Assembly: GCA_947650365.1 (NCBI GenBank)
Contig: OX393549.1
Location: 12,406,073 to 12,470,072, forward strand
From: Chamaelirium japonicum
Lineage: Eukaryota; Streptophyta; Magnoliopsida; Liliales; Melanthiaceae
Reading direction: 5' to 3'
DNA: 64,000 nucleotides
Positions 1 to 64,000 of this stretch are shown piece by piece. The notes beneath the pieces are model-generated. The model was not told the DNA's origin and ran no database searches. It worked only from the letters and a program-made list of their open reading frames with translations. Position 1 is the stretch's first letter. Each line of letters begins with the position of its first letter. Both the position numbers and the translations under genes were made by a program.

Positions 1-155
1 CATAAAAAGTAGGTAAAGATACCGGCGGTAAGCAGAATCGGGCAGCGAAGAGGGTCTGGTGTGACCGAGTGAGAGGTGCGGCGGTGTCGTTGTGGTCTTT
101 TGTTGCAGAGGACTTTGGCTCGGAGGAGAGGAGGGGCTCTGTTTATATACCGCCA
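1..155 (-). promoter_or_regulatory. Probable promoter and 5' UTR of a minus-strand gene leaving the window
   Basis: Read on the minus strand, a TATATAA box lies at 149-143 in a GC-rich setting. About 110 bases of pyrimidine- and AC-rich leader follow, and an ATG sits at the very edge (3-1). This is the layout of a plant core promoter with a short 5' UTR. Upstream, at 205-222 and 273-290, are two near-identical copies of an 18-base motif containing GATATTTCGC. Its reverse strand reads AAATATCT, one base short of the evening element. The coding region is outside the window, so the gene cannot be named. The ATG at the edge could be chance. Confidence 0.4.
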
Positions 156-431
156 GCGGGGGTGGGGGGGGGGCCCACCAAATCGGATGACACGGCAGCA
201 AGAAAGAACAGGATATTTCGCACTGCCAGATCGGATGGCACGTCAGCAAGCGGCTCGCGAACCGATCTGGTCAAGAACAAGATATTTCGCCCACCGGTTC
301 TCTTGGCCCGGATTTGTTTGGCGGCTCACCCGCCACGTAAGATACACGTCGGATAGGTCGGCCACAATCATAGGTCGGCGACCACCCGTCTGCTGCTTTC
401 AAGTGAATGGTTTATTAAATAAAAATATAAA

Positions 432-695
432 GTGTTATTTTGACTTTGCCCCCCAAACTTTGCCTTGAATTAGACTTTACCATCCATTTTTCATTCATTA
501 GACTTTACCCCCCAAAACTAACTGTTCTGTCAGCTCACCCCCAAAAACTTTATTTCTTTTCCGTCAGCTCACCCTTTCTCTTTGATGGTGATTTGACGGA
601 ACAATTAGTTTTGGGAGGTAAAGTCTAATTAATGAAATATGGGGGGGTAAAATATAATTCAAGGCAAAATTTAGGGGGCAAATTCAAAATAACCC
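432..695. mobile_element. Mutator-like foldback MITE
   Basis: A 264-bp AT-rich element has inverted arms of about 100 bases. The left arm begins GTGTTATTTTGACTTTGCC and the right arm, reversed, begins GGGTTATTTTGAATTTGCC. Flanks AAATATAAA (423-431) and AAATATTAA (696-704) form a 9-bp target duplication with one mismatch. Long arms and a 9-bp duplication fit a non-autonomous MULE-derived MITE. It has no coding capacity. The several arm mismatches suggest it is not recent. Confidence 0.5.
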
Positions 696-704
696 AAATA
701 TTAA

Positions 705-1833
705 TTACCTTTGTCCATCTTATTTAACAAATAAAAATAAAACCGACTGAAATTCCTCCATGTTGAATATATGTGAAAATACTATTTACTCCTAATCCCT
801 TACCTATCCATTTGCATAGAATGATGTGTCGTGATCACATTCGTCCAATTCATTCAGGTCCAATCAGTGAATCGCACTCATCTTGGAACGACAGACAAAA
901 GGACACTGCGATTGGATGCCACGCTATTCTAAACAAATCGGTAAATGATATGGGTAGGATTTCTCTTGGATTGCATTTTTCATTTATTATTTTCTAATTA
1001 ATGAAATAAGATAGCAATCAATGTTGGCAGCTCATCTTTCTTCTTCTTATCAAGTCAACAATTATTGATTGGGCATTATTATGTAACACACTAGATGATG
1101 TGTTATCATAGCATACTAGAGAAATGCTATTAAATTAAGTCTTGAGACTTATGAGTCTTTTAATTTTTTATTTTTGTCACGGGTTTCTGGGCTGTTTGAA
1201 TTAGCCTCTGCCGACTGAGGTTTCTTTATGGGTCTATGATGTTCTTTTAGATATAATTTATAAAATATATTTTTTAAGTAAACTGGTATGGATCAAGATC
1301 GAACACCCTCTCATCCGCCAAGAGGGATTTCTCTAAAAAAAAACTAATATATGTTGAATACTATAAAAAGAATCACATGAACACTGAGTCTGTTGTCGTA
1401 TTTATATATCAAAGTGAGAAATTCTATTCTACCAAATGAGTTTACAGTTAAGTTTACAGGCAGCTTACGTGGTCGTGATATAGTCGTTGGTTTTCACCCA
1501 AGCCTGACCAATGAATGGCAATCTACTTGGACTGGCAATCAAACAGATAGTTGCCAATAATTACAAACGACTACGAACACTATCACATAGACCGTTTGTA
1601 AACTTGTTTGTAAACCCATCTGGCTGAATAACATTTATATATAGAAGTCAATTGCTTGATACAGTGACACGTAGAGCAAACAACCAATGATTAGTTCATT
1701 TTTCTCTTTTGTGAGTCATTTCATCAAACATTATCTGAGTAAACAATACAATAATTAAATAGTTACGTAGAGTATAAGGGGGGAAAAATCGAGTTGTTCT
1801 TACGATAAACCTATAAAATCCAACGTGGCTAAG
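705..1833. other. AT-rich intergenic DNA, no gene seen
   Basis: No open frame here has codon structure or a recognisable domain. A tract near 1270-1340, read on the minus strand, weakly resembles a tRNA-type B box, but no complete SINE could be outlined. Confidence 0.5.
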
Positions 1834-2401
1834 ATCATGTGATCGAATCAGATTAAATTCTATGGTTGCAAGTAGGGGTGGCAATGGGTCGTGTCGGGTC
1901 GGGTCCGTGTCATGTCTAGCTTCGGGTCGTGTCTAAAATTCTCTTAACTCTTCTTCTTCCTGAATTGCTAGGATCTTAATAGTACTATTTGCTTCGACCC
2001 CAAGGGGTGCTTCGACCCCAGACTATCCTCTTAACTCTTCTTCTTCCTGAATTGCTAGGATCTTAATAGTACTATTTGCTTATGTATTAATTTAGCTATA
2101 ATATTATCATATTCATACTCCGCTACAAAATTCTCATATTGGATCCTTCACTAGGATTCATTCACAATTTTATTGTCTCATATTTTCATCTTTTCATTTG
2201 ACAATATTTGGAATATAAAGTTGTCATCCATCTCACATCTGATTAAAATAAACTAAGATTTGAAATATTTGTTTAGCAAGCAAATTATTTCCAACAAATA
2301 TCATGTGATCGAATCAGATTAAATTCTATGGTTGCAAGTAGGGGTGGCAATGGGTCGTGTCGGGTCGGGTTCGTGTCATGTCTAGCTTCGGGTCGTGTCT
2401 A
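1834..2401. repeat. Direct duplication of about 100 bp flanking a 364-bp filler
   Basis: Positions 1834-1935 and 2300-2401 are near-identical. Each holds the sequence before the hAT element, the hAT target GTTGCAAG and the first roughly 65 bases of the hAT. The filler between contains a second direct duplication of about 55 bases (about 1938-1994 and 2028-2083, with CTCTTAACTCTTCTTC). Nested templated copies like this are typical of break repair with filler DNA. The filler itself is unidentified. Confidence 0.6.
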
Positions 2402-2824
2402 AACTTCTAGATCCGGATCCGACCCGTTTAACTAATCATGTCTAGACCCTAAACCCATACCCGACATGCTTATAAATGAGTAGACCCATTAAGACCTGTT
2501 TACCACACGGATCTATTCAGTTGACCAGATCCAACCCAATCTGACTCGACCCAATAAGACCTGCTGGTACTACATACTACAGTATCGGATTTGCGGGTAG
2601 ACCCGCCTGACTCGACACGATCCGTTGAATTTTAAACAGGTCTTCCCCGAGTCTGCCCTGTCAAGACCCTAAACTCGGACCGTACCGAATCGTTTATTAA
2701 AACGGGTCTACCGTGTCGACCCGTTTATTAAACGGGTCTATGACCCGAACCCATTTAACCCAGACCCAGACCCGCTAACTTCATATTGGGTCATGTCGTG
2801 TCGGGTCCATAATTGCCAGCCCTA
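2339..2824. mobile_element. Non-autonomous hAT element
   Basis: The element starts TAGGGGTGGCAAT and ends ATTGCCAGCCCTA, giving hAT-type terminal inverted repeats. Flanks GTTGCAAG (2331-2338) and GTTGGAAG (2825-2832) are an 8-bp target duplication with one change, as expected for hAT. The 486-bp body is built of degenerate GGGTC/GACCC motifs such as GACCCGTTTATTAAACGGG and encodes no protein. The left end is duplicated at 1872-1935. Confidence 0.7.
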
Positions 2825-2932
2825 GTTGGAAGCTTGCATCTAATCAAGGGGAATTTTAGCATGGACAATGATAGGGGAGCCCCGTTCAACAGACTCCATT
2901 AGGAAGCCTCGTTAGGTGGCAACCATCCAACG

Positions 2933-3067
2933 GCTTATGGCCCAATCACAGTGTGCCGTTTCGTCTATTAAAAGGGCACAATGGGGACTACACTTGCTAC
3001 CAGAAGCACCTATCCCCATTATGCCCTTTTAATGGGCGACGTGGCACACTGCAATTGTGCCATAAGC
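2933..3067. repeat. Long near-perfect hairpin
   Basis: Two arms of about 55 bases (2933-2987 and 3013-3067) are reverse complements with roughly eight mismatches, around a 25-base loop. Arms begin GCTTATGGC and the right one ends GCCATAAGC. No clear target duplication was found, so it could be a tiny MITE or a hairpin-RNA source. Confidence 0.55.
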
Positions 3068-3167
3068 AAACACAACAAATCAATCCCACAGCAGGCATGA
3101 GATCCTCTATGGTTATACTCTTAGATGATCATGTAGGTTAAAGCTCTATAACACCCAGCCCTATCGG

Positions 3168-3330
3168 TGGTGAATCACACTCAGCCCCAAATGGCATGCA
3201 AAAGGACGACTATGATTCGGTTTTCGCTTCAGCCTGGACCGCCCGTTACGCCCAACCTAACCGGTGAATCATACTAAGCTCCAAATGGCATGTAAAAAAT
3301 GGTTGTGATTCAGATTTGACTTCAACCAAT
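3168..3330 (+). repeat. Diverged tandem duplication, about 94-bp period
   Basis: Two units, 3168-3235 and 3263-3330, share GGTGAATCA, CCAAATGGCATG and a downstream TGATTC tract with about 20 percent differences. No coding meaning is seen. Confidence 0.45.
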
Positions 3331-5500
<2,170 letters not shown>

Positions 5501-5608
5501 CTGCAGAGAGGAAGCGATAGAGAAGGAGAGATTCTGCATCTCATCAGTGCGGGCAGGCTCCGGCTTTACGACCTTCAGGCCTGATCCCTGCCATCCGTCT
5601 GCCTACAG

Positions 5609-5690
5609 ATGGAGATGAGGAAGATCGCTTGCATCGTCCTTGTAGCCACCACATCGGCCACCGCCGAGGCCCCAACACCGACTCCGAAGA
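5609..5690 (+). pseudogene. Arabinogalactan-peptide gene, 5' part of the broken exon
   Basis: The frame starts MEMRKIACIVLVATTSA and continues AEAPTPTPK. That is a short hydrophobic signal peptide followed by the Ala/Thr-Pro motif that is hydroxylated and glycosylated in plant AG peptides, small GPI-anchored cell-surface proteoglycans. The CTACAG just before the ATG may be the end of a 5'-UTR intron. The CACTA element begins after codon PK, and the rest of the exon is at 23099-23188. The start resembles AG peptides of about 60 residues as I remember the family. Identification is by motif and length, not alignment. Confidence 0.6.
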
Positions 5691-5699
5691 CACTACAAG

Positions 5700-6478
5700 A
5701 ATTAGGGTCTTTACCGACGGACATTATTATCACCGTCGGTAATAATACACTTTTTACCGACGGGGAAAATAATATCCGTCGGTATTATAACTTCAATTTT
5801 TTTAATTTTCTTTGCATATTTATACCGACGGTATACATATATACCGTCGGTAATATACTTTATACCGACGGTTACATATAAACCGTCGGCAAAATGTCAT
5901 CGTCGTGATATTGTACCGACGGAAATTGTATTTCCGTCGGTATAACCAATGTTACCGACAGCCATAATATCTCCGTCGGCAATATACCGACGGTAATAAA
6001 ATGTCCGTCGGTAAAATTGTCCCGACGAAACTCAGTGTAAAAACCGAGCCTCTGGAAAAAAGTAGGAGGTTGAGTTCCGTCGTGCTATTTACCGACGGAC
6101 GTGAAAGTTCCGTCGGTATAACTAATTATACCGACGGTATTTATATGTCCGTCGGCACAATACCGACGGTAATTTAGTTTCCGTCGGTAAAATGTCCCGA
6201 CGAAACTCAGTGTGCCAAACCGAGCCTCTGGAAAAAATTGAACTTGTGTTTTCGTCGGGATTATACCGACGGAATTTATATATCCGTCGGTACAATACCG
6301 ACGGTAATTAAATTTCCGTCGGTAAAATGTCCCGACGAAACTCAGGGTGCCAAACCGAGCCTCTGGAAAAAATTGAGCTTGTTTTTTCGTCATGGAGTTT
6401 TACCGACGGATTGTTATTTACCGTCGGTAAAAAAATTAGTTTTACCGACGGAAGATAAAATGTCCGTCGGCAAAAACC
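5700..6478. repeat. CACTA left subterminal repeat region
   Basis: About twenty copies of ACCGACGG or its complement alternate in facing pairs 15-25 bases apart. By analogy with En/Spm, where TNPA binds short subterminal motifs in both orientations, these are candidate transposase-binding sites. A larger module (CCCGACGAAACTCAG, then CCGAGCCTCTGGAAAAA) recurs near 6012-6062, 6188-6236 and 6329-6377. Confidence 0.8.
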
Positions 6479-6482
6479 CTGT

Positions 6483-6489
6483 TATATAA
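6483..6489 (+). promoter_or_regulatory. Candidate TATA box of the CACTA transcription unit
   Basis: TATATAA lies directly after the last left subterminal repeat. It is followed by a CT-rich, GC-rich leader (6510-6930) typical of plant 5' UTRs. A start site near 6515 is inferred. If subterminal repeats bind a transposase-family protein, binding would sit right beside this promoter, as in En/Spm autoregulation. Confidence 0.5.
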
Positions 6490-8048
6490 CAAAACAGTCG
6501 AGGTCTTCTTTGATTCTTCTGATTCGATCTCTCCGGCGCGCGCCCCTCTCTCTCAATCTCTCTCTCTCTCTCACCGACCCGACCCCCCGGCGACCCCGTC
6601 CCCCTCCGGCAGCCCCGAGATCCCCTCCGGCCACCCATCCCCCTCCCGGCCACCCATCCCCCTCCCGACCTCCGCCCCTCCCCGGCCTCCCGGCCCTCTC
6701 TCTCTCTCCCCCGGCCTCCTCCCCCCCTCCCCGGCCTCCTTAGCCTTCCCTCTCTCTCTCTCTCTCTCTCTACTTCCTCCCCTCACCTGTCTCTCTCTCT
6801 CTCGATCCCTTGCACCTCCGGCCGGCCACCCATCACCTCACTTGCACCTCCGGCCACCCCTCCGCTTTCTCGCGCCACCGACTGCGACACCAGTGCTCCT
6901 CCTCCTTCTCGAGGCCTGCCGACCATCGCTGGTGAGCTCCTCCTCCCCCTTCGGTTAATGTCACTAGTAGGTTTCAGCCACCAATTGTATGCTGTCAAGT
7001 TAATCATGCTGGCGGAATAGGAAAAACCTTAAGGCTGAATAGCATTTCTCTAATTCTTATGGCTCCATTTGTTAAGGGCTAAATATTTTGATAAGTACTT
7101 TGTCAAGTATTTTAGAATTATGTAATAAATGTTTCATTTGGCTTGAAGTACGTATCTACCATGGTGGTAAATATTAGGGATTTTTTTGTTCAAAATATTA
7201 TTAATTTTTTAATTGAATAGTGGTTTATCAGAAGTATTTAACACACTAGTGCTCTAACAGCCATGTGACAGATTAATTAGTGCCGTAAAGTGGTGTCACG
7301 TTATTAGCCGAGTCGACTCGAAACTCGGCCGAGTCGACTCGACTCGGCTGAGTTTCGATCCGACTCGGTCCAAAACTCGAGTTTCGATCTGACTCGGTTG
7401 AGTTTCGATCCGACTCGAGTTTGTCGGGTTTTAGCCGAGTTGTCGTGTGTACTCGACTCATTAAGGTTTCGAGTCGAGTCGAGTTTTCGTGTTTTAAAAC
7501 ATTGAATTTTATCCTATCAAAACTGAATTGAATGGGGGAATGGGGGGCAAAATGTAGTTTTTAGACTAGGGTGAGCGTCGGTTTTGTCGGTCGGTTTCGG
7601 TGTGGGTTTTGTCGGTTATATTTTTTTCGGTTTACGAAAAATCAAAACCGAAATCAAAACCGAAACCGAAACCGAAATAGTCGGTTTTTGTCGGTTCGGT
7701 GTGATATGAGGTATGCTAAAGCCATAAATCTACTCGAGCGACAGAGAGAACCGTCAGACCCCAAGTGTTTACTTGATGAGGCTCCCTGACTTGTTGACTT
7801 ACTGTCGCATAACTTTGGTGCTATGCCTAGCATTCGAACTATCAGCAGTTCAAATGCTGGCCAGCAACCCTAGGTTTACTATGTGACTAGTCTACTCATC
7901 ATAATACACTCATCCATTAGGGATGTGGATGGCCTGTAGAAGTTTTGGTTCGGTGTTCCATACCCGGGAACCGAAACCGAAATTGTGCGGAGTCTTATAA
8001 CATTGTTTGAAATTATATGTCAGGTGTTGTATAGCCAGATAGACGAAG
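6490..8048 (+). other. CACTA 5' leader with probable intron
   Basis: The leader to about 6931 is C/T-rich, with a good splice donor CTG|GTGAGC at 6931/6932. Acceptors fit at ATGTCAG (ends 8023) or GTATAG (ends 8034), just before the TNP2 start, so an intron of about 1.1 kb in the 5' UTR is inferred. Inside it, 7305-7490 repeats GACTCG words and 7570-7700 repeats GGTTTCGG and AAACCGA. The latter begins TAGGGTGAGC like a hAT end, but no partner end was found. Confidence 0.5.
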
Positions 8049-11000
8049 ATGTCTTCGATCGATAAGAGTTGGATGCGTAATTCGAATCGCATGAGCCAAG
8101 AGTACAGAGAAGGAGTCAGGAAATTTCTGGATTTTGCATTTGAGCGTCTTGCACCGCTTGATGGAAAAATTGTGTGTCCCTGTATAGACTGCGGAAGGGT
8201 GATTAGGAAGGTTCGAGAGGAATGTGAGGTTGATCTGGTAATGCGTGGCATTGACGTTACCTATACCCGTTGGTTCTCGCACGGTGAGGAGCTAGATGCA
8301 GTCCCCATGGCAGCTCACGGTGAAACTTCAAACACAGTGATCGCTGATGATAATATTAATACAGACGATGACGATGACATGCAGGGTATGATACATGATT
8401 TGCAAGGTGGAATAGGCACGGAAACACCGTCAGGTGATCAGCCCAATATCGAAGCGGACAAGTTCTACAGATTGCTTAAAGATGCCGAACAACCTCTATA
8501 CCCGGGGTGTGAGAAGTTTTCAAAACTCTCTTTCACTGTAAAGCTTCTTCATTTGAAGTGCCTCAATGGTTGGAGTAATAAGTCATTTAATATGTTGGTA
8601 GAGTTGCTGAAAGAGGCTTTTCCTATGGGTGAGACAGTACCGAAATCATTCTACGAGGCGAAGAAGACAATTAAAGATCTCGGTCTGGGTTATGAGAAAA
8701 TTGATGCATGCGTGAACGATTGTATGTTGTACCGGAAAGAGTACGAACATGCGCGGTCATGCCACATATGCGGAGCAACGAGATATAAAGAGACGGATGC
8801 CGAGTCTAGTACCAGTCGAAGGAAGAAAAATGTATCTGCAAAGGTTCTCCTATACTTCCCGCTCAGGGACAGGCTTCAGAGGTTGTTTATGTCATCGAAG
8901 ACTGCTGAGCACATGAGGTGGCATGCACGAGAACGTACAGATGACGGGATTATGAGACATCCGGCCGACTCTCTGACGTGGAAAGATTTTGATCATACAT
9001 ATCCTGAATTCGCATGTGAAGTTCGCAACGTCAGGTTAGGGCTTGCTAGCGATGGCTTCAATCCCTTTGGGAATATGAGTGTGTCGTACAGCATTTGGCC
9101 AGTTGTCCTAGTTCCATACAATTTGCCTCCCTGGATGTGCTTAAAAAAGCCATACACAATGCTCTCCTTGCTCATTCCCGGACCCAGGTCGCCTGGTAAT
9201 GATATTGACGTTTACTTGCAGCCGTTGATTGAGGAGTTGAACGAGTTATGGGAAGTTGGGGCCGATACGTATGATGCCTCGTTGCGCCAGAATTTTCGGA
9301 TGCATGCGGCACTTCTATGGACCATCAACGATTTTCCTGCATATGCCAACTTATCCGGGTGGAGTACTAAAGGAAAATTGGCGTGCCCTACATGCAATAA
9401 GGAGACAGATTCATTACGATTGAAGAACGGAGGCAAGTTCTGTTATATGGGCCATCGAAGATTCCTTGTTGACGGCCATAAGTGGAGGCAGAACAAAAGA
9501 GCTTTCAACGGCAAGAAGGAACTTGCAAAGGCCCCGGAGCAGCTTTCGGGGGTAGAAGTCTTGTGCGAATTGGATCAGCTTGATGCCGTGGCACTTAGAA
9601 AAGGTAAAAAGAAGAGAACGCATGAAGATTCTACGCGTGAGCATAACTGGAAGAAGAAGAGTATTTTCTTTAAACTACCGTACTGGAGCAGCCTACTCTT
9701 GCGGCATAACTTAGATGTCATGCATATTGAGAAAAATGTGTGTGACAACATTATAGGAACACTGCTGAATCTCGACGGTAAGACGAAGGATAATCTTAAA
9801 TCTCGTCTCGATCTTAAGGAGTTGGGCATCCGAAAATCACTTCATCCCCAAGAGATTGGGGATAAGTATGTGTTGCCAGTTGCATGCTACACCATGAGCT
9901 CACAGCAAAAGGCAGCCTTATGTGCATTCCTACGGTCTGTGAAAACGCCAGACGGTTATTCTTCGAATATCGCACGATGCGTGCAAGAGAACGGCCGGAA
10001 GTTGTCTGGATTAAAGAGCCACGATTGTCATGTTCTTATGCAGCGATTGTTATCTCTTGCTATACGTGGGAATTTAACCGAAGAGGTGTCCGGTCCGTTA
10101 ATTGAGCTCAGCACTTTTTTCAGACAGTTGTGCTCGAAGGTACTTAGAGTGGACCAACTTGAACAGATGGAGAGGGATATTGCGCTCACATTGTGCAAGT
10201 TAGAGATGATATTTCCACCTTCATTCTTTGATGTCATGGTGCATTTGACCGTTCACTTGGCAAATGAGGCCAAACTCGGCGGCCCAGTTCATTACCGGTG
10301 GATGTATTTTATCGAGAGGTAATCGTCTCGTCTCATTCGCACAATGTATTTGATCGTTCTTGATATATTCATACAAATATTTTTTTCTCAAATTAGGTAC
10401 TTGCGAACATTGAAATCATATGTTCGTAATAAAAGTCGTCCGGAGGGATCAATTGCTGAAGGATACCTAGCAGAAGAATGTCTAACATTCTGCTCAAGAT
10501 ACCTACATGGTATAGACACGCGATTCAATCAACTTGAGCGGAACTATGACGGTGGTCCAATAGACTTCGATGGGGGTCTGTCTATATTTGCCGAAATGGG
10601 TAGACCTGTAGGAGGAGGCAAAACCCGTCGATTGTCTGTAGATGAGATTCAACAGGCACATATGTATGTGTTGCGCCAATGTGATGAAGTGTGGCCATTC
10701 ATTGAGTAAGCATTTTACGATCATTTACTCATTCTTTCAGTCCATTCATTAAGTATATGTGCTAATTATAATCTAATTCATAACCGGTAAAACAGGAAGC
10801 ATAAAGCCATCATTAATAATCGGGGTATTCGAAATGCTCCCCAAATTCATGATCGTGAATTCCCATCGTGGTTCGAGAAACACGTAAGTATTCACATCAT
10901 TACTGAATTTCATTGACATCCATTACCGAACAATAATTATGTGTTCATATCATGAATGTCGTGTGGTTATTATAGGCACAGGAGCTGCACGACAACCACG

Positions 11001-11650
11001 ATCCGCTGATGAATGAGGATCTCTGGCGCTTATCTTGTAGTCCTTTGCAAGACGCAATATCGTACGATGGTTATATCGTGAACGGTTATAGATTTCGGAC
11101 GAAAGATAGTGAAAAATCACGAAGAACCCAAAATAGTGGGGTTGTCGTCAACGGTGAGCAAGAAGAATTAGAAAATATCGACTTCTACGGCGTCCTCAAC
11201 GAGATTCTCGAGATTAAATTCCTTGGCCAAAATCGGATCGTATTATTCAAATGCGATTGGTATGATGTTAATAATCGCGGGACTGGTTATAATGTCGACA
11301 AATACGGTTTTATCAGCATCAACACTGCCAAGAGATTGAATACCCAATATGAAGATCCATTCATTCTTGCCTCTCAAGCGCAACAGATATTTTATGCACC
11401 GGATAATACCTCTCCAGGTTGGCAAATTGTAGTCAGGTCACCACCCAGAGATTTTTACGACATGGGAGACAAGGATGCGGGGGTCGTCGATGATGATTTG
11501 GATGCATACCAGAATGATGAGATAATCATTGTCGACGCAGTGCACGACGAAAATGAAGATGTCGACAATATAAACTGGACAGCGAATGCAGATCAAATAA
11601 TAGAAGAGGGAAGCGATGAGAGTGACAGAGATGAGACAGAAAATGACTAG
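8049..11650 (+). CDS. CACTA transposase, TNP2 (TNPD-like) family, 4 exons
   Basis: This is predicted to bind the element's ends and catalyse cut-and-paste transposition in the nucleus. Exons are 8049-10318, 10397-10705, 10796-10883 and 10976-11650, all with GT..AG introns that keep frame, giving about 1113 aa. The N-terminus (residues 1 to about 80, MSSIDKSWM with CPCIDCGR) matches the transposase-associated domain. An acidic linker follows near residues 95-120. The TNP2 core runs from about residue 140, with GLASDGFNPFG (D335), NLDVMHIEKNVC (D556) and NEAKLGGPVHYRW (E740) as likely DDE residues. It also has cysteine pairs CHICG and CPTC. The C-terminus is acidic. The first ATG suits the domain start. 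No internal stop or frameshift is seen, and array I starts about 120 bases after the stop. Confidence 0.92.
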
Positions 11651-11765
11651 ACCGTATGTAAATCAAATTGTTTCATATTTAAATCATACTGTTTCACCGA
11701 TTCATATGTAAATCATACCGTTTCATATGTAAATCATACCGTTTCACCGATTTACGATCCGACCG
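11651..11765 (+). repeat. Short tandem repeat bordering array I (left)
   Basis: About four copies of a 22-30 base unit containing CATATGTAAATCATAC and GTTTCA follow the TNP2 stop. The same unit reappears beyond the right end of array I (12875-13030), so it brackets the satellite. Confidence 0.6.
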
Positions 11766-12875
11766 ATTCACCGATTTAGAGTCTAAGAGTTGGAAAATCA
11801 TAAGTTAGCGTGTTTCGGATATGAAATAGGTTTCGATTCGATCGGATCGTCATCGGATCGGCATCCGATAATTCGAACTTGGAATTATTCCGTATTTCGG
11901 ACTTGCGAGCGGGTTCTAATTGGATATTTGACCAATTTACGCTCCGATTCACCGATTTAGAGTCTAAGTGTTGGAAAATCATAAGTTAGCGTGTTTCGGA
12001 TATAAAATAGGTTTGGATTCGATCGGATCGTCATCGGCTCGGCATCCGATAATTCGAACTTAGAATTATTCCGTATTTCGGACTTGCGAGCGGGTTCTAA
12101 TTGGATATTTGACCAATTTACGCTCCGATTCACCGATTTAGAGTCTAAGTGTTGGAAAATCATAAGTTAGCGTGTTTCGGATGTGAAATAGGTTTGGATT
12201 CGATCCGATCGTCATCGGATCGGCATCCGGTAATTCGAAGTTGGATTTATTCCGTATTTCGGACTTGCGAGCGGGTTCTAATTGGATATTTGACCAATTT
12301 ACGCTCCGATTCACCGGTTTAGAGTCTAAGTGTTGGAAAATCATAAGTTAGCGTGTTTCGGATATGAAATAGGTTTGGATTCGATCCGATCGTCATCGGA
12401 TCGGCATCCGGTAATTCGAAGTTGGAATTATTCCGTATTTCGGACTTGCGAGCGGGTTCTAATTGGATATTTGACCAATTTACGCTCCGATTCACCGGTT
12501 TAGAGTCTAAGTGTTGGAAAATCATAAGTTAGCGTGTTTCGGATATGAAATAGGTTTGGATTCGATCCGATCGTCATCGGATCGGCATCCGGTAATTCGA
12601 TGTTGGAATTATTCCGTATTTCGGACTTGCGAGCGGGTTCTAATTGGATATTTGACCAATTTACGCTCCGATTCACCGATTTAGAGTCTAAGTGTTGGAA
12701 AATCATAAGTTAGCGTGTTTCGGATATAAAATAGGTTTGGATTCGATCCGATCGTCATCGGATCGGCATCCGATAATTCAAACTTGGAATTATATTCCGT
12801 ATTTCGGACTTCCGAGCGGGTTCTAATTGGATATTTGACCACTTTACGATCCGATTAACCGATTTAGAGTCTAAC
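11766..12875 (-). repeat. 181-bp satellite array I, about 6 units
   Basis: Units repeat every 181 bases (phase points 11776, 11957, 12138, 12319, 12500, then a last less regular unit). Each contains GATCGGATCGTCATCGG or a close variant and ends near TTAGAGTCTAAG. Relative to array II the units are reverse-complemented. Units differ at several sites. The 68-codon frames across each unit are artefacts: 181 is one more than a multiple of three, so each closes in the next unit. Confidence 0.95.
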
Positions 12876-13031
12876 TGTTTCATATTGTTTCATATTGCGA
12901 GCGGGTTCATATTGTTTTATATTGTTTCATATGTAAATCATACTGTTTCATATATAAATCAAACTGTTTCATATTGTTTCATATGTAAATCTTAAATCTT
13001 ACTGTTTCATATGTAAATTAAATTGTTTCAG
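12876..13031 (+). repeat. Short tandem repeat bordering array I (right)
   Basis: Copies of TTTCATATGTAAATC and close variants fill the gap between array I and the second CACTA gene, mirroring 11651-11765. The stretch is AT-rich and may contain the second gene's leader. No clear TATA box was singled out. Confidence 0.55.
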
Positions 13032-14732
13032 ATGACATCACGGTCATATGTTCGTAGAGGCAGAGGCAGAGGCAGGGGTGGGGTAGCTCAGAGCGCTCCG
13101 GCTGCCACCCCAGGGTCCGAGGCTGAGCCGTCCGGATCTGGTAGTGCTGTTCCTCTCTCCACACCAGCTCCTGCTGTGGTCACAGCCTCCGGAGCTTCGA
13201 GCAGTGCTCAGCACTCGGCTGCAGCGTCTACGCCCACAGGTAATGTTTAGATCTAAAGTTTTATACATGTTGTAAATACTTCTTCAGTACTAATGTATAT
13301 TTTATTTGCAGGGTCGACCAGGTACGTAGGCGACCGGGGCGTGACGACGGCCCGGCGCTTGTCGGCCTTACGCGAGCCGCTGTCCCTACAGTGGAGCGGC
13401 CATACCTTTGTGGGCGAGCACGCTTCTGACGCCGCCACGTGGGTCGGCATGATAGTACGGGAGGAGAGGAATGCCCCGATTGTGGGGTTAAGGGGGTGGA
13501 AGAACATTGATGCATCCTATAAGGAGAGGATGTATCAGCAGTTTTTGGTACGTTAGTTTCATTAAAGCATTTTAGAATAATATCGTACTTCTTTATAATT
13601 TGATTTGATAAAATGACTTGTTTCTAAATTGATTTTACAGGAGAAATTTAAATGGGAGAACATGGAAACCGACACCCATCGGGAGGACTTGTGGAAGACG
13701 ATGGGTGAGCGGTACAGGGATTACCGTCACGAGCTCTACAAGCTCTACGGTTACTTGGTCGGCCAGCCGGCTGAGGAGGTACAGGCTGCGGCCGGGACGA
13801 GAGACGCGCCACCGCTACACATTCTACAGTTTTTGGTCGCTCACTGGGCCACCCCTAGCTTTCAGGTATAATTTTAATTTTATTGATTCGTACTTGTTTT
13901 AATGTTATACTAAAAATTTGTATTGATGTTTCAAAATTTAATCGATTGACACAGGTGAAATCTGCTGTAGGCAAGCAGAATAGAAGTGCCTCGACGACAC
14001 CTGCTCCAGTGAAGGGGAGGACCTCCATGCCCCAGCTTGCCCAGCAGCTGGTAAATGATACAAACATTGTTATTATTTAAAGCTCTATACATGTTATATT
14101 AACTCGTCTATTTATTTTATATGTCCAACAGACACAGTCCTTGGGCCACGAGCCTAATAGGATTGACCTTTTTGAGGCCTCTAGGAGGCGGCGTATCGAT
14201 GGGGCATTTCTGGACGACAGGGTTGCCTCGCAAGTGGTAAGTAATTAAATTACTGTTAATATATTCTTATACATATGCCATAAAATATCATTGAATATCA
14301 TTGGTTGTTTTTATATAGGAGAGGATGCGACTTATGGTGACCCCGTCGGGCGAGGCCGGCTCCTCCTCCAGCTCAGTATCTGTCGACTCAGCGATGGATA
14401 CTGTGCTGAGACCTGCCACGCACGGCCGTGTCCTCTGTACGGGCCTTGGAGTCACGCCCTCCTCCTACTTTGGACGAGAGGGTATGCGCTCGAGGGCACG
14501 GGACACCCAGACCGGTGCTATCACTCAGCTGCAGTCTGCGCTAGACGCGGAGCGAGAGCAGAGGCAGGCCCTCGAGCAGAGGATGGAGGCGGAGCGAGAG
14601 CAGAGGCAGGCCCTCGAGCAGAGGGTTGAGGCGGAGAAGAAGGCCCTCGATGAGGAAAGAGAAGCTCGCAGGGAACTGGAGCGTAAATTTAATGAATTCA
14701 TAAGCCGGTCTAGCGGTGGCTCATCCTCATGA
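13032..14732 (+). CDS. Second CACTA protein, plant Ptta/En/Spm transposase family, 6 exons
   Basis: Exons are 13032-13239, 13312-13547, 13641-13865, 13955-14050, 14132-14236 and 14319-14732. All introns are 70-95 bases with GT..AG ends and the frame is kept, giving about 427 aa. The first 70 residues are low-complexity (RGRGRGRGG, then Ser/Ala/Pro-rich). Residues about 71-225 carry the family region (TWVGMIVREERN, YKERMYQQF, HREDLWKTMGERYRDYR). The C-terminus is a charged coiled coil with two copies of EREQRQALEQR, then a Ser/Gly tail. The family is the usual partner of TNP2 in CACTA elements, and a TNPA-like DNA-binding role at the subterminal repeats is inferred. The in-frame ATG nine bases upstream (13023) is an alternative start. 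The gene is intact. Confidence 0.85.
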
Positions 14733-14737
14733 TCAGG

Positions 14738-17700
14738 TACTTACTAATCTTTATAATATTAGCAAAAAATATGAATCTTACTAATTTGAGTTTTGATCAT
14801 ATTATCACACTTATGATTTTCCAACACTTAGACTATAAATCGGTAAATCGAATCGTAAATGGTCACTCTCTCTCTCATGGTAATGATGTAGCCGGTAATG
14901 ATGTAGCCTCTGTTTTTCTTTTAAATACGGAATAATTCCAAGTTCGAATTACCGGATGCCGATCCGATGACGATCGGATCGAATCCAAACCTATTTCATA
15001 TCCGAAACACGCTAACTTATGATTTTCCAACACTTAGACTCTAAACCGGTGAATCGGAGCGTAAATTGGTCAAATATCCAATTAGAACCCGCTCGCAAGT
15101 CCGAAATACGGAATAAATCCAACTTCGAATTATCGGATGCCGATCCGATGACGATCGGATCGAATCCAAACCTATTTCATATCCGAAACACGCTAACTTA
15201 TGATTTTCCAACACTTAGACTCTAAACCGGTGAATCGGAGCGTAAATTGGTCAAATATCCAATTAGAACCCGCTCGCAAGTCCGAAATACGGAATAAATC
15301 CAACTTCGAATTATCGGATGCCGATCCGATGACGATCGGATCGAATCCAAACCTATTTCATATCCGAAACACGCTAACTTATGATTTTCCAACACTTAGA
15401 CTCTAAACCGGTAAATCGGAGCGTAAATTGGTCAAATATCCAATTAGAACCCGCTCGCAAGTCCGAAATACGGAATAATTCCAACTTCGAATTATCGGAT
15501 GCCGATCCGATGACGATCCGATCGAATCCAAACCTATTTTATATCCGAAACACGCTAACTTATGATTTTCCAACACTTAGACTCTAAATCGGTGAATCGG
15601 AGCGTAAATTGGTCAAATATCCAATTAGAACCCGCTCGCAAGTCCGAAATACGGAATAAATCCAACTTCGAATTATCGGATGCCGATCCGATGACGATCG
15701 GATCGAATCCAAACCTATTTCATATCCGAAACACGCTAACTTATGATTTTCCAACACTTAGACTCTAAATCGGTGAATCGGAGCGTAAATTGGTCAAATA
15801 TCCAATTAGAACCCGCTCGCAAGTCCGAAATACGGAATAATTCCAAGTTCGAATTATCGGATGCCGAGCCGATGACGATCCGATCGAATCCAAACCTATT
15901 TTATATCCGAAACACGCTAACTTATGATTTTCCAACACTTAGACTCTAAACCGGTGAATCGGAGCGTAAATTGGTCAAATATCCAATTAGAACCCGCTCG
16001 CAAGTCCGAAATACGGAATAATTCCAAGTTCGAATTATCGGATGCCGAGCCGATGACGATCCGATCGAATCCAAACCTATTTTATATCCGAAACACGCTA
16101 ACTTATGATTTTCCAACACTTAGACTCTAAATCGGTGAATCGGAGCGTAAATTGGTCAAATATCCAATTAGAACCCGCTCGCAAGTCCGAAATACGGAAT
16201 AATTCCAACTTCGAATTACCGGATGCCGATCCGATGACGATCGGATCGAATCCAAACCTATTTTATATCCGAAACACGCTAACTTATGATTTTCCAACAC
16301 TTAGACTCTAAATCGGTGAATCGGAGCGTAAATTGGTCAAATATCCAATTAGAACCCGCTCGCAAGTCCGAAATACGGAATAATTCCAAGTTCGAATTAC
16401 CGGATGCCGAGCCGATGACGATCGGATCGAATCCAAACCTATTTCATATCCGAAACACGCTAACTTATGATTTTCCAACACTTAGACTCTAAATCGGTGA
16501 ATCGGAGCGTAAATTGGTCAAATATCCAATTAGAACCCGCTCGCAAGTCCGAAATACGGAATAATTCCAAGTTCTAATTACCGGATGCCGAGCCGATGAC
16601 GATCGGATCGAATCCAAACCTATTTCATATCCGAAACACGCTAACTTATGATTTTCCAACACTTAGACTCTAAATCGGTGAATCGGAGCGTAAATTGGTC
16701 AAATATCCAATTAGAACCCGCTCGCAAGTCCGAAATACGGAATAATTCCAAGTTCGAATTACCGGATGCCGAGCCGATGACGATCGGATCGAATCCAAAC
16801 CTATTTCATATCCGAAACACGCTAACTTATGATTTTCCAACACTTAGACTCTAAATCGGTGAATCGGAGCGTAAATTGGTCAAATATCCAATTAGAACCC
16901 GCTCGCAAGTCCGAAATACGGAATAATTCCAAGTTCGAATTACCGGATGCCGAGCCGATGACGATCGGATCGAATCCAAACCTATTTCATATCCGAAACA
17001 CGCTAACTTATGATTTTCCAACACTTAGACTCTAAATCGGTGAATCGGAGCGTAAATTGGTCAAATATCCAATTAGAACCCGCTCGCAAGTCCGAAATAC
17101 GGAATAATTCCAAGTTCGAATTACCGGATGCCGAGTCGATGACGATCGGATCGAATCCAAACCTATTTCATATCCGAAACACGCTAACTTATGATTTTCC
17201 AACACTTAGACTCTAAATCGGTGAATCGGAGCGTAAATTGGTCAAATATCCAATTAGAACCCGCTCGCAAGTCCGAAATACGGAATAATTCCAAGTTCGA
17301 ATTACCGGATGCCGAGCCGATGACGATCGGATCGAATCCAAACCTATTTCATATCCGAAACACGCTAACTTATGATTTTCCAACACTTAGACTCTAAATC
17401 GGTGAATCGGAGCGTAAATTGGTCAAATATCCAATTAGAACCCGCTCGCAAGTCCGAAATACGGAATAATTCCAAGTTCGAATTACCGGATGCCGAGCCG
17501 ATGACGATCGGATCGAATCCAAACCTATTTCATATCCGAAACACGCTAACTTATGATTTTCCAACACTTAGACTCTAAATCGGTGAATCGGAGCGTAAAT
17601 TGGTCAAATATCCAATTAGAACCCGCTCGCAAGTCCGAAATACGGAATAATTCCAAGTTCGAATTACCGGATGCCGAGCCGATGACGATCGGATCGAATC

Positions 17701-20700
17701 CAAACCTATTTCATATCCGAAACACGCTAACTTATGATTTTCCAACACTTAGACTCTAAATCGGTGAATCGGAGCGTAAATTGGTCAAATATCCAATTAG
17801 AACCCGCTCGCAAGTCCGAAATACGGAATAATTCCAACTTCGAATTACCGGATGCCGATCCGATGACGATCGGATCGAATCCAAACCTATTTCATATCCG
17901 AAACACGCTAACTTATGATTTTCCAACACTTAGACTCTAAATCGGTGAATCGGAGCGTAAATTGGTCAAATATCCAATTAGAACCCGCTCGCAAGTCCGA
18001 AATACGGAATAATTCCAAGTTCGAATTACCGGATGCCGAGCCGATGACGATCGGATCGAATCCAAACCTATTTCATATCCGAAACACGCTAACTTATGAT
18101 TTTCCAACACTTAGACTCTAAATCGGTGAATCGGAGCGTAAATTGGTCAAATATCCAATTAGAACCCGCTCGCAAGTCCGAAATACGGAATAATTCCAAG
18201 TTCGAATTACCGGATGCCGAGCCGATGACGATCGGATCGAATCCAAACCTATTTCATATCCGAAACACGCTAACTTATGATTTTCCAACACTTAGACTCT
18301 AAATCGGTGAATCGGAGCGTAAATTGGTCAAATATCCAATTAGAACCCGCTCGCAAGTCCGAAATACGGAATAATTCCAAGTTCGAATTACCGGATGCCG
18401 AGCCGATGACGATCGGATCGAATCCAAACCTATTTCATATCCGAAACATGCTAACTTATGATTTTCCAACACTTAGACTCTAAATCGGTGAATCGGAGCG
18501 TAAATTGGTCAAATATCCAATTAGAACCCGCTCGCAAGTCCGAAATACGGAATAATTCCAAGTTCGAATTACCGGATGCCGAGCCGATGACGATCGGATC
18601 GAATCCAAACCTATTTCATATCCGAAACACGCTAACTTATGATTTTCCAACACTTAGACTCTAAATCGGTGAATCGGAGCGTAAATTGGTCAAATATCCA
18701 ATTAGAACCCGCTCGCAAGTCCGAAATACGGAATAATTCCAAGTTCGAATTACCGGATGCCGAGCCGATGACGATCGGATCGAATCCAAACCTATTTCAT
18801 ATCCGAAACACGCTAACTTATGATTTTCCAACACTTAGACTCTAAATCGGTGAATCGGAGCGTAAATTGGTCAAATATCCAATTAGAACCCGCTCGCAAG
18901 TCCGAAATACGGAATAATTCCAAGTTCGAATTACCGGATGCCGAGCCGATGACGATCGGATCGAATCCAAACCTATTTCATATCCGAAACACGCTAACTT
19001 ATGATTTTCCAACACTTAGACTCTAAATCGGTGAATCGGAGCGTAAATTGGTCAAATATCCAATTAGAACCCGCTCGCAAGTCCGAAATATGGAATAATT
19101 CCAAGTTCGAATTACCGGATGCCGAGCCGATGACGATCGGATCGAATCCAAACCTATTTCATATCCGAAACACGCTAACTTATGATTTTCCAACACTTAG
19201 ACTCTAAATCGGTGAATCGGAGCGTAAATTGGTCAAATATCCAATTAGAACCCGCTCGCAAGTCCGAAATACGGAATAATTCCAAGTTCGAATTACCGGA
19301 TGCCGAGCCGATGACGATCGGATCGAATCCAAACCTATTTCATATCCGAAACACGCTAACTTATGATTTTCCAACACTTAGACTCTAAATCGGTGAATCG
19401 GAGCGTAAATTGGTCAAATATCCAATTAGAACCCGCTCGCAAGTCCGAAATACGGAATAATTCCAAGTTCGAATTACCGGATGCCGAGCCGATGACGATC
19501 GGATCGAATCCAAACCTATTTCATATCCGAAACACGCTAACTTATGATTTTCCAACACTTAGACTCTAAATCGGTGAATCGGAGCGTAAATTGGTCAAAT
19601 ATCCAATTAGAACCCGCTCGCAAGTCCGAAATACGGAATAATTCCAAGTTCGAATTACCGGATGCCGAGCCGATGACGATCGGATCGAATCCAAACCTAT
19701 TTCATATCCGAAACACGCTAACTTATGATTTTCCAACACTTAGACTCTAAATCGGTGAATCGGAGCGTAAATTGGTCAAATATCCAATTAGAACCCGCTC
19801 GCAAGTCCGAAATACGGAATAATTCCAAGTTCGAATTACCGGATGCCGAGCCGATGACGATCGGATCGAATCCAAACCTATTTCATATCCGAAACACGCT
19901 AACTTATGATTTTCCAACACTTAGACTCTAAATCGGTGAATCGGAGCGTAAATTGGTCAAATATCCAATTAGAACCCGCTCGCAAGTCCGAAATACGGAA
20001 TAATTCCAAGTTCGAATTACCGGATGCCGAGCCGATGACGATCGGATCGAATCCAAACCTATTTCATATCCGAAACACGCTAACTTATGATTTTCCAACA
20101 CTTAGACTCTAAATCGGTGAATCGGAGCGTAAATTGGTCAAATATCCAATTAGAACCCGCTCGCAAGTCCGAAATACGGAATAATTCCAAGTTCGAATTA
20201 CCGGATGCCGAGCCGATGACGATCGGATCGAATCCAAACCTATTTCATATCCGAAACACGCTAACTTATGATTTTCCAACACTTAGACTCTAAATCGGTG
20301 AATCGGAGCGTAAATTGGTCAAATATCCAATTAGAACCCGCTCGCAAGTCCGAAATACGGAATAATTCCAAGTTCGAATTACCGGATGCCGAGCCGATGA
20401 CGATCGGATCGAATCCAAACCTATTTCATATCCGAAACACGCTAACTTATGATTTTCCAACACTTAGACTCTAAATCGGTGAATCGGAGCGTAAATTGGT
20501 CAAATATCCAATTAGAACCCGCTCGCAAGTCCGAAATACGGAATAATTCCAAGTTCGAATTACCGGATGCCGAGCCGATGACGATCGGATCGAATCCAAA
20601 CCTATTTCATATCCGAAACACGCTAACTTATGATTTTCCAACACTTAGACTCTAAATCGGTGAATCGGAGCGTAAATTGGTCAAATATCCAATTAGAACC

Positions 20701-22147
20701 CGCTCGCAAGTCCGAAATACGGAATAATTCCAAGTTCGAATTACCGGATGCCGAGCCGATGACGATCGGATCGAATCCAAACCTATTTCATATCCGAAAC
20801 ACGCTAACTTATGATTTTCCAACACTTAGACTCTAAATCGGTGAATCGGAGCGTAAATTGGTCAAATATCCAATTAGAACCCGCTCGCAAGTCCGAAATA
20901 CGGAATAATTCCAAGTTCGAATTACCGGATGCCGAGCCGATGACGATCGGATCGAATCCAAACCTATTTCATATCCGAAACACGCTAACTTATGATTTTC
21001 CAACACTTAGACTCTAAATCGGTGAATCGGAGCGTAAATTGGTCAAATATCCAATTAGAACCCGCTCGCAAGTCCGAAATACGGAATAATTCCAAGTTCG
21101 AATTACCGGATGCCGAGCCGATGACGATCGGATCGAATCCAAACCTATTTCATATCCGAAACACGCTAACTTATGATTTTCCAACACTTAGACTCTAAAT
21201 CGGTGAATCGGAGCGTAAATTGGTCAAATATCCAATTAGAACCCGCTCGCAAGTCCGAAATACGGAATAATTCCAAGTTCGAATTACCGGATGCCGAGCC
21301 GATGACGATCGGATCGAATCCAAACCTATTTCATATCCGAAACACGCTAACTTATGATTTTCCAACACTTAGACTCTAAATCGGTGAATCGGAGCGTAAA
21401 TTGGTCAAATATCCAATTAGAACCCGCTCGCAAGTCCGAAATACGGAATAATTCCAAGTTCGAATTACCGGATGCCGAGCCGATGACGATCGGATCGAAT
21501 CCAAACCTATTTCATATCCGAAACACGCTAACTTATGATTTTCCAACACTTAGACTCTAAATCGGTGAATCGGAGCGTAAATTGGTCAAATATCCAATTA
21601 GAACCCGCTCGTAAGTCCGAAATACGGAATAATTCCAACTTCGAATTACCGGATGCCGATCCGATGACGATCGGATCGAATCCAAACCTATTTCATATCC
21701 GAAACACGCTAACTTATGATTTTCCAACACTTAGACTCTAAATCGGTGAATCGGAGCGTAAATTGGTCAAATATCCAATTAGAACCCGCTCGCAAGTCCG
21801 AAATACGGAATAATTCCAAGTTCGAATTATCGAATGCCGAGCCGATGACGATCGGATCGAATCCAAACCTATTTCATATCCGAAACACGCTAACTTATGA
21901 TTTTCCAACACTTAGACTCTAAATCGGTGAATCGGAGCGTAAATTGGTCAAATATCCAATTAGAACCCGCTCGCAAGTCCGAAATACGGAATAATTCCAA
22001 GTTCAAATTACCGGATGCCGAGCCGATGACGATCGGATCGAATCCAAACCTATTTCAAAATCGAAACACGCTAACTTATCATTTTTTAACGCTTAGACTC
22101 AGTTATAGATATAAACCATTTTTTTAACAAATACATGTTAATTGCAG
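14738..22147 (+). other. Probable 7.4-kb 3'-UTR intron holding array II
   Basis: Six bases after the TGA stop stands CAG|GTACTT, a good donor. The first strong acceptor after the satellite is TTAATTGCAG ending at 22147. The acceptor and the exon after it are also present, reversed, in the second CACTA element (about 62049-62113), so they are conserved across diverged copies. I infer the whole array is spliced out of the 3' UTR. No transcript evidence is available. Confidence 0.5.
14810..22110 (+). repeat. 181-bp satellite array II, about 40 units
   Basis: Units recur with an exact 181-base step from about 15019 to 21897, with degraded units at both ends (14810-15018 and after 22060). Units from about 16290 to 21530 are almost identical, with only scattered single changes (for example near 16575, 17137, 18449, 19090). 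The outer units vary more. Two linked variants occur: AAGTTCG with GCCGAGC, and AACTTCG with GCCGATC. The orientation is opposite to array I. Each unit carries GATCCGAT (or GAGCCGAT), GACG, ATCGGATC, an inverted pair. Confidence 0.97.
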
Positions 22148-22310
22148 GAGCAGGGCGGCGTCAGGGGATCGATGAGAGCACCAGCGTTGGTGGTGGGCGG
22201 GCGTGGTTGAGATAGGGCGGCGTCCGGGGATCGATGAGAGCACCGGCGTTGGTGGCGGGCGGGGGTGGTTGAGATAGGACATGTATCATCTCTCAGTTCT
22301 GGATTGTGTA
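22148..22310 (+). other. Conserved terminal exon of the second CACTA gene (3' UTR)
   Basis: After the TTAATTGCAG acceptor comes a GC-rich 68-base sequence (GGCGGCGTC, GATGAGAGCACC, GTGGTTGAGATAG) present here as two tandem copies (about 22152-22283). The second CACTA element has one diverged copy in reverse. It contains no long frame and probably ends the transcript in the AT-rich DNA after 22300. Confidence 0.5.
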
Positions 22311-22545
22311 AATATTGTTTTGTAATATATGGTTATTTTTTCTTCTATCTATAATTGTCGGCCGGGAACTGTGGTAATATTTGATAATTTGCTGTAATTT
22401 TTTATCAATTTAGGTAATATTTTATAAATTGTGGTAATATTTGATAAATTGTGGTAATATTTGATAAATTGTGGTAATATATTGTGGTATTGAATCACAG
22501 GAATTAAATAACATTATTTATGTAAATTTATTAAAAAAAAAAAGA
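22311..22545. repeat. AT-rich tandem repeats in the CACTA 3' region
   Basis: Four or more copies of a roughly 20-base unit (GTGGTAATATTTGATAAATT) run from about 22368 to 22480. A related tract lies at 61840-61950 in the second element. No gene is seen. Confidence 0.7.
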
Positions 22546-23090
22546 TACTTATTACCGACGGAAATAAATTATTCCGTCGGTAATAATATTTTTATTTTTT
22601 TTAAATTATTAATGATTTGCCGACGGCATATAATATCCGTCGGTAATATATATAGTATTACCGACGGGTAATATATATATCCGTCGGTAATATATATAGT
22701 ATTACCGACGGTGATATTAATTTGGTCGGTAATATATATATTATTACCGACGGGTAATATATATATGTGTCGGTAATATATATAGTATTACCGACAGTAT
22801 AAACTATACTCGTCGGTAAAATGTTTATATATTACCGACGGATTCTTATAGTTCGTCGGCAATACTATATTATATTAGTTTTAAATTGATTAAATATTAC
22901 CGACGGCGTTCTAATTACCGTCGGTATTAATTATTAATACCGACGGTAATATTTGGTCCGTCGTATTGTTTTCCCCGACGCCTTTTTTCCCGACAGCCAG
23001 CGACGAAAATATCTTCCGTCGCTATATAATATTACCGACGAAATTTTAATATTACCGACGGATATTGTCCGTCGGTAATAACTGTTTTTT
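22546..23090. repeat. CACTA right subterminal repeat region
   Basis: Alternating ACCGACGG and CCGTCGGT copies, some mutated, fill about 540 bases up to the right terminus, mirroring the left side. They are candidate binding sites for the element's own proteins. Confidence 0.8.
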
Positions 23091-23098
23091 TTGTAGTG

Positions 23099-23188
23099 AG
23101 AGCAGTGCGCGCTTTCGCGGTCGCCCCGGCCATAAGAGTCCTGCTCGGCGCCTCGAGTCTCTCCTTCTTTGCCTTATACCTGCAGTAG
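23099..23188 (+). pseudogene. Arabinogalactan-peptide gene, 3' part of the broken exon
   Basis: Directly after the CACTA end, one frame reads VLLGASSLSFFALYLQ then a stop at 23186-23188. This resembles the hydrophobic GPI-anchor signal that ends AG peptides. It is not in the same frame as the 5' part once the target duplication is counted once. The exon therefore carries at least one small indel besides the insertion, either before or after it. The GC-rich composition matches the 5' part. A 3' UTR-like tract follows to about 23310. Confidence 0.55.
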
Positions 23189-24850
23189 CCTCACCAACAG
23201 TTGATCTCTTCCATTCTTTCATGTTCTTGCACTTTGTTGTTCTAGTTGGTTTGATGTGAAAAGCAAATGTTGGTCCTATTGATAATTGCAAACATTGAAT
23301 AAATCATATACACAGTAGCCTCCTCTTGAGTACACGAGTCTGTACGCATTCATCCATGGAGCCTAAATCTAGGGCCTGAGTGATTCACTTGTGCCTGAAT
23401 ACGGGTGACTCATGACTCTAGAGGAGTCAGGTACGATATATTTATCTGGGTGTAATTTGACACTAACAAGTTCGGCGTTCAAAAATAGTACTGTGACACC
23501 AACGGGCTCTTGGCCTGGTGGTACTTCCTCGCTCCCATATTGGAGAGGCTCCATGTTCAACTCTGCCTCAAGGCCGTTGTGCCTTCTTTGTGCGTGCGAA
23601 TCCAAGTCGTTGATGTTATGTTCACGGGATTATAGAAATAATAAATAGCAGCTGCTAATTGCCTCCCCCTATAAAGACCTGATTTTTCCTATAAATAAAT
23701 AATTTAAAAATATTATTTTTACTATGGTTGAATGTTGAATGAGAGATCCTATGTCACTTACGAGGATGTAAGTACATAGGGATTGAATCAGGAAGATGGT
23801 GCTTAGAGATTGCACACAAGAAAATACGGACTTCGTCCGATCGGGACTGTAAATCCCTAAACCTGAAATTGTTCGGATTCTTTCGAGAATGTTTTAGCAT
23901 CGCCTGGGGGTTAGGAAACATCTCCTCCCGGGTGCGTTTTCACTTCGTTCAAGATCCGGACTCGCGCACAGAAAAATAGAATCCTTGTCACACATAAAGG
24001 GTAAAATGGTCGTTTCCAATAAATGGACTTTTCGTACCTATGCTGAGTATCAGCCACTTATTAGGTTGCCAGCCATCGGACGATCATGATGAATCAAGCC
24101 CACCACCTTACAATATAGGACACCTGATGGGATAATTTCATTGCAGTTCCACTGTACAGTGACACATGGCATGGTGCACATCACTATCTAACAGAAACAA
24201 AAGAGTAATTGCACTCTTTTTCATGTGTCGATCCCGGGCAATGCCCAGGATATATTACATAGTAAATGCTCGTGTCTGTCGTCGCTCAGACGGCTGCCTT
24301 CGGGATGTGATTCACTTGATAGAAAAAGAGATAGTACTAATTAACCTTAAAAAAAAACACTAATTAACATAAAATGGCCATTAAATGCCATTGTATAGTA
24401 GGTTTTTAATATCCTTATAGTAGCTTTTAAGAAGATTTATGAGAGAACCATATTCATACTCTGAGAGCTTTTAAGAAGATTTATGAGAGAACCATATTTA
24501 TAGTAGCTTTTAAGAAGATTTAATATCTTTATAGTAGCTTTTAAGGAGATTGTAACTAACCAGATGAGTGAATATGCGCGCAGAGCTTTATAAGTTTTGG
24601 AAGGTCAACAGGCATTATAAGATTTCTAAGGATTATTATCCAATTAGACCAGTTTGTAAGGATCGATCTGCAAAAAAATTCTTAAAACTAAATATAAGAT
24701 AAGATCAAAAACTCACCATAAGAGCAATAGATATACTCTGAATTTTAATTAATAATCTTATATATAGGAAAGCTCACCACTAAGACGAGAGGGATGCCCG
24801 CCCCATACTATAGGGCGGGATTATTCACTTCCACATGATATTCCACGTCA
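23189..24850. other. Intergenic DNA with minor repeats
   Basis: No supportable gene. A tRNA-like pair of boxes at about 23509-23560 (TGGCCTGGTGG and GTTCAACTC) may be an eroded SINE head. A short tandem repeat (ATAGTAGCTTTTAAGAAG units, about 24415-24550) and a small hairpin (CCCGCCC...GGGCGGG, about 24798-24822) are present. Confidence 0.45.
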
Positions 24851-25618
24851 TCAGGGAGTGGGACAGAAGGTAATGACATAATTAGCCCCGGTGCAAGTGA
24901 AGGTGCTGCTCGGATCATCGTACGCATAAGTTAACTATAGGCCAACGGACACGCAGCCTTGAATATCTGCGAATATGTGGTTGCATGGCACGAATTGGGG
25001 CCCGCAAAGGCTCCCGTCCGGCGCCCTCGCCTGCAGCTCCGGCAGGCACTGGTCGTTGATGTTCACGGGGCACGAGGTGGTCCTGCAGTCCCCGGTCCCA
25101 CCCTGGGGGGTGATCGAGAGCGGCACGTTGAACCCGTCGACGTTGCTGACGTCATAGGTGTCCTTCCCCGAGTCGCCCACCAGGGTGAACTCCGCGAGGG
25201 TGACCGGCGGGATGCCGCCCGCGCCGTTGCATTCGACCAGCCCGGAGCCGCAGTCGCCGGAGGTGCACGAGAACCTCCCGGAGGCGTGATCTGTGGTGCA
25301 GGACGTGCGGGCCCACATGCGGCCGGACCATCGGCCGGCGGGGGCGGCGAGGAGCACCGTGTCCTTGCTGGCGAGAACGAACCCGGTCTGCGGGAGTTGG
25401 GCGCCGGTCGAGAGGGTGGCCGGCCACACCGTGTAGGGGCAGCTGTTTTGGAAGGTGAAGGTAGCAGCTGAAAGAGCACCTGAAAATGGCGGTAAACATA
25501 CAGGTCAGTGAGATCGATCGATGGATGTTGGGTTTTAAAGCTGTGATGATCGAAACAGACCTTGGGTGAGGAAGAAAGGGACGAAGGCGGCGAGTGAGAT
25601 GAGGGTCGTAGCGTCCAT
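24851..25618 (-). pseudogene. Thaumatin-like (PR-5) protein pseudogene
   Basis: Thaumatin-like proteins are secreted, disulfide-rich defence proteins. Exon 1 (25618-25561) starts in a strong context (GCCGCCATGG) and encodes the signal peptide MDATTLISLAAFVPFFL. A 81-base GT..AG intron follows, then exon 2 from 25479, with CPYTVWPATLSTGAQLPQTG, GRMWARTSC, FSCTSGDCGSG, GDSGKDTYDVSNVDGFNVP and CPVNINDQCLPELQ. The open frame stops at 24935 after about 200 residues. Family members are usually 220-245 aa with 16 cysteines. Most of the last cysteine cluster is missing, and family-like residues appear in shifted frames down to a TGA at 24851. So the gene has an internal deletion and about two frame breaks. 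A TATAAAT box lies about 60 bases before the ATG. Confidence 0.85.
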
Positions 25619-27178
25619 GGCGGCGGAGGAGGGGATCCAACTTCCAAGTGAGGGTTTGATGCGATGCGGAGGCCAGGATTTATAGATTGAGGGATGGATG
25701 GATTAGGGTTTTGTAGACTTGGTAGTTCACATGCAATGGCTGGCCTACTCTGGATGACCTGCATGTCTTAGTCGGAGGAGACTACGTACAGTGTAACGTT
25801 CCTGCTTCGACCTAGAAAGAGGGAAATCACAGCCGTTCATTGTATCATATGATGGGTCTAGTGTTGTGGCATCAAAGGCAGGGATCAAACCACGTACTGC
25901 TCTGAAAGTTTGTTATGGTCGTTCTGGATCTTTCAGACATACACTGTGGGGTAAATTACGGCCATCCTGTGGTTTTTCGGCAATAGTCAATTGAGGGTTG
26001 AGTTTGATATACACTAGTGCATGTGTTGAGCTATCGCGTTAGGTCTATCAATTTAGCCCTTTGGAGAGGGTACCTTGTCCAGTCCGGTCCTCGAAAGCTC
26101 TTTAAAACCCTAGGGTTTTAAAGAGGGTCGGGCCTAGTATTCATAAGCCCTCCAAGATGAGGGCCAGGCCAGAAAAACCTATGGCCCGGCCCTGATAGGT
26201 CCTGCCCTATCAGGGCTAAATAATACTTATTAAGGGGCTAAATCAACAGCCAAGTAGAACTAATCAGTAATTAATCGGTCACTCACTATAACCCTATAGG
26301 AATTGGAGTTATCAAGCTTGGATATATTACTATTAGAAGTATTATATAGCACTCGTAAGACCTATACTACTTTTTAAGCTGTATTATCAGTCTCAAGCAC
26401 AAATAAATGAGTGGGGTTTTAAATGAATGTAACCCAAAAGCCTAAAGGCACTAGCATAAGAGTAGTTTAGGGAGAATTTTATTTTTTTAACCCTTTCCTA
26501 TTGACCTAACTGAATAAATAATTATGTCGATAATCCTTATCTTAGCGATATCAATGGAGATCGATCAGATCAATTACATCACAGGGCTTAAGATGGACAA
26601 AACGGGACTAAAGATGGGACACTTCACATCTTTTGATCTGATCCATTACAGACTTGATCAATGGATCCGATCAGTAGCGCATGGCCACGGCTCAGCTGTG
26701 ATTCGACTTCACCAGCTCTGATAACCGTACAATAATTCTTGGACTCGAACGTATCTTCTCGACCAAAAATTCTCTCAATAATGTCTTGCTACTGTTGAAG
26801 TCATCTCTCGAAGTCTATCTTTGTTTTTTCTCTCTACTTGTTGGGATTCTGAATGAGTGAGTTCGCTGAAGTTTCCTTGAAGCCGTACTGACAGTGGAGA
26901 AGAATGCATCCGCATGAGAGTCATTGTATCTCTAGAAGTCAGGTATCTGGAATCCAACTTGTGAGGAGACAATTTAATTTTTAGACAAACACCTGCGCGC
27001 CTCGACCTCACAGACCACATCCTATTCTCTTCTTCTGTCATTTATATTTTAATCCCATATGTTTCATTATAAAAAAAAATAGCATGGGATTAGTTTAGTT
27101 TGTTCAATATATTAATTTTGCAATTATAGTCAAATACAAATTATAATCGTTGATTAATTATTTTTGAAGATAAGTCTA
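25619..27178. other. Intergenic DNA, no gene seen
   Basis: It holds the promoter of the thaumatin-like pseudogene (TATA near 25680 on the minus strand) and a perfect 28-base palindrome at 26098-26125. The rest shows no gene. Short open frames have no domains. Confidence 0.5.
26098..26125. repeat. Perfect 28-bp palindrome with two telo-box cores
   Basis: The arm CTCTTTAAAACCCT is followed directly by its own reverse complement. Each half contains AAACCCTA, the telo-box core bound by plant TRB proteins. Function unknown. Confidence 0.8.
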
Positions 27179-27380
27179 CTATATTCTAAAAATCGAATTA
27201 TTGATATATGCTAATACACATTCCGTTGGGTCTATGTTACTCTCATTTTCGGAGTTCGAAAGGTCCCTTGAAACATTCAAGGATTGCTCCTGTATAACGA
27301 GAGGTATAGTGAGACACTTTGACGCAAAATGATCTAAGTCTTTGTAAGTAAAGCATTGGCGAAAATTACCGATAGGCTCA
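27179..27380 (-). pseudogene. Possible retroelement gag zinc-knuckle fragment
   Basis: A minus-strand stretch reads like a degraded CCHC knuckle (CFTYKDLDHFASKC). It is a small broken fossil lying just outside the Athila/Tat-like element's left LTR. The family is not certain. Confidence 0.3.
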
Positions 27381-28702
27381 TGATCGTCGCATAAATACAT
27401 CACATCCATACCCCTAAACCTATGCTTAATTATGATATATCTACATTAAATCATTCTAATTGAGTGTATTATCATGATCAGCAACAAAAAGCCACAAACG
27501 ATAAAAAGCGGCATTAGGCAAAGTGTGACGAGGAGTAAAGCTAAGTGCAACCACAGGAAAAATGAATATCTGAAATCATCTTCCACGAGCAACTCCGAGA
27601 AACTGAGAAATCGCAGTGATCGATCGATCAGCCGCTGCCCTTCTACGCAGATAGAAAAATCACCATGACTGTTCGTTTAGGCCCGAGTGCCGATCGATCG
27701 GCCATGGCAACCAGAGCACCCCGACGCTCTAAATCGGAAGGTCGAGATTACGCTGCAGACGAATACTAATTTTTTACGCTCGGGAGCCATCATATACACT
27801 GTCTCTATTAAAGAGACAGATCCGATTTTCGCTTGGAAAACCACCATCTTCGGAGGAGAGCTCAAGGGTGAAAAAGAAGAGGAGCCGCTATGGAACACTC
27901 GTCATCGTTCATCAACGACTCCATCATCATCCCCACCATGAGCATACGTCTAAGCTTATAATGCTTTGATGAAGCCCTAGCTTTTGTTTTAGTTGTATTC
28001 TATGCACTTTTAGGTTTTTGTTATTTTAATTGAAGAATAGCTTGACAAAAATTATCAATTATCTTTTCGTTATTCGTTTCTATATCGTGGAAATTGAATA
28101 AACTGTATCTTTGTCCTGCTCCGCTCTTAAATATAACTTACCATCTCTCAAGAGATGCACCATGTTTAGGAAGACGGTTCGTGCCCTAAAAAGACGGACC
28201 GTGCTAAACTAAAGATAGCGCATGCCATTCGCGTGATGGTAAGGTCGTATATATCAATTACTTGAGTTATTAGCCTTCCATAAAATGAGTTATGCTAAGG
28301 AAAGACGATTAGTGCCTTCAAAGGATGGATCGTGCCGACTAAGGATAATTCATATATACCGTTGAAGGTAATAACACTCGTTGAGATTCTGTTATAATTC
28401 TAGTCCTAACGGATCGAAACGCTCTATTGGAATAATAACCCTAATCGATATAAATAGGCTATTTCATAGCTAGTGGTGGATTCTCCGTCCTGGATCCTCT
28501 CTACTTGATATCTCTTCTTAGTTTAATCACTTTATTAGTTTTAATTAGTTTCGTAAATTATCATACAACTCACTCTCTAATTATTTTAAACCTTTGAATT
28601 AAATCAAAAGTTACATAATCGCAATCCCTGACGTTGATACCGGTATTAATCCTTTAACTATATTGATTCGGCTAAAAATACCGGTGTGATCGGAAACAAT
28701 CA
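27381..28702 (+). repeat. Left LTR of the Athila/Tat-like element
   Basis: About 1.3 kb, from TGATCGTCGC to AAACAATCA, followed by TGGCGCC at 28711. The first 560 bases are matched by 58008-58593. The start is fixed by the shared boundary with the right LTR. The end is placed from the primer site and is accurate to about ten bases. Confidence 0.65.
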
Positions 28703-29204
28703 TAAATTTTTGGCGCCAGTACGTATCGAGGATTGGTAATGCTAACTTACGAATAATTTTAAGAATTAATCTCTTAGATTTCTTCTTTTTTTTTTTTGTA
28801 ATCTTATTACTTATTTTTTATCTCTCTCTTTCTTAGGTACCTTATTCATGGAAGATAGGAACCAACTGCCTCTTTTCCAAATAAGTACTCCTGACACATC
28901 TTTCTTTTTAAAAGTTTAACTTTTAGTCATTATCTTCTTTAGTCTAGTTATATATCTTTTTAATTTCCTTTACCGCGCCTGCCTAGGAAAGCTCATCACA
29001 TAAATTAAGGAGATTTATGTGTGCTGCTATCATCCTTATTAAAAGCTGGTGCCACCTTGGTCAATTTTAGTTATTTTACTTTTGCACTTTACTTTTGCTA
29101 CTTGCATGTTTGGTCATCGTTCTCTAAGGTCGCATATAATTCCGTTAGATCTTGACCTTGAGCACACACACAAATTACACCGTAACAACCTTTGCCAATC
29201 CAAG

Positions 29205-30480
29205 ATGGATGATAATGTGGATAACCCACCACAGAATGATGCACGTGAGGTACATGAAGTGTCCGAGGCATCTAGCTAGAGTACTTAGGGCATACTTCAC
29301 GCCCACTACCTACACATTCCCATCATGCATAAGACTCCCTGGCCATCGCTTTGGCAGAAAACTTCAAAATTAAGTCCAGTATAATTAACATGCTTTCATC
29401 TTTTCATGGACTCTCTAAAGAAGACCTAGACAAACACCTGGACGAGTTCCTAAAATTATGCACGATGTTTAAACTCCAAACCCTGGACAATGAAGCCACA
29501 AAACTACGGATGTGTCCCTTCTTACTTAAGGACAATGTCACACATTGGCTCCAAACTATAGGAAACACCACTATCACTACTTGGATACAAATTTAACAAG
29601 AATTATAACTGAAATTCTTCCCAATTGGAAAAACCAACCAATATAGGAGAGCCATTACCAGCTTCTCCCGATTGGATGGGGAACAGTTTCACGAAACATG
29701 TATAGGAAAGACCAAAAGACTTATTAAGAAAATGCCCCTATCATGTTGTGCCACAATGGCAGATTATCCAACACTTCTATGACGGATTGATCAAAACCAA
29801 CCATCATATGATCGACGCAACATATGGAGGAACTTTTATGCTAAAAAATGAGGATGAGGCATGAAAACTCTTTGAAAACCTCTCTGATAACTCCCTACAA
29901 TATATCTCCTCTAGTAGAGACAACTTTGCGAGCCCTACCACCATCGCAAAAGGGAAAGTCTCTTTGATCTCACAAGCTCGACAAACGACTCTAATAAAGT
30001 AGACAACCTTGCTCGAAAGTTAGACCAACTTTTGTCCATAGGAACCCCGCCTATGTTCGCAAACCCAACCTTCAAAACTCCCACACAGACTGAAGTTTGT
30101 GCCTTGTGTCCTTACCTAACCATCACATCAGCACTTACCCGTTAGTATCCCAATATCTTGAATTTGTGCAAGAGCAGATGAACGCAATGAACACCTACCA
30201 GTGAAATAACCCATATTCAAACACTTACAACCTAGAGTGGAAAAATCACCCTAATTTCGATCTCTAGAAAATCTCAAGCACCTACCATGCACTTCTTAAT
30301 CTTAACCTTCAAGACTACCATTTCAAAACTAAATCAAAACTACCGACCATCCCAACCACAATGCCAACACCTAAATCACCCTCCTAAAGAAACCAGTCAT
30401 TTGAAGAAAAGGTGCTGGGTGCATTGCAAAATCTTGAAGCTAACACGTAACTATTACACTCCTACACCTAGTTAATTTCA
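29205..30480 (+). pseudogene. gag: gag region of the Athila/Tat-like element (fossil)
   Basis: The text of a plant gypsy gag domain is recognisable (INMLSSFHGLSKEDLDKHL, MCPFLLKDNVTHWLQ). It is broken at many points and not coding today. The segment ends where a small CACTA MITE is inserted. Confidence 0.65.
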
Positions 30481-30491
30481 AAACTTGAGTC

Positions 30492-30680
30492 CACTACACC
30501 AATTTGAGGAATAAACTATATAAATAAACGACGGGCAAAGTTTGTCTTTTAATAAATGACTGTCAATTTATTTTTTTTAGTGGTAAAAAACGACGGACAT
30601 TGAAAAATGACAGACTGAAAAATATCATACTGAAAAACTACGATTATTGCCTGTCCTTTTTCGACAACATTGGTGTAGTG
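30492..30680. mobile_element. CACTA-type MITE, 189 bp
   Basis: It starts CACTACACCAAT and ends ATTGGTGTAGTG, perfect 12-base terminal inverted repeats. GTC flanks both ends (30489-30491 and 30681-30683), the 3-bp CACTA target size. Inside are CGACGG-containing words (AACGACGGGC, AACGACGGAC). It has no coding capacity and needs a transposase supplied in trans. It is inserted in the fossil gypsy element. Confidence 0.85.
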
Positions 30681-30689
30681 GTCCCAAAT

Positions 30690-31420
30690 GGGACAGCTAG
30701 CCAACGCCATGAACCGACGAGAGGAAGGAAAGCTTCCTAGCAAACCCATACAAAACCTAAGGAGTCAAAACCTAGCCGATGAAATCCACAAAAATATCTA
30801 TCACGAACAAGCTAAGGGTATCACAACTCTTAGAAGTGGCAAGATACTGGATAATTAAGTTGACAAATTAGAAAAAGAATCAGCTCCTAAACTCCCCACC
30901 GAAAAATCAATTGAAACTCAACCCAAACAAGCAACTCCAACTGCTGAACTGACTAGCAACCAATATACACCTCGCACTCCCTTCTCTCAAAGCCTAAAGA
31001 CACCGGCCATTGCTGAAAAGAAGCGAATCGTGATTGAGGACATCATGGACATCTTCTAATAAGTCAAAATAAACCTGCCTTTGTTAGAAACTATTAAGAA
31101 CAAATCCAAATCCACTATATCCAAGAAGATCTTCCTCACTGAGCAAGTAAGCTCGTTATTCATGAAAGACACACCCCCAAAATTGAAGGATCCGGGTACT
31201 CCGATCATCTCCTGTCTCATTGGAGACTCCATTAACTGAGCACTCATGGATTTTGGGGTAAGTGTCAATTTACTTCCCTACTCAATGTATGAAAAACTCG
31301 ACATATGTAAGCTGCAACCGACATAAGTTATATTTTAGTTCGTCGACAATTTCGTCAAGACACCCTAGGAATCATCGAGGATGTATTAATCAAAGTAGAT
31401 AAACTTTACTTCTCGGTGGA
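30690..31420 (+). pseudogene. Gag end / protease region of the Athila/Tat-like element (fossil)
   Basis: Protease-like text (SVNLLPYSMYEKL) is visible near 31260-31310. The region is broken and is interrupted at 31421 by the large LTR insertion. Confidence 0.6.
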
Positions 31421-33645
31421 TGTAACAACCCAAAATAAAATAATAGTTTAAAAGGTCATTATAAGAAATTCTTATAATAAATTCAAAATAAAAATCGGAC
31501 GGCGCCATTGCGTCCGTCTCGTCGAAACGATCAAAAACCATATATAAACTTTTTCGTTTTGAACTCATTTAAAGCATTAAAAATTTAAAAGAAAAATGTT
31601 ATATATATATGTGTAAACATATAGCCTATAGAAGGATTTGAACCTATGACCCCTTCATTTGAATTCTTAAAGATTTTCCTCTAGCCAAAAGACCCGTAGT
31701 GCTTTTCTATATTGAAAACAGCTAATATAACTAATATATATACCACTGGGGAGACCAACAGTCGTTGACCCTTCGTTTCCGATCGGACGGAAGGGGTCGC
31801 GCAGATGTAACCGAAGCCGGCGACCTTTCGTTTCCGATCGGACGGGTACAGCTGCGATACGCACTAAATGGCCGATTTGCAATAAAGACCCTGTGACTTT
31901 TAGAATTCCCAAAACTACTATATAAACCCCCCCCTCTACAAGAGTTTTTCATTCCAACCCACCTCGGGATCCGTGCCACCCAACCTTTCCCCTTCCCTCC
32001 TCGCCAACCACCACCGCCACCGCCGGCCACCACCGGCCACCACCGGCCACCACCTCCGACGCCGCCACCATCACCACCTCCGGCCGGCCACCACCTCCGG
32101 CGCCGCCACCATCACCACCTCCGGCCGCCACCACCACCGACCACCACCTCCGGCCGGCTACCACCTCCGGCCGACCACCGCCTCCGGCCGCCGCCGCCGC
32201 CGCCTCACACCACCCGGGTTGTTGGGTCGGGTATGTAATTTAAACCCGTTAACCCGTTCGGATTTTTAAATCTGTTTATAAATTTCTGATGCAAAAAGAC
32301 TATACTTGATTTAGAACCCACAACCTCTTCTAAACCTACTCTAAAACCCTTTAGGCTAACCAATAGATCCATTTACATCTTATGTCTATAAATCACCTAT
32401 AATTAAATATATAGATTATCTATGTAAACTATATTGACCTTATCTTACCCATACGGACTCGGAATTGAGTTCCGTCAGTGGCGTTGGACTCGTAATGACA
32501 AAATACACCTACTTAGATCATAAAATTCCACAACCGACAATTAAAAAATATATTTACCATTTTACCCCTATGGTAAAATGGTCATAACCTTTTCATTCTA
32601 AATCGGAATTGAGTTCCGTTTGCGGCCACGGGTCCATAATGAAATGATCTACACAACAGTATAGATTTAAGGTATTTTTGAAAATTACAAAAATACCCCT
32701 TAAAAGAGAAAACCCACTAATTCACATCGAAAAATGTTGGGAAAAATCCCAGAAAAATTTAGGAAAAACTAACAAAATATTAGTAACATATTTTCAGGTT
32801 TCGAGCGTGATAAGGCTTCCTCATCAAGAATAAGAGTTTGCAACAGTTCAGGTAGGGGAGTTTTAACCAAGTTTCTTCATGCTAAATATCTGCTATAGAT
32901 CATCGGTAAATTACTATGAGTAGTAAATTGTGAAGTACGTGATCACTTGTTGGGTGTGGGTCTAGCCCTGGCGGAATGCCAGAAAGTACCTGGGTGTGGG
33001 TCTAGCCCTGGCGGAATGCCAGAAAGTACCTGGGTGTGGGTCTAGCCCTGGCTACAGGCCTAAAAGTTACCTAGGTGTGGGGCTAGCCTAGTCTGAGGAC
33101 TAAAAGTACCTAGGTGTGGGGCTAGCCTTGTTGCGGACTAAAAGTACCCGGGTAAGGATTGAGATTCCTACCCTGGCCGGAAGAGCCAAAAAGGGAATCG
33201 GGTGATCCATGTTTTTATTATTTACATTTCGTAGTCAAGTTTACTGTTTTTCCATACAAATATTTAGCATGAAATAAACTATGTCATGAGGTGAGTCAGT
33301 GGTTTGGACTCACCCCCCTACAGATGTTGTGCACCCTTCAGAGTCAAATCCTGCAGGACTGGAAGAGGACGGAGAGCGAGTAGGGAACGACTCAGAAGGA
33401 GTTGAGGACCCACTGTACACCCCTTTCTACGAAGACGCCGAAGCCGAAATATGAAGTGTCGTTGTAGAAGAATAAATTTATGTTTTAGACTTTTGTTTTC
33501 ATGAAGTGTATCAAACAATGGTTTTTATAATAAAGTGGCTCAGTTGAATTCCATATTTGATGGAATTTATTTATATCAAGTTTTTATTCCTAACACCCCA
33601 GTATTATACGGGTTGAATTAATCCGTAAAATATCGGGGCGTTACA
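31421..33645 (+). repeat. Left LTR of the outer gag-only element
   Basis: 2225 bp. It contains a TATATAA box at 31919-31925, a strongly GC-rich block of CCGGCCACCACCTCCGGC-like repeats (about 31990-32215), and a 40-base minisatellite (about 32950-33155). On the opposite strand is a tRNA-like A/B-box pair near 31635-31690. Confidence 0.85.
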
Positions 33646-34871
33646 ACTTGGTATCAGAGCCTAGGTAATAGGTCCTAGGAATTAGAATTATTAGCAAGAA
33701 GGACATTAGTAGGATAGTCACTTAACCTAGAGCATAAGTTAGGTTCATGTGAAGTAAATCTAGGTACACCTAGTCCTAGATGATTAAGACATTGATAACC
33801 TAAGACACTTAATCGCTAGAACAAGGTATGAACTTAAATTAAGAATCTTTTTTTTAAATATGTTATAATAACCTTCGATACGTAGGTCTGAGACAATAAA
33901 TTTTGAACGCTGAAAAGTTAGTCAACCCAGAAGATAATATAATACATCGAAATTAGAACGTATGATCACTTAAAGAGAATTAGAAACTAACTAGAATTAT
34001 AGGATGCCGCTTTGTAAAGATATGAAAATATATGAAGGTGTTATAAACCCTAGTAATAAATCAATTAGGGTAAGAAATCCCTAAGGAGTAATTTAATTTA
34101 AGATCCTATCTCCTAAGACCTCTTTTGAAAACACGTTACTACAGTATCTTAGTAGAAATAAGGATTATTGAAAGAAACTATTCTTAAGTCTTTTTGTAAA
34201 CTTAGTCGCATATCAAAGACTAAGACCTCTTTCCTGTGTAACCTGAAACCTATCCAAAGTATTAGAACCTTACCTAGGATAATCAATCTTGATGATAGTA
34301 GGTTAACTCAGGAATTAGATTTATATACGCAAATTACTCAGAAAAAATAAAAAAAAAAAAAAATAAAAAAATAAAGCATCCAACGCCTATAAGAACTAAG
34401 ATATTTCTCGAATGAAATCCATAGTCGAGAAGTCTAATGGACTCCAACCTCAAGCGATTAGTAACATACAAATGATTGACACAAATGAGTAAAGTTTTAA
34501 ATAAAGTCGAGTTGAATATAGAATACTAGTCACTTTCTAGTATTTAATTTTTACAAAAACATGGGGAGATCTGGGTTAAATCATTAGTGCAGAGAGAACT
34601 GATTTCAAGTACATAATCGACTTAAAAATTATAACATGTACTGTGATAATTAGGATTGATGTTAATCATCATTTCTCGAATTCAAGTTCAATGAAAAGGG
34701 CTACCTAGGAAAGGGCTGCCTGGGGTTAGGTGGAGCCGTTCCATGGGAAAAAGGGCTGCCAATTGCCAGTGTGGAGCCACCTAAGGTGGAGCCGCCTAGG
34801 ACTTTGACTTCGAGATCATGATAGTTTACCTCTACATCCTAAATGATCAGAGTCAAATAGTTAAAGTTTTT

Positions 34872-34878
<7 letters not shown>

Positions 34879-34908
<30 letters not shown>
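34879..34908. repeat. Poly-A tract in the outer element's interior
   Basis: About 38 A residues (34870-34908 with neighbours). Matching T runs occur in the reversed nested copy at 39510-39548 and 39798-39827, so it is a feature of the family. Confidence 0.8.
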
Positions 34909-34915
<7 letters not shown>

Positions 34916-37347
34916 GTGAAATTAAGAACATCAAGGGATTGGATGCAAGTTAGAAAAGGAAAGCAATAGAAAACCGAAGTTTTGGCACAGACAATATTGG
35001 ACAAAGATTTCAGGACAGATTAGTAGTTACTGATGCGTCTTATTTACGAAAATATATATTAACAGAAGCTCATCGGTCAAAATTTCCTATTCACTCAATC
35101 TAGGTCATAATTCCGTTCTGTCCAACAAGAACCTGTGGATCACGCTGTTCAAAGAGTACATGGCAAGATTTTTGCAGTATAGACTAACAATGATGTCATC
35201 AAAGGTATGCACTATTTCAAACAATATAGCAGTAACTACGAAAAGACTTAAATTCGTAGGATCAATTCCTCTAGACCCCAACACAAATTATACATATTCA
35301 ACTGAAGACAGAGTTGTAACGCCCCGATATTTTACGGATTAATTCAACCCGTATAATACTGGGGTGTTAGGAATAAAAACTTGATATAAATAAATTCCAT
35401 CAAATATGGAAATTACTGAGCCACTTTATTATAAAAACCATTGTTTGATACACTTCATGAAAACAAAAGTCTAAAGCATAAATTTATTCTTCTACAACGA
35501 CACTTCATATTTCGGCTTCGGCGTCTTCGTAGAAAGGGGTGTACAGTGGGTCCTCAACTCCTTCTGGGTCATTCCCTACTCGCTTTCCGTCCTCTTCCAG
35601 TCCTGCAGAATTTGACTCTGAAGGGTGCACAACATCTGTAGGGGGGTGAGTCCAAACCACTGACTCACCTCATGACATAGTTTATTTCATGCTAAATATT
35701 TGTATGGAAAAACAGTAAACTTGACTACGAAATGTAAATAATAGAAAACATGGATCACCCGATTCCCTTTTTGGCTCTTCCGGCCAGGGTAGGAATCTCA
35801 ATCCTTACCCGGGTACTTTTAGTCCGCAACAAGGCTAGCCCCACACCTAGGTACTTTTAGTCCTCAGACTAGGCTAGCCCCACACCTAGGTAACTTTTAG
35901 GCCTGTAGCCAGGGCTAGACCCACACCCAGGTACTTTCTGGCATTCCGCCAGGGCTAGACCCACACCCAACAAGTGATCACGTACTTCACAATTTACTAC
36001 TCATAGTAATTTACCGATGATCTATAGCAGATATTTAGCATGAAGAAACTTGGTTAAAACTCCCCTACCTGAACTGTTGCAAACTCTTATTCTTGATGAG
36101 GAAGCCTTATCACGCTCGAAACCTGAAAATATGTTACTAATATTTTGTTAGTTTTTCCTAAATTTTTCTGGGATTTTTCCCAACATTTTTCGATGTGAAT
36201 TAGTGGGTTTTCTCTTTTAAGGGGTATTTTTGTAATTTTCAAAAATACCTTAAATCTATACTGTTGTGTAGATCATTTCATTATGGACCCGTGGCCGCAA
36301 ACGGAACTCAATTCCGATTTAGAATGAAAAAGTTATGACCATTTTACCACAGGGGTAAAATGGTAAATATATTTTTTAATTGTCGGTTGTGGAATTTTAT
36401 GATCTAAGTAGGTGTATTTTGTCATTACGAGTCCAACGCCGCTGACGGAACTCAATTCAGAGTCCGTATGGGCAAGATACGGTCAATACAATTTACATTG
36501 ATAATCTATATATTTATTACTAGTTGATTCTTAGACATAAAGTGTAATTGGAACTCTTGGTTAGCCCAAAGGGCTTTAAATTGGGTTTAGAAGAGGTCGG
36601 GGGTTCTAAATCAAATCTAGTTTTTTTGCATAGCATTTTATAAATGGATTTAAAAATCCGAACGGGTTAACGGGTTTAAATTACATACCCGACCCAACAA
36701 CCCGGGTGGTGTGAGGCGGCGGCGGCGGCGGCCGGAGGCGGTGGTCGGCCGGAGGTGGTGGCGGCGCCGGAGGTGGTGGCGGCCGGAGGTGGTGGTGGTG
36801 GCGGCGCCGGAGGTGGTGGCGGCCGGAGGTGGTGGTGGTGGCGGCGCCGGAGGTGGTGGCCGGCCGGAGGTGGTGGTCGGTGGTGGCGGCGCCGGAGGTG
36901 GTGGCGGCCGGAGGTGGTGATGGTGGCGGCGCCGGAGGTGGTTGCCGGCCGGAGGTGGTGATGGTGGCGGCGCCGGAGGTGGTGGCCGGTGGTGGCCGGC
37001 GGCGGCGGTGGTGGCCGGCGGCTGTTGGTGGTGGTTGGCGAGGAGGGGAGGGGAAAGGTTGGGTGGCACGGATCCCGAGGTGGGTTGGAATGAAAAACTC
37101 TTGTAGAGGGGGGGGTTTATATAGTAGTTTTGGGAATTCTAAAAGTCACAGGGTCTTTATTGCAAATCGGCCATTTAGTGCGTATCGCAGCTGTAACCGT
37201 CCGATCGGGAACGAAAGGTCGCCGACTTCGGTTACGTCTGCGCGACTCTTTCCGTCCGATCGGAAACGAAGGGTCAACGACCGTTGGTCTCCCCAGTAGT
37301 ATATATATTAGTTATATTAGCTGTTTCTAATACAGAAAAGCACTACG

Positions 37348-37422
37348 GGTCTTTTGGCTAGAGGAAAAACTTTAAGAGTTCTAATGGAGAGGTTATAGGT
37401 TCGAATCCTTCTATAGGCTATA
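37348..37422 (+). other. tRNA-like A/B boxes inside the LTR (antisense to the element)
   Basis: TTGGCTAGAGG (37354-37364) resembles an A box, and GGTTCGAATCC (37398-37408) is a perfect B box. The spacing of 43-44 bases is that of a tRNA gene. The same module recurs at about 42611-42680 and, with GGTTCAAATCC, in the two outer LTRs. No convincing full cloverleaf was drawn, so it is a pol III promoter-like relic rather than a tRNA gene call. Confidence 0.45.
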
Positions 37423-38126
37423 TGTTTTTACATATATATATAACATTTTTCTTTTAAATTTTTAATGCTTTAAATGAGTTCAAAACGAAAAAGTTTATAT
37501 ATCGTTTTTTATCGTTTCGACGAGACGGACGCAATGGCGCCGTCCGATTTTTATTTTGAATTTATTATAAGAATTTCTTATAATGACCTTTTAAACTATT
37601 ATTTTATTTTGGGTTGTTACATTCTCTACCCCTTATAAAAATTTCGTCCTCGAAATTTAAAGTACGTACCTTAGTTATTAAACTAGTATATTTCTGGATC
37701 TAATTCCTAAGTAACTTCTTCACAATTTCTTCTAATCATCAAGTGATAGATTTTTGCTTTTCTCTTTCCGAACTTTCTTTCGCAGAATATTATTTCCTTT
37801 CCTTCAGGTGTTTAAAAGGTAATATTCTTCCGATAACAATTTATCATCATCCTATATTTGGATAACCAGTCCATTTCTAATATAATATCAAATTTTCTTC
37901 GATTTCAATTTGGACACCACTCCACATCTTCAATTCTTAGTATACAGTTTCTGCAGACTCTGTTTGTTTTGGCCATATCACTAAGTGCAGTGGTGAGGGC
38001 AAGTATATACCCTAACGGTACTGTCTTCAATTGTAATTCTTTTGCCAACTGAATTGATATGAACAAATGGTTTAAACCCGGCCTGAAATTACTCTAGCTA
38101 GATTTCCATAAAAAATTCAAATTGTT

Positions 38127-39224
38127 TCACTTATTTTTTTTTAATTGGAATAATAGTGAATCGTTCATACCTTTAATGACGTCGAAAAGTGAATCGTTCA
38201 TACCTTTAATGACGTCGTTTGATTCTTCCTCAGTAGATACTGCAAATGCTTTTCCAGGCACCTTTTGATTTTGAGCGGTGCGAGCTACCGGTACTTGCGG
38301 AGCATTTCGAAAAGGAGGACTGGTAGGAATGTTACCATTCAAGCGAGGACAGTATCGTTGAAAATGATCCCGCGATCCGCTTGTGAAGCAAGTCCGAGGT
38401 CCTATAGATTTTGGAGGACTACTCATCCTTGCTTGAAACTCTTGTATCTTTGGTCTTTTTGACTCTATCAATGGTGTACTTCTTTTCAGTCTATTCTTTT
38501 CAAATATTTTTCGAGTTTCCTCCCATTCTCGTTCTGCCACTAAAGCAGTTTGTACTAGTTCTCCATATTTTCGAATACGGAGTACCGCCACTCTGGTTCG
38601 AATATGAGGATTCAAACCTTGTTCAATCCTTTTGGACTTCAGTTCTTCAGTGGCTATAAGATACTGGGCAAAACGTGACAGTTCAGTAAACTTGGCTTCA
38701 TACTGGGAAACACTAAGCTTTCCTTGATAAAGTTCTAGAAATTCCGCAATCATTCTGTCCCTGATTGCGTCGGAGAAATATTTTTCTAAGAACACTTTCG
38801 TAAATTCTTCCCATGTGAAAATAACTTGAGTTCTCTTGACCGAGTCCCACCAGTAATCTGCCTCTCCTTCTAACATATAAGTGGCCAAGATGACTTTCTG
38901 TTCATCATTTACTTTTAAAGTCTCCAAAATCTTTCCCACCTGTTTGAGCCATCTATCGGCAATTAGGGGGTCCGGTTCTCCTTTAAAGGCAGGGGGTTTT
39001 AATTCTTTGAATTCTTTTATGATTACTCCCATCCTGGAACCATCCTTCGAAGAGTTCATCTTTTCTATTAGTTGATGAAGAGCTCCTAACACCTTGGTTA
39101 GGTCTTCATTGGGAGCAACATTATCGTGTGAATTCATAATGTCTGAAAATTTAAAGAACACAAACTCAGATAAAATATACTTTTTCATTACTAATACTTT
39201 TCTTGTCACTTTACATATAGCCAA
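38127..39224 (-). CDS. gag: gag of the nested TR-GAG element
   Basis: This is an open frame of up to 365 codons. The likely start is the Met at 39137 (MNSHDNVAPNE), giving about 336 aa. It shows a retrotransposon Gag core (EFKELKPPAFKGEPDP, YMLEGEADYWWDSV, FLEKYFSDAIRDRMIAEF) and a zinc-knuckle-like region near the end. The frame looks whole. No pol follows, so replication would depend on enzymes from a related element. Confidence 0.8.
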   Translation of the reverse strand: MAICKVTRKVLVMKKYILSEFVFFKFSDIMNSHDNVAPNEDLTKVLGALHQLIEKMNSSKDGSRMGVIIKEFKELKPPAFKGEPDPLIADRWLKQVGKILETLKVNDEQKVILATYMLEGEADYWWDSVKRTQVIFTWEEFTKVFLEKYFSDAIRDRMIAEFLELYQGKLSVSQYEAKFTELSRFAQYLIATEELKSKRIEQGLNPHIRTRVAVLRIRKYGELVQTALVAEREWEETRKIFEKNRLKRSTPLIESKRPKIQEFQARMSSPPKSIGPRTCFTSGSRDHFQRYCPRLNGNIPTSPPFRNAPQVPVARTAQNQKVPGKAFAVSTEEESNDVIKGMNDSLFDVIKGMNDSLLFQLKKNK

Positions 39225-39508
39225 TAACTAATTTGAAGAACATCGGGTGTTCGCAATGATTTTCACCGCCCACTTTTTCACAGGTCCTTGTTGGACAGGA
39301 CGAAAATAAGGCCTAGATTGAGTGAATAGGAAATTTTGACCGATGAGTTTCTTGTTAATATATCTTTTCGTAAATAATAAGCATCAGTAACTACTAATCT
39401 GTCCCGAAATCTTTGTCCAATATTGTCTGTGCCAAGACATCCGGTTTTCTTTAGCTTTTCCTTTTTTAACTTGCATCCAATCCCTTGATGTTCTTAATTT
39501 CACATTTG

Positions 39509-39552
<44 letters not shown>

Positions 39553-39790
39553 AAAAACTTTAACTATTTGACTCTGATCATTTAGGATGTAGAGGTAAAC
39601 TATCGTGATCTCGAAGTCAAAGTCCTAGGCGGCTCCACCTTAGGTGGCTCCACACTGGCAATTGGCAGCCCTTTTTCCCATGGAACGGCTCCACCTAACC
39701 CCAGGCAGCCCTTTCCTAGGTAGCCCTTTCCGTTGAACTTGAATTCGAGAAAATAATGATTAACCTCAACCCTAATTATCACAGTACATG

Positions 39791-39827
<37 letters not shown>

Positions 39828-42800
39828 CCGAGTAATTTGCGTACATAAATCTAATTTCTAATTTAACCTACTTTCACCAAGATTGATGAACCTAGGTAAG
39901 GTTCTAATACTTTGGATAGGTTTCAGGTTACACGGAAAGAGGTCTTAGTCTTTGATACACGACTAAGTTTACACTAATAAAAGACTTAATAATAGTTTCT
40001 TTCGGATGATCATTATTTTTGCTAAGATACTGTCGTAACGTGTTTTCAAAAAGAGGTCTTAGGAGATAGGATCTTAAATTAAGTTACTCATTAGGGATTT
40101 CTTACCCTGATTGAGTTACTATTAGGGTTTATAACAGCTTCTTATGTTTCCATAACGTTACAAAGCGGCATCCTATAATTCTAGTTAGTTTCTAATTCTC
40201 TTTAAGTGATCATACGTTCTAATTTCGATGTATTATATTATCTTCTGGGTTGACTAACTTTTCAGCGTTCAAAATTTATTGTCTCAGACCTACGTATCGA
40301 AGGCTATTATAACATATTTAAAAAAAAAGATTCTTAATTTAAGTTCATACTTTGTTCTAGCGATTAAGTGTCTTAGGTTATCAATGTCTTAATCATCTAG
40401 GACTAGGTGTACCTAGATTTACTTCACATGAACCTAACTTATGCTCTAGGTTAAGTGACTATCCTACTAATGTCCTTCTTGCTAATAATTCTAATTCCTA
40501 GGACCTATTACCTAGGCTCTGATACCAAGTTGTAACGCCCCGATATTTTACGGATTAATTCAACCCGTATAATACTGGGGTGTTAGGAATAAAAACTTGA
40601 TATAAATAAATTCCATCAAATATGGAAATTACTGAGCCACTTTATTATAAAAACCATTGTTTGATACACTTCATGAAAACAAAAGTCTAAAGCATAAATT
40701 TATTCTTCTACAACGACACTTCATATTTCGGCTTCGGCGTCTTCGTAGAAAGGGGTGTACAGTGGGTCCTCAACTCCTTCTGGGTCATTCCCTACTCGCT
40801 TTCCGTCCTCTTCCAGTCCTGCAGAATTTGACTCTGAAGGGTGCACAACATCTGTAGGGGGGTGAGTCCAAACCACTGACTCACCTCATGACATAGTTTA
40901 TTTCATGCTAAATATTTGTATGGAAAAACAGTAAACTTGACTACGAAATGTAAATAATAGAAAACATGGATCACCCGATTCCCTTTTTGGCTCTTCCGGC
41001 CAGGGTAGGAATCTCAATCCTTACCCGGGTACTTTTAGTCCGCAACAAGGCTAGCCCCACACCTAGGTACTTTTAGTCCTCAGACTAGGCTAGCCCCACA
41101 CCTAGGTAACTTTTAGGCCTGTAGCCAGGGCTAGACCCACACCCAGGTACTTTCTGGCATTCCGCCAGGGCTAGACCCACACCCAGGTACTTTCTGGCAT
41201 TCCGCCAGGGCTAGACCCACACCCAACAAGTGATCACGTACTTCACAATTTACTACTCATAGTAATTTACCGATGATCTATAGCAGATATTTAGCATGAA
41301 GAAACTTGGTTAAAACTCCCCTACCTGAACTGTTGCAAACTCTTATTCTTGATGAGGAAGCCTTATCACGCTCGAAACCTGAAAATATGTTACTAATATT
41401 TTGTTAGTTTTTCCTAAATTTTTCTGGGATTTTTCCCAACATTTTTCGATGTGAATTAGTGGGTTTTCTCTTTTAAGGGGTATTTTTGTAATTTTCAAAA
41501 ATACCTTAAATCTATACTGTTGTGTAGATCATTTCATTATGGACCCGTGGCCGCAAACGGAACTCAATTCCGATTTAGAATGAAAAAGTTATGACCATTT
41601 TACCACAGGGGTAAAATGGTAAATATATTTTTTAATTGTCGGTTGTGGAATTTTATGATCTAAGTAGGTGTATTTTGTCATTACGAGTCCAACGCCGCTG
41701 ACGGAACTCAATTCAGAGTCCGTATGGGCAAGATACGGTCAATACAATTTACATTGATAATCTATATATTTATTACTAGTTGATTCTTAGACATAAAGTG
41801 TAATTGGAACTCTTGGTTAGCCCAAAGGGCTTTAAATTGGGTTTAGAAGAGGTCGGGGGTTCTAAATCAAATCTAGTTTTTTTGCATAGCATTTTATAAA
41901 TGGATTTAAAAATCCGAACGGGTTAACGGGTTTAAATTACATACCCGACCCAACAACCCGGGTGGTGTGAGGCGGCGGCGGCGGCGGCCGGAGGCGGTGG
42001 TCGGCCGGAGGTGGTGGCGGCGCCGGAGGTGGTGGCGGCCGGAGGTGGTGGTGGTGGCGGCGCCGGAGGTGGTGGCGGCCGGAGGTGGTGGTGGTGGCGG
42101 CGCCGGAGGTGGTGGCCGGCCGGAGGTGGTGGTCGGTGGTGGCGGCGCCGGAGGTGGTGGCGGCCGGAGGTGGTGATGGTGGCGGCGCCGGAGGTGGTTG
42201 CCGGCCGGAGGTGGTGATGGTGGCGGCGCCGGAGGTGGTGGCCGGTGGTGGCCGGCGGCGGCGGTGGTGGCCGGCGGCTGTTGGTGGTGGTTGGCGAGGA
42301 GGGGAGGGGAAAGGTTGGGTGGCACGGATCCCGAGGTGGGTTGGAATGAAAAACTCTTGTAGAGGGGGGGGGTTTATATAGTAGTTTTGGGAATTCTAAA
42401 AGTCACAGGGTCTTTATTGCAAATCGGCCATTTAGTGCGTATCGCAGCTGTAACCGTCCGATCGGGAACGAAAGGTCGCCGACTTCGGTTACGTCTGCGC
42501 GACTCTTTCCGTCCGATCGGAAACGAAGGGTCAACGACCGTTGGTCTCCCCAGTAGTATATATATTAGTTATATTAGCTGTTTCTAATACAGAAAAGCAC
42601 TACGGGTCTTTTGGCTAGAGGAAAAACTTTAAGAGTTCTAATGGAGAGGTTATAGGTTCGAATCCTTCTATAGGCTATATGTTTTTACATATATATATAA
42701 CATTTTTCTTTTAAATTTTTAATGCTTTAAATGAGTTCAAAACGAAAAAGTTTATATATCGTTTTTTATCGTTTCGACGAGACGGACGCAATGGCGCCGT

Positions 42801-43269
42801 CCGATTTTTATTTTGAATTTATTATAAGAATTTCTTATAATGACCTTTTAAACTATTATTTTATTTTGGGTTGTTACATCAACCCTTATACATATTCAAC
42901 TGAAGACAGAACTAAAATGATACACCCTAGTCATCAGGACAATGATTAGTGTTAATCCTAAAACTTTCTATTAAATACCAGAGGATACACTACATATAAG
43001 TTATGAGCATCAATTTTTACCTCCTTTAGGAATAAAGTTTATATAGCCATTAATAAGTTTCTCGACGGATGTCAAGATCAAAAGTTTTCGGATTCCAAAA
43101 TCTCAACCGTCCCAAACTAGATCGCTAGAATTGCCCCAACTCTCAGGCTAACTCTATTCTTATATCACTGTGGTTCCTGGTGAATACAGTAACCAGGTAC
43201 AGTTGATGTGTAAATAGAGAGTCAGAAAAAATTTTATTCTCAAACCCTATAATTTATTGCCTTATTGAA

Positions 43270-43740
43270 TCCCATAAACAAGGTTTGAATCCTCATATTC
43301 GAACCAGAGTGGCGGTATTTCGTATTCGAAAATATAGAGAACTAGTACAAACTGCTTTAGTGGCAAAACGAGAATGGAAGGAAACTCGAAAAACATTTGA
43401 AAAGAATAGACTGAAAAGAAGTACACCATTGATAAGAGTCAAATAAAAGACCAAAGATACAAGAGTTTCCAGCAAAGATGGGTAGTCCTCCAATATCTAC
43501 AGGACCTCGGACTTGCTTCACATGCGGATCACGGGATCATTTTCAACGATACTGTCCTCGCTTGAATGGTAACATTCCAACCAGTCCTCCTTTTCGAAAT
43601 GCTCCACAAATACCGGTAGCTCGCACCGCTCAAAATCAAAAGGTGCCTGGAAAAGCATTTGCAGTATCTACTGAGGAAGAATCAAACGACGTCATTAAAG
43701 GTATGAACGATCCATTTTTAGAATATAATTCCTATTAAAA
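43270..43740 (+). pseudogene. gag: gag remnant of the outer gag-only element (fossil)
   Basis: The text closely matches the nested copy's gag, including a CFTCGSRDHFQRYC zinc knuckle and NGNIPTSPPFRNAP. It is a broken remnant right of the nested insertion, and the family match is unambiguous. Confidence 0.75.
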
Positions 43741-44275
43741 ATAAGTGAGTTATAAACATAACAATTTGAATTTTCGTAAGCACCATTTTGGAAATCTAGC
43801 TAAAGTAATTTTAGGCCGGGTTCGAACTATTTGTTCATATCCATTCACTTGGCTAGAGACTTACAATTGAAGACAGTACAGTTAGGGTATATACTTGCCC
43901 TCACCACTGCACTTAGTGATATGGCCAAAACAAACAGAGTCTGCAGAAACTGTATACTAAGAATTGAAGTGTGGAGTGGTGACCAAATTGAAATTGAAGA
44001 AAATTTGATATTATGGACTGGTTATCCAAATATAGGATGATGAAGAATTGTTATCGGAATAATCTTACCTTTTAAACACCTGAAGGAAAGGAAATAATAT
44101 TCTGCGAAAGAAAGTTCGGAAAGAGAAAAGCAAAAATCTATCACTTGATGATTGGAAGAAATTGTGAAGAAGTTACTTAGGAATTAGATCCAGAAATAAA
44201 TTTGTTCGACAACTAAGGTAAATACTTTAAATTTCGAGGACGAAATTTTTATTAGGGGTAGAGAATGTAACAACC

Positions 44276-46481
44276 CAAAATAAAATAATAGTTTAAAAGG
44301 TCATTATAAGAAATTCTTATAATAAATTCAAAATAAAAATCGGACGGCGCCATTGCGTCCGTCTCGTCGAAACGATCAAAAACCATATATAAACTTTTTC
44401 GTTTTGAACTCATTTAAAGCATTAAAAATTTAAAAGAAAAATGTTATATATATATGTGTAAACATATAGCCTATAGAAGGATTTGAACCTATGACCCCTT
44501 CATTTGAATTCTTAAAGATTTTCCTCTAGCCAAAAGACCCGTAGTGCTTTTCTATATTGAAAACAGCTAATATAACTAATATATATACCACTGGGGAGAC
44601 CAACAGTCGTTGACCCTTCGTTTCCGATCGGACGGAAGGGGTCGCGCAGATGTAACCGAAGCCGGCGACCTTTCGTTTCCGATCGGACGGGTACAGCTGC
44701 GATACGCACTAAATGGCCGATTTGCAATAAAGACCCTGTGACTTTTAGAATTCCCAAAACTACTATATAAACCCCCCCCCTCTACAAGAGTTTTTCATTC
44801 CAACCCACCTCGGGATCCGTGCCACCCAACCTTTCCCCTTCCCTCCTCGCCAACCACCACCGCCACCGCCGGCCACCACCGGCCACCACCTCCGACGCCG
44901 CCACCATCACCACCTCCGGCCGGCCACCACCTCCGGCGCCGCCACCATCACCACCTCCGGCCGCCACCACCACCGACCACCACCTCCGGCCGGCTACCAC
45001 CTCCGGCCGACCACCGCCTCCGGCCGCCGCCGCCGCCGCCTCACACCACCCGGGTTGTTGGGTCGGGTATGTAATTTAAACCCGTTAACCCGTTCGGATT
45101 TTTAAATCTGTTTATAAATTTCTGATGCAAAAAGACTATACTTGATTTAGAACCCACAACCTCTTCTAAACCTACTCTAAAACCCTTTAGGCTAACCAAT
45201 AGATCCATTTACATCTTATGTCTATAAATCACCTATAATTAAATATATAGATTATCTATGTAAACTATATTGACCTTATCTTACCCATACGGACTCGGAA
45301 TTGAGTTCCGTCAGTGGCGTTGGACTCGTAATGACAAAATACACCTACTTAGATCATAAAATTCCACAACCGACAATTAAAAAATATATTTACCATTTTA
45401 CCCCTATGGTAAAATGGTCATAACCTTTTCATTCTAAATCGGAATTGAGTTCCGTTTGCGGCCACGGGTCCATAATGAAATGATCTACACAACAGTATAG
45501 ATTTAAGGTATTTTTGAAAATTACAAAAATACCCCTTAAAAGAGAAAACCCACTAATTCACATCGAAAAATGTTGGGAAAAATCCCAGAAAAATTTAGGA
45601 AAAACTAACAAAATATTAGTAACATATTTTCAGGTTTCGAGCGTGATAAGGCTTCCTCATCAAGAATAAGAGTTTGCAACAGTTCAGGTAGGGGAGTTTT
45701 AACCAAGTTTCTTCATGCTAAATATCTGCTATAGATCATCGGTAAATTACTATGAGTAGTAAATTGTGAAGTACGTGATCACTTGTTGGGTGTGGGTCTA
45801 GCCCTGGCGGAATGCCAGAAAGTACCTGGGTGTGGGTCTAGCCCTGGCGGAATGCCAGAAAGTACCTGGGTGTGGGTCTAGCCCTGGCTACAGGCCTAAA
45901 AGTTACCTAGGTGTGGGGCTAGCCTAGTCTGAGGACTAAAAGTACCTAGGTGTGGGGCTAGCCTTGTTGCGGACTAAAAGTACCCGGGTAAGGATTGAGA
46001 TTCCTACCCTGGCCGGAAGAGCCAAAAAGGGAATCGGGTGATCCATGTTTTTATTATTTACATTTCGTAGTCAAGTTTACTGTTTTTCCATACAAATATT
46101 TAGCATGAAATAAACTATGTCATGAGGTGAGTCAGTGGTTTGGACTCACCCCCCTACAGATGTTGTGCACCCTTCAGAGTCAAATCCTGCAGGACTGGAA
46201 GAGGACGGAGAGCGAGTAGGGAACGACTCAGAAGGAGTTGAGGACCCACTGTACACCCCTTTCTACGAAGACGCCGAAGCCGAAATATGAAGTGTCGTTG
46301 TAGAAGAATAAATTTATGTTTTAGACTTTTGTTTTCATGAAGTGTATCAAACAATGGTTTTTATAATAAAGTGGCTCAGTTGAATTCCATATTTGATGGA
46401 ATTTATTTATATCAAGTTTTTATTCCTAACACCCCAGTATTATACGGGTTGAATTAATCCGTAAAATATCGGGGCTTTACA
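44276..46481 (+). repeat. Right LTR of the outer gag-only element
   Basis: 2206 bp, nearly identical to 31421-33645. The main differences are fewer GC-rich repeat units near 44870-44900 and a C-run length. It is followed directly by the GTGGA duplication. Confidence 0.85.
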
Positions 46482-46486
46482 GTGGA

Positions 46487-47210
46487 CTTCCTAGTCTTGG
46501 ACGTGGAACTGGTCAGGAACCCCTCCTGTCAAATGCCAATCATTCTTGATCGTCCTTTCCTTATGATAACAAATGCATATATCAATCGCCGCAGTACGTG
46601 GAGTTATGGATGTATCCTTTGGTAATATGAGAGTCAAACTAAACGTATTCAACTCGGCTAACCAAGGACCTCAAGACATCAAGTACTATCAAATAAACAT
46701 CTTCAATGACTTGATTGAGGAAGCGCTCCCCTACATCTTAGCTGATGATTCATTAGCGGCATGTCTCTCTTACTTCAACCAATTTGACCTAAGTCTAGAA
46801 AATGACACGAGAAAAATAATCGCTTATTTGGACTCCATAACCTCATTATACAACCCACCATGGAGGTCCAAATTTGAAAATCTCTCACCACCGTCTGGAA
46901 AACCTTCTGTCCCATCAATTGTTTCACCGCCTGTGCTTGATCTTAAACAGCTACTTGCGATGCTCAAATATGTATTTCTAGGACTCAACGATTATCTTCT
47001 AGTCATCATAACCGCTAACTTAATTGCTAAAAGGCTAGGAGAATCATCTCATGGATATCTTGGAAAAGCACAAGAGTGCAATCGACTGATAATAATTGAC
47101 CTCAAGGGATTGACCCCTCTGTTTGCATGCAACGCATCTATCTTGAAGAAGATGCTAAACTTGCATAAGAAATGCAACAGAGACTTAACCCCAATACAAA
47201 GGAGGTAGTT
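46487..47210 (+). pseudogene. Protease to RT linker of the Athila/Tat-like element (fossil)
   Basis: Right of the LTR insertion the old element resumes with text such as DRPFLMITNAY and NPPWRSKFENL. It is broken. Confidence 0.6.
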
Positions 47211-47960
47211 CTAAAGGAAGTAGATAAACTTCTCAATGCCGGAATTATCTACCCTATCTCCGATAGTAAATGATTCAGCTCTACTCAAGTGGTGCCAAAG
47301 AAATCTGATATAACAATCGTTGAAAACCCACAAGTCGAATTAGTACCCTCTTAAACCACCGCTGGATGACGCGTGTACATTGACTACCGAAAACCCAATT
47401 CCACCACTCGAAAAGACCACTTTCCTCTACCATTCCTCGATCGAATCCTAGAAAGGGTTGCAGAGCAACAATACTATTTTTTTTTAAATGGGTACTCTGG
47501 ATATAACCAAATACCTGTATATCCAGATGACCAAGAAAAAATCACTTTCACCTACCCTTATGGTACTTTCGCTTATCAACGAATGTCATTCAGATTGTGT
47601 AATGCATCTGCAACCTTCCAACGATCAGTTATGGCTATATTCTCAGACATGGTAGAGAAATTTCTCAAAGTGTTTATGGATGATTTTTCTGCCTTCGGAC
47701 CATCCTTTGAAGACTGTTTATATAATTTGGACTTAGTGTTAGCACAATGTGACGAGACGAACTTCTTGCTCAGTTGGGACAAAAGCCATTTTATAGTCCA
47801 AGAAGGTATCGTTCTAGGCCATATAATATCTCATTGAGGCATCGAAGTCGACATATCAAAAGTCGATTTAATAGCCACTCTCCCTCCACCACAAATGGTG
47901 AAACAAATCTATATTTTTTTAGGACATGCAGGATTCTATTGCTTAAACTCTGTTCCGACC
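47211..47960 (+). pseudogene. Reverse transcriptase region of the Athila/Tat-like element (fossil)
   Basis: RT motifs can be read (DYRKPNSTTRKDHFPLPFLD, KVFMDDFSAFGPSFEDCL, with MDD in the place of the usual YVDD/FVDD). The segment is broken, and the RNase H part that should follow is mostly absent. Confidence 0.75.
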
Positions 47961-47989
47961 AAATAATTTAAAGATGTGTCAGAAATGAA

Positions 47990-49165
47990 TAACATAGTAT
48001 TCTCACCTTATGTCATTCCCAAGCATGCGGAGGATACTTCAGTGGAAGAAAGACTGCTGCAAAAGTTCTCCAATGTGGTTTTTACTGGCCATCGCTCTCT
48101 AAGGATGCCCACTAATTTTGCACATCTTACAATAAATGCCAGAAAATAGGTTCCATCTCCCATCGCAATATGATGCCGCTGAACCCGATTTTTATCATCG
48201 AAATATTCGATGTCTGGGGTATTGACTTTATGGGCCCATTTCCACCATCCTTCAGATTCACTTATATCTTAGTTGTAGTAGACTATGTCTCCAAATGGGT
48301 CAAAGCAATCACCACAAAGATAAATGACCACAACATAGTAGTCCAATTCCTGAAAAATAACATTTTCAGTCGATTCAGCATACCACGAATGATCAGTAGT
48401 GATGGCTGGAGCAACTTTTGCAATATGGCATTTGAATCCCTAGCATGCAAATATAATTTAACGCACAAAGTAGCTACCCCCTACCATCCTCAAACGATCG
48501 GACAAGTCAAAGTTTTCAATCACAAAATAAAACATATTCTTGAGAAAACTTTTCGCTCGGACCGAAAAGACTGATTGATTTGACTTAATGATGCTCATTG
48601 GGCCTACCGCACTAGTGGCTTGTCACCCTATCGTTTGATCTTCGAAAAAACCTGCCATCTATCCGTTGAGCTAGAACATCAAGTTTATTGGGCCATTAAA
48701 ACCTTCAATTCTGACATAAAAGAAGTAGGGACTCAACACCGACTGCAATTAAGAGCATTGGAAGAGTTAAGGCACGACGGATACAAAAATGCCAAAGTCT
48801 ACAAGGAACGATCAAAAGCCTGCATGACCGACGGATAATTTGCAAATCATTTTCACCCAACCAGAACGTATGGCTATTCAATTATCGACTCAAATTGATC
48901 TTGTGTAAATTACGACCCCTTTGGGACGGCCTGTATAGAGTCATCTCTACATCCGCAAATGGTTCATTAGAGATAGAAAACCCAAATGACAAATGAGTAT
49001 TCAAAATGAATGGTCAACCACTCAAACCGATTATTGAAAATGACAACACACACCAGATCATTGAGTCTATTAGTCTAAGCACACCGGCCTATCCTGATTA
49101 AAACACGATGACTAGGTCGGGCTGACGAAGTTAAACTCAGTGCTTCTTGGGAGGCAACCCAAGCT
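47990..49165 (+). pseudogene. Integrase region of the Athila/Tat-like element (fossil)
   Basis: The integrase core is recognisable ([37 protein letters not shown]), followed by the C-terminal text [19 protein letters not shown]. After it comes the tract TTCTTGGGAGGCAACCCAAG, typical of this lineage downstream of pol. It is broken at several points. Confidence 0.75.
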
Positions 49166-49176
49166 CCGTATTAGTT

Positions 49177-49181
<5 letters not shown>

Positions 49182-49259
<78 letters not shown>
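49182..49259. repeat. (TA)n microsatellite
   Basis: About 39 uninterrupted TA units lie after the gypsy pol-downstream tract and directly beside the Helitron-like end. Confidence 0.95.
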
Positions 49260-49260
<1 letters not shown>

Positions 49261-49290
49261 TAGTAATGCCCGTGCCTTTCGGCACGCAAA
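49260..49290 (-). mobile_element. Helitron 3' terminus (minus strand)
   Basis: On the minus strand the sequence ends with a hairpin CGTGCC-GAAA-GGCACG, then GGCATTA, then CTAG at the junction with a T. This is the Helitron 3' end format (hairpin, short spacer, CTRR, insertion before T). Inward, 49300-49470 repeats words like ACAATATTTCGAGG. The other end (TC) was not located, so the extent is unknown. It may cover part or all of 49260 to about 54400. Confidence 0.5.
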
Positions 49291-54600
<5,310 letters not shown>

Positions 54601-54617
54601 TTTCCTACCACTCATAT

Positions 54618-55670
54618 CCAATCCAATGGCCCAACGCAAGCACCCCCACTCCTCGGCTTCGTCCACCTCTGTCTCACCCTTCGCCAATTGGCTCCTCACC
54701 TTCAAAGTCGCGATCGTCGCCAACGACTATCGCTACTGCCTAGAGATGAATTGGGCATTCAACTATCTCCGCCGAATTGGGATGACGACCCTCCTCATGC
54801 CCTCAGAGACAATAGCCTATCCGTGCCTCGTCTGACAATTCTATGAGAACTTCTCATCCGAGGTGGTCCAAGGCGAGCATGCCTATCAGAGCCGCACGAT
54901 CTATCGCACAATGATAGATCGTGTGCCCATTGCCTTCTCTGAAGCCACACTCTCTGTTGCCCTTAACCCCCCTCACGAAGCACCTTCGAAATTCACCCAC
55001 CGTGAGCTTCATCTTGACATCCCCATCGAAGCCATTCTCGTCACCCTTAACCCCACCACAATGGCGGGAGGAGTCATCCAATGGCCCAACTCTAGAAACG
55101 GCTTTGGTTCCTCGACAATGTCTTCTTCATAAACATCTACCCTTTCGACCACACCCAACAACGTCTCCCACCTATTCTGGAGCTAATGTGCACCGTGCAC
55201 GCTAACCTTTGGTTCCGATCATCCCAATTCATCATCAAGGGGATGAAATACACAGCCGATAAGATCGACAGTGACTCCACCGTTGGGCACTCGCTCTCCC
55301 GCCACTATCCCCTCTACATCACTGCCATCCTTCGTGCCACCGGCTTCCCAATCCAAGCGGCTGAACCTTTTGTTCAGGACCTCAAGCCATTCAAAGTCTC
55401 TGCTTGGAAGTGAAGCCATAAATACCGCGTCACCATCCGCGATCGCCCAGTCGGACCACCGCCTCCCGAGCACATCACCATGGTTGAGTTCAGGGTCTCC
55501 GAGATGAAATCCACCAGATGCGCAGCCTTCAGGAGGCCGCCATTTGAGCCCAATTCTCGATCATCGCTGAGTAGATGATCCAGGCTGCATACCAGCTTCC
55601 ACCTGACCCCGCCCTGGCTCCAGCACTAGATCCAACCCCTACACCGATTCTCATTCTAATCGCATATATA
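54618..55670 (+). pseudogene. Retrotransposon-associated ORF (putative plant transposon protein domain), fossil
   Basis: Broken coding text starts MAQRKHPHSSAS and includes GEHAYQSRTIYRTMIDRVPI, FSEATLSVALNPPHEAPSKF and VTLNPTTMAGGVIQWPN. It resembles the domain found beside plant gypsy elements (PF20167-like, from memory). It is probably part of the old element's 3' region. Broken in several places. Confidence 0.45.
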
Positions 55671-55683
55671 TTTCCATATAATA

Positions 55684-55688
<5 letters not shown>

Positions 55689-55768
<80 letters not shown>

Positions 55769-55842
55769 TTTTGATATATATTATATATATGTGCTTAATA
55801 TATTCTTTTAACACCCCCCCCCCCCCCCCCCCCCCTCCCCCC
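55689..55842. repeat. (TA)n microsatellite and C run
   Basis: About 40 TA units (55689-55768), a short AT-rich gap, then about 30 C residues (55813-55842). Confidence 0.95.
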
Positions 55843-56089
55843 TCTCATCACAGCAGACTCGAGACAGATGAACCGGTACAACCGATCGATTGGCAGCGAG
55901 GACCGATCAATCGAACGTGCCGTCTTAGACTCTTACGGCCACACGGCCATGAAGCTTCTTGTTTGTTTAAAACCCTAACCCTAACCCAACACACCACATC
56001 AATCCAAACGACACCGCCACGACATCTTTTTTCTAACATTTTACTCCGAAAGAGGCCTTCTCTCCAAACGTTGTTAGCCATGGCCCAAT

Positions 56090-56660
56090 TCAATTTCACA
56101 TGCTTGGCACCCAACGAATCCAATATCAAAACGAAAGTCGATTTCGCGCCAACACCAACGATTTCAATCAACGGCCTATGCGACAACATTATCATGAAAT
56201 TTTGGATTGCCCCCCATGAATATTTCAAATCTCTTTCATCTCCAACACCGGAAACACGAATCCTAGATCCGCACAAATGGACCCCGCTCCCATGTATTCC
56301 TGACTTCTTTCTTCATCCACAGGATTAAATGTTCCTTAATGATCGACAGTGGTAGCCAAGAGAATTATGTTTCTTCCGAACTATTTGACCTTTACGGATT
56401 CAAACGATTCCCCTTGGTCAAACGCTACCTAGTCATATGAGGGAAAATTTCGTTTCCCACAAATGTCCTACCAAACTTCAGATTGCCCCACACTACACAT
56501 ACGTGATTTGGTGTTATATCCTTTCACTCGAGTATTGTCAAATCCTACTTGGACGACTGTGGCAATATGATTGCCAACCCAATCACGATGGCCGCACCAA
56601 CTCTTTCACATTCACGATGAATGGACAAACGATAATCCTTAAGTAATCTTGTGAATTATG
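56090..56660 (+). pseudogene. Ty3/gypsy protease-like fragment (fossil)
   Basis: The text contains IDSGSQENYVSSELFDLYGF and LLGRLWQYD-like and NHDGRTNSFTF words, known from the protease-to-RT stretch of gypsy elements. Whether it belongs to the surrounding old element or to another insertion is unclear. Broken. Confidence 0.4.
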
Positions 56661-58007
56661 CAATTCCAAAAAAGAAATCCTCAACGAACTAGCACGATTC
56701 GACAGACCTTGATCGCCAGTGTAAAATTTTTATAACGTCCAGTTGAAGACGTAAAACTTAGTGCTACTAAGAGGAAACCTATAATATTACGTTATTTTGT
56801 GTTTAGTTTAATTTCAAAAAAAGATATCATGGTATTTCTCGTTATATATTATTGTATGTACCCCTTTTATCATACATTGAGAACAATGTGTCATTCAAGT
56901 TTGGGGGTGTGCAACATAGCATATACTCAATACATTGGATCAATATTATTTTTGGAAATAATTTTTTTAGTATGAAATTGCTAGAAACCAGGAAATTTCT
57001 CAGTTTATTCTTAATTCAATTTATTTGATGAATTGCGAATAAAAAAATCAACACATGATCATGTCTATATTTCACATGCACACCGACCGAGTCCCTTGAG
57101 ATGAATATTCAAAAATAGTCAAATAGCAATACTAACAAATTGATTCAATATTCAAATAAGGAATGGACCAGGCTAATGATTATATACTCATATATTTGAA
57201 CACATATACAAAGTATGCTTAACTCCTGTAAATAAAAACTTCATCTTAATTATTGCATAGTAACCGGGGCATCCAATCTAATCAGTTGGAGTTTCGCATC
57301 AAATAGTGAGAAGTTAAGATGATGTAACCTGTAAGCCAAGACCATCACCTAGTAACCGGGGAATCCGACCTAACCAGTTGGAGTTTCACGTCAAACAGTA
57401 AGAAGTCAAAGCGATACATGCAGATAGTCTAGTCTGACCTCATAGCCTTCGTAGCTCGAGCTAGTAGGTCCTTAGGGGTTTCTCTACACCGATTACCCTA
57501 AATCCATCTGGCTAAGGAGCCATTGACCCAAAAACTCAATAAAAGGGTTGCATCAAAGCTTAAGGAGGTTGGACATTTCACAGTCTCCTCAAAAAAAAAA
57601 AATTTTTTGTATATTCAACATAAATATATGCTTGTATAATTAATTGTGAACCAGGTCCATTCACTATTTTTATAGAAAATCAAGGAAGCCTATGCATTGC
57701 CTAAAGTCATCTATAAAATAGTAGTATGATGTCGCACAGCTAACACATTCACTACACTAGTATGATCATACTGTGATAATCCGATTCGTAATTTAATTTT
57801 AGAATGAACGTTGCATAAAGTTTGGAAATATTCTATTCCGACATAATTTACTGCAATCAAATTTGTTTATCTAAGCAAATATTGGCCATGCAATAACGTA
57901 TGACACTGACATGGACATATCCATACACTTACACACCCTCAATGATGAATTTTATTTTCTCGGCTTCGATCTTACTTGAGGACGAGTAAGGTTTAAGTTT
58001 GGGGATG
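56661..58007 (+). other. 3' non-coding region of the Athila/Tat-like element
   Basis: It includes AATGTGTCATTCAAGTTTGG near 56890 and, just before the right LTR, AGGTTTAAGTTTGGGG, both characteristic 3' signals of this lineage. A tandem duplication with a 94-base step (57255-57322 and 57349-57416, GTAACCGGGG...AGTTGGAGTTTC) lies between. No gene. Confidence 0.55.
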
Positions 58008-58593
58008 TGATTATTACATAAATACATCACATCCATACCCCTAAACCTATGCTTAATCATGATATATCTATATTATATCATTCTAATTATGTGTATTGTC
58101 ATGATTAGCAGGACAAAACCAAAAATATTAAAAAATGGCATTAGGCAAAGCGTGATGAAGAGTAAAGCTAAGGGCAACCACAAGACGAATCAATCTCCAA
58201 GGGTACCCTCCTCAAGTAGCTCCAAGAAACAAAGAAATCGTAGTGACCGATTGATCGACCATGAGGCCCGATCGATCGAACGCTGCCCTTCTTCGTAGAC
58301 AAAGAAATCACCATGACTGATCGATTGGGCCCGAGCACCTATCGATCGGCCATGGTAACCAGAGCACCCTCATGCTCTAAATCGGACGGTCGAGATTATG
58401 CTACGGACGAATACTAATCTTTTATTCTCGGGAGCCTATATATACATTGTCTCTATTAAAGAGGCATATTTGATTTTCGCTTAGAAAACCGTTATATTCG
58501 GAAGAGAGCTCAAGGGAGAAAAAAAAAGGAGTCGTCATGGAACGCTTGTCATCCTTCATCAATGCCTCCATCATCACCCCCATCATAAGTGAC
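58008..58593 (+). repeat. Truncated right LTR of the Athila/Tat-like element
   Basis: It matches 27381-27955 with about 10-15 percent differences by eye, then similarity ends where the TIR element begins. The remaining 0.7 kb of LTR was not found in the window. Confidence 0.7.
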
Positions 58594-59738
58594 TAAGAGC
58601 ATCTCCAACCGGCTCCTCATGGAATTCTCCCTACTTTGGCTCCCTGTCATGCCACATCAGATTTCTAGAGAGTGGGGGAGGAAACCCCTTCCAACCGACT
58701 CCCTATATTCAAACATACCAAATATGCTAATACCCTTTATACAAATTACAAATATTCATAAATTCATTTAAAGTAATTTTAGATATATTTTTTTTATTAA
58801 AATATATGTCAAACAACACAATTTGAGCCGTTGCCACCGACTAGATTTTTCAAATATGCTGTTGGCAACGGTTATGTGGCAGTGATGAGACCTCATTATA
58901 TTGTTGACTTTCCGATTACGTGAATTTTCAAAATTGAGTTTTAAAATATTTTCAAGTTGTGAGTTTTCATTTTGAAATATCAAACGACTTGACTTTTTGA
59001 TTTCGGACTTCTACACTTTTCGAAATGATTCCTCCGGTTATCTCGAATTTGCAATGTTTTCATTGTTTTTCAAGAATTTGGACTTGACTTTTGGTTTTTG
59101 AAATATTCAGATTTACCATGTGCAACTTTGCATGAGCCTCGAGTCTCAAGTGAGACGTCCCAGTGCATGTAACATCACAGAAATAGGTTGCACTTGGCAA
59201 TTCACCAAGTTTCAAACTTATAATTTTTCTAACTGTTGGAGAGACTCCACACGTACGCCTCCGAACAACTGTTTGTACCGTGTGTCTAGGGCGTCCGAAC
59301 AACTGTTCAACCCCTAGGCTGGTTGTCCGAATAGCTATCGAACTGGTGATACAGGGGCTGAACCATTTGCTATTGGTCCGGATAATTTAATGTCATATGT
59401 TGAGGCTGTCCGAACAAATGTTCGGACCCCTAAGGCTAGTCTCAGACATCCATTGGTTTGGCATCCAAACGATTGTTTGGACCACAATGTCTAGCCGTCC
59501 GAACAATTATTCGAACCGCTAATTTCCAAAACAACCATGTTTTGGTTTCCTTGCATTATTGGCCTCTTGTGAGCCCTTGGATCAAGATCCAATGGCCTGC
59601 TGTCATTCGGGATTGATCTAAGGTAGTAGCCTTTGAGAGCAGATTTTCAGAACTCTCCCATATTTTTCAAGTGATATTTTTGGAGAGAAATTAGAGAGGG
59701 AAATTGGGGAATTTCATTGGAGATGCTCTTAGTGAGTT
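58592..59738. mobile_element. Candidate TIR DNA transposon, superfamily unresolved
   Basis: CTAAGAGCATCTCC (from 58592) and GGAGATGCTCTTAG (to 59738) are perfect 14-base inverted ends. Flanking TGA on both sides could be a target duplication, and a TA reading is also possible. GAGCATCTCCAAC-type ends are common on plant MITEs. The 1.15-kb interior has no coding frame but contains an array of palindromes (59268-59520). Some of this block may instead belong to the neighbouring copia LTR. Confidence 0.45.
59268..59520. repeat. Array of degenerate palindromes, GTCCGAACAA/TTGTTCGGAC
   Basis: Six copies at about 45-60 base spacing share halves TCCGAACAA and TGTTCGGA. The best is GTCCGAACAA-A-TGTTCGGAC near 59408. 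Others are partly mutated. Confidence 0.7.
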
Positions 59739-61357
59739 AATTGATTCCCTCCCTCCTCATGGCGAATCATGTCATTGTTGATTACTCATTGGATTGATCT
59801 TTGATTTTTTCTACAAATTGATCGAGGATTCAATATCAAAAAGTAAGTGAACTAGCCTTTGTTTGCAAAAACCCTTTCTTCCATTTTTCTTTTATTTTTA
59901 GGAGTTTTTCTTTCTCTTGCGGGATAACTCTCCTTGGTGTGTAATATCCGAGGAGAGACTCAATAGTGGGTAATATCCATTGAGGGCAGAGGTACTTGTA
60001 GCTCTGATTTGCTAATCCTCTTTCAGTAGGTAACCATGAGGCTGTGAGGTGGGAAATATCTATATGGAGCAGAGTCCATGAGGGATCAACAGACAGAAGA
60101 ACATATTGGTGCCTTGGAAGAACATGAGGGGGAGGGAGCGCAATGATAGTGTGAGTATCAGTCTCGACTTGCGGGCTGCGTATCTGAACTCTTATAACTT
60201 AGAAATCATAGTGGATTTGCATAGGGCTAGTTCTTAGCTTGGTCGGCAAGGTTTTTCCTAATTTTGGTTTTCTTGTTAAAATCTTCCATGTGCTTTCATT
60301 GATTGCCATTGATAGGATAACGTTGAACGTTTCCACCCTTGGTCTAACCTGAGAGACAACAGAGGAAGCGAGAGAAGAGAGTAGCGAGCACTCTGCAATA
60401 TATATTCCATATTTTATCTATCAGCATATCCACAAAACTTTGCGTAGTAAGACATATCCATCGGATCATCCTATCATAGTACATTAGGGTAATTTCAATT
60501 GGTATCAGCGGGTTCGCTTGTGATATCATAATCGTAGAGTATTTCTGAACAATTCTTGATTTGTGATAGAGTCTCAGAAGGAAGGTGGTTGAGTTACATG
60601 TCCGTTACTTTTCAACGGAAATGAGTACCCCCTTATTGGAATGCCAAGATGAGGGCTTTCCTTAACTCGATTGACGAAAAGGTATGGCATTCGGTGCAAT
60701 GAGGGTGGTCTCCTCCCAAGATGATAAGAGATGGTGTTTCGGTTGAGAAGCCCGAAGATGATTGCATCCAAGATGCCTTTGAGAAGTCAAATTGGAATTA
60801 TAAAGGCTTGAACGCCATGTTCAACGTATGAGTTCAGACGGATCTCCACATGTGAGACTTGCAAAGAATCTTGAGATGTTCTAGAAATCACACATGAGGG
60901 TACCAAGACCGTCAAGATAGCCAAGCTCCAAATGCTGACTTCTCGGTTTGAGACTATTAGGATGAAAGAGGCTAGCTGAAACTTTTGATGAATTTTATGC
61001 CAAACTTGGAGATATTATAAACTCCAGTTTCGCCTTGGGCGAACACATCTCGAACTCTAAGATAGTTCGTAAAGTCTTGAGATCCTTTCCTAAGAGATTT
61101 CAAGCCAAAGTTATGATTATTGAAGAAAGTAGACATTGACTCTAATTTTCATGAGGATCTAGCTAGTAATCTCAGAACCTTTGAGACGAACTATCCTTTG
61201 AAGAAGGACAAAAACATCACTTTTAAAACTTCAAGAGTTGGTGTAAGTTCTTCTTCTAACATGTGTGAGCAAGATATTTGAGAGGTTGTCCTCTTCGTGA
61301 ATAGGCTCAAAAAAGCTCTGAGGAAGAAGAGCCTTAATGCTTTACGTGTAGAGGATA
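59739..61357 (+). mobile_element. Ty1/copia retrotransposon fossil (LTR end, primer site, gag)
   Basis: An LTR end (TTTCA, about 60497) is followed by TGGTATCAGCGGG at 60500, a primer site for initiator tRNA-Met. Degraded copia gag text follows from about 60560 (GDIINSSFALGEHISNSKIV, SFPKRFQAKV). The LTR's left boundary is uncertain and could lie left of 59739. The element is broken at many points and is interrupted at 61358 by the second CACTA element. Confidence 0.65.
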
Positions 61358-61369
61358 CACTAAAAAAAA

Positions 61370-61770
61370 ACAGTTTTTACCGACGAAAAATATCCGTCGG
61401 TAAAGTTACTTTTTCGTCGGTATAGATTTATAGCGACGAAATATATTTTCGTCGCTAATCTGTCGGGAAAAAAGGCATCGGGAAAAATAGGCGACGGACA
61501 AAAAATATCCGTCGGTATTAATAATTAATACTGACGGAATATATTTGTCCGTCGGTTATATAAAAATATTTAATTAAAAATATAATAGAGTATTACCGAT
61601 GGAAATTTAGCTTCCGTCGGTAATATATAAGGTTATTCCCGACGGTAAAGGTTATTACCATCGGTAATACTTTATATATTACCGACGGAAATATAATTTC
61701 TATCGGTAATATATAAATAATTAAAAAAAATAAAATATATTATTGTCGACGGAATTTATAGATTCCATCG
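61370..61770. repeat. Subterminal repeats of the second CACTA element
   Basis: Facing ACCGACGG-type motifs, several with substitutions (ACTGACGG, ACCGATGG, CCATCGGT), are more decayed than in the first element. Confidence 0.75.
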
Positions 61771-62149
61771 ATCAAAAACATGATTTTTTTAAAAAAATTA
61801 CATAAATAATATTATTTAATTTCTGTGATTTACAACAAAACCATAATATATTCAAATATTATCATAATTGACTAAATCAAAAATTACCATAATTTATCAA
61901 ATATTACCGCAAATTATCAAATATTACCAAATACTACCACAATACAAGACAATTATAGATAAGACCAAAAAATAACCACATATTTATTACAAAATTATTT
62001 TTACACAATCCAAAACTGAGGAAATATGTGTGCCCTATCTCAACCACGCCATGCTGCCCGGCACCAATGCTGGTGCTCTCATCCCCTGACGCCGCTCGGC
62101 TCCTGCAATTAACATGTATTTGTTAAAAAAATAGTTTATATCTATAATT

Positions 62150-64000
62150 GAGAGTCTAAGCGTTGAAAAATTATAAGTTAGCATGTTTCAGATTTAAAAT
62201 TGGTTTGGATTCGATCGGATCATTATCAGATCGACATCCGATAATTTGTACTTGGAATTATTTTGTTTTTTGGACTTGCGATCGAGTTCTAATTGGATAT
62301 TTTAATAATTTACACCCCGATTGACCAATTTAGAGTCTAAGCATTGAAAAATTATAAGTTAGCATGTTTTAGATTCAAAATAGGTTTGGATTCGATCGAA
62401 TATATCGTCATCGGATCGGCATCCGATAATTCGTAGTTAGAATTATTTCGTATTTCAGACTTGCGAGCGAGTTCTAATTGGAAATTTTCGCTCCGATTGG
62501 CCAATTTAGCGTCTAAACATTGAAAAATCATAACTAAGCGTGTTTCGGATTTGAAATAGGTTTAGAATCGATCGGATCGTCATCGGATCGGCATCCGATA
62601 ATTTGTAGTTAGAATTATTTCATATTTCAGACTTGTGAGCGAGTTCTAATTGGATATTTTAATAATTTATGCTCCGATTGACCAATTTAGAGTCTAAGCG
62701 TTGAAAAATCATAAGTTTGCGTGTTTCAGATTTGAAATAGGTTTGGATTCGATCGGATCATCATCGGATCAGCATCCAATAATTCGTAGTTAGAATTATT
62801 TCGTATTTCGGACTTGCGAGCGAGTTCTAAAAATATTTTAACAATTTACGCTCCGATTGACCAATTTAGAGTCTAAGCGTTGAAAAATCATAAGTTAGCA
62901 TGTTTTGAATTTGAAATAGATTTGGATTCGATCGAATCGTCATTTGATCAGCATCCGATAATTCGTAGTTAGAATTATTTCATATTTCAGACTTGCGATC
63001 GAGTTCTAATTGGATATTTTAACAATTTATGCTCAGATTGACCAATTTAGAGTCTAAGCGTTGAAAAATCATAAGTTAGCGTGTTTCGGATTTGAAATAG
63101 ATTTGGATTTGATCGGATCGTCATCGGATCGGTATCCGATAATTTGTACTTGTAATTATTTCGTATTTCGGATTTGCGAGCGAGTTCTAATTGGATATTT
63201 TAACAATTTATGCTCCGATTGACCAATTAAGAGTCTAAGCGTTATCCAAATCCTAAGTTAGCATGTTTCGGATTTGAAATAGATTTGGATTCGATCGGAT
63301 CGTCATCGGATCGATATCCAATAATTCGCACTTGGAATTATTTTCATATTTCGGACTTGAGAGCGAGTTCTAATTGGAAATTTTAACAATTTACGATCCG
63401 ATTGACCATTTTAGAGTCTAAGCGTTGAAAAATCATAAGTTAGCGTGTTTCGGATTCAAAATAGGTTTGGATTCGATCGGATCATCATCGGACCGGCATT
63501 CGATAAATCGTACTTAGAATTATTTCATATTTCGGACTTGCGAGCGAGTTCTAATTGGATATTTTAACAATTTATGCTCTGATTGATCGATTTAGAGTCT
63601 AAGCGTTGAAAAAGCATAAGTTAGCGTGTTTCAGATTTGAAATTGGTTTGGATTCGATCGGATCATCATCGGATCGGCATCCGATAATTCATACTTGGAA
63701 TTATTCCTTATTTCGGACTTGCGAGCGAGTTCTAATTGAAAATTTTAACAATTTACGATCCGATTGACCGATTTAGAGTCTAAGCGTTGAAAAATCATAA
63801 GTTAGCGTGTTTCGGATTTTAAATAGGTTTGGATTCGATCGGATCATCATCGAATCAGCATTCGATAATTTTTACTTGGAATTATTCCGTATTTTAGACT
63901 TGCGAGCGAGTTCTAACTGGAAATTTTAACAATTTACGATCAGATTGACCGATTTAGAGTCTAAGTGTTGGAAAATCATAAGTTAGCTTGTTTCAGATTT
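62150..64000 (-). repeat. Diverged 181-bp-type array of the second CACTA element
   Basis: About ten units of roughly 175-183 bases run off the window. They share GAGTCTAAGCGTTGAAAAAT, CATAAGTTAGCGTGTTTCGG and TTCGATCGGATC with the first element's units. They differ by fixed changes (GCGTTGAAAA for GTGTTGGAAA, GATTGACCAATTTAG for GATTCACCGATTTAG) and vary much more between units. Confidence 0.92.

What the first reader, a model, noticed from the sequence alone, without database searches (positions are those of the whole stretch)
11766..22110. CACTA transposon that carries one satellite in two opposed arrays around its second gene
The same 181-bp unit forms about 6 copies after the TNP2 stop and about 40 copies, reverse-complemented, after the stop of the second gene. 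The arrays occupy roughly half of a 17.4-kb element with intact genes. A read-through RNA could pair array I with part of array II, making a double-stranded arm of about 1.1 kb around a loop holding the second gene. That would be a natural siRNA source or a regulatory switch. Internal tandem repeats in plant CACTA elements are known; this opposed layout after each stop codon is the unusual part.
Basis: partly seen in the sequence, partly recalled or inferred. Interest (0 to 1): 0.85.

Follow-up and report, generated by a model that had tools for sequence, protein, structure and literature searches.

The report
CACTA transposon with opposed intronic satellites
A recently spread plant jumping gene carries one DNA repeat in two opposite-facing blocks around its second gene; relatives show that one block was added lately as an inverted copy of the other, which makes a natural test of whether such layouts affect gene expression.

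Summary
A 17,408-bp CACTA element (5691-23098, TSD AGA) with open TNP2 and Transposase_24 genes carries a 181-bp unit 6.2 times (+) after TNP2 and 39.7 times (reverse complement) after gene 2: 47.7% of its length. In the same 1.52-Gb genome, 20 of 20 fetched copies with identical TNP2 exon 4 share the layout; the array-I edges occur exactly 376 and 314 times. Relatives show the history. Array I is absent from 14 of 14 TNP2-bearing relatives with an intact spacer (exon 4 92.3-98.5% identical; five were picked for that spacer) and present in 24 of 24 at 99.1% or more. Its bearers form one clade (99/94) and its consensus unit differs from the young array II at 1 of 181 sites, so it is a recent inverted copy of the element's own satellite. 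Both arrays lie in predicted introns that start 3-4 bases after each stop codon, as in an En/Spm-like shared transcript. RNA pairing is possible (97.3% over six units), but no RNA data were available, and a long-maintained hairpin role is not supported.

The parts
5691..23098 (+). Complete CACTA element, 17,408 bp; flanked by 3-bp TSD AGA (5688-5690 and 23099-23101)
5691..6500 (+). 5' terminal and subterminal region; CCGACGG motif 13 times (+) and 14 times (-)
8049..11650 (+). TNP2 transposase gene; predicted exons 8049-10318, 10397-10705, 10796-10883, 10976-11650; 1113 aa; PF13963, PF02992, PF13960, PF13952
11648..11659 (+). TNP2 stop (11648-11650), three bases, then donor-like GTATGT (11654-11659); GT kept in 37 of 38 informative copies
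11651..11762 (+). Left half of the 21-bp minisatellite spacer that is continuous in relatives without array I
11763..12879 (+). Array I, 6.2 copies of the 181-bp unit; recent inverted gain
12880..13031 (+). Right half of the 21-bp spacer, with a stray unit fragment GCGAGCGGGTTC; ends in acceptor-like TTTCAG directly before the gene-2 ATG
13032..14732 (+). Gene 2 (TNPA-like position), 427 aa, PF03004 Transposase_24; predicted exons 13032-13239, 13312-13547, 13641-13865, 13955-14050, 14132-14236, 14319-14732
14733..14738 (+). TCAG|GT donor-like site, GT at 14737, four bases after the gene-2 stop (predicted start of 3'-UTR intron)
14923..22100 (-). Array II, 39.7 copies of the same unit, reverse complement; ancestral array
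22138..22151 (+). TTAATTGCAG|GAGC acceptor-like site after array II (predicted end of 3'-UTR intron)
22341..23098 (+). 3' subterminal and terminal region; CCGACGG 9 times (+) and 5 times (-)
61358..64000 (-). 3' part of an older, inverted, TNP2-less relative that continues past the window to about 70504; has array II (26.2 units) and no array I

Best explanation
This is an autonomous-looking member of a recently spread plant CACTA family. Its ancestral form was TNP2, then a 21-bp-repeat spacer, then gene 2, then array II in a long 3'-UTR intron. One templated rearrangement (template switching or gap repair using the element's own array II, on the opposite strand) put units of the satellite in inverse orientation into the spacer between the two genes and made array I. 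Both arrays then grew and shrank by unequal exchange or slippage while the element multiplied. By analogy with En/Spm, the two genes are probably one transcription unit whose introns begin right after each stop codon, so each array is removed by splicing. The opposed layout is therefore tolerated intronic cargo first. Pairing of the two arrays in the precursor RNA is possible but secondary. Shown: layout, recurrence, lateness and single-clade distribution of array I, likeness of the two arrays. Inferred: intron status, the rearrangement mechanism, and any effect on RNA.
For: 20 of 20 fetched copies (of 39 others listed with exon 4 identical to the window) have the full opposed layout. Of 26 such copies listed on C1-C3, 25 have the exact right edge of array I 822-3849 bp downstream on the same strand; one (C1:109580481) has no exact edge and was not fetched. 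Array I is absent from 14 of 14 TNP2-bearing relatives with an intact spacer (exon 4 92.3-98.5%; 9 picked by exon or gene-2 similarity, 5 picked because they hold the array-I-less spacer) and present in 24 of 24 at 99.1% or more; L069, spacer deleted, was set aside. Array-I bearers form one clade, support 99/94, in a 13-row exon-4 tree. The left edge is shared in 20 of 21 young copies (L016 differs) and the right edge in 18 of 19 scored (L024 differs), across two subfamilies; stray unit fragments lie in the spacer. Consensus of 130 array-I units differs at 1 of 181 sites from 545 array-II units and at 12 from 25 units of the older element; six polymorphic sites are shared. Array II has the same orientation in array-I-less relatives: the older element and 3 of 3 short pieces. 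Motifs fit introns: GT after the TNP2 stop in 37 of 38 copies; TTTCAG|ATG in 21 of 21 young and 12 of 13 older; donor after the gene-2 stop in 21 of 21 young and 9 of 11 older; acceptor after array II in 16 of 16 young that reach it and 10 of 11 older. En/Spm and Tam1 make a TNP2-type and a spliced TNPA-type mRNA, and Tgmt* spliced transcripts like them (PMC2613891, passages).
Against: No RNA evidence supports any of the splice sites. At about 9% divergence most two-base splice motifs would survive by chance, so their retention in old copies is weak evidence of constraint. The age ordering rests on one exon; the 675-bp tree has 5 of 10 inner branches open and leaves out L071-L076. The rearrangement mechanism is read from edges alone. 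Sampling was by similarity to chosen queries, and scored candidates were capped at about 40 per search.
Confidence: 0.72

Rival explanations
1. Hairpin siRNA source or regulatory switch. A read-through RNA folds array I on part of array II; Dicer makes small RNAs that methylate the arrays or tune the element.
For: The arrays are 97.0-97.7% complementary over six units in 33 registers, and a natural pre-mRNA would span both if the genes share a transcript. Inverted copies of a transposon can silence it in plants: Mu killer holds a partial inverted duplication of mudrA (PMC3440606, abstract start in search listing). The older array shows C-to-T type decay: transitions at CpG 13.0%, CHG 6.1%, CHH 10.0% against 1.1% at A/T, as expected if methylated.
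Against: That decay is in an element that lacks array I, so array methylation does not need the hairpin. Array 21-mers hardly match the rest of the element (6 of 1081 on each strand), so the genes are not direct targets. Array-I bearers are numerous and young (376 and 314 exact edges). In wheat, about half of CACTA small RNAs match the outer tenths of the elements (PMC2996936, passages).
Confidence: 0.15
2. Two independent captures of a host satellite in opposite orientation.
For: Captured 171-bp satellite DNA near the 3' end is reported for quinoa CACTA elements (PMC8978399, passages).
Against: Array I matches the element's own young array II at 180 of 181 consensus sites and shares six polymorphisms, while the older array differs at 12-13. 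A close array-I-less relative has array-II units only 92-93% like the window's array-I unit (L078), so the donor was probably the young array II. Free satellite arrays were not searched for systematically.
Confidence: 0.05
3. The arrays are extra binding sites for the element's DNA-binding protein, as proposed for tandem repeats in Galileo.
For: Tandem repeats in Galileo ends hold transposase binding sites (cited in PMC4079207, passages).
Against: The subterminal motif CCGACGG occurs 0 times in either array on either strand, against 41 times in the two ends. The arrays are internal.
Confidence: 0.05
4. Assembly artefact: array I was misplaced or inverted from array II.
For: Tandem arrays are error-prone in assemblies (general knowledge).
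Against: The same order recurs in 20 of 20 fetched copies and the edges hundreds of times with 0 in the reversed control; array-I-less copies show the clean empty site.
Confidence: 0.02

Closest known systems
CACTA (En/Spm) elements with En/Spm, Tam1 and Tgmt* type gene organisation (PMC2613891, passages)
   Same: CACTA ends, 3-bp TSD, subterminal repeats, TNP2 gene followed by a second gene; donor-like sites right after the stop codons fit a shared, alternatively spliced transcript
   Different: Half of the length is two opposed arrays of one 181-bp unit; splicing is predicted only
Chenopodium quinoa CACTA element with internal 171-bp satellite (PMC8978399, passages)
   Same: 16.5-kb CACTA with a 5.55-kb array of 32.5 monomers near the 3' end; very like array II in place and size
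   Different: One array is described; unit sequences were not compared here; no inverted second array between the genes is mentioned in the passages read
Foldback elements such as Tetris of Drosophila virilis (PMC4079207, passages)
   Same: The same tandem repeat in opposite orientation on both sides of a middle segment
   Different: There the repeats lie in the terminal inverted repeats of a non-autonomous element; here they are internal and asymmetric, and the ends are separate
Mu killer (PMC3440606, abstract start in listing)
   Same: Inverted duplication of transposon sequence that could give a long hairpin RNA
   Different: Mu killer duplicates coding and terminal sequence and silences the element; here only non-coding satellite is duplicated and the bearers are numerous

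Membership tests
CACTA (En/Spm) superfamily | Ends CACTA...TAGTG with 3-bp target duplication | tested here: met
   CACTACAAGAA...TTTGTAGTG, TSD AGA
CACTA (En/Spm) superfamily | TNP2 transposase | tested here: met
   PF02992 E 3.7e-102, plus PF13963, PF13960, PF13952
CACTA (En/Spm) superfamily | Subterminal short repeats in both orientations | tested here: met
   CCGACGG 27 times at the 5' end and 14 at the 3' end, both strands
CACTA (En/Spm) superfamily | Second, TNPA-position gene | tested here: met
   PF03004 E 3.2e-15 in a 427-aa protein
CACTA (En/Spm) superfamily | Transposition | not testable with these tools
   Exon 4 (675 bp) identical at 40 of 40 scored places implies recent movement; no assay
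En/Spm-type shared transcription unit | TNPA-type mRNA made by splicing past TNP2 | tested here: inconclusive
   Splice-like sites in the right places; no RNA
Foldback transposon | Tandem repeats lie in the terminal inverted repeats | tested here: not met
   Arrays start 6072 bp and end 998 bp from the ends; ends are CACTA type
siRNA-producing hairpin locus (Mu killer type) | Hairpin RNA processed to small RNAs | not testable with these tools
   No RNA data; complementarity only

The most novel reading that the evidence does not exclude
The inverted arrays, one in each predicted intron flanking gene 2 and 152 and 186 bp from its outer splice sites, pair in the precursor RNA and loop out the whole gene-2 coding block. 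That would change the TNP2 to TNPA-like ratio, or make a circular RNA holding the complete gene-2 reading frame, and helped the array-I lineage to spread.
Probability: 0.08. Interest if true: 0.85.

Novelty: new variant of a known kind. Interest (0 to 1): 0.5.

Why it matters
The family holds a natural experiment inside one genome: hundreds of exact array-I edges (376 and 314) and 173 exact array-I-less spacers, some in copies whose exon 4 differs by under 2%. Small-RNA, methylation and cDNA data from this plant could show directly what an inverted intronic satellite does to a transposon's expression and silencing. It also suggests how a transposon can invert and amplify its own satellite. Even if the arrays are inert, the graded series documents the birth of a second, opposed array.

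Tried and rejected
A search of the public protein collection with gene 2 scored 7993 candidates and found none at E <= 0.001, so no outside relatives were found; TNP2 was not tried there. Transposase-binding role: motif absent from arrays. Array as coding sequence: no stop-to-stop frame of 100 aa or more lies in either array. Transfer between the two arrays after their origin: one variant (column 26 G) is practically confined to subfamily A and occurs in both its arrays (array I 33%, array II 5%; subfamily B at most about 1%); suggestive only. Array-I units found exactly in the same copy's array II: 0-3 of 3-7 distinct units, and in other copies' array II 0-4, so exact sharing is not stronger within a copy. 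Literature: the searches listed no description of opposed internal arrays in a CACTA element in titles or abstract starts; apart from the passages cited, full texts were not read, and the library lacks most subscription journals. Circular RNA: a review says that complementary flanking introns seem rare around plant circRNAs, while noting an enrichment of transposon pairs in maize (PMC7248317, passages); in mammals reverse-complementary repeats promote back-splicing (PMC8516420, abstract).
Full report
What is there. The window holds a complete CACTA element at 5691-23098 (17,408 bp; TSD AGA). TNP2 occupies 8049-11650 in four predicted exons and gives 1113 aa with PF13963, PF02992, PF13960 and PF13952. 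Gene 2 occupies 13032-14732 in six predicted exons and gives 427 aa with PF03004 (Transposase_24, E 3.2e-15). Array I is 11763-12879 (181 bp x 6.2) and array II 14923-22100 (181 bp x 39.7, reverse complement). Together they are 47.7% of the element.

Not a one-off. The window lies in a 1.52-Gb genome held as G000. TNP2 exon 4 (675 bp) was found at 100% identity at all 40 places that were scored out of 1308 candidates, one of them the window itself. In 20 of 20, array I (3-7 units, same strand as TNP2), gene 2 and array II (reverse) follow in that order; array II spans about 13-34 units, five of them cut by the end of the fetched piece, against 39.7 in the window. Eight 3.2-kb loci found by an array-I unit also show array I; two overlap the copies just named, so they add six copies, chosen by array I itself. 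For 25 of the 26 exon-4-identical copies listed on contigs C1-C3, the exact right edge of array I lies 822-3849 bp downstream on the same strand; one has no exact edge and was not fetched. With about 1250 bp for six units, 3849 bp would mean roughly 20 units if the extra length is array. Genome-wide exact matches: right edge 376, left edge 314, array-I-less spacer 173, each with 0 for the reversed control. These count sites, not intact elements, and exact matching undercounts older copies.

History. An older relative starts at 61358 and runs out of the window in inverse orientation to about 70504. It lacks TNP2 and array I but has array II with 26.2 units at 88%. I then took twelve 2.4-kb pieces upstream of gene 2, from 12 of the 39 other copies listed at 89-92% identity to it: 0 of 12 has array I. 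Four carry TNP2, whose stop is followed directly by about 250 bp of 21-bp repeats and then gene 2; eight show no TNP2 in the piece. Of eight closer relatives, five (exon 4 96.6-98.2%) lack array I, two at 99.1-99.6% have it, and L069 has lost the spacer and is not counted. Of six more, five were picked because they hold the array-I-less spacer, so only their exon-4 identity (97.3-98.5%) is news; the sixth, at 99.7%, has array I. In total 14 of 14 informative TNP2-bearing copies at 92.3-98.5% lack array I and 24 of 24 at 99.1% or more have it. In a 13-row exon-4 tree (identical rows dropped, L071-L076 not included), array-I bearers are one clade (99/94). Array II is present in the same orientation in array-I-less copies: the older element, and 3 of 3 short pieces; by position, five older copies agree, two of which (L033, L037) were seen to lack array I. 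The left edge of array I is the same, within one base, in 20 of 21 young copies (L016 differs), and the right edge in 18 of 19 scored (L024 differs; L012 and L025 not scored), across two subfamilies that differ by 63 bp of spacer. Short stray fragments of the unit sit in the spacer beside it. This fits one recent gain, and the patchy edges suggest templated insertion.

Source of array I. In 700 aligned monomers (130 array I and 545 array II from 21 young copies, 25 from the older element; incomplete edge monomers dropped), array I and II consensus differ at 1 of 181 sites, and each differs from the older element at 12-13. Six common polymorphisms are shared. Mean distances: I-I 2.83%, I-II 2.52%, II-II 1.73%, I-old 12.7%. 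A near relative without array I (L068, exon 4 98.1%) has array-II units 92-93% like the window's array-I unit (L078). So array I most likely came from the young lineage's own array II.

Why after each stop codon. A donor-like GTATGT begins after three bases behind the TNP2 stop (GT in 37 of 38 informative copies). TTTCAG stands directly before the gene-2 ATG (21 of 21 young; 12 of 13 older). TCAG|GT follows the gene-2 stop (21 of 21 young, 9 of 11 older; the older element kept GT but lost the stop) and TTAATTGCAG|G follows array II (16 of 16 young that reach it, 10 of 11 older). En/Spm and Tam1 make a large TNP2-type transcript and a spliced TNPA-type mRNA from distant exons, and soybean Tgmt* has spliced transcripts like them (PMC2613891, passages). 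If this element does the same, both arrays are spliced out, and exon junctions just after the stop codons would not be expected to trigger mRNA decay (general knowledge). This is inference: no RNA was available, and retention in old copies is close to what 9% divergence gives anyway.

Does the layout do anything? Six array-I units would pair with array II at 97.0-97.7% identity. The duplex shares almost no 21-mers with the rest of the element (6 of 1081 on each strand), so it would target the arrays. The older array shows strong C/G transition decay (CpG 13.0%, CHG 6.1%, CHH 10.0%, A/T 1.1%), which fits methylation without array I. Gene 2 is open in 18 of 19 young copies scored, window included; L015 has an early stop, and two copies were not scored because of point changes beside the start. 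The layout is thus compatible with a working element. A hairpin, siRNA or splicing effect is possible, unproven and, because array I is new, not a long-kept function.

Known kinds. Internal satellite arrays in CACTA elements are published (quinoa, 171 bp x 32.5 near the 3' end, PMC8978399, passages). Opposed tandem repeats around a middle segment are published for foldback elements, where they lie in the ends (Tetris, PMC4079207, passages). I saw no report of opposed internal arrays in a CACTA element in the searches, which cover open-licence papers only and were seen as listings except where passages are cited. I rate it a new variant of a known kind.

Noticed in passing
L031, L033, L035, L037, L038, L040, L041, L042 and the element from window 61358 to about 70504 (L029): Copies of the same CACTA family without TNP2 in the part seen carry telomere-like TTTAGGG repeats (13-45 exact copies) before gene 2 in 9 of 9; the 4 older TNP2-bearing pieces and the young element have none.
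   Followed up: partly
window 31400-46400: Blocks of about 0.16-0.93 kb recur in direct and inverted orientation at 93-100% identity, with 40-bp and GGT-rich tandem arrays; it looks like duplicated or nested inverted-repeat elements.
   Followed up: no
window 62146-64000 and L029: The old array II shows transitions at CpG and CHH sites about ten times those at A/T, while the young unit has 16 CpG where 8 are expected: methylation decay after insertion is likely.
   Followed up: partly
window 4426-4544 and 49182-49259: Long perfect CT and TA microsatellites.
   Followed up: no
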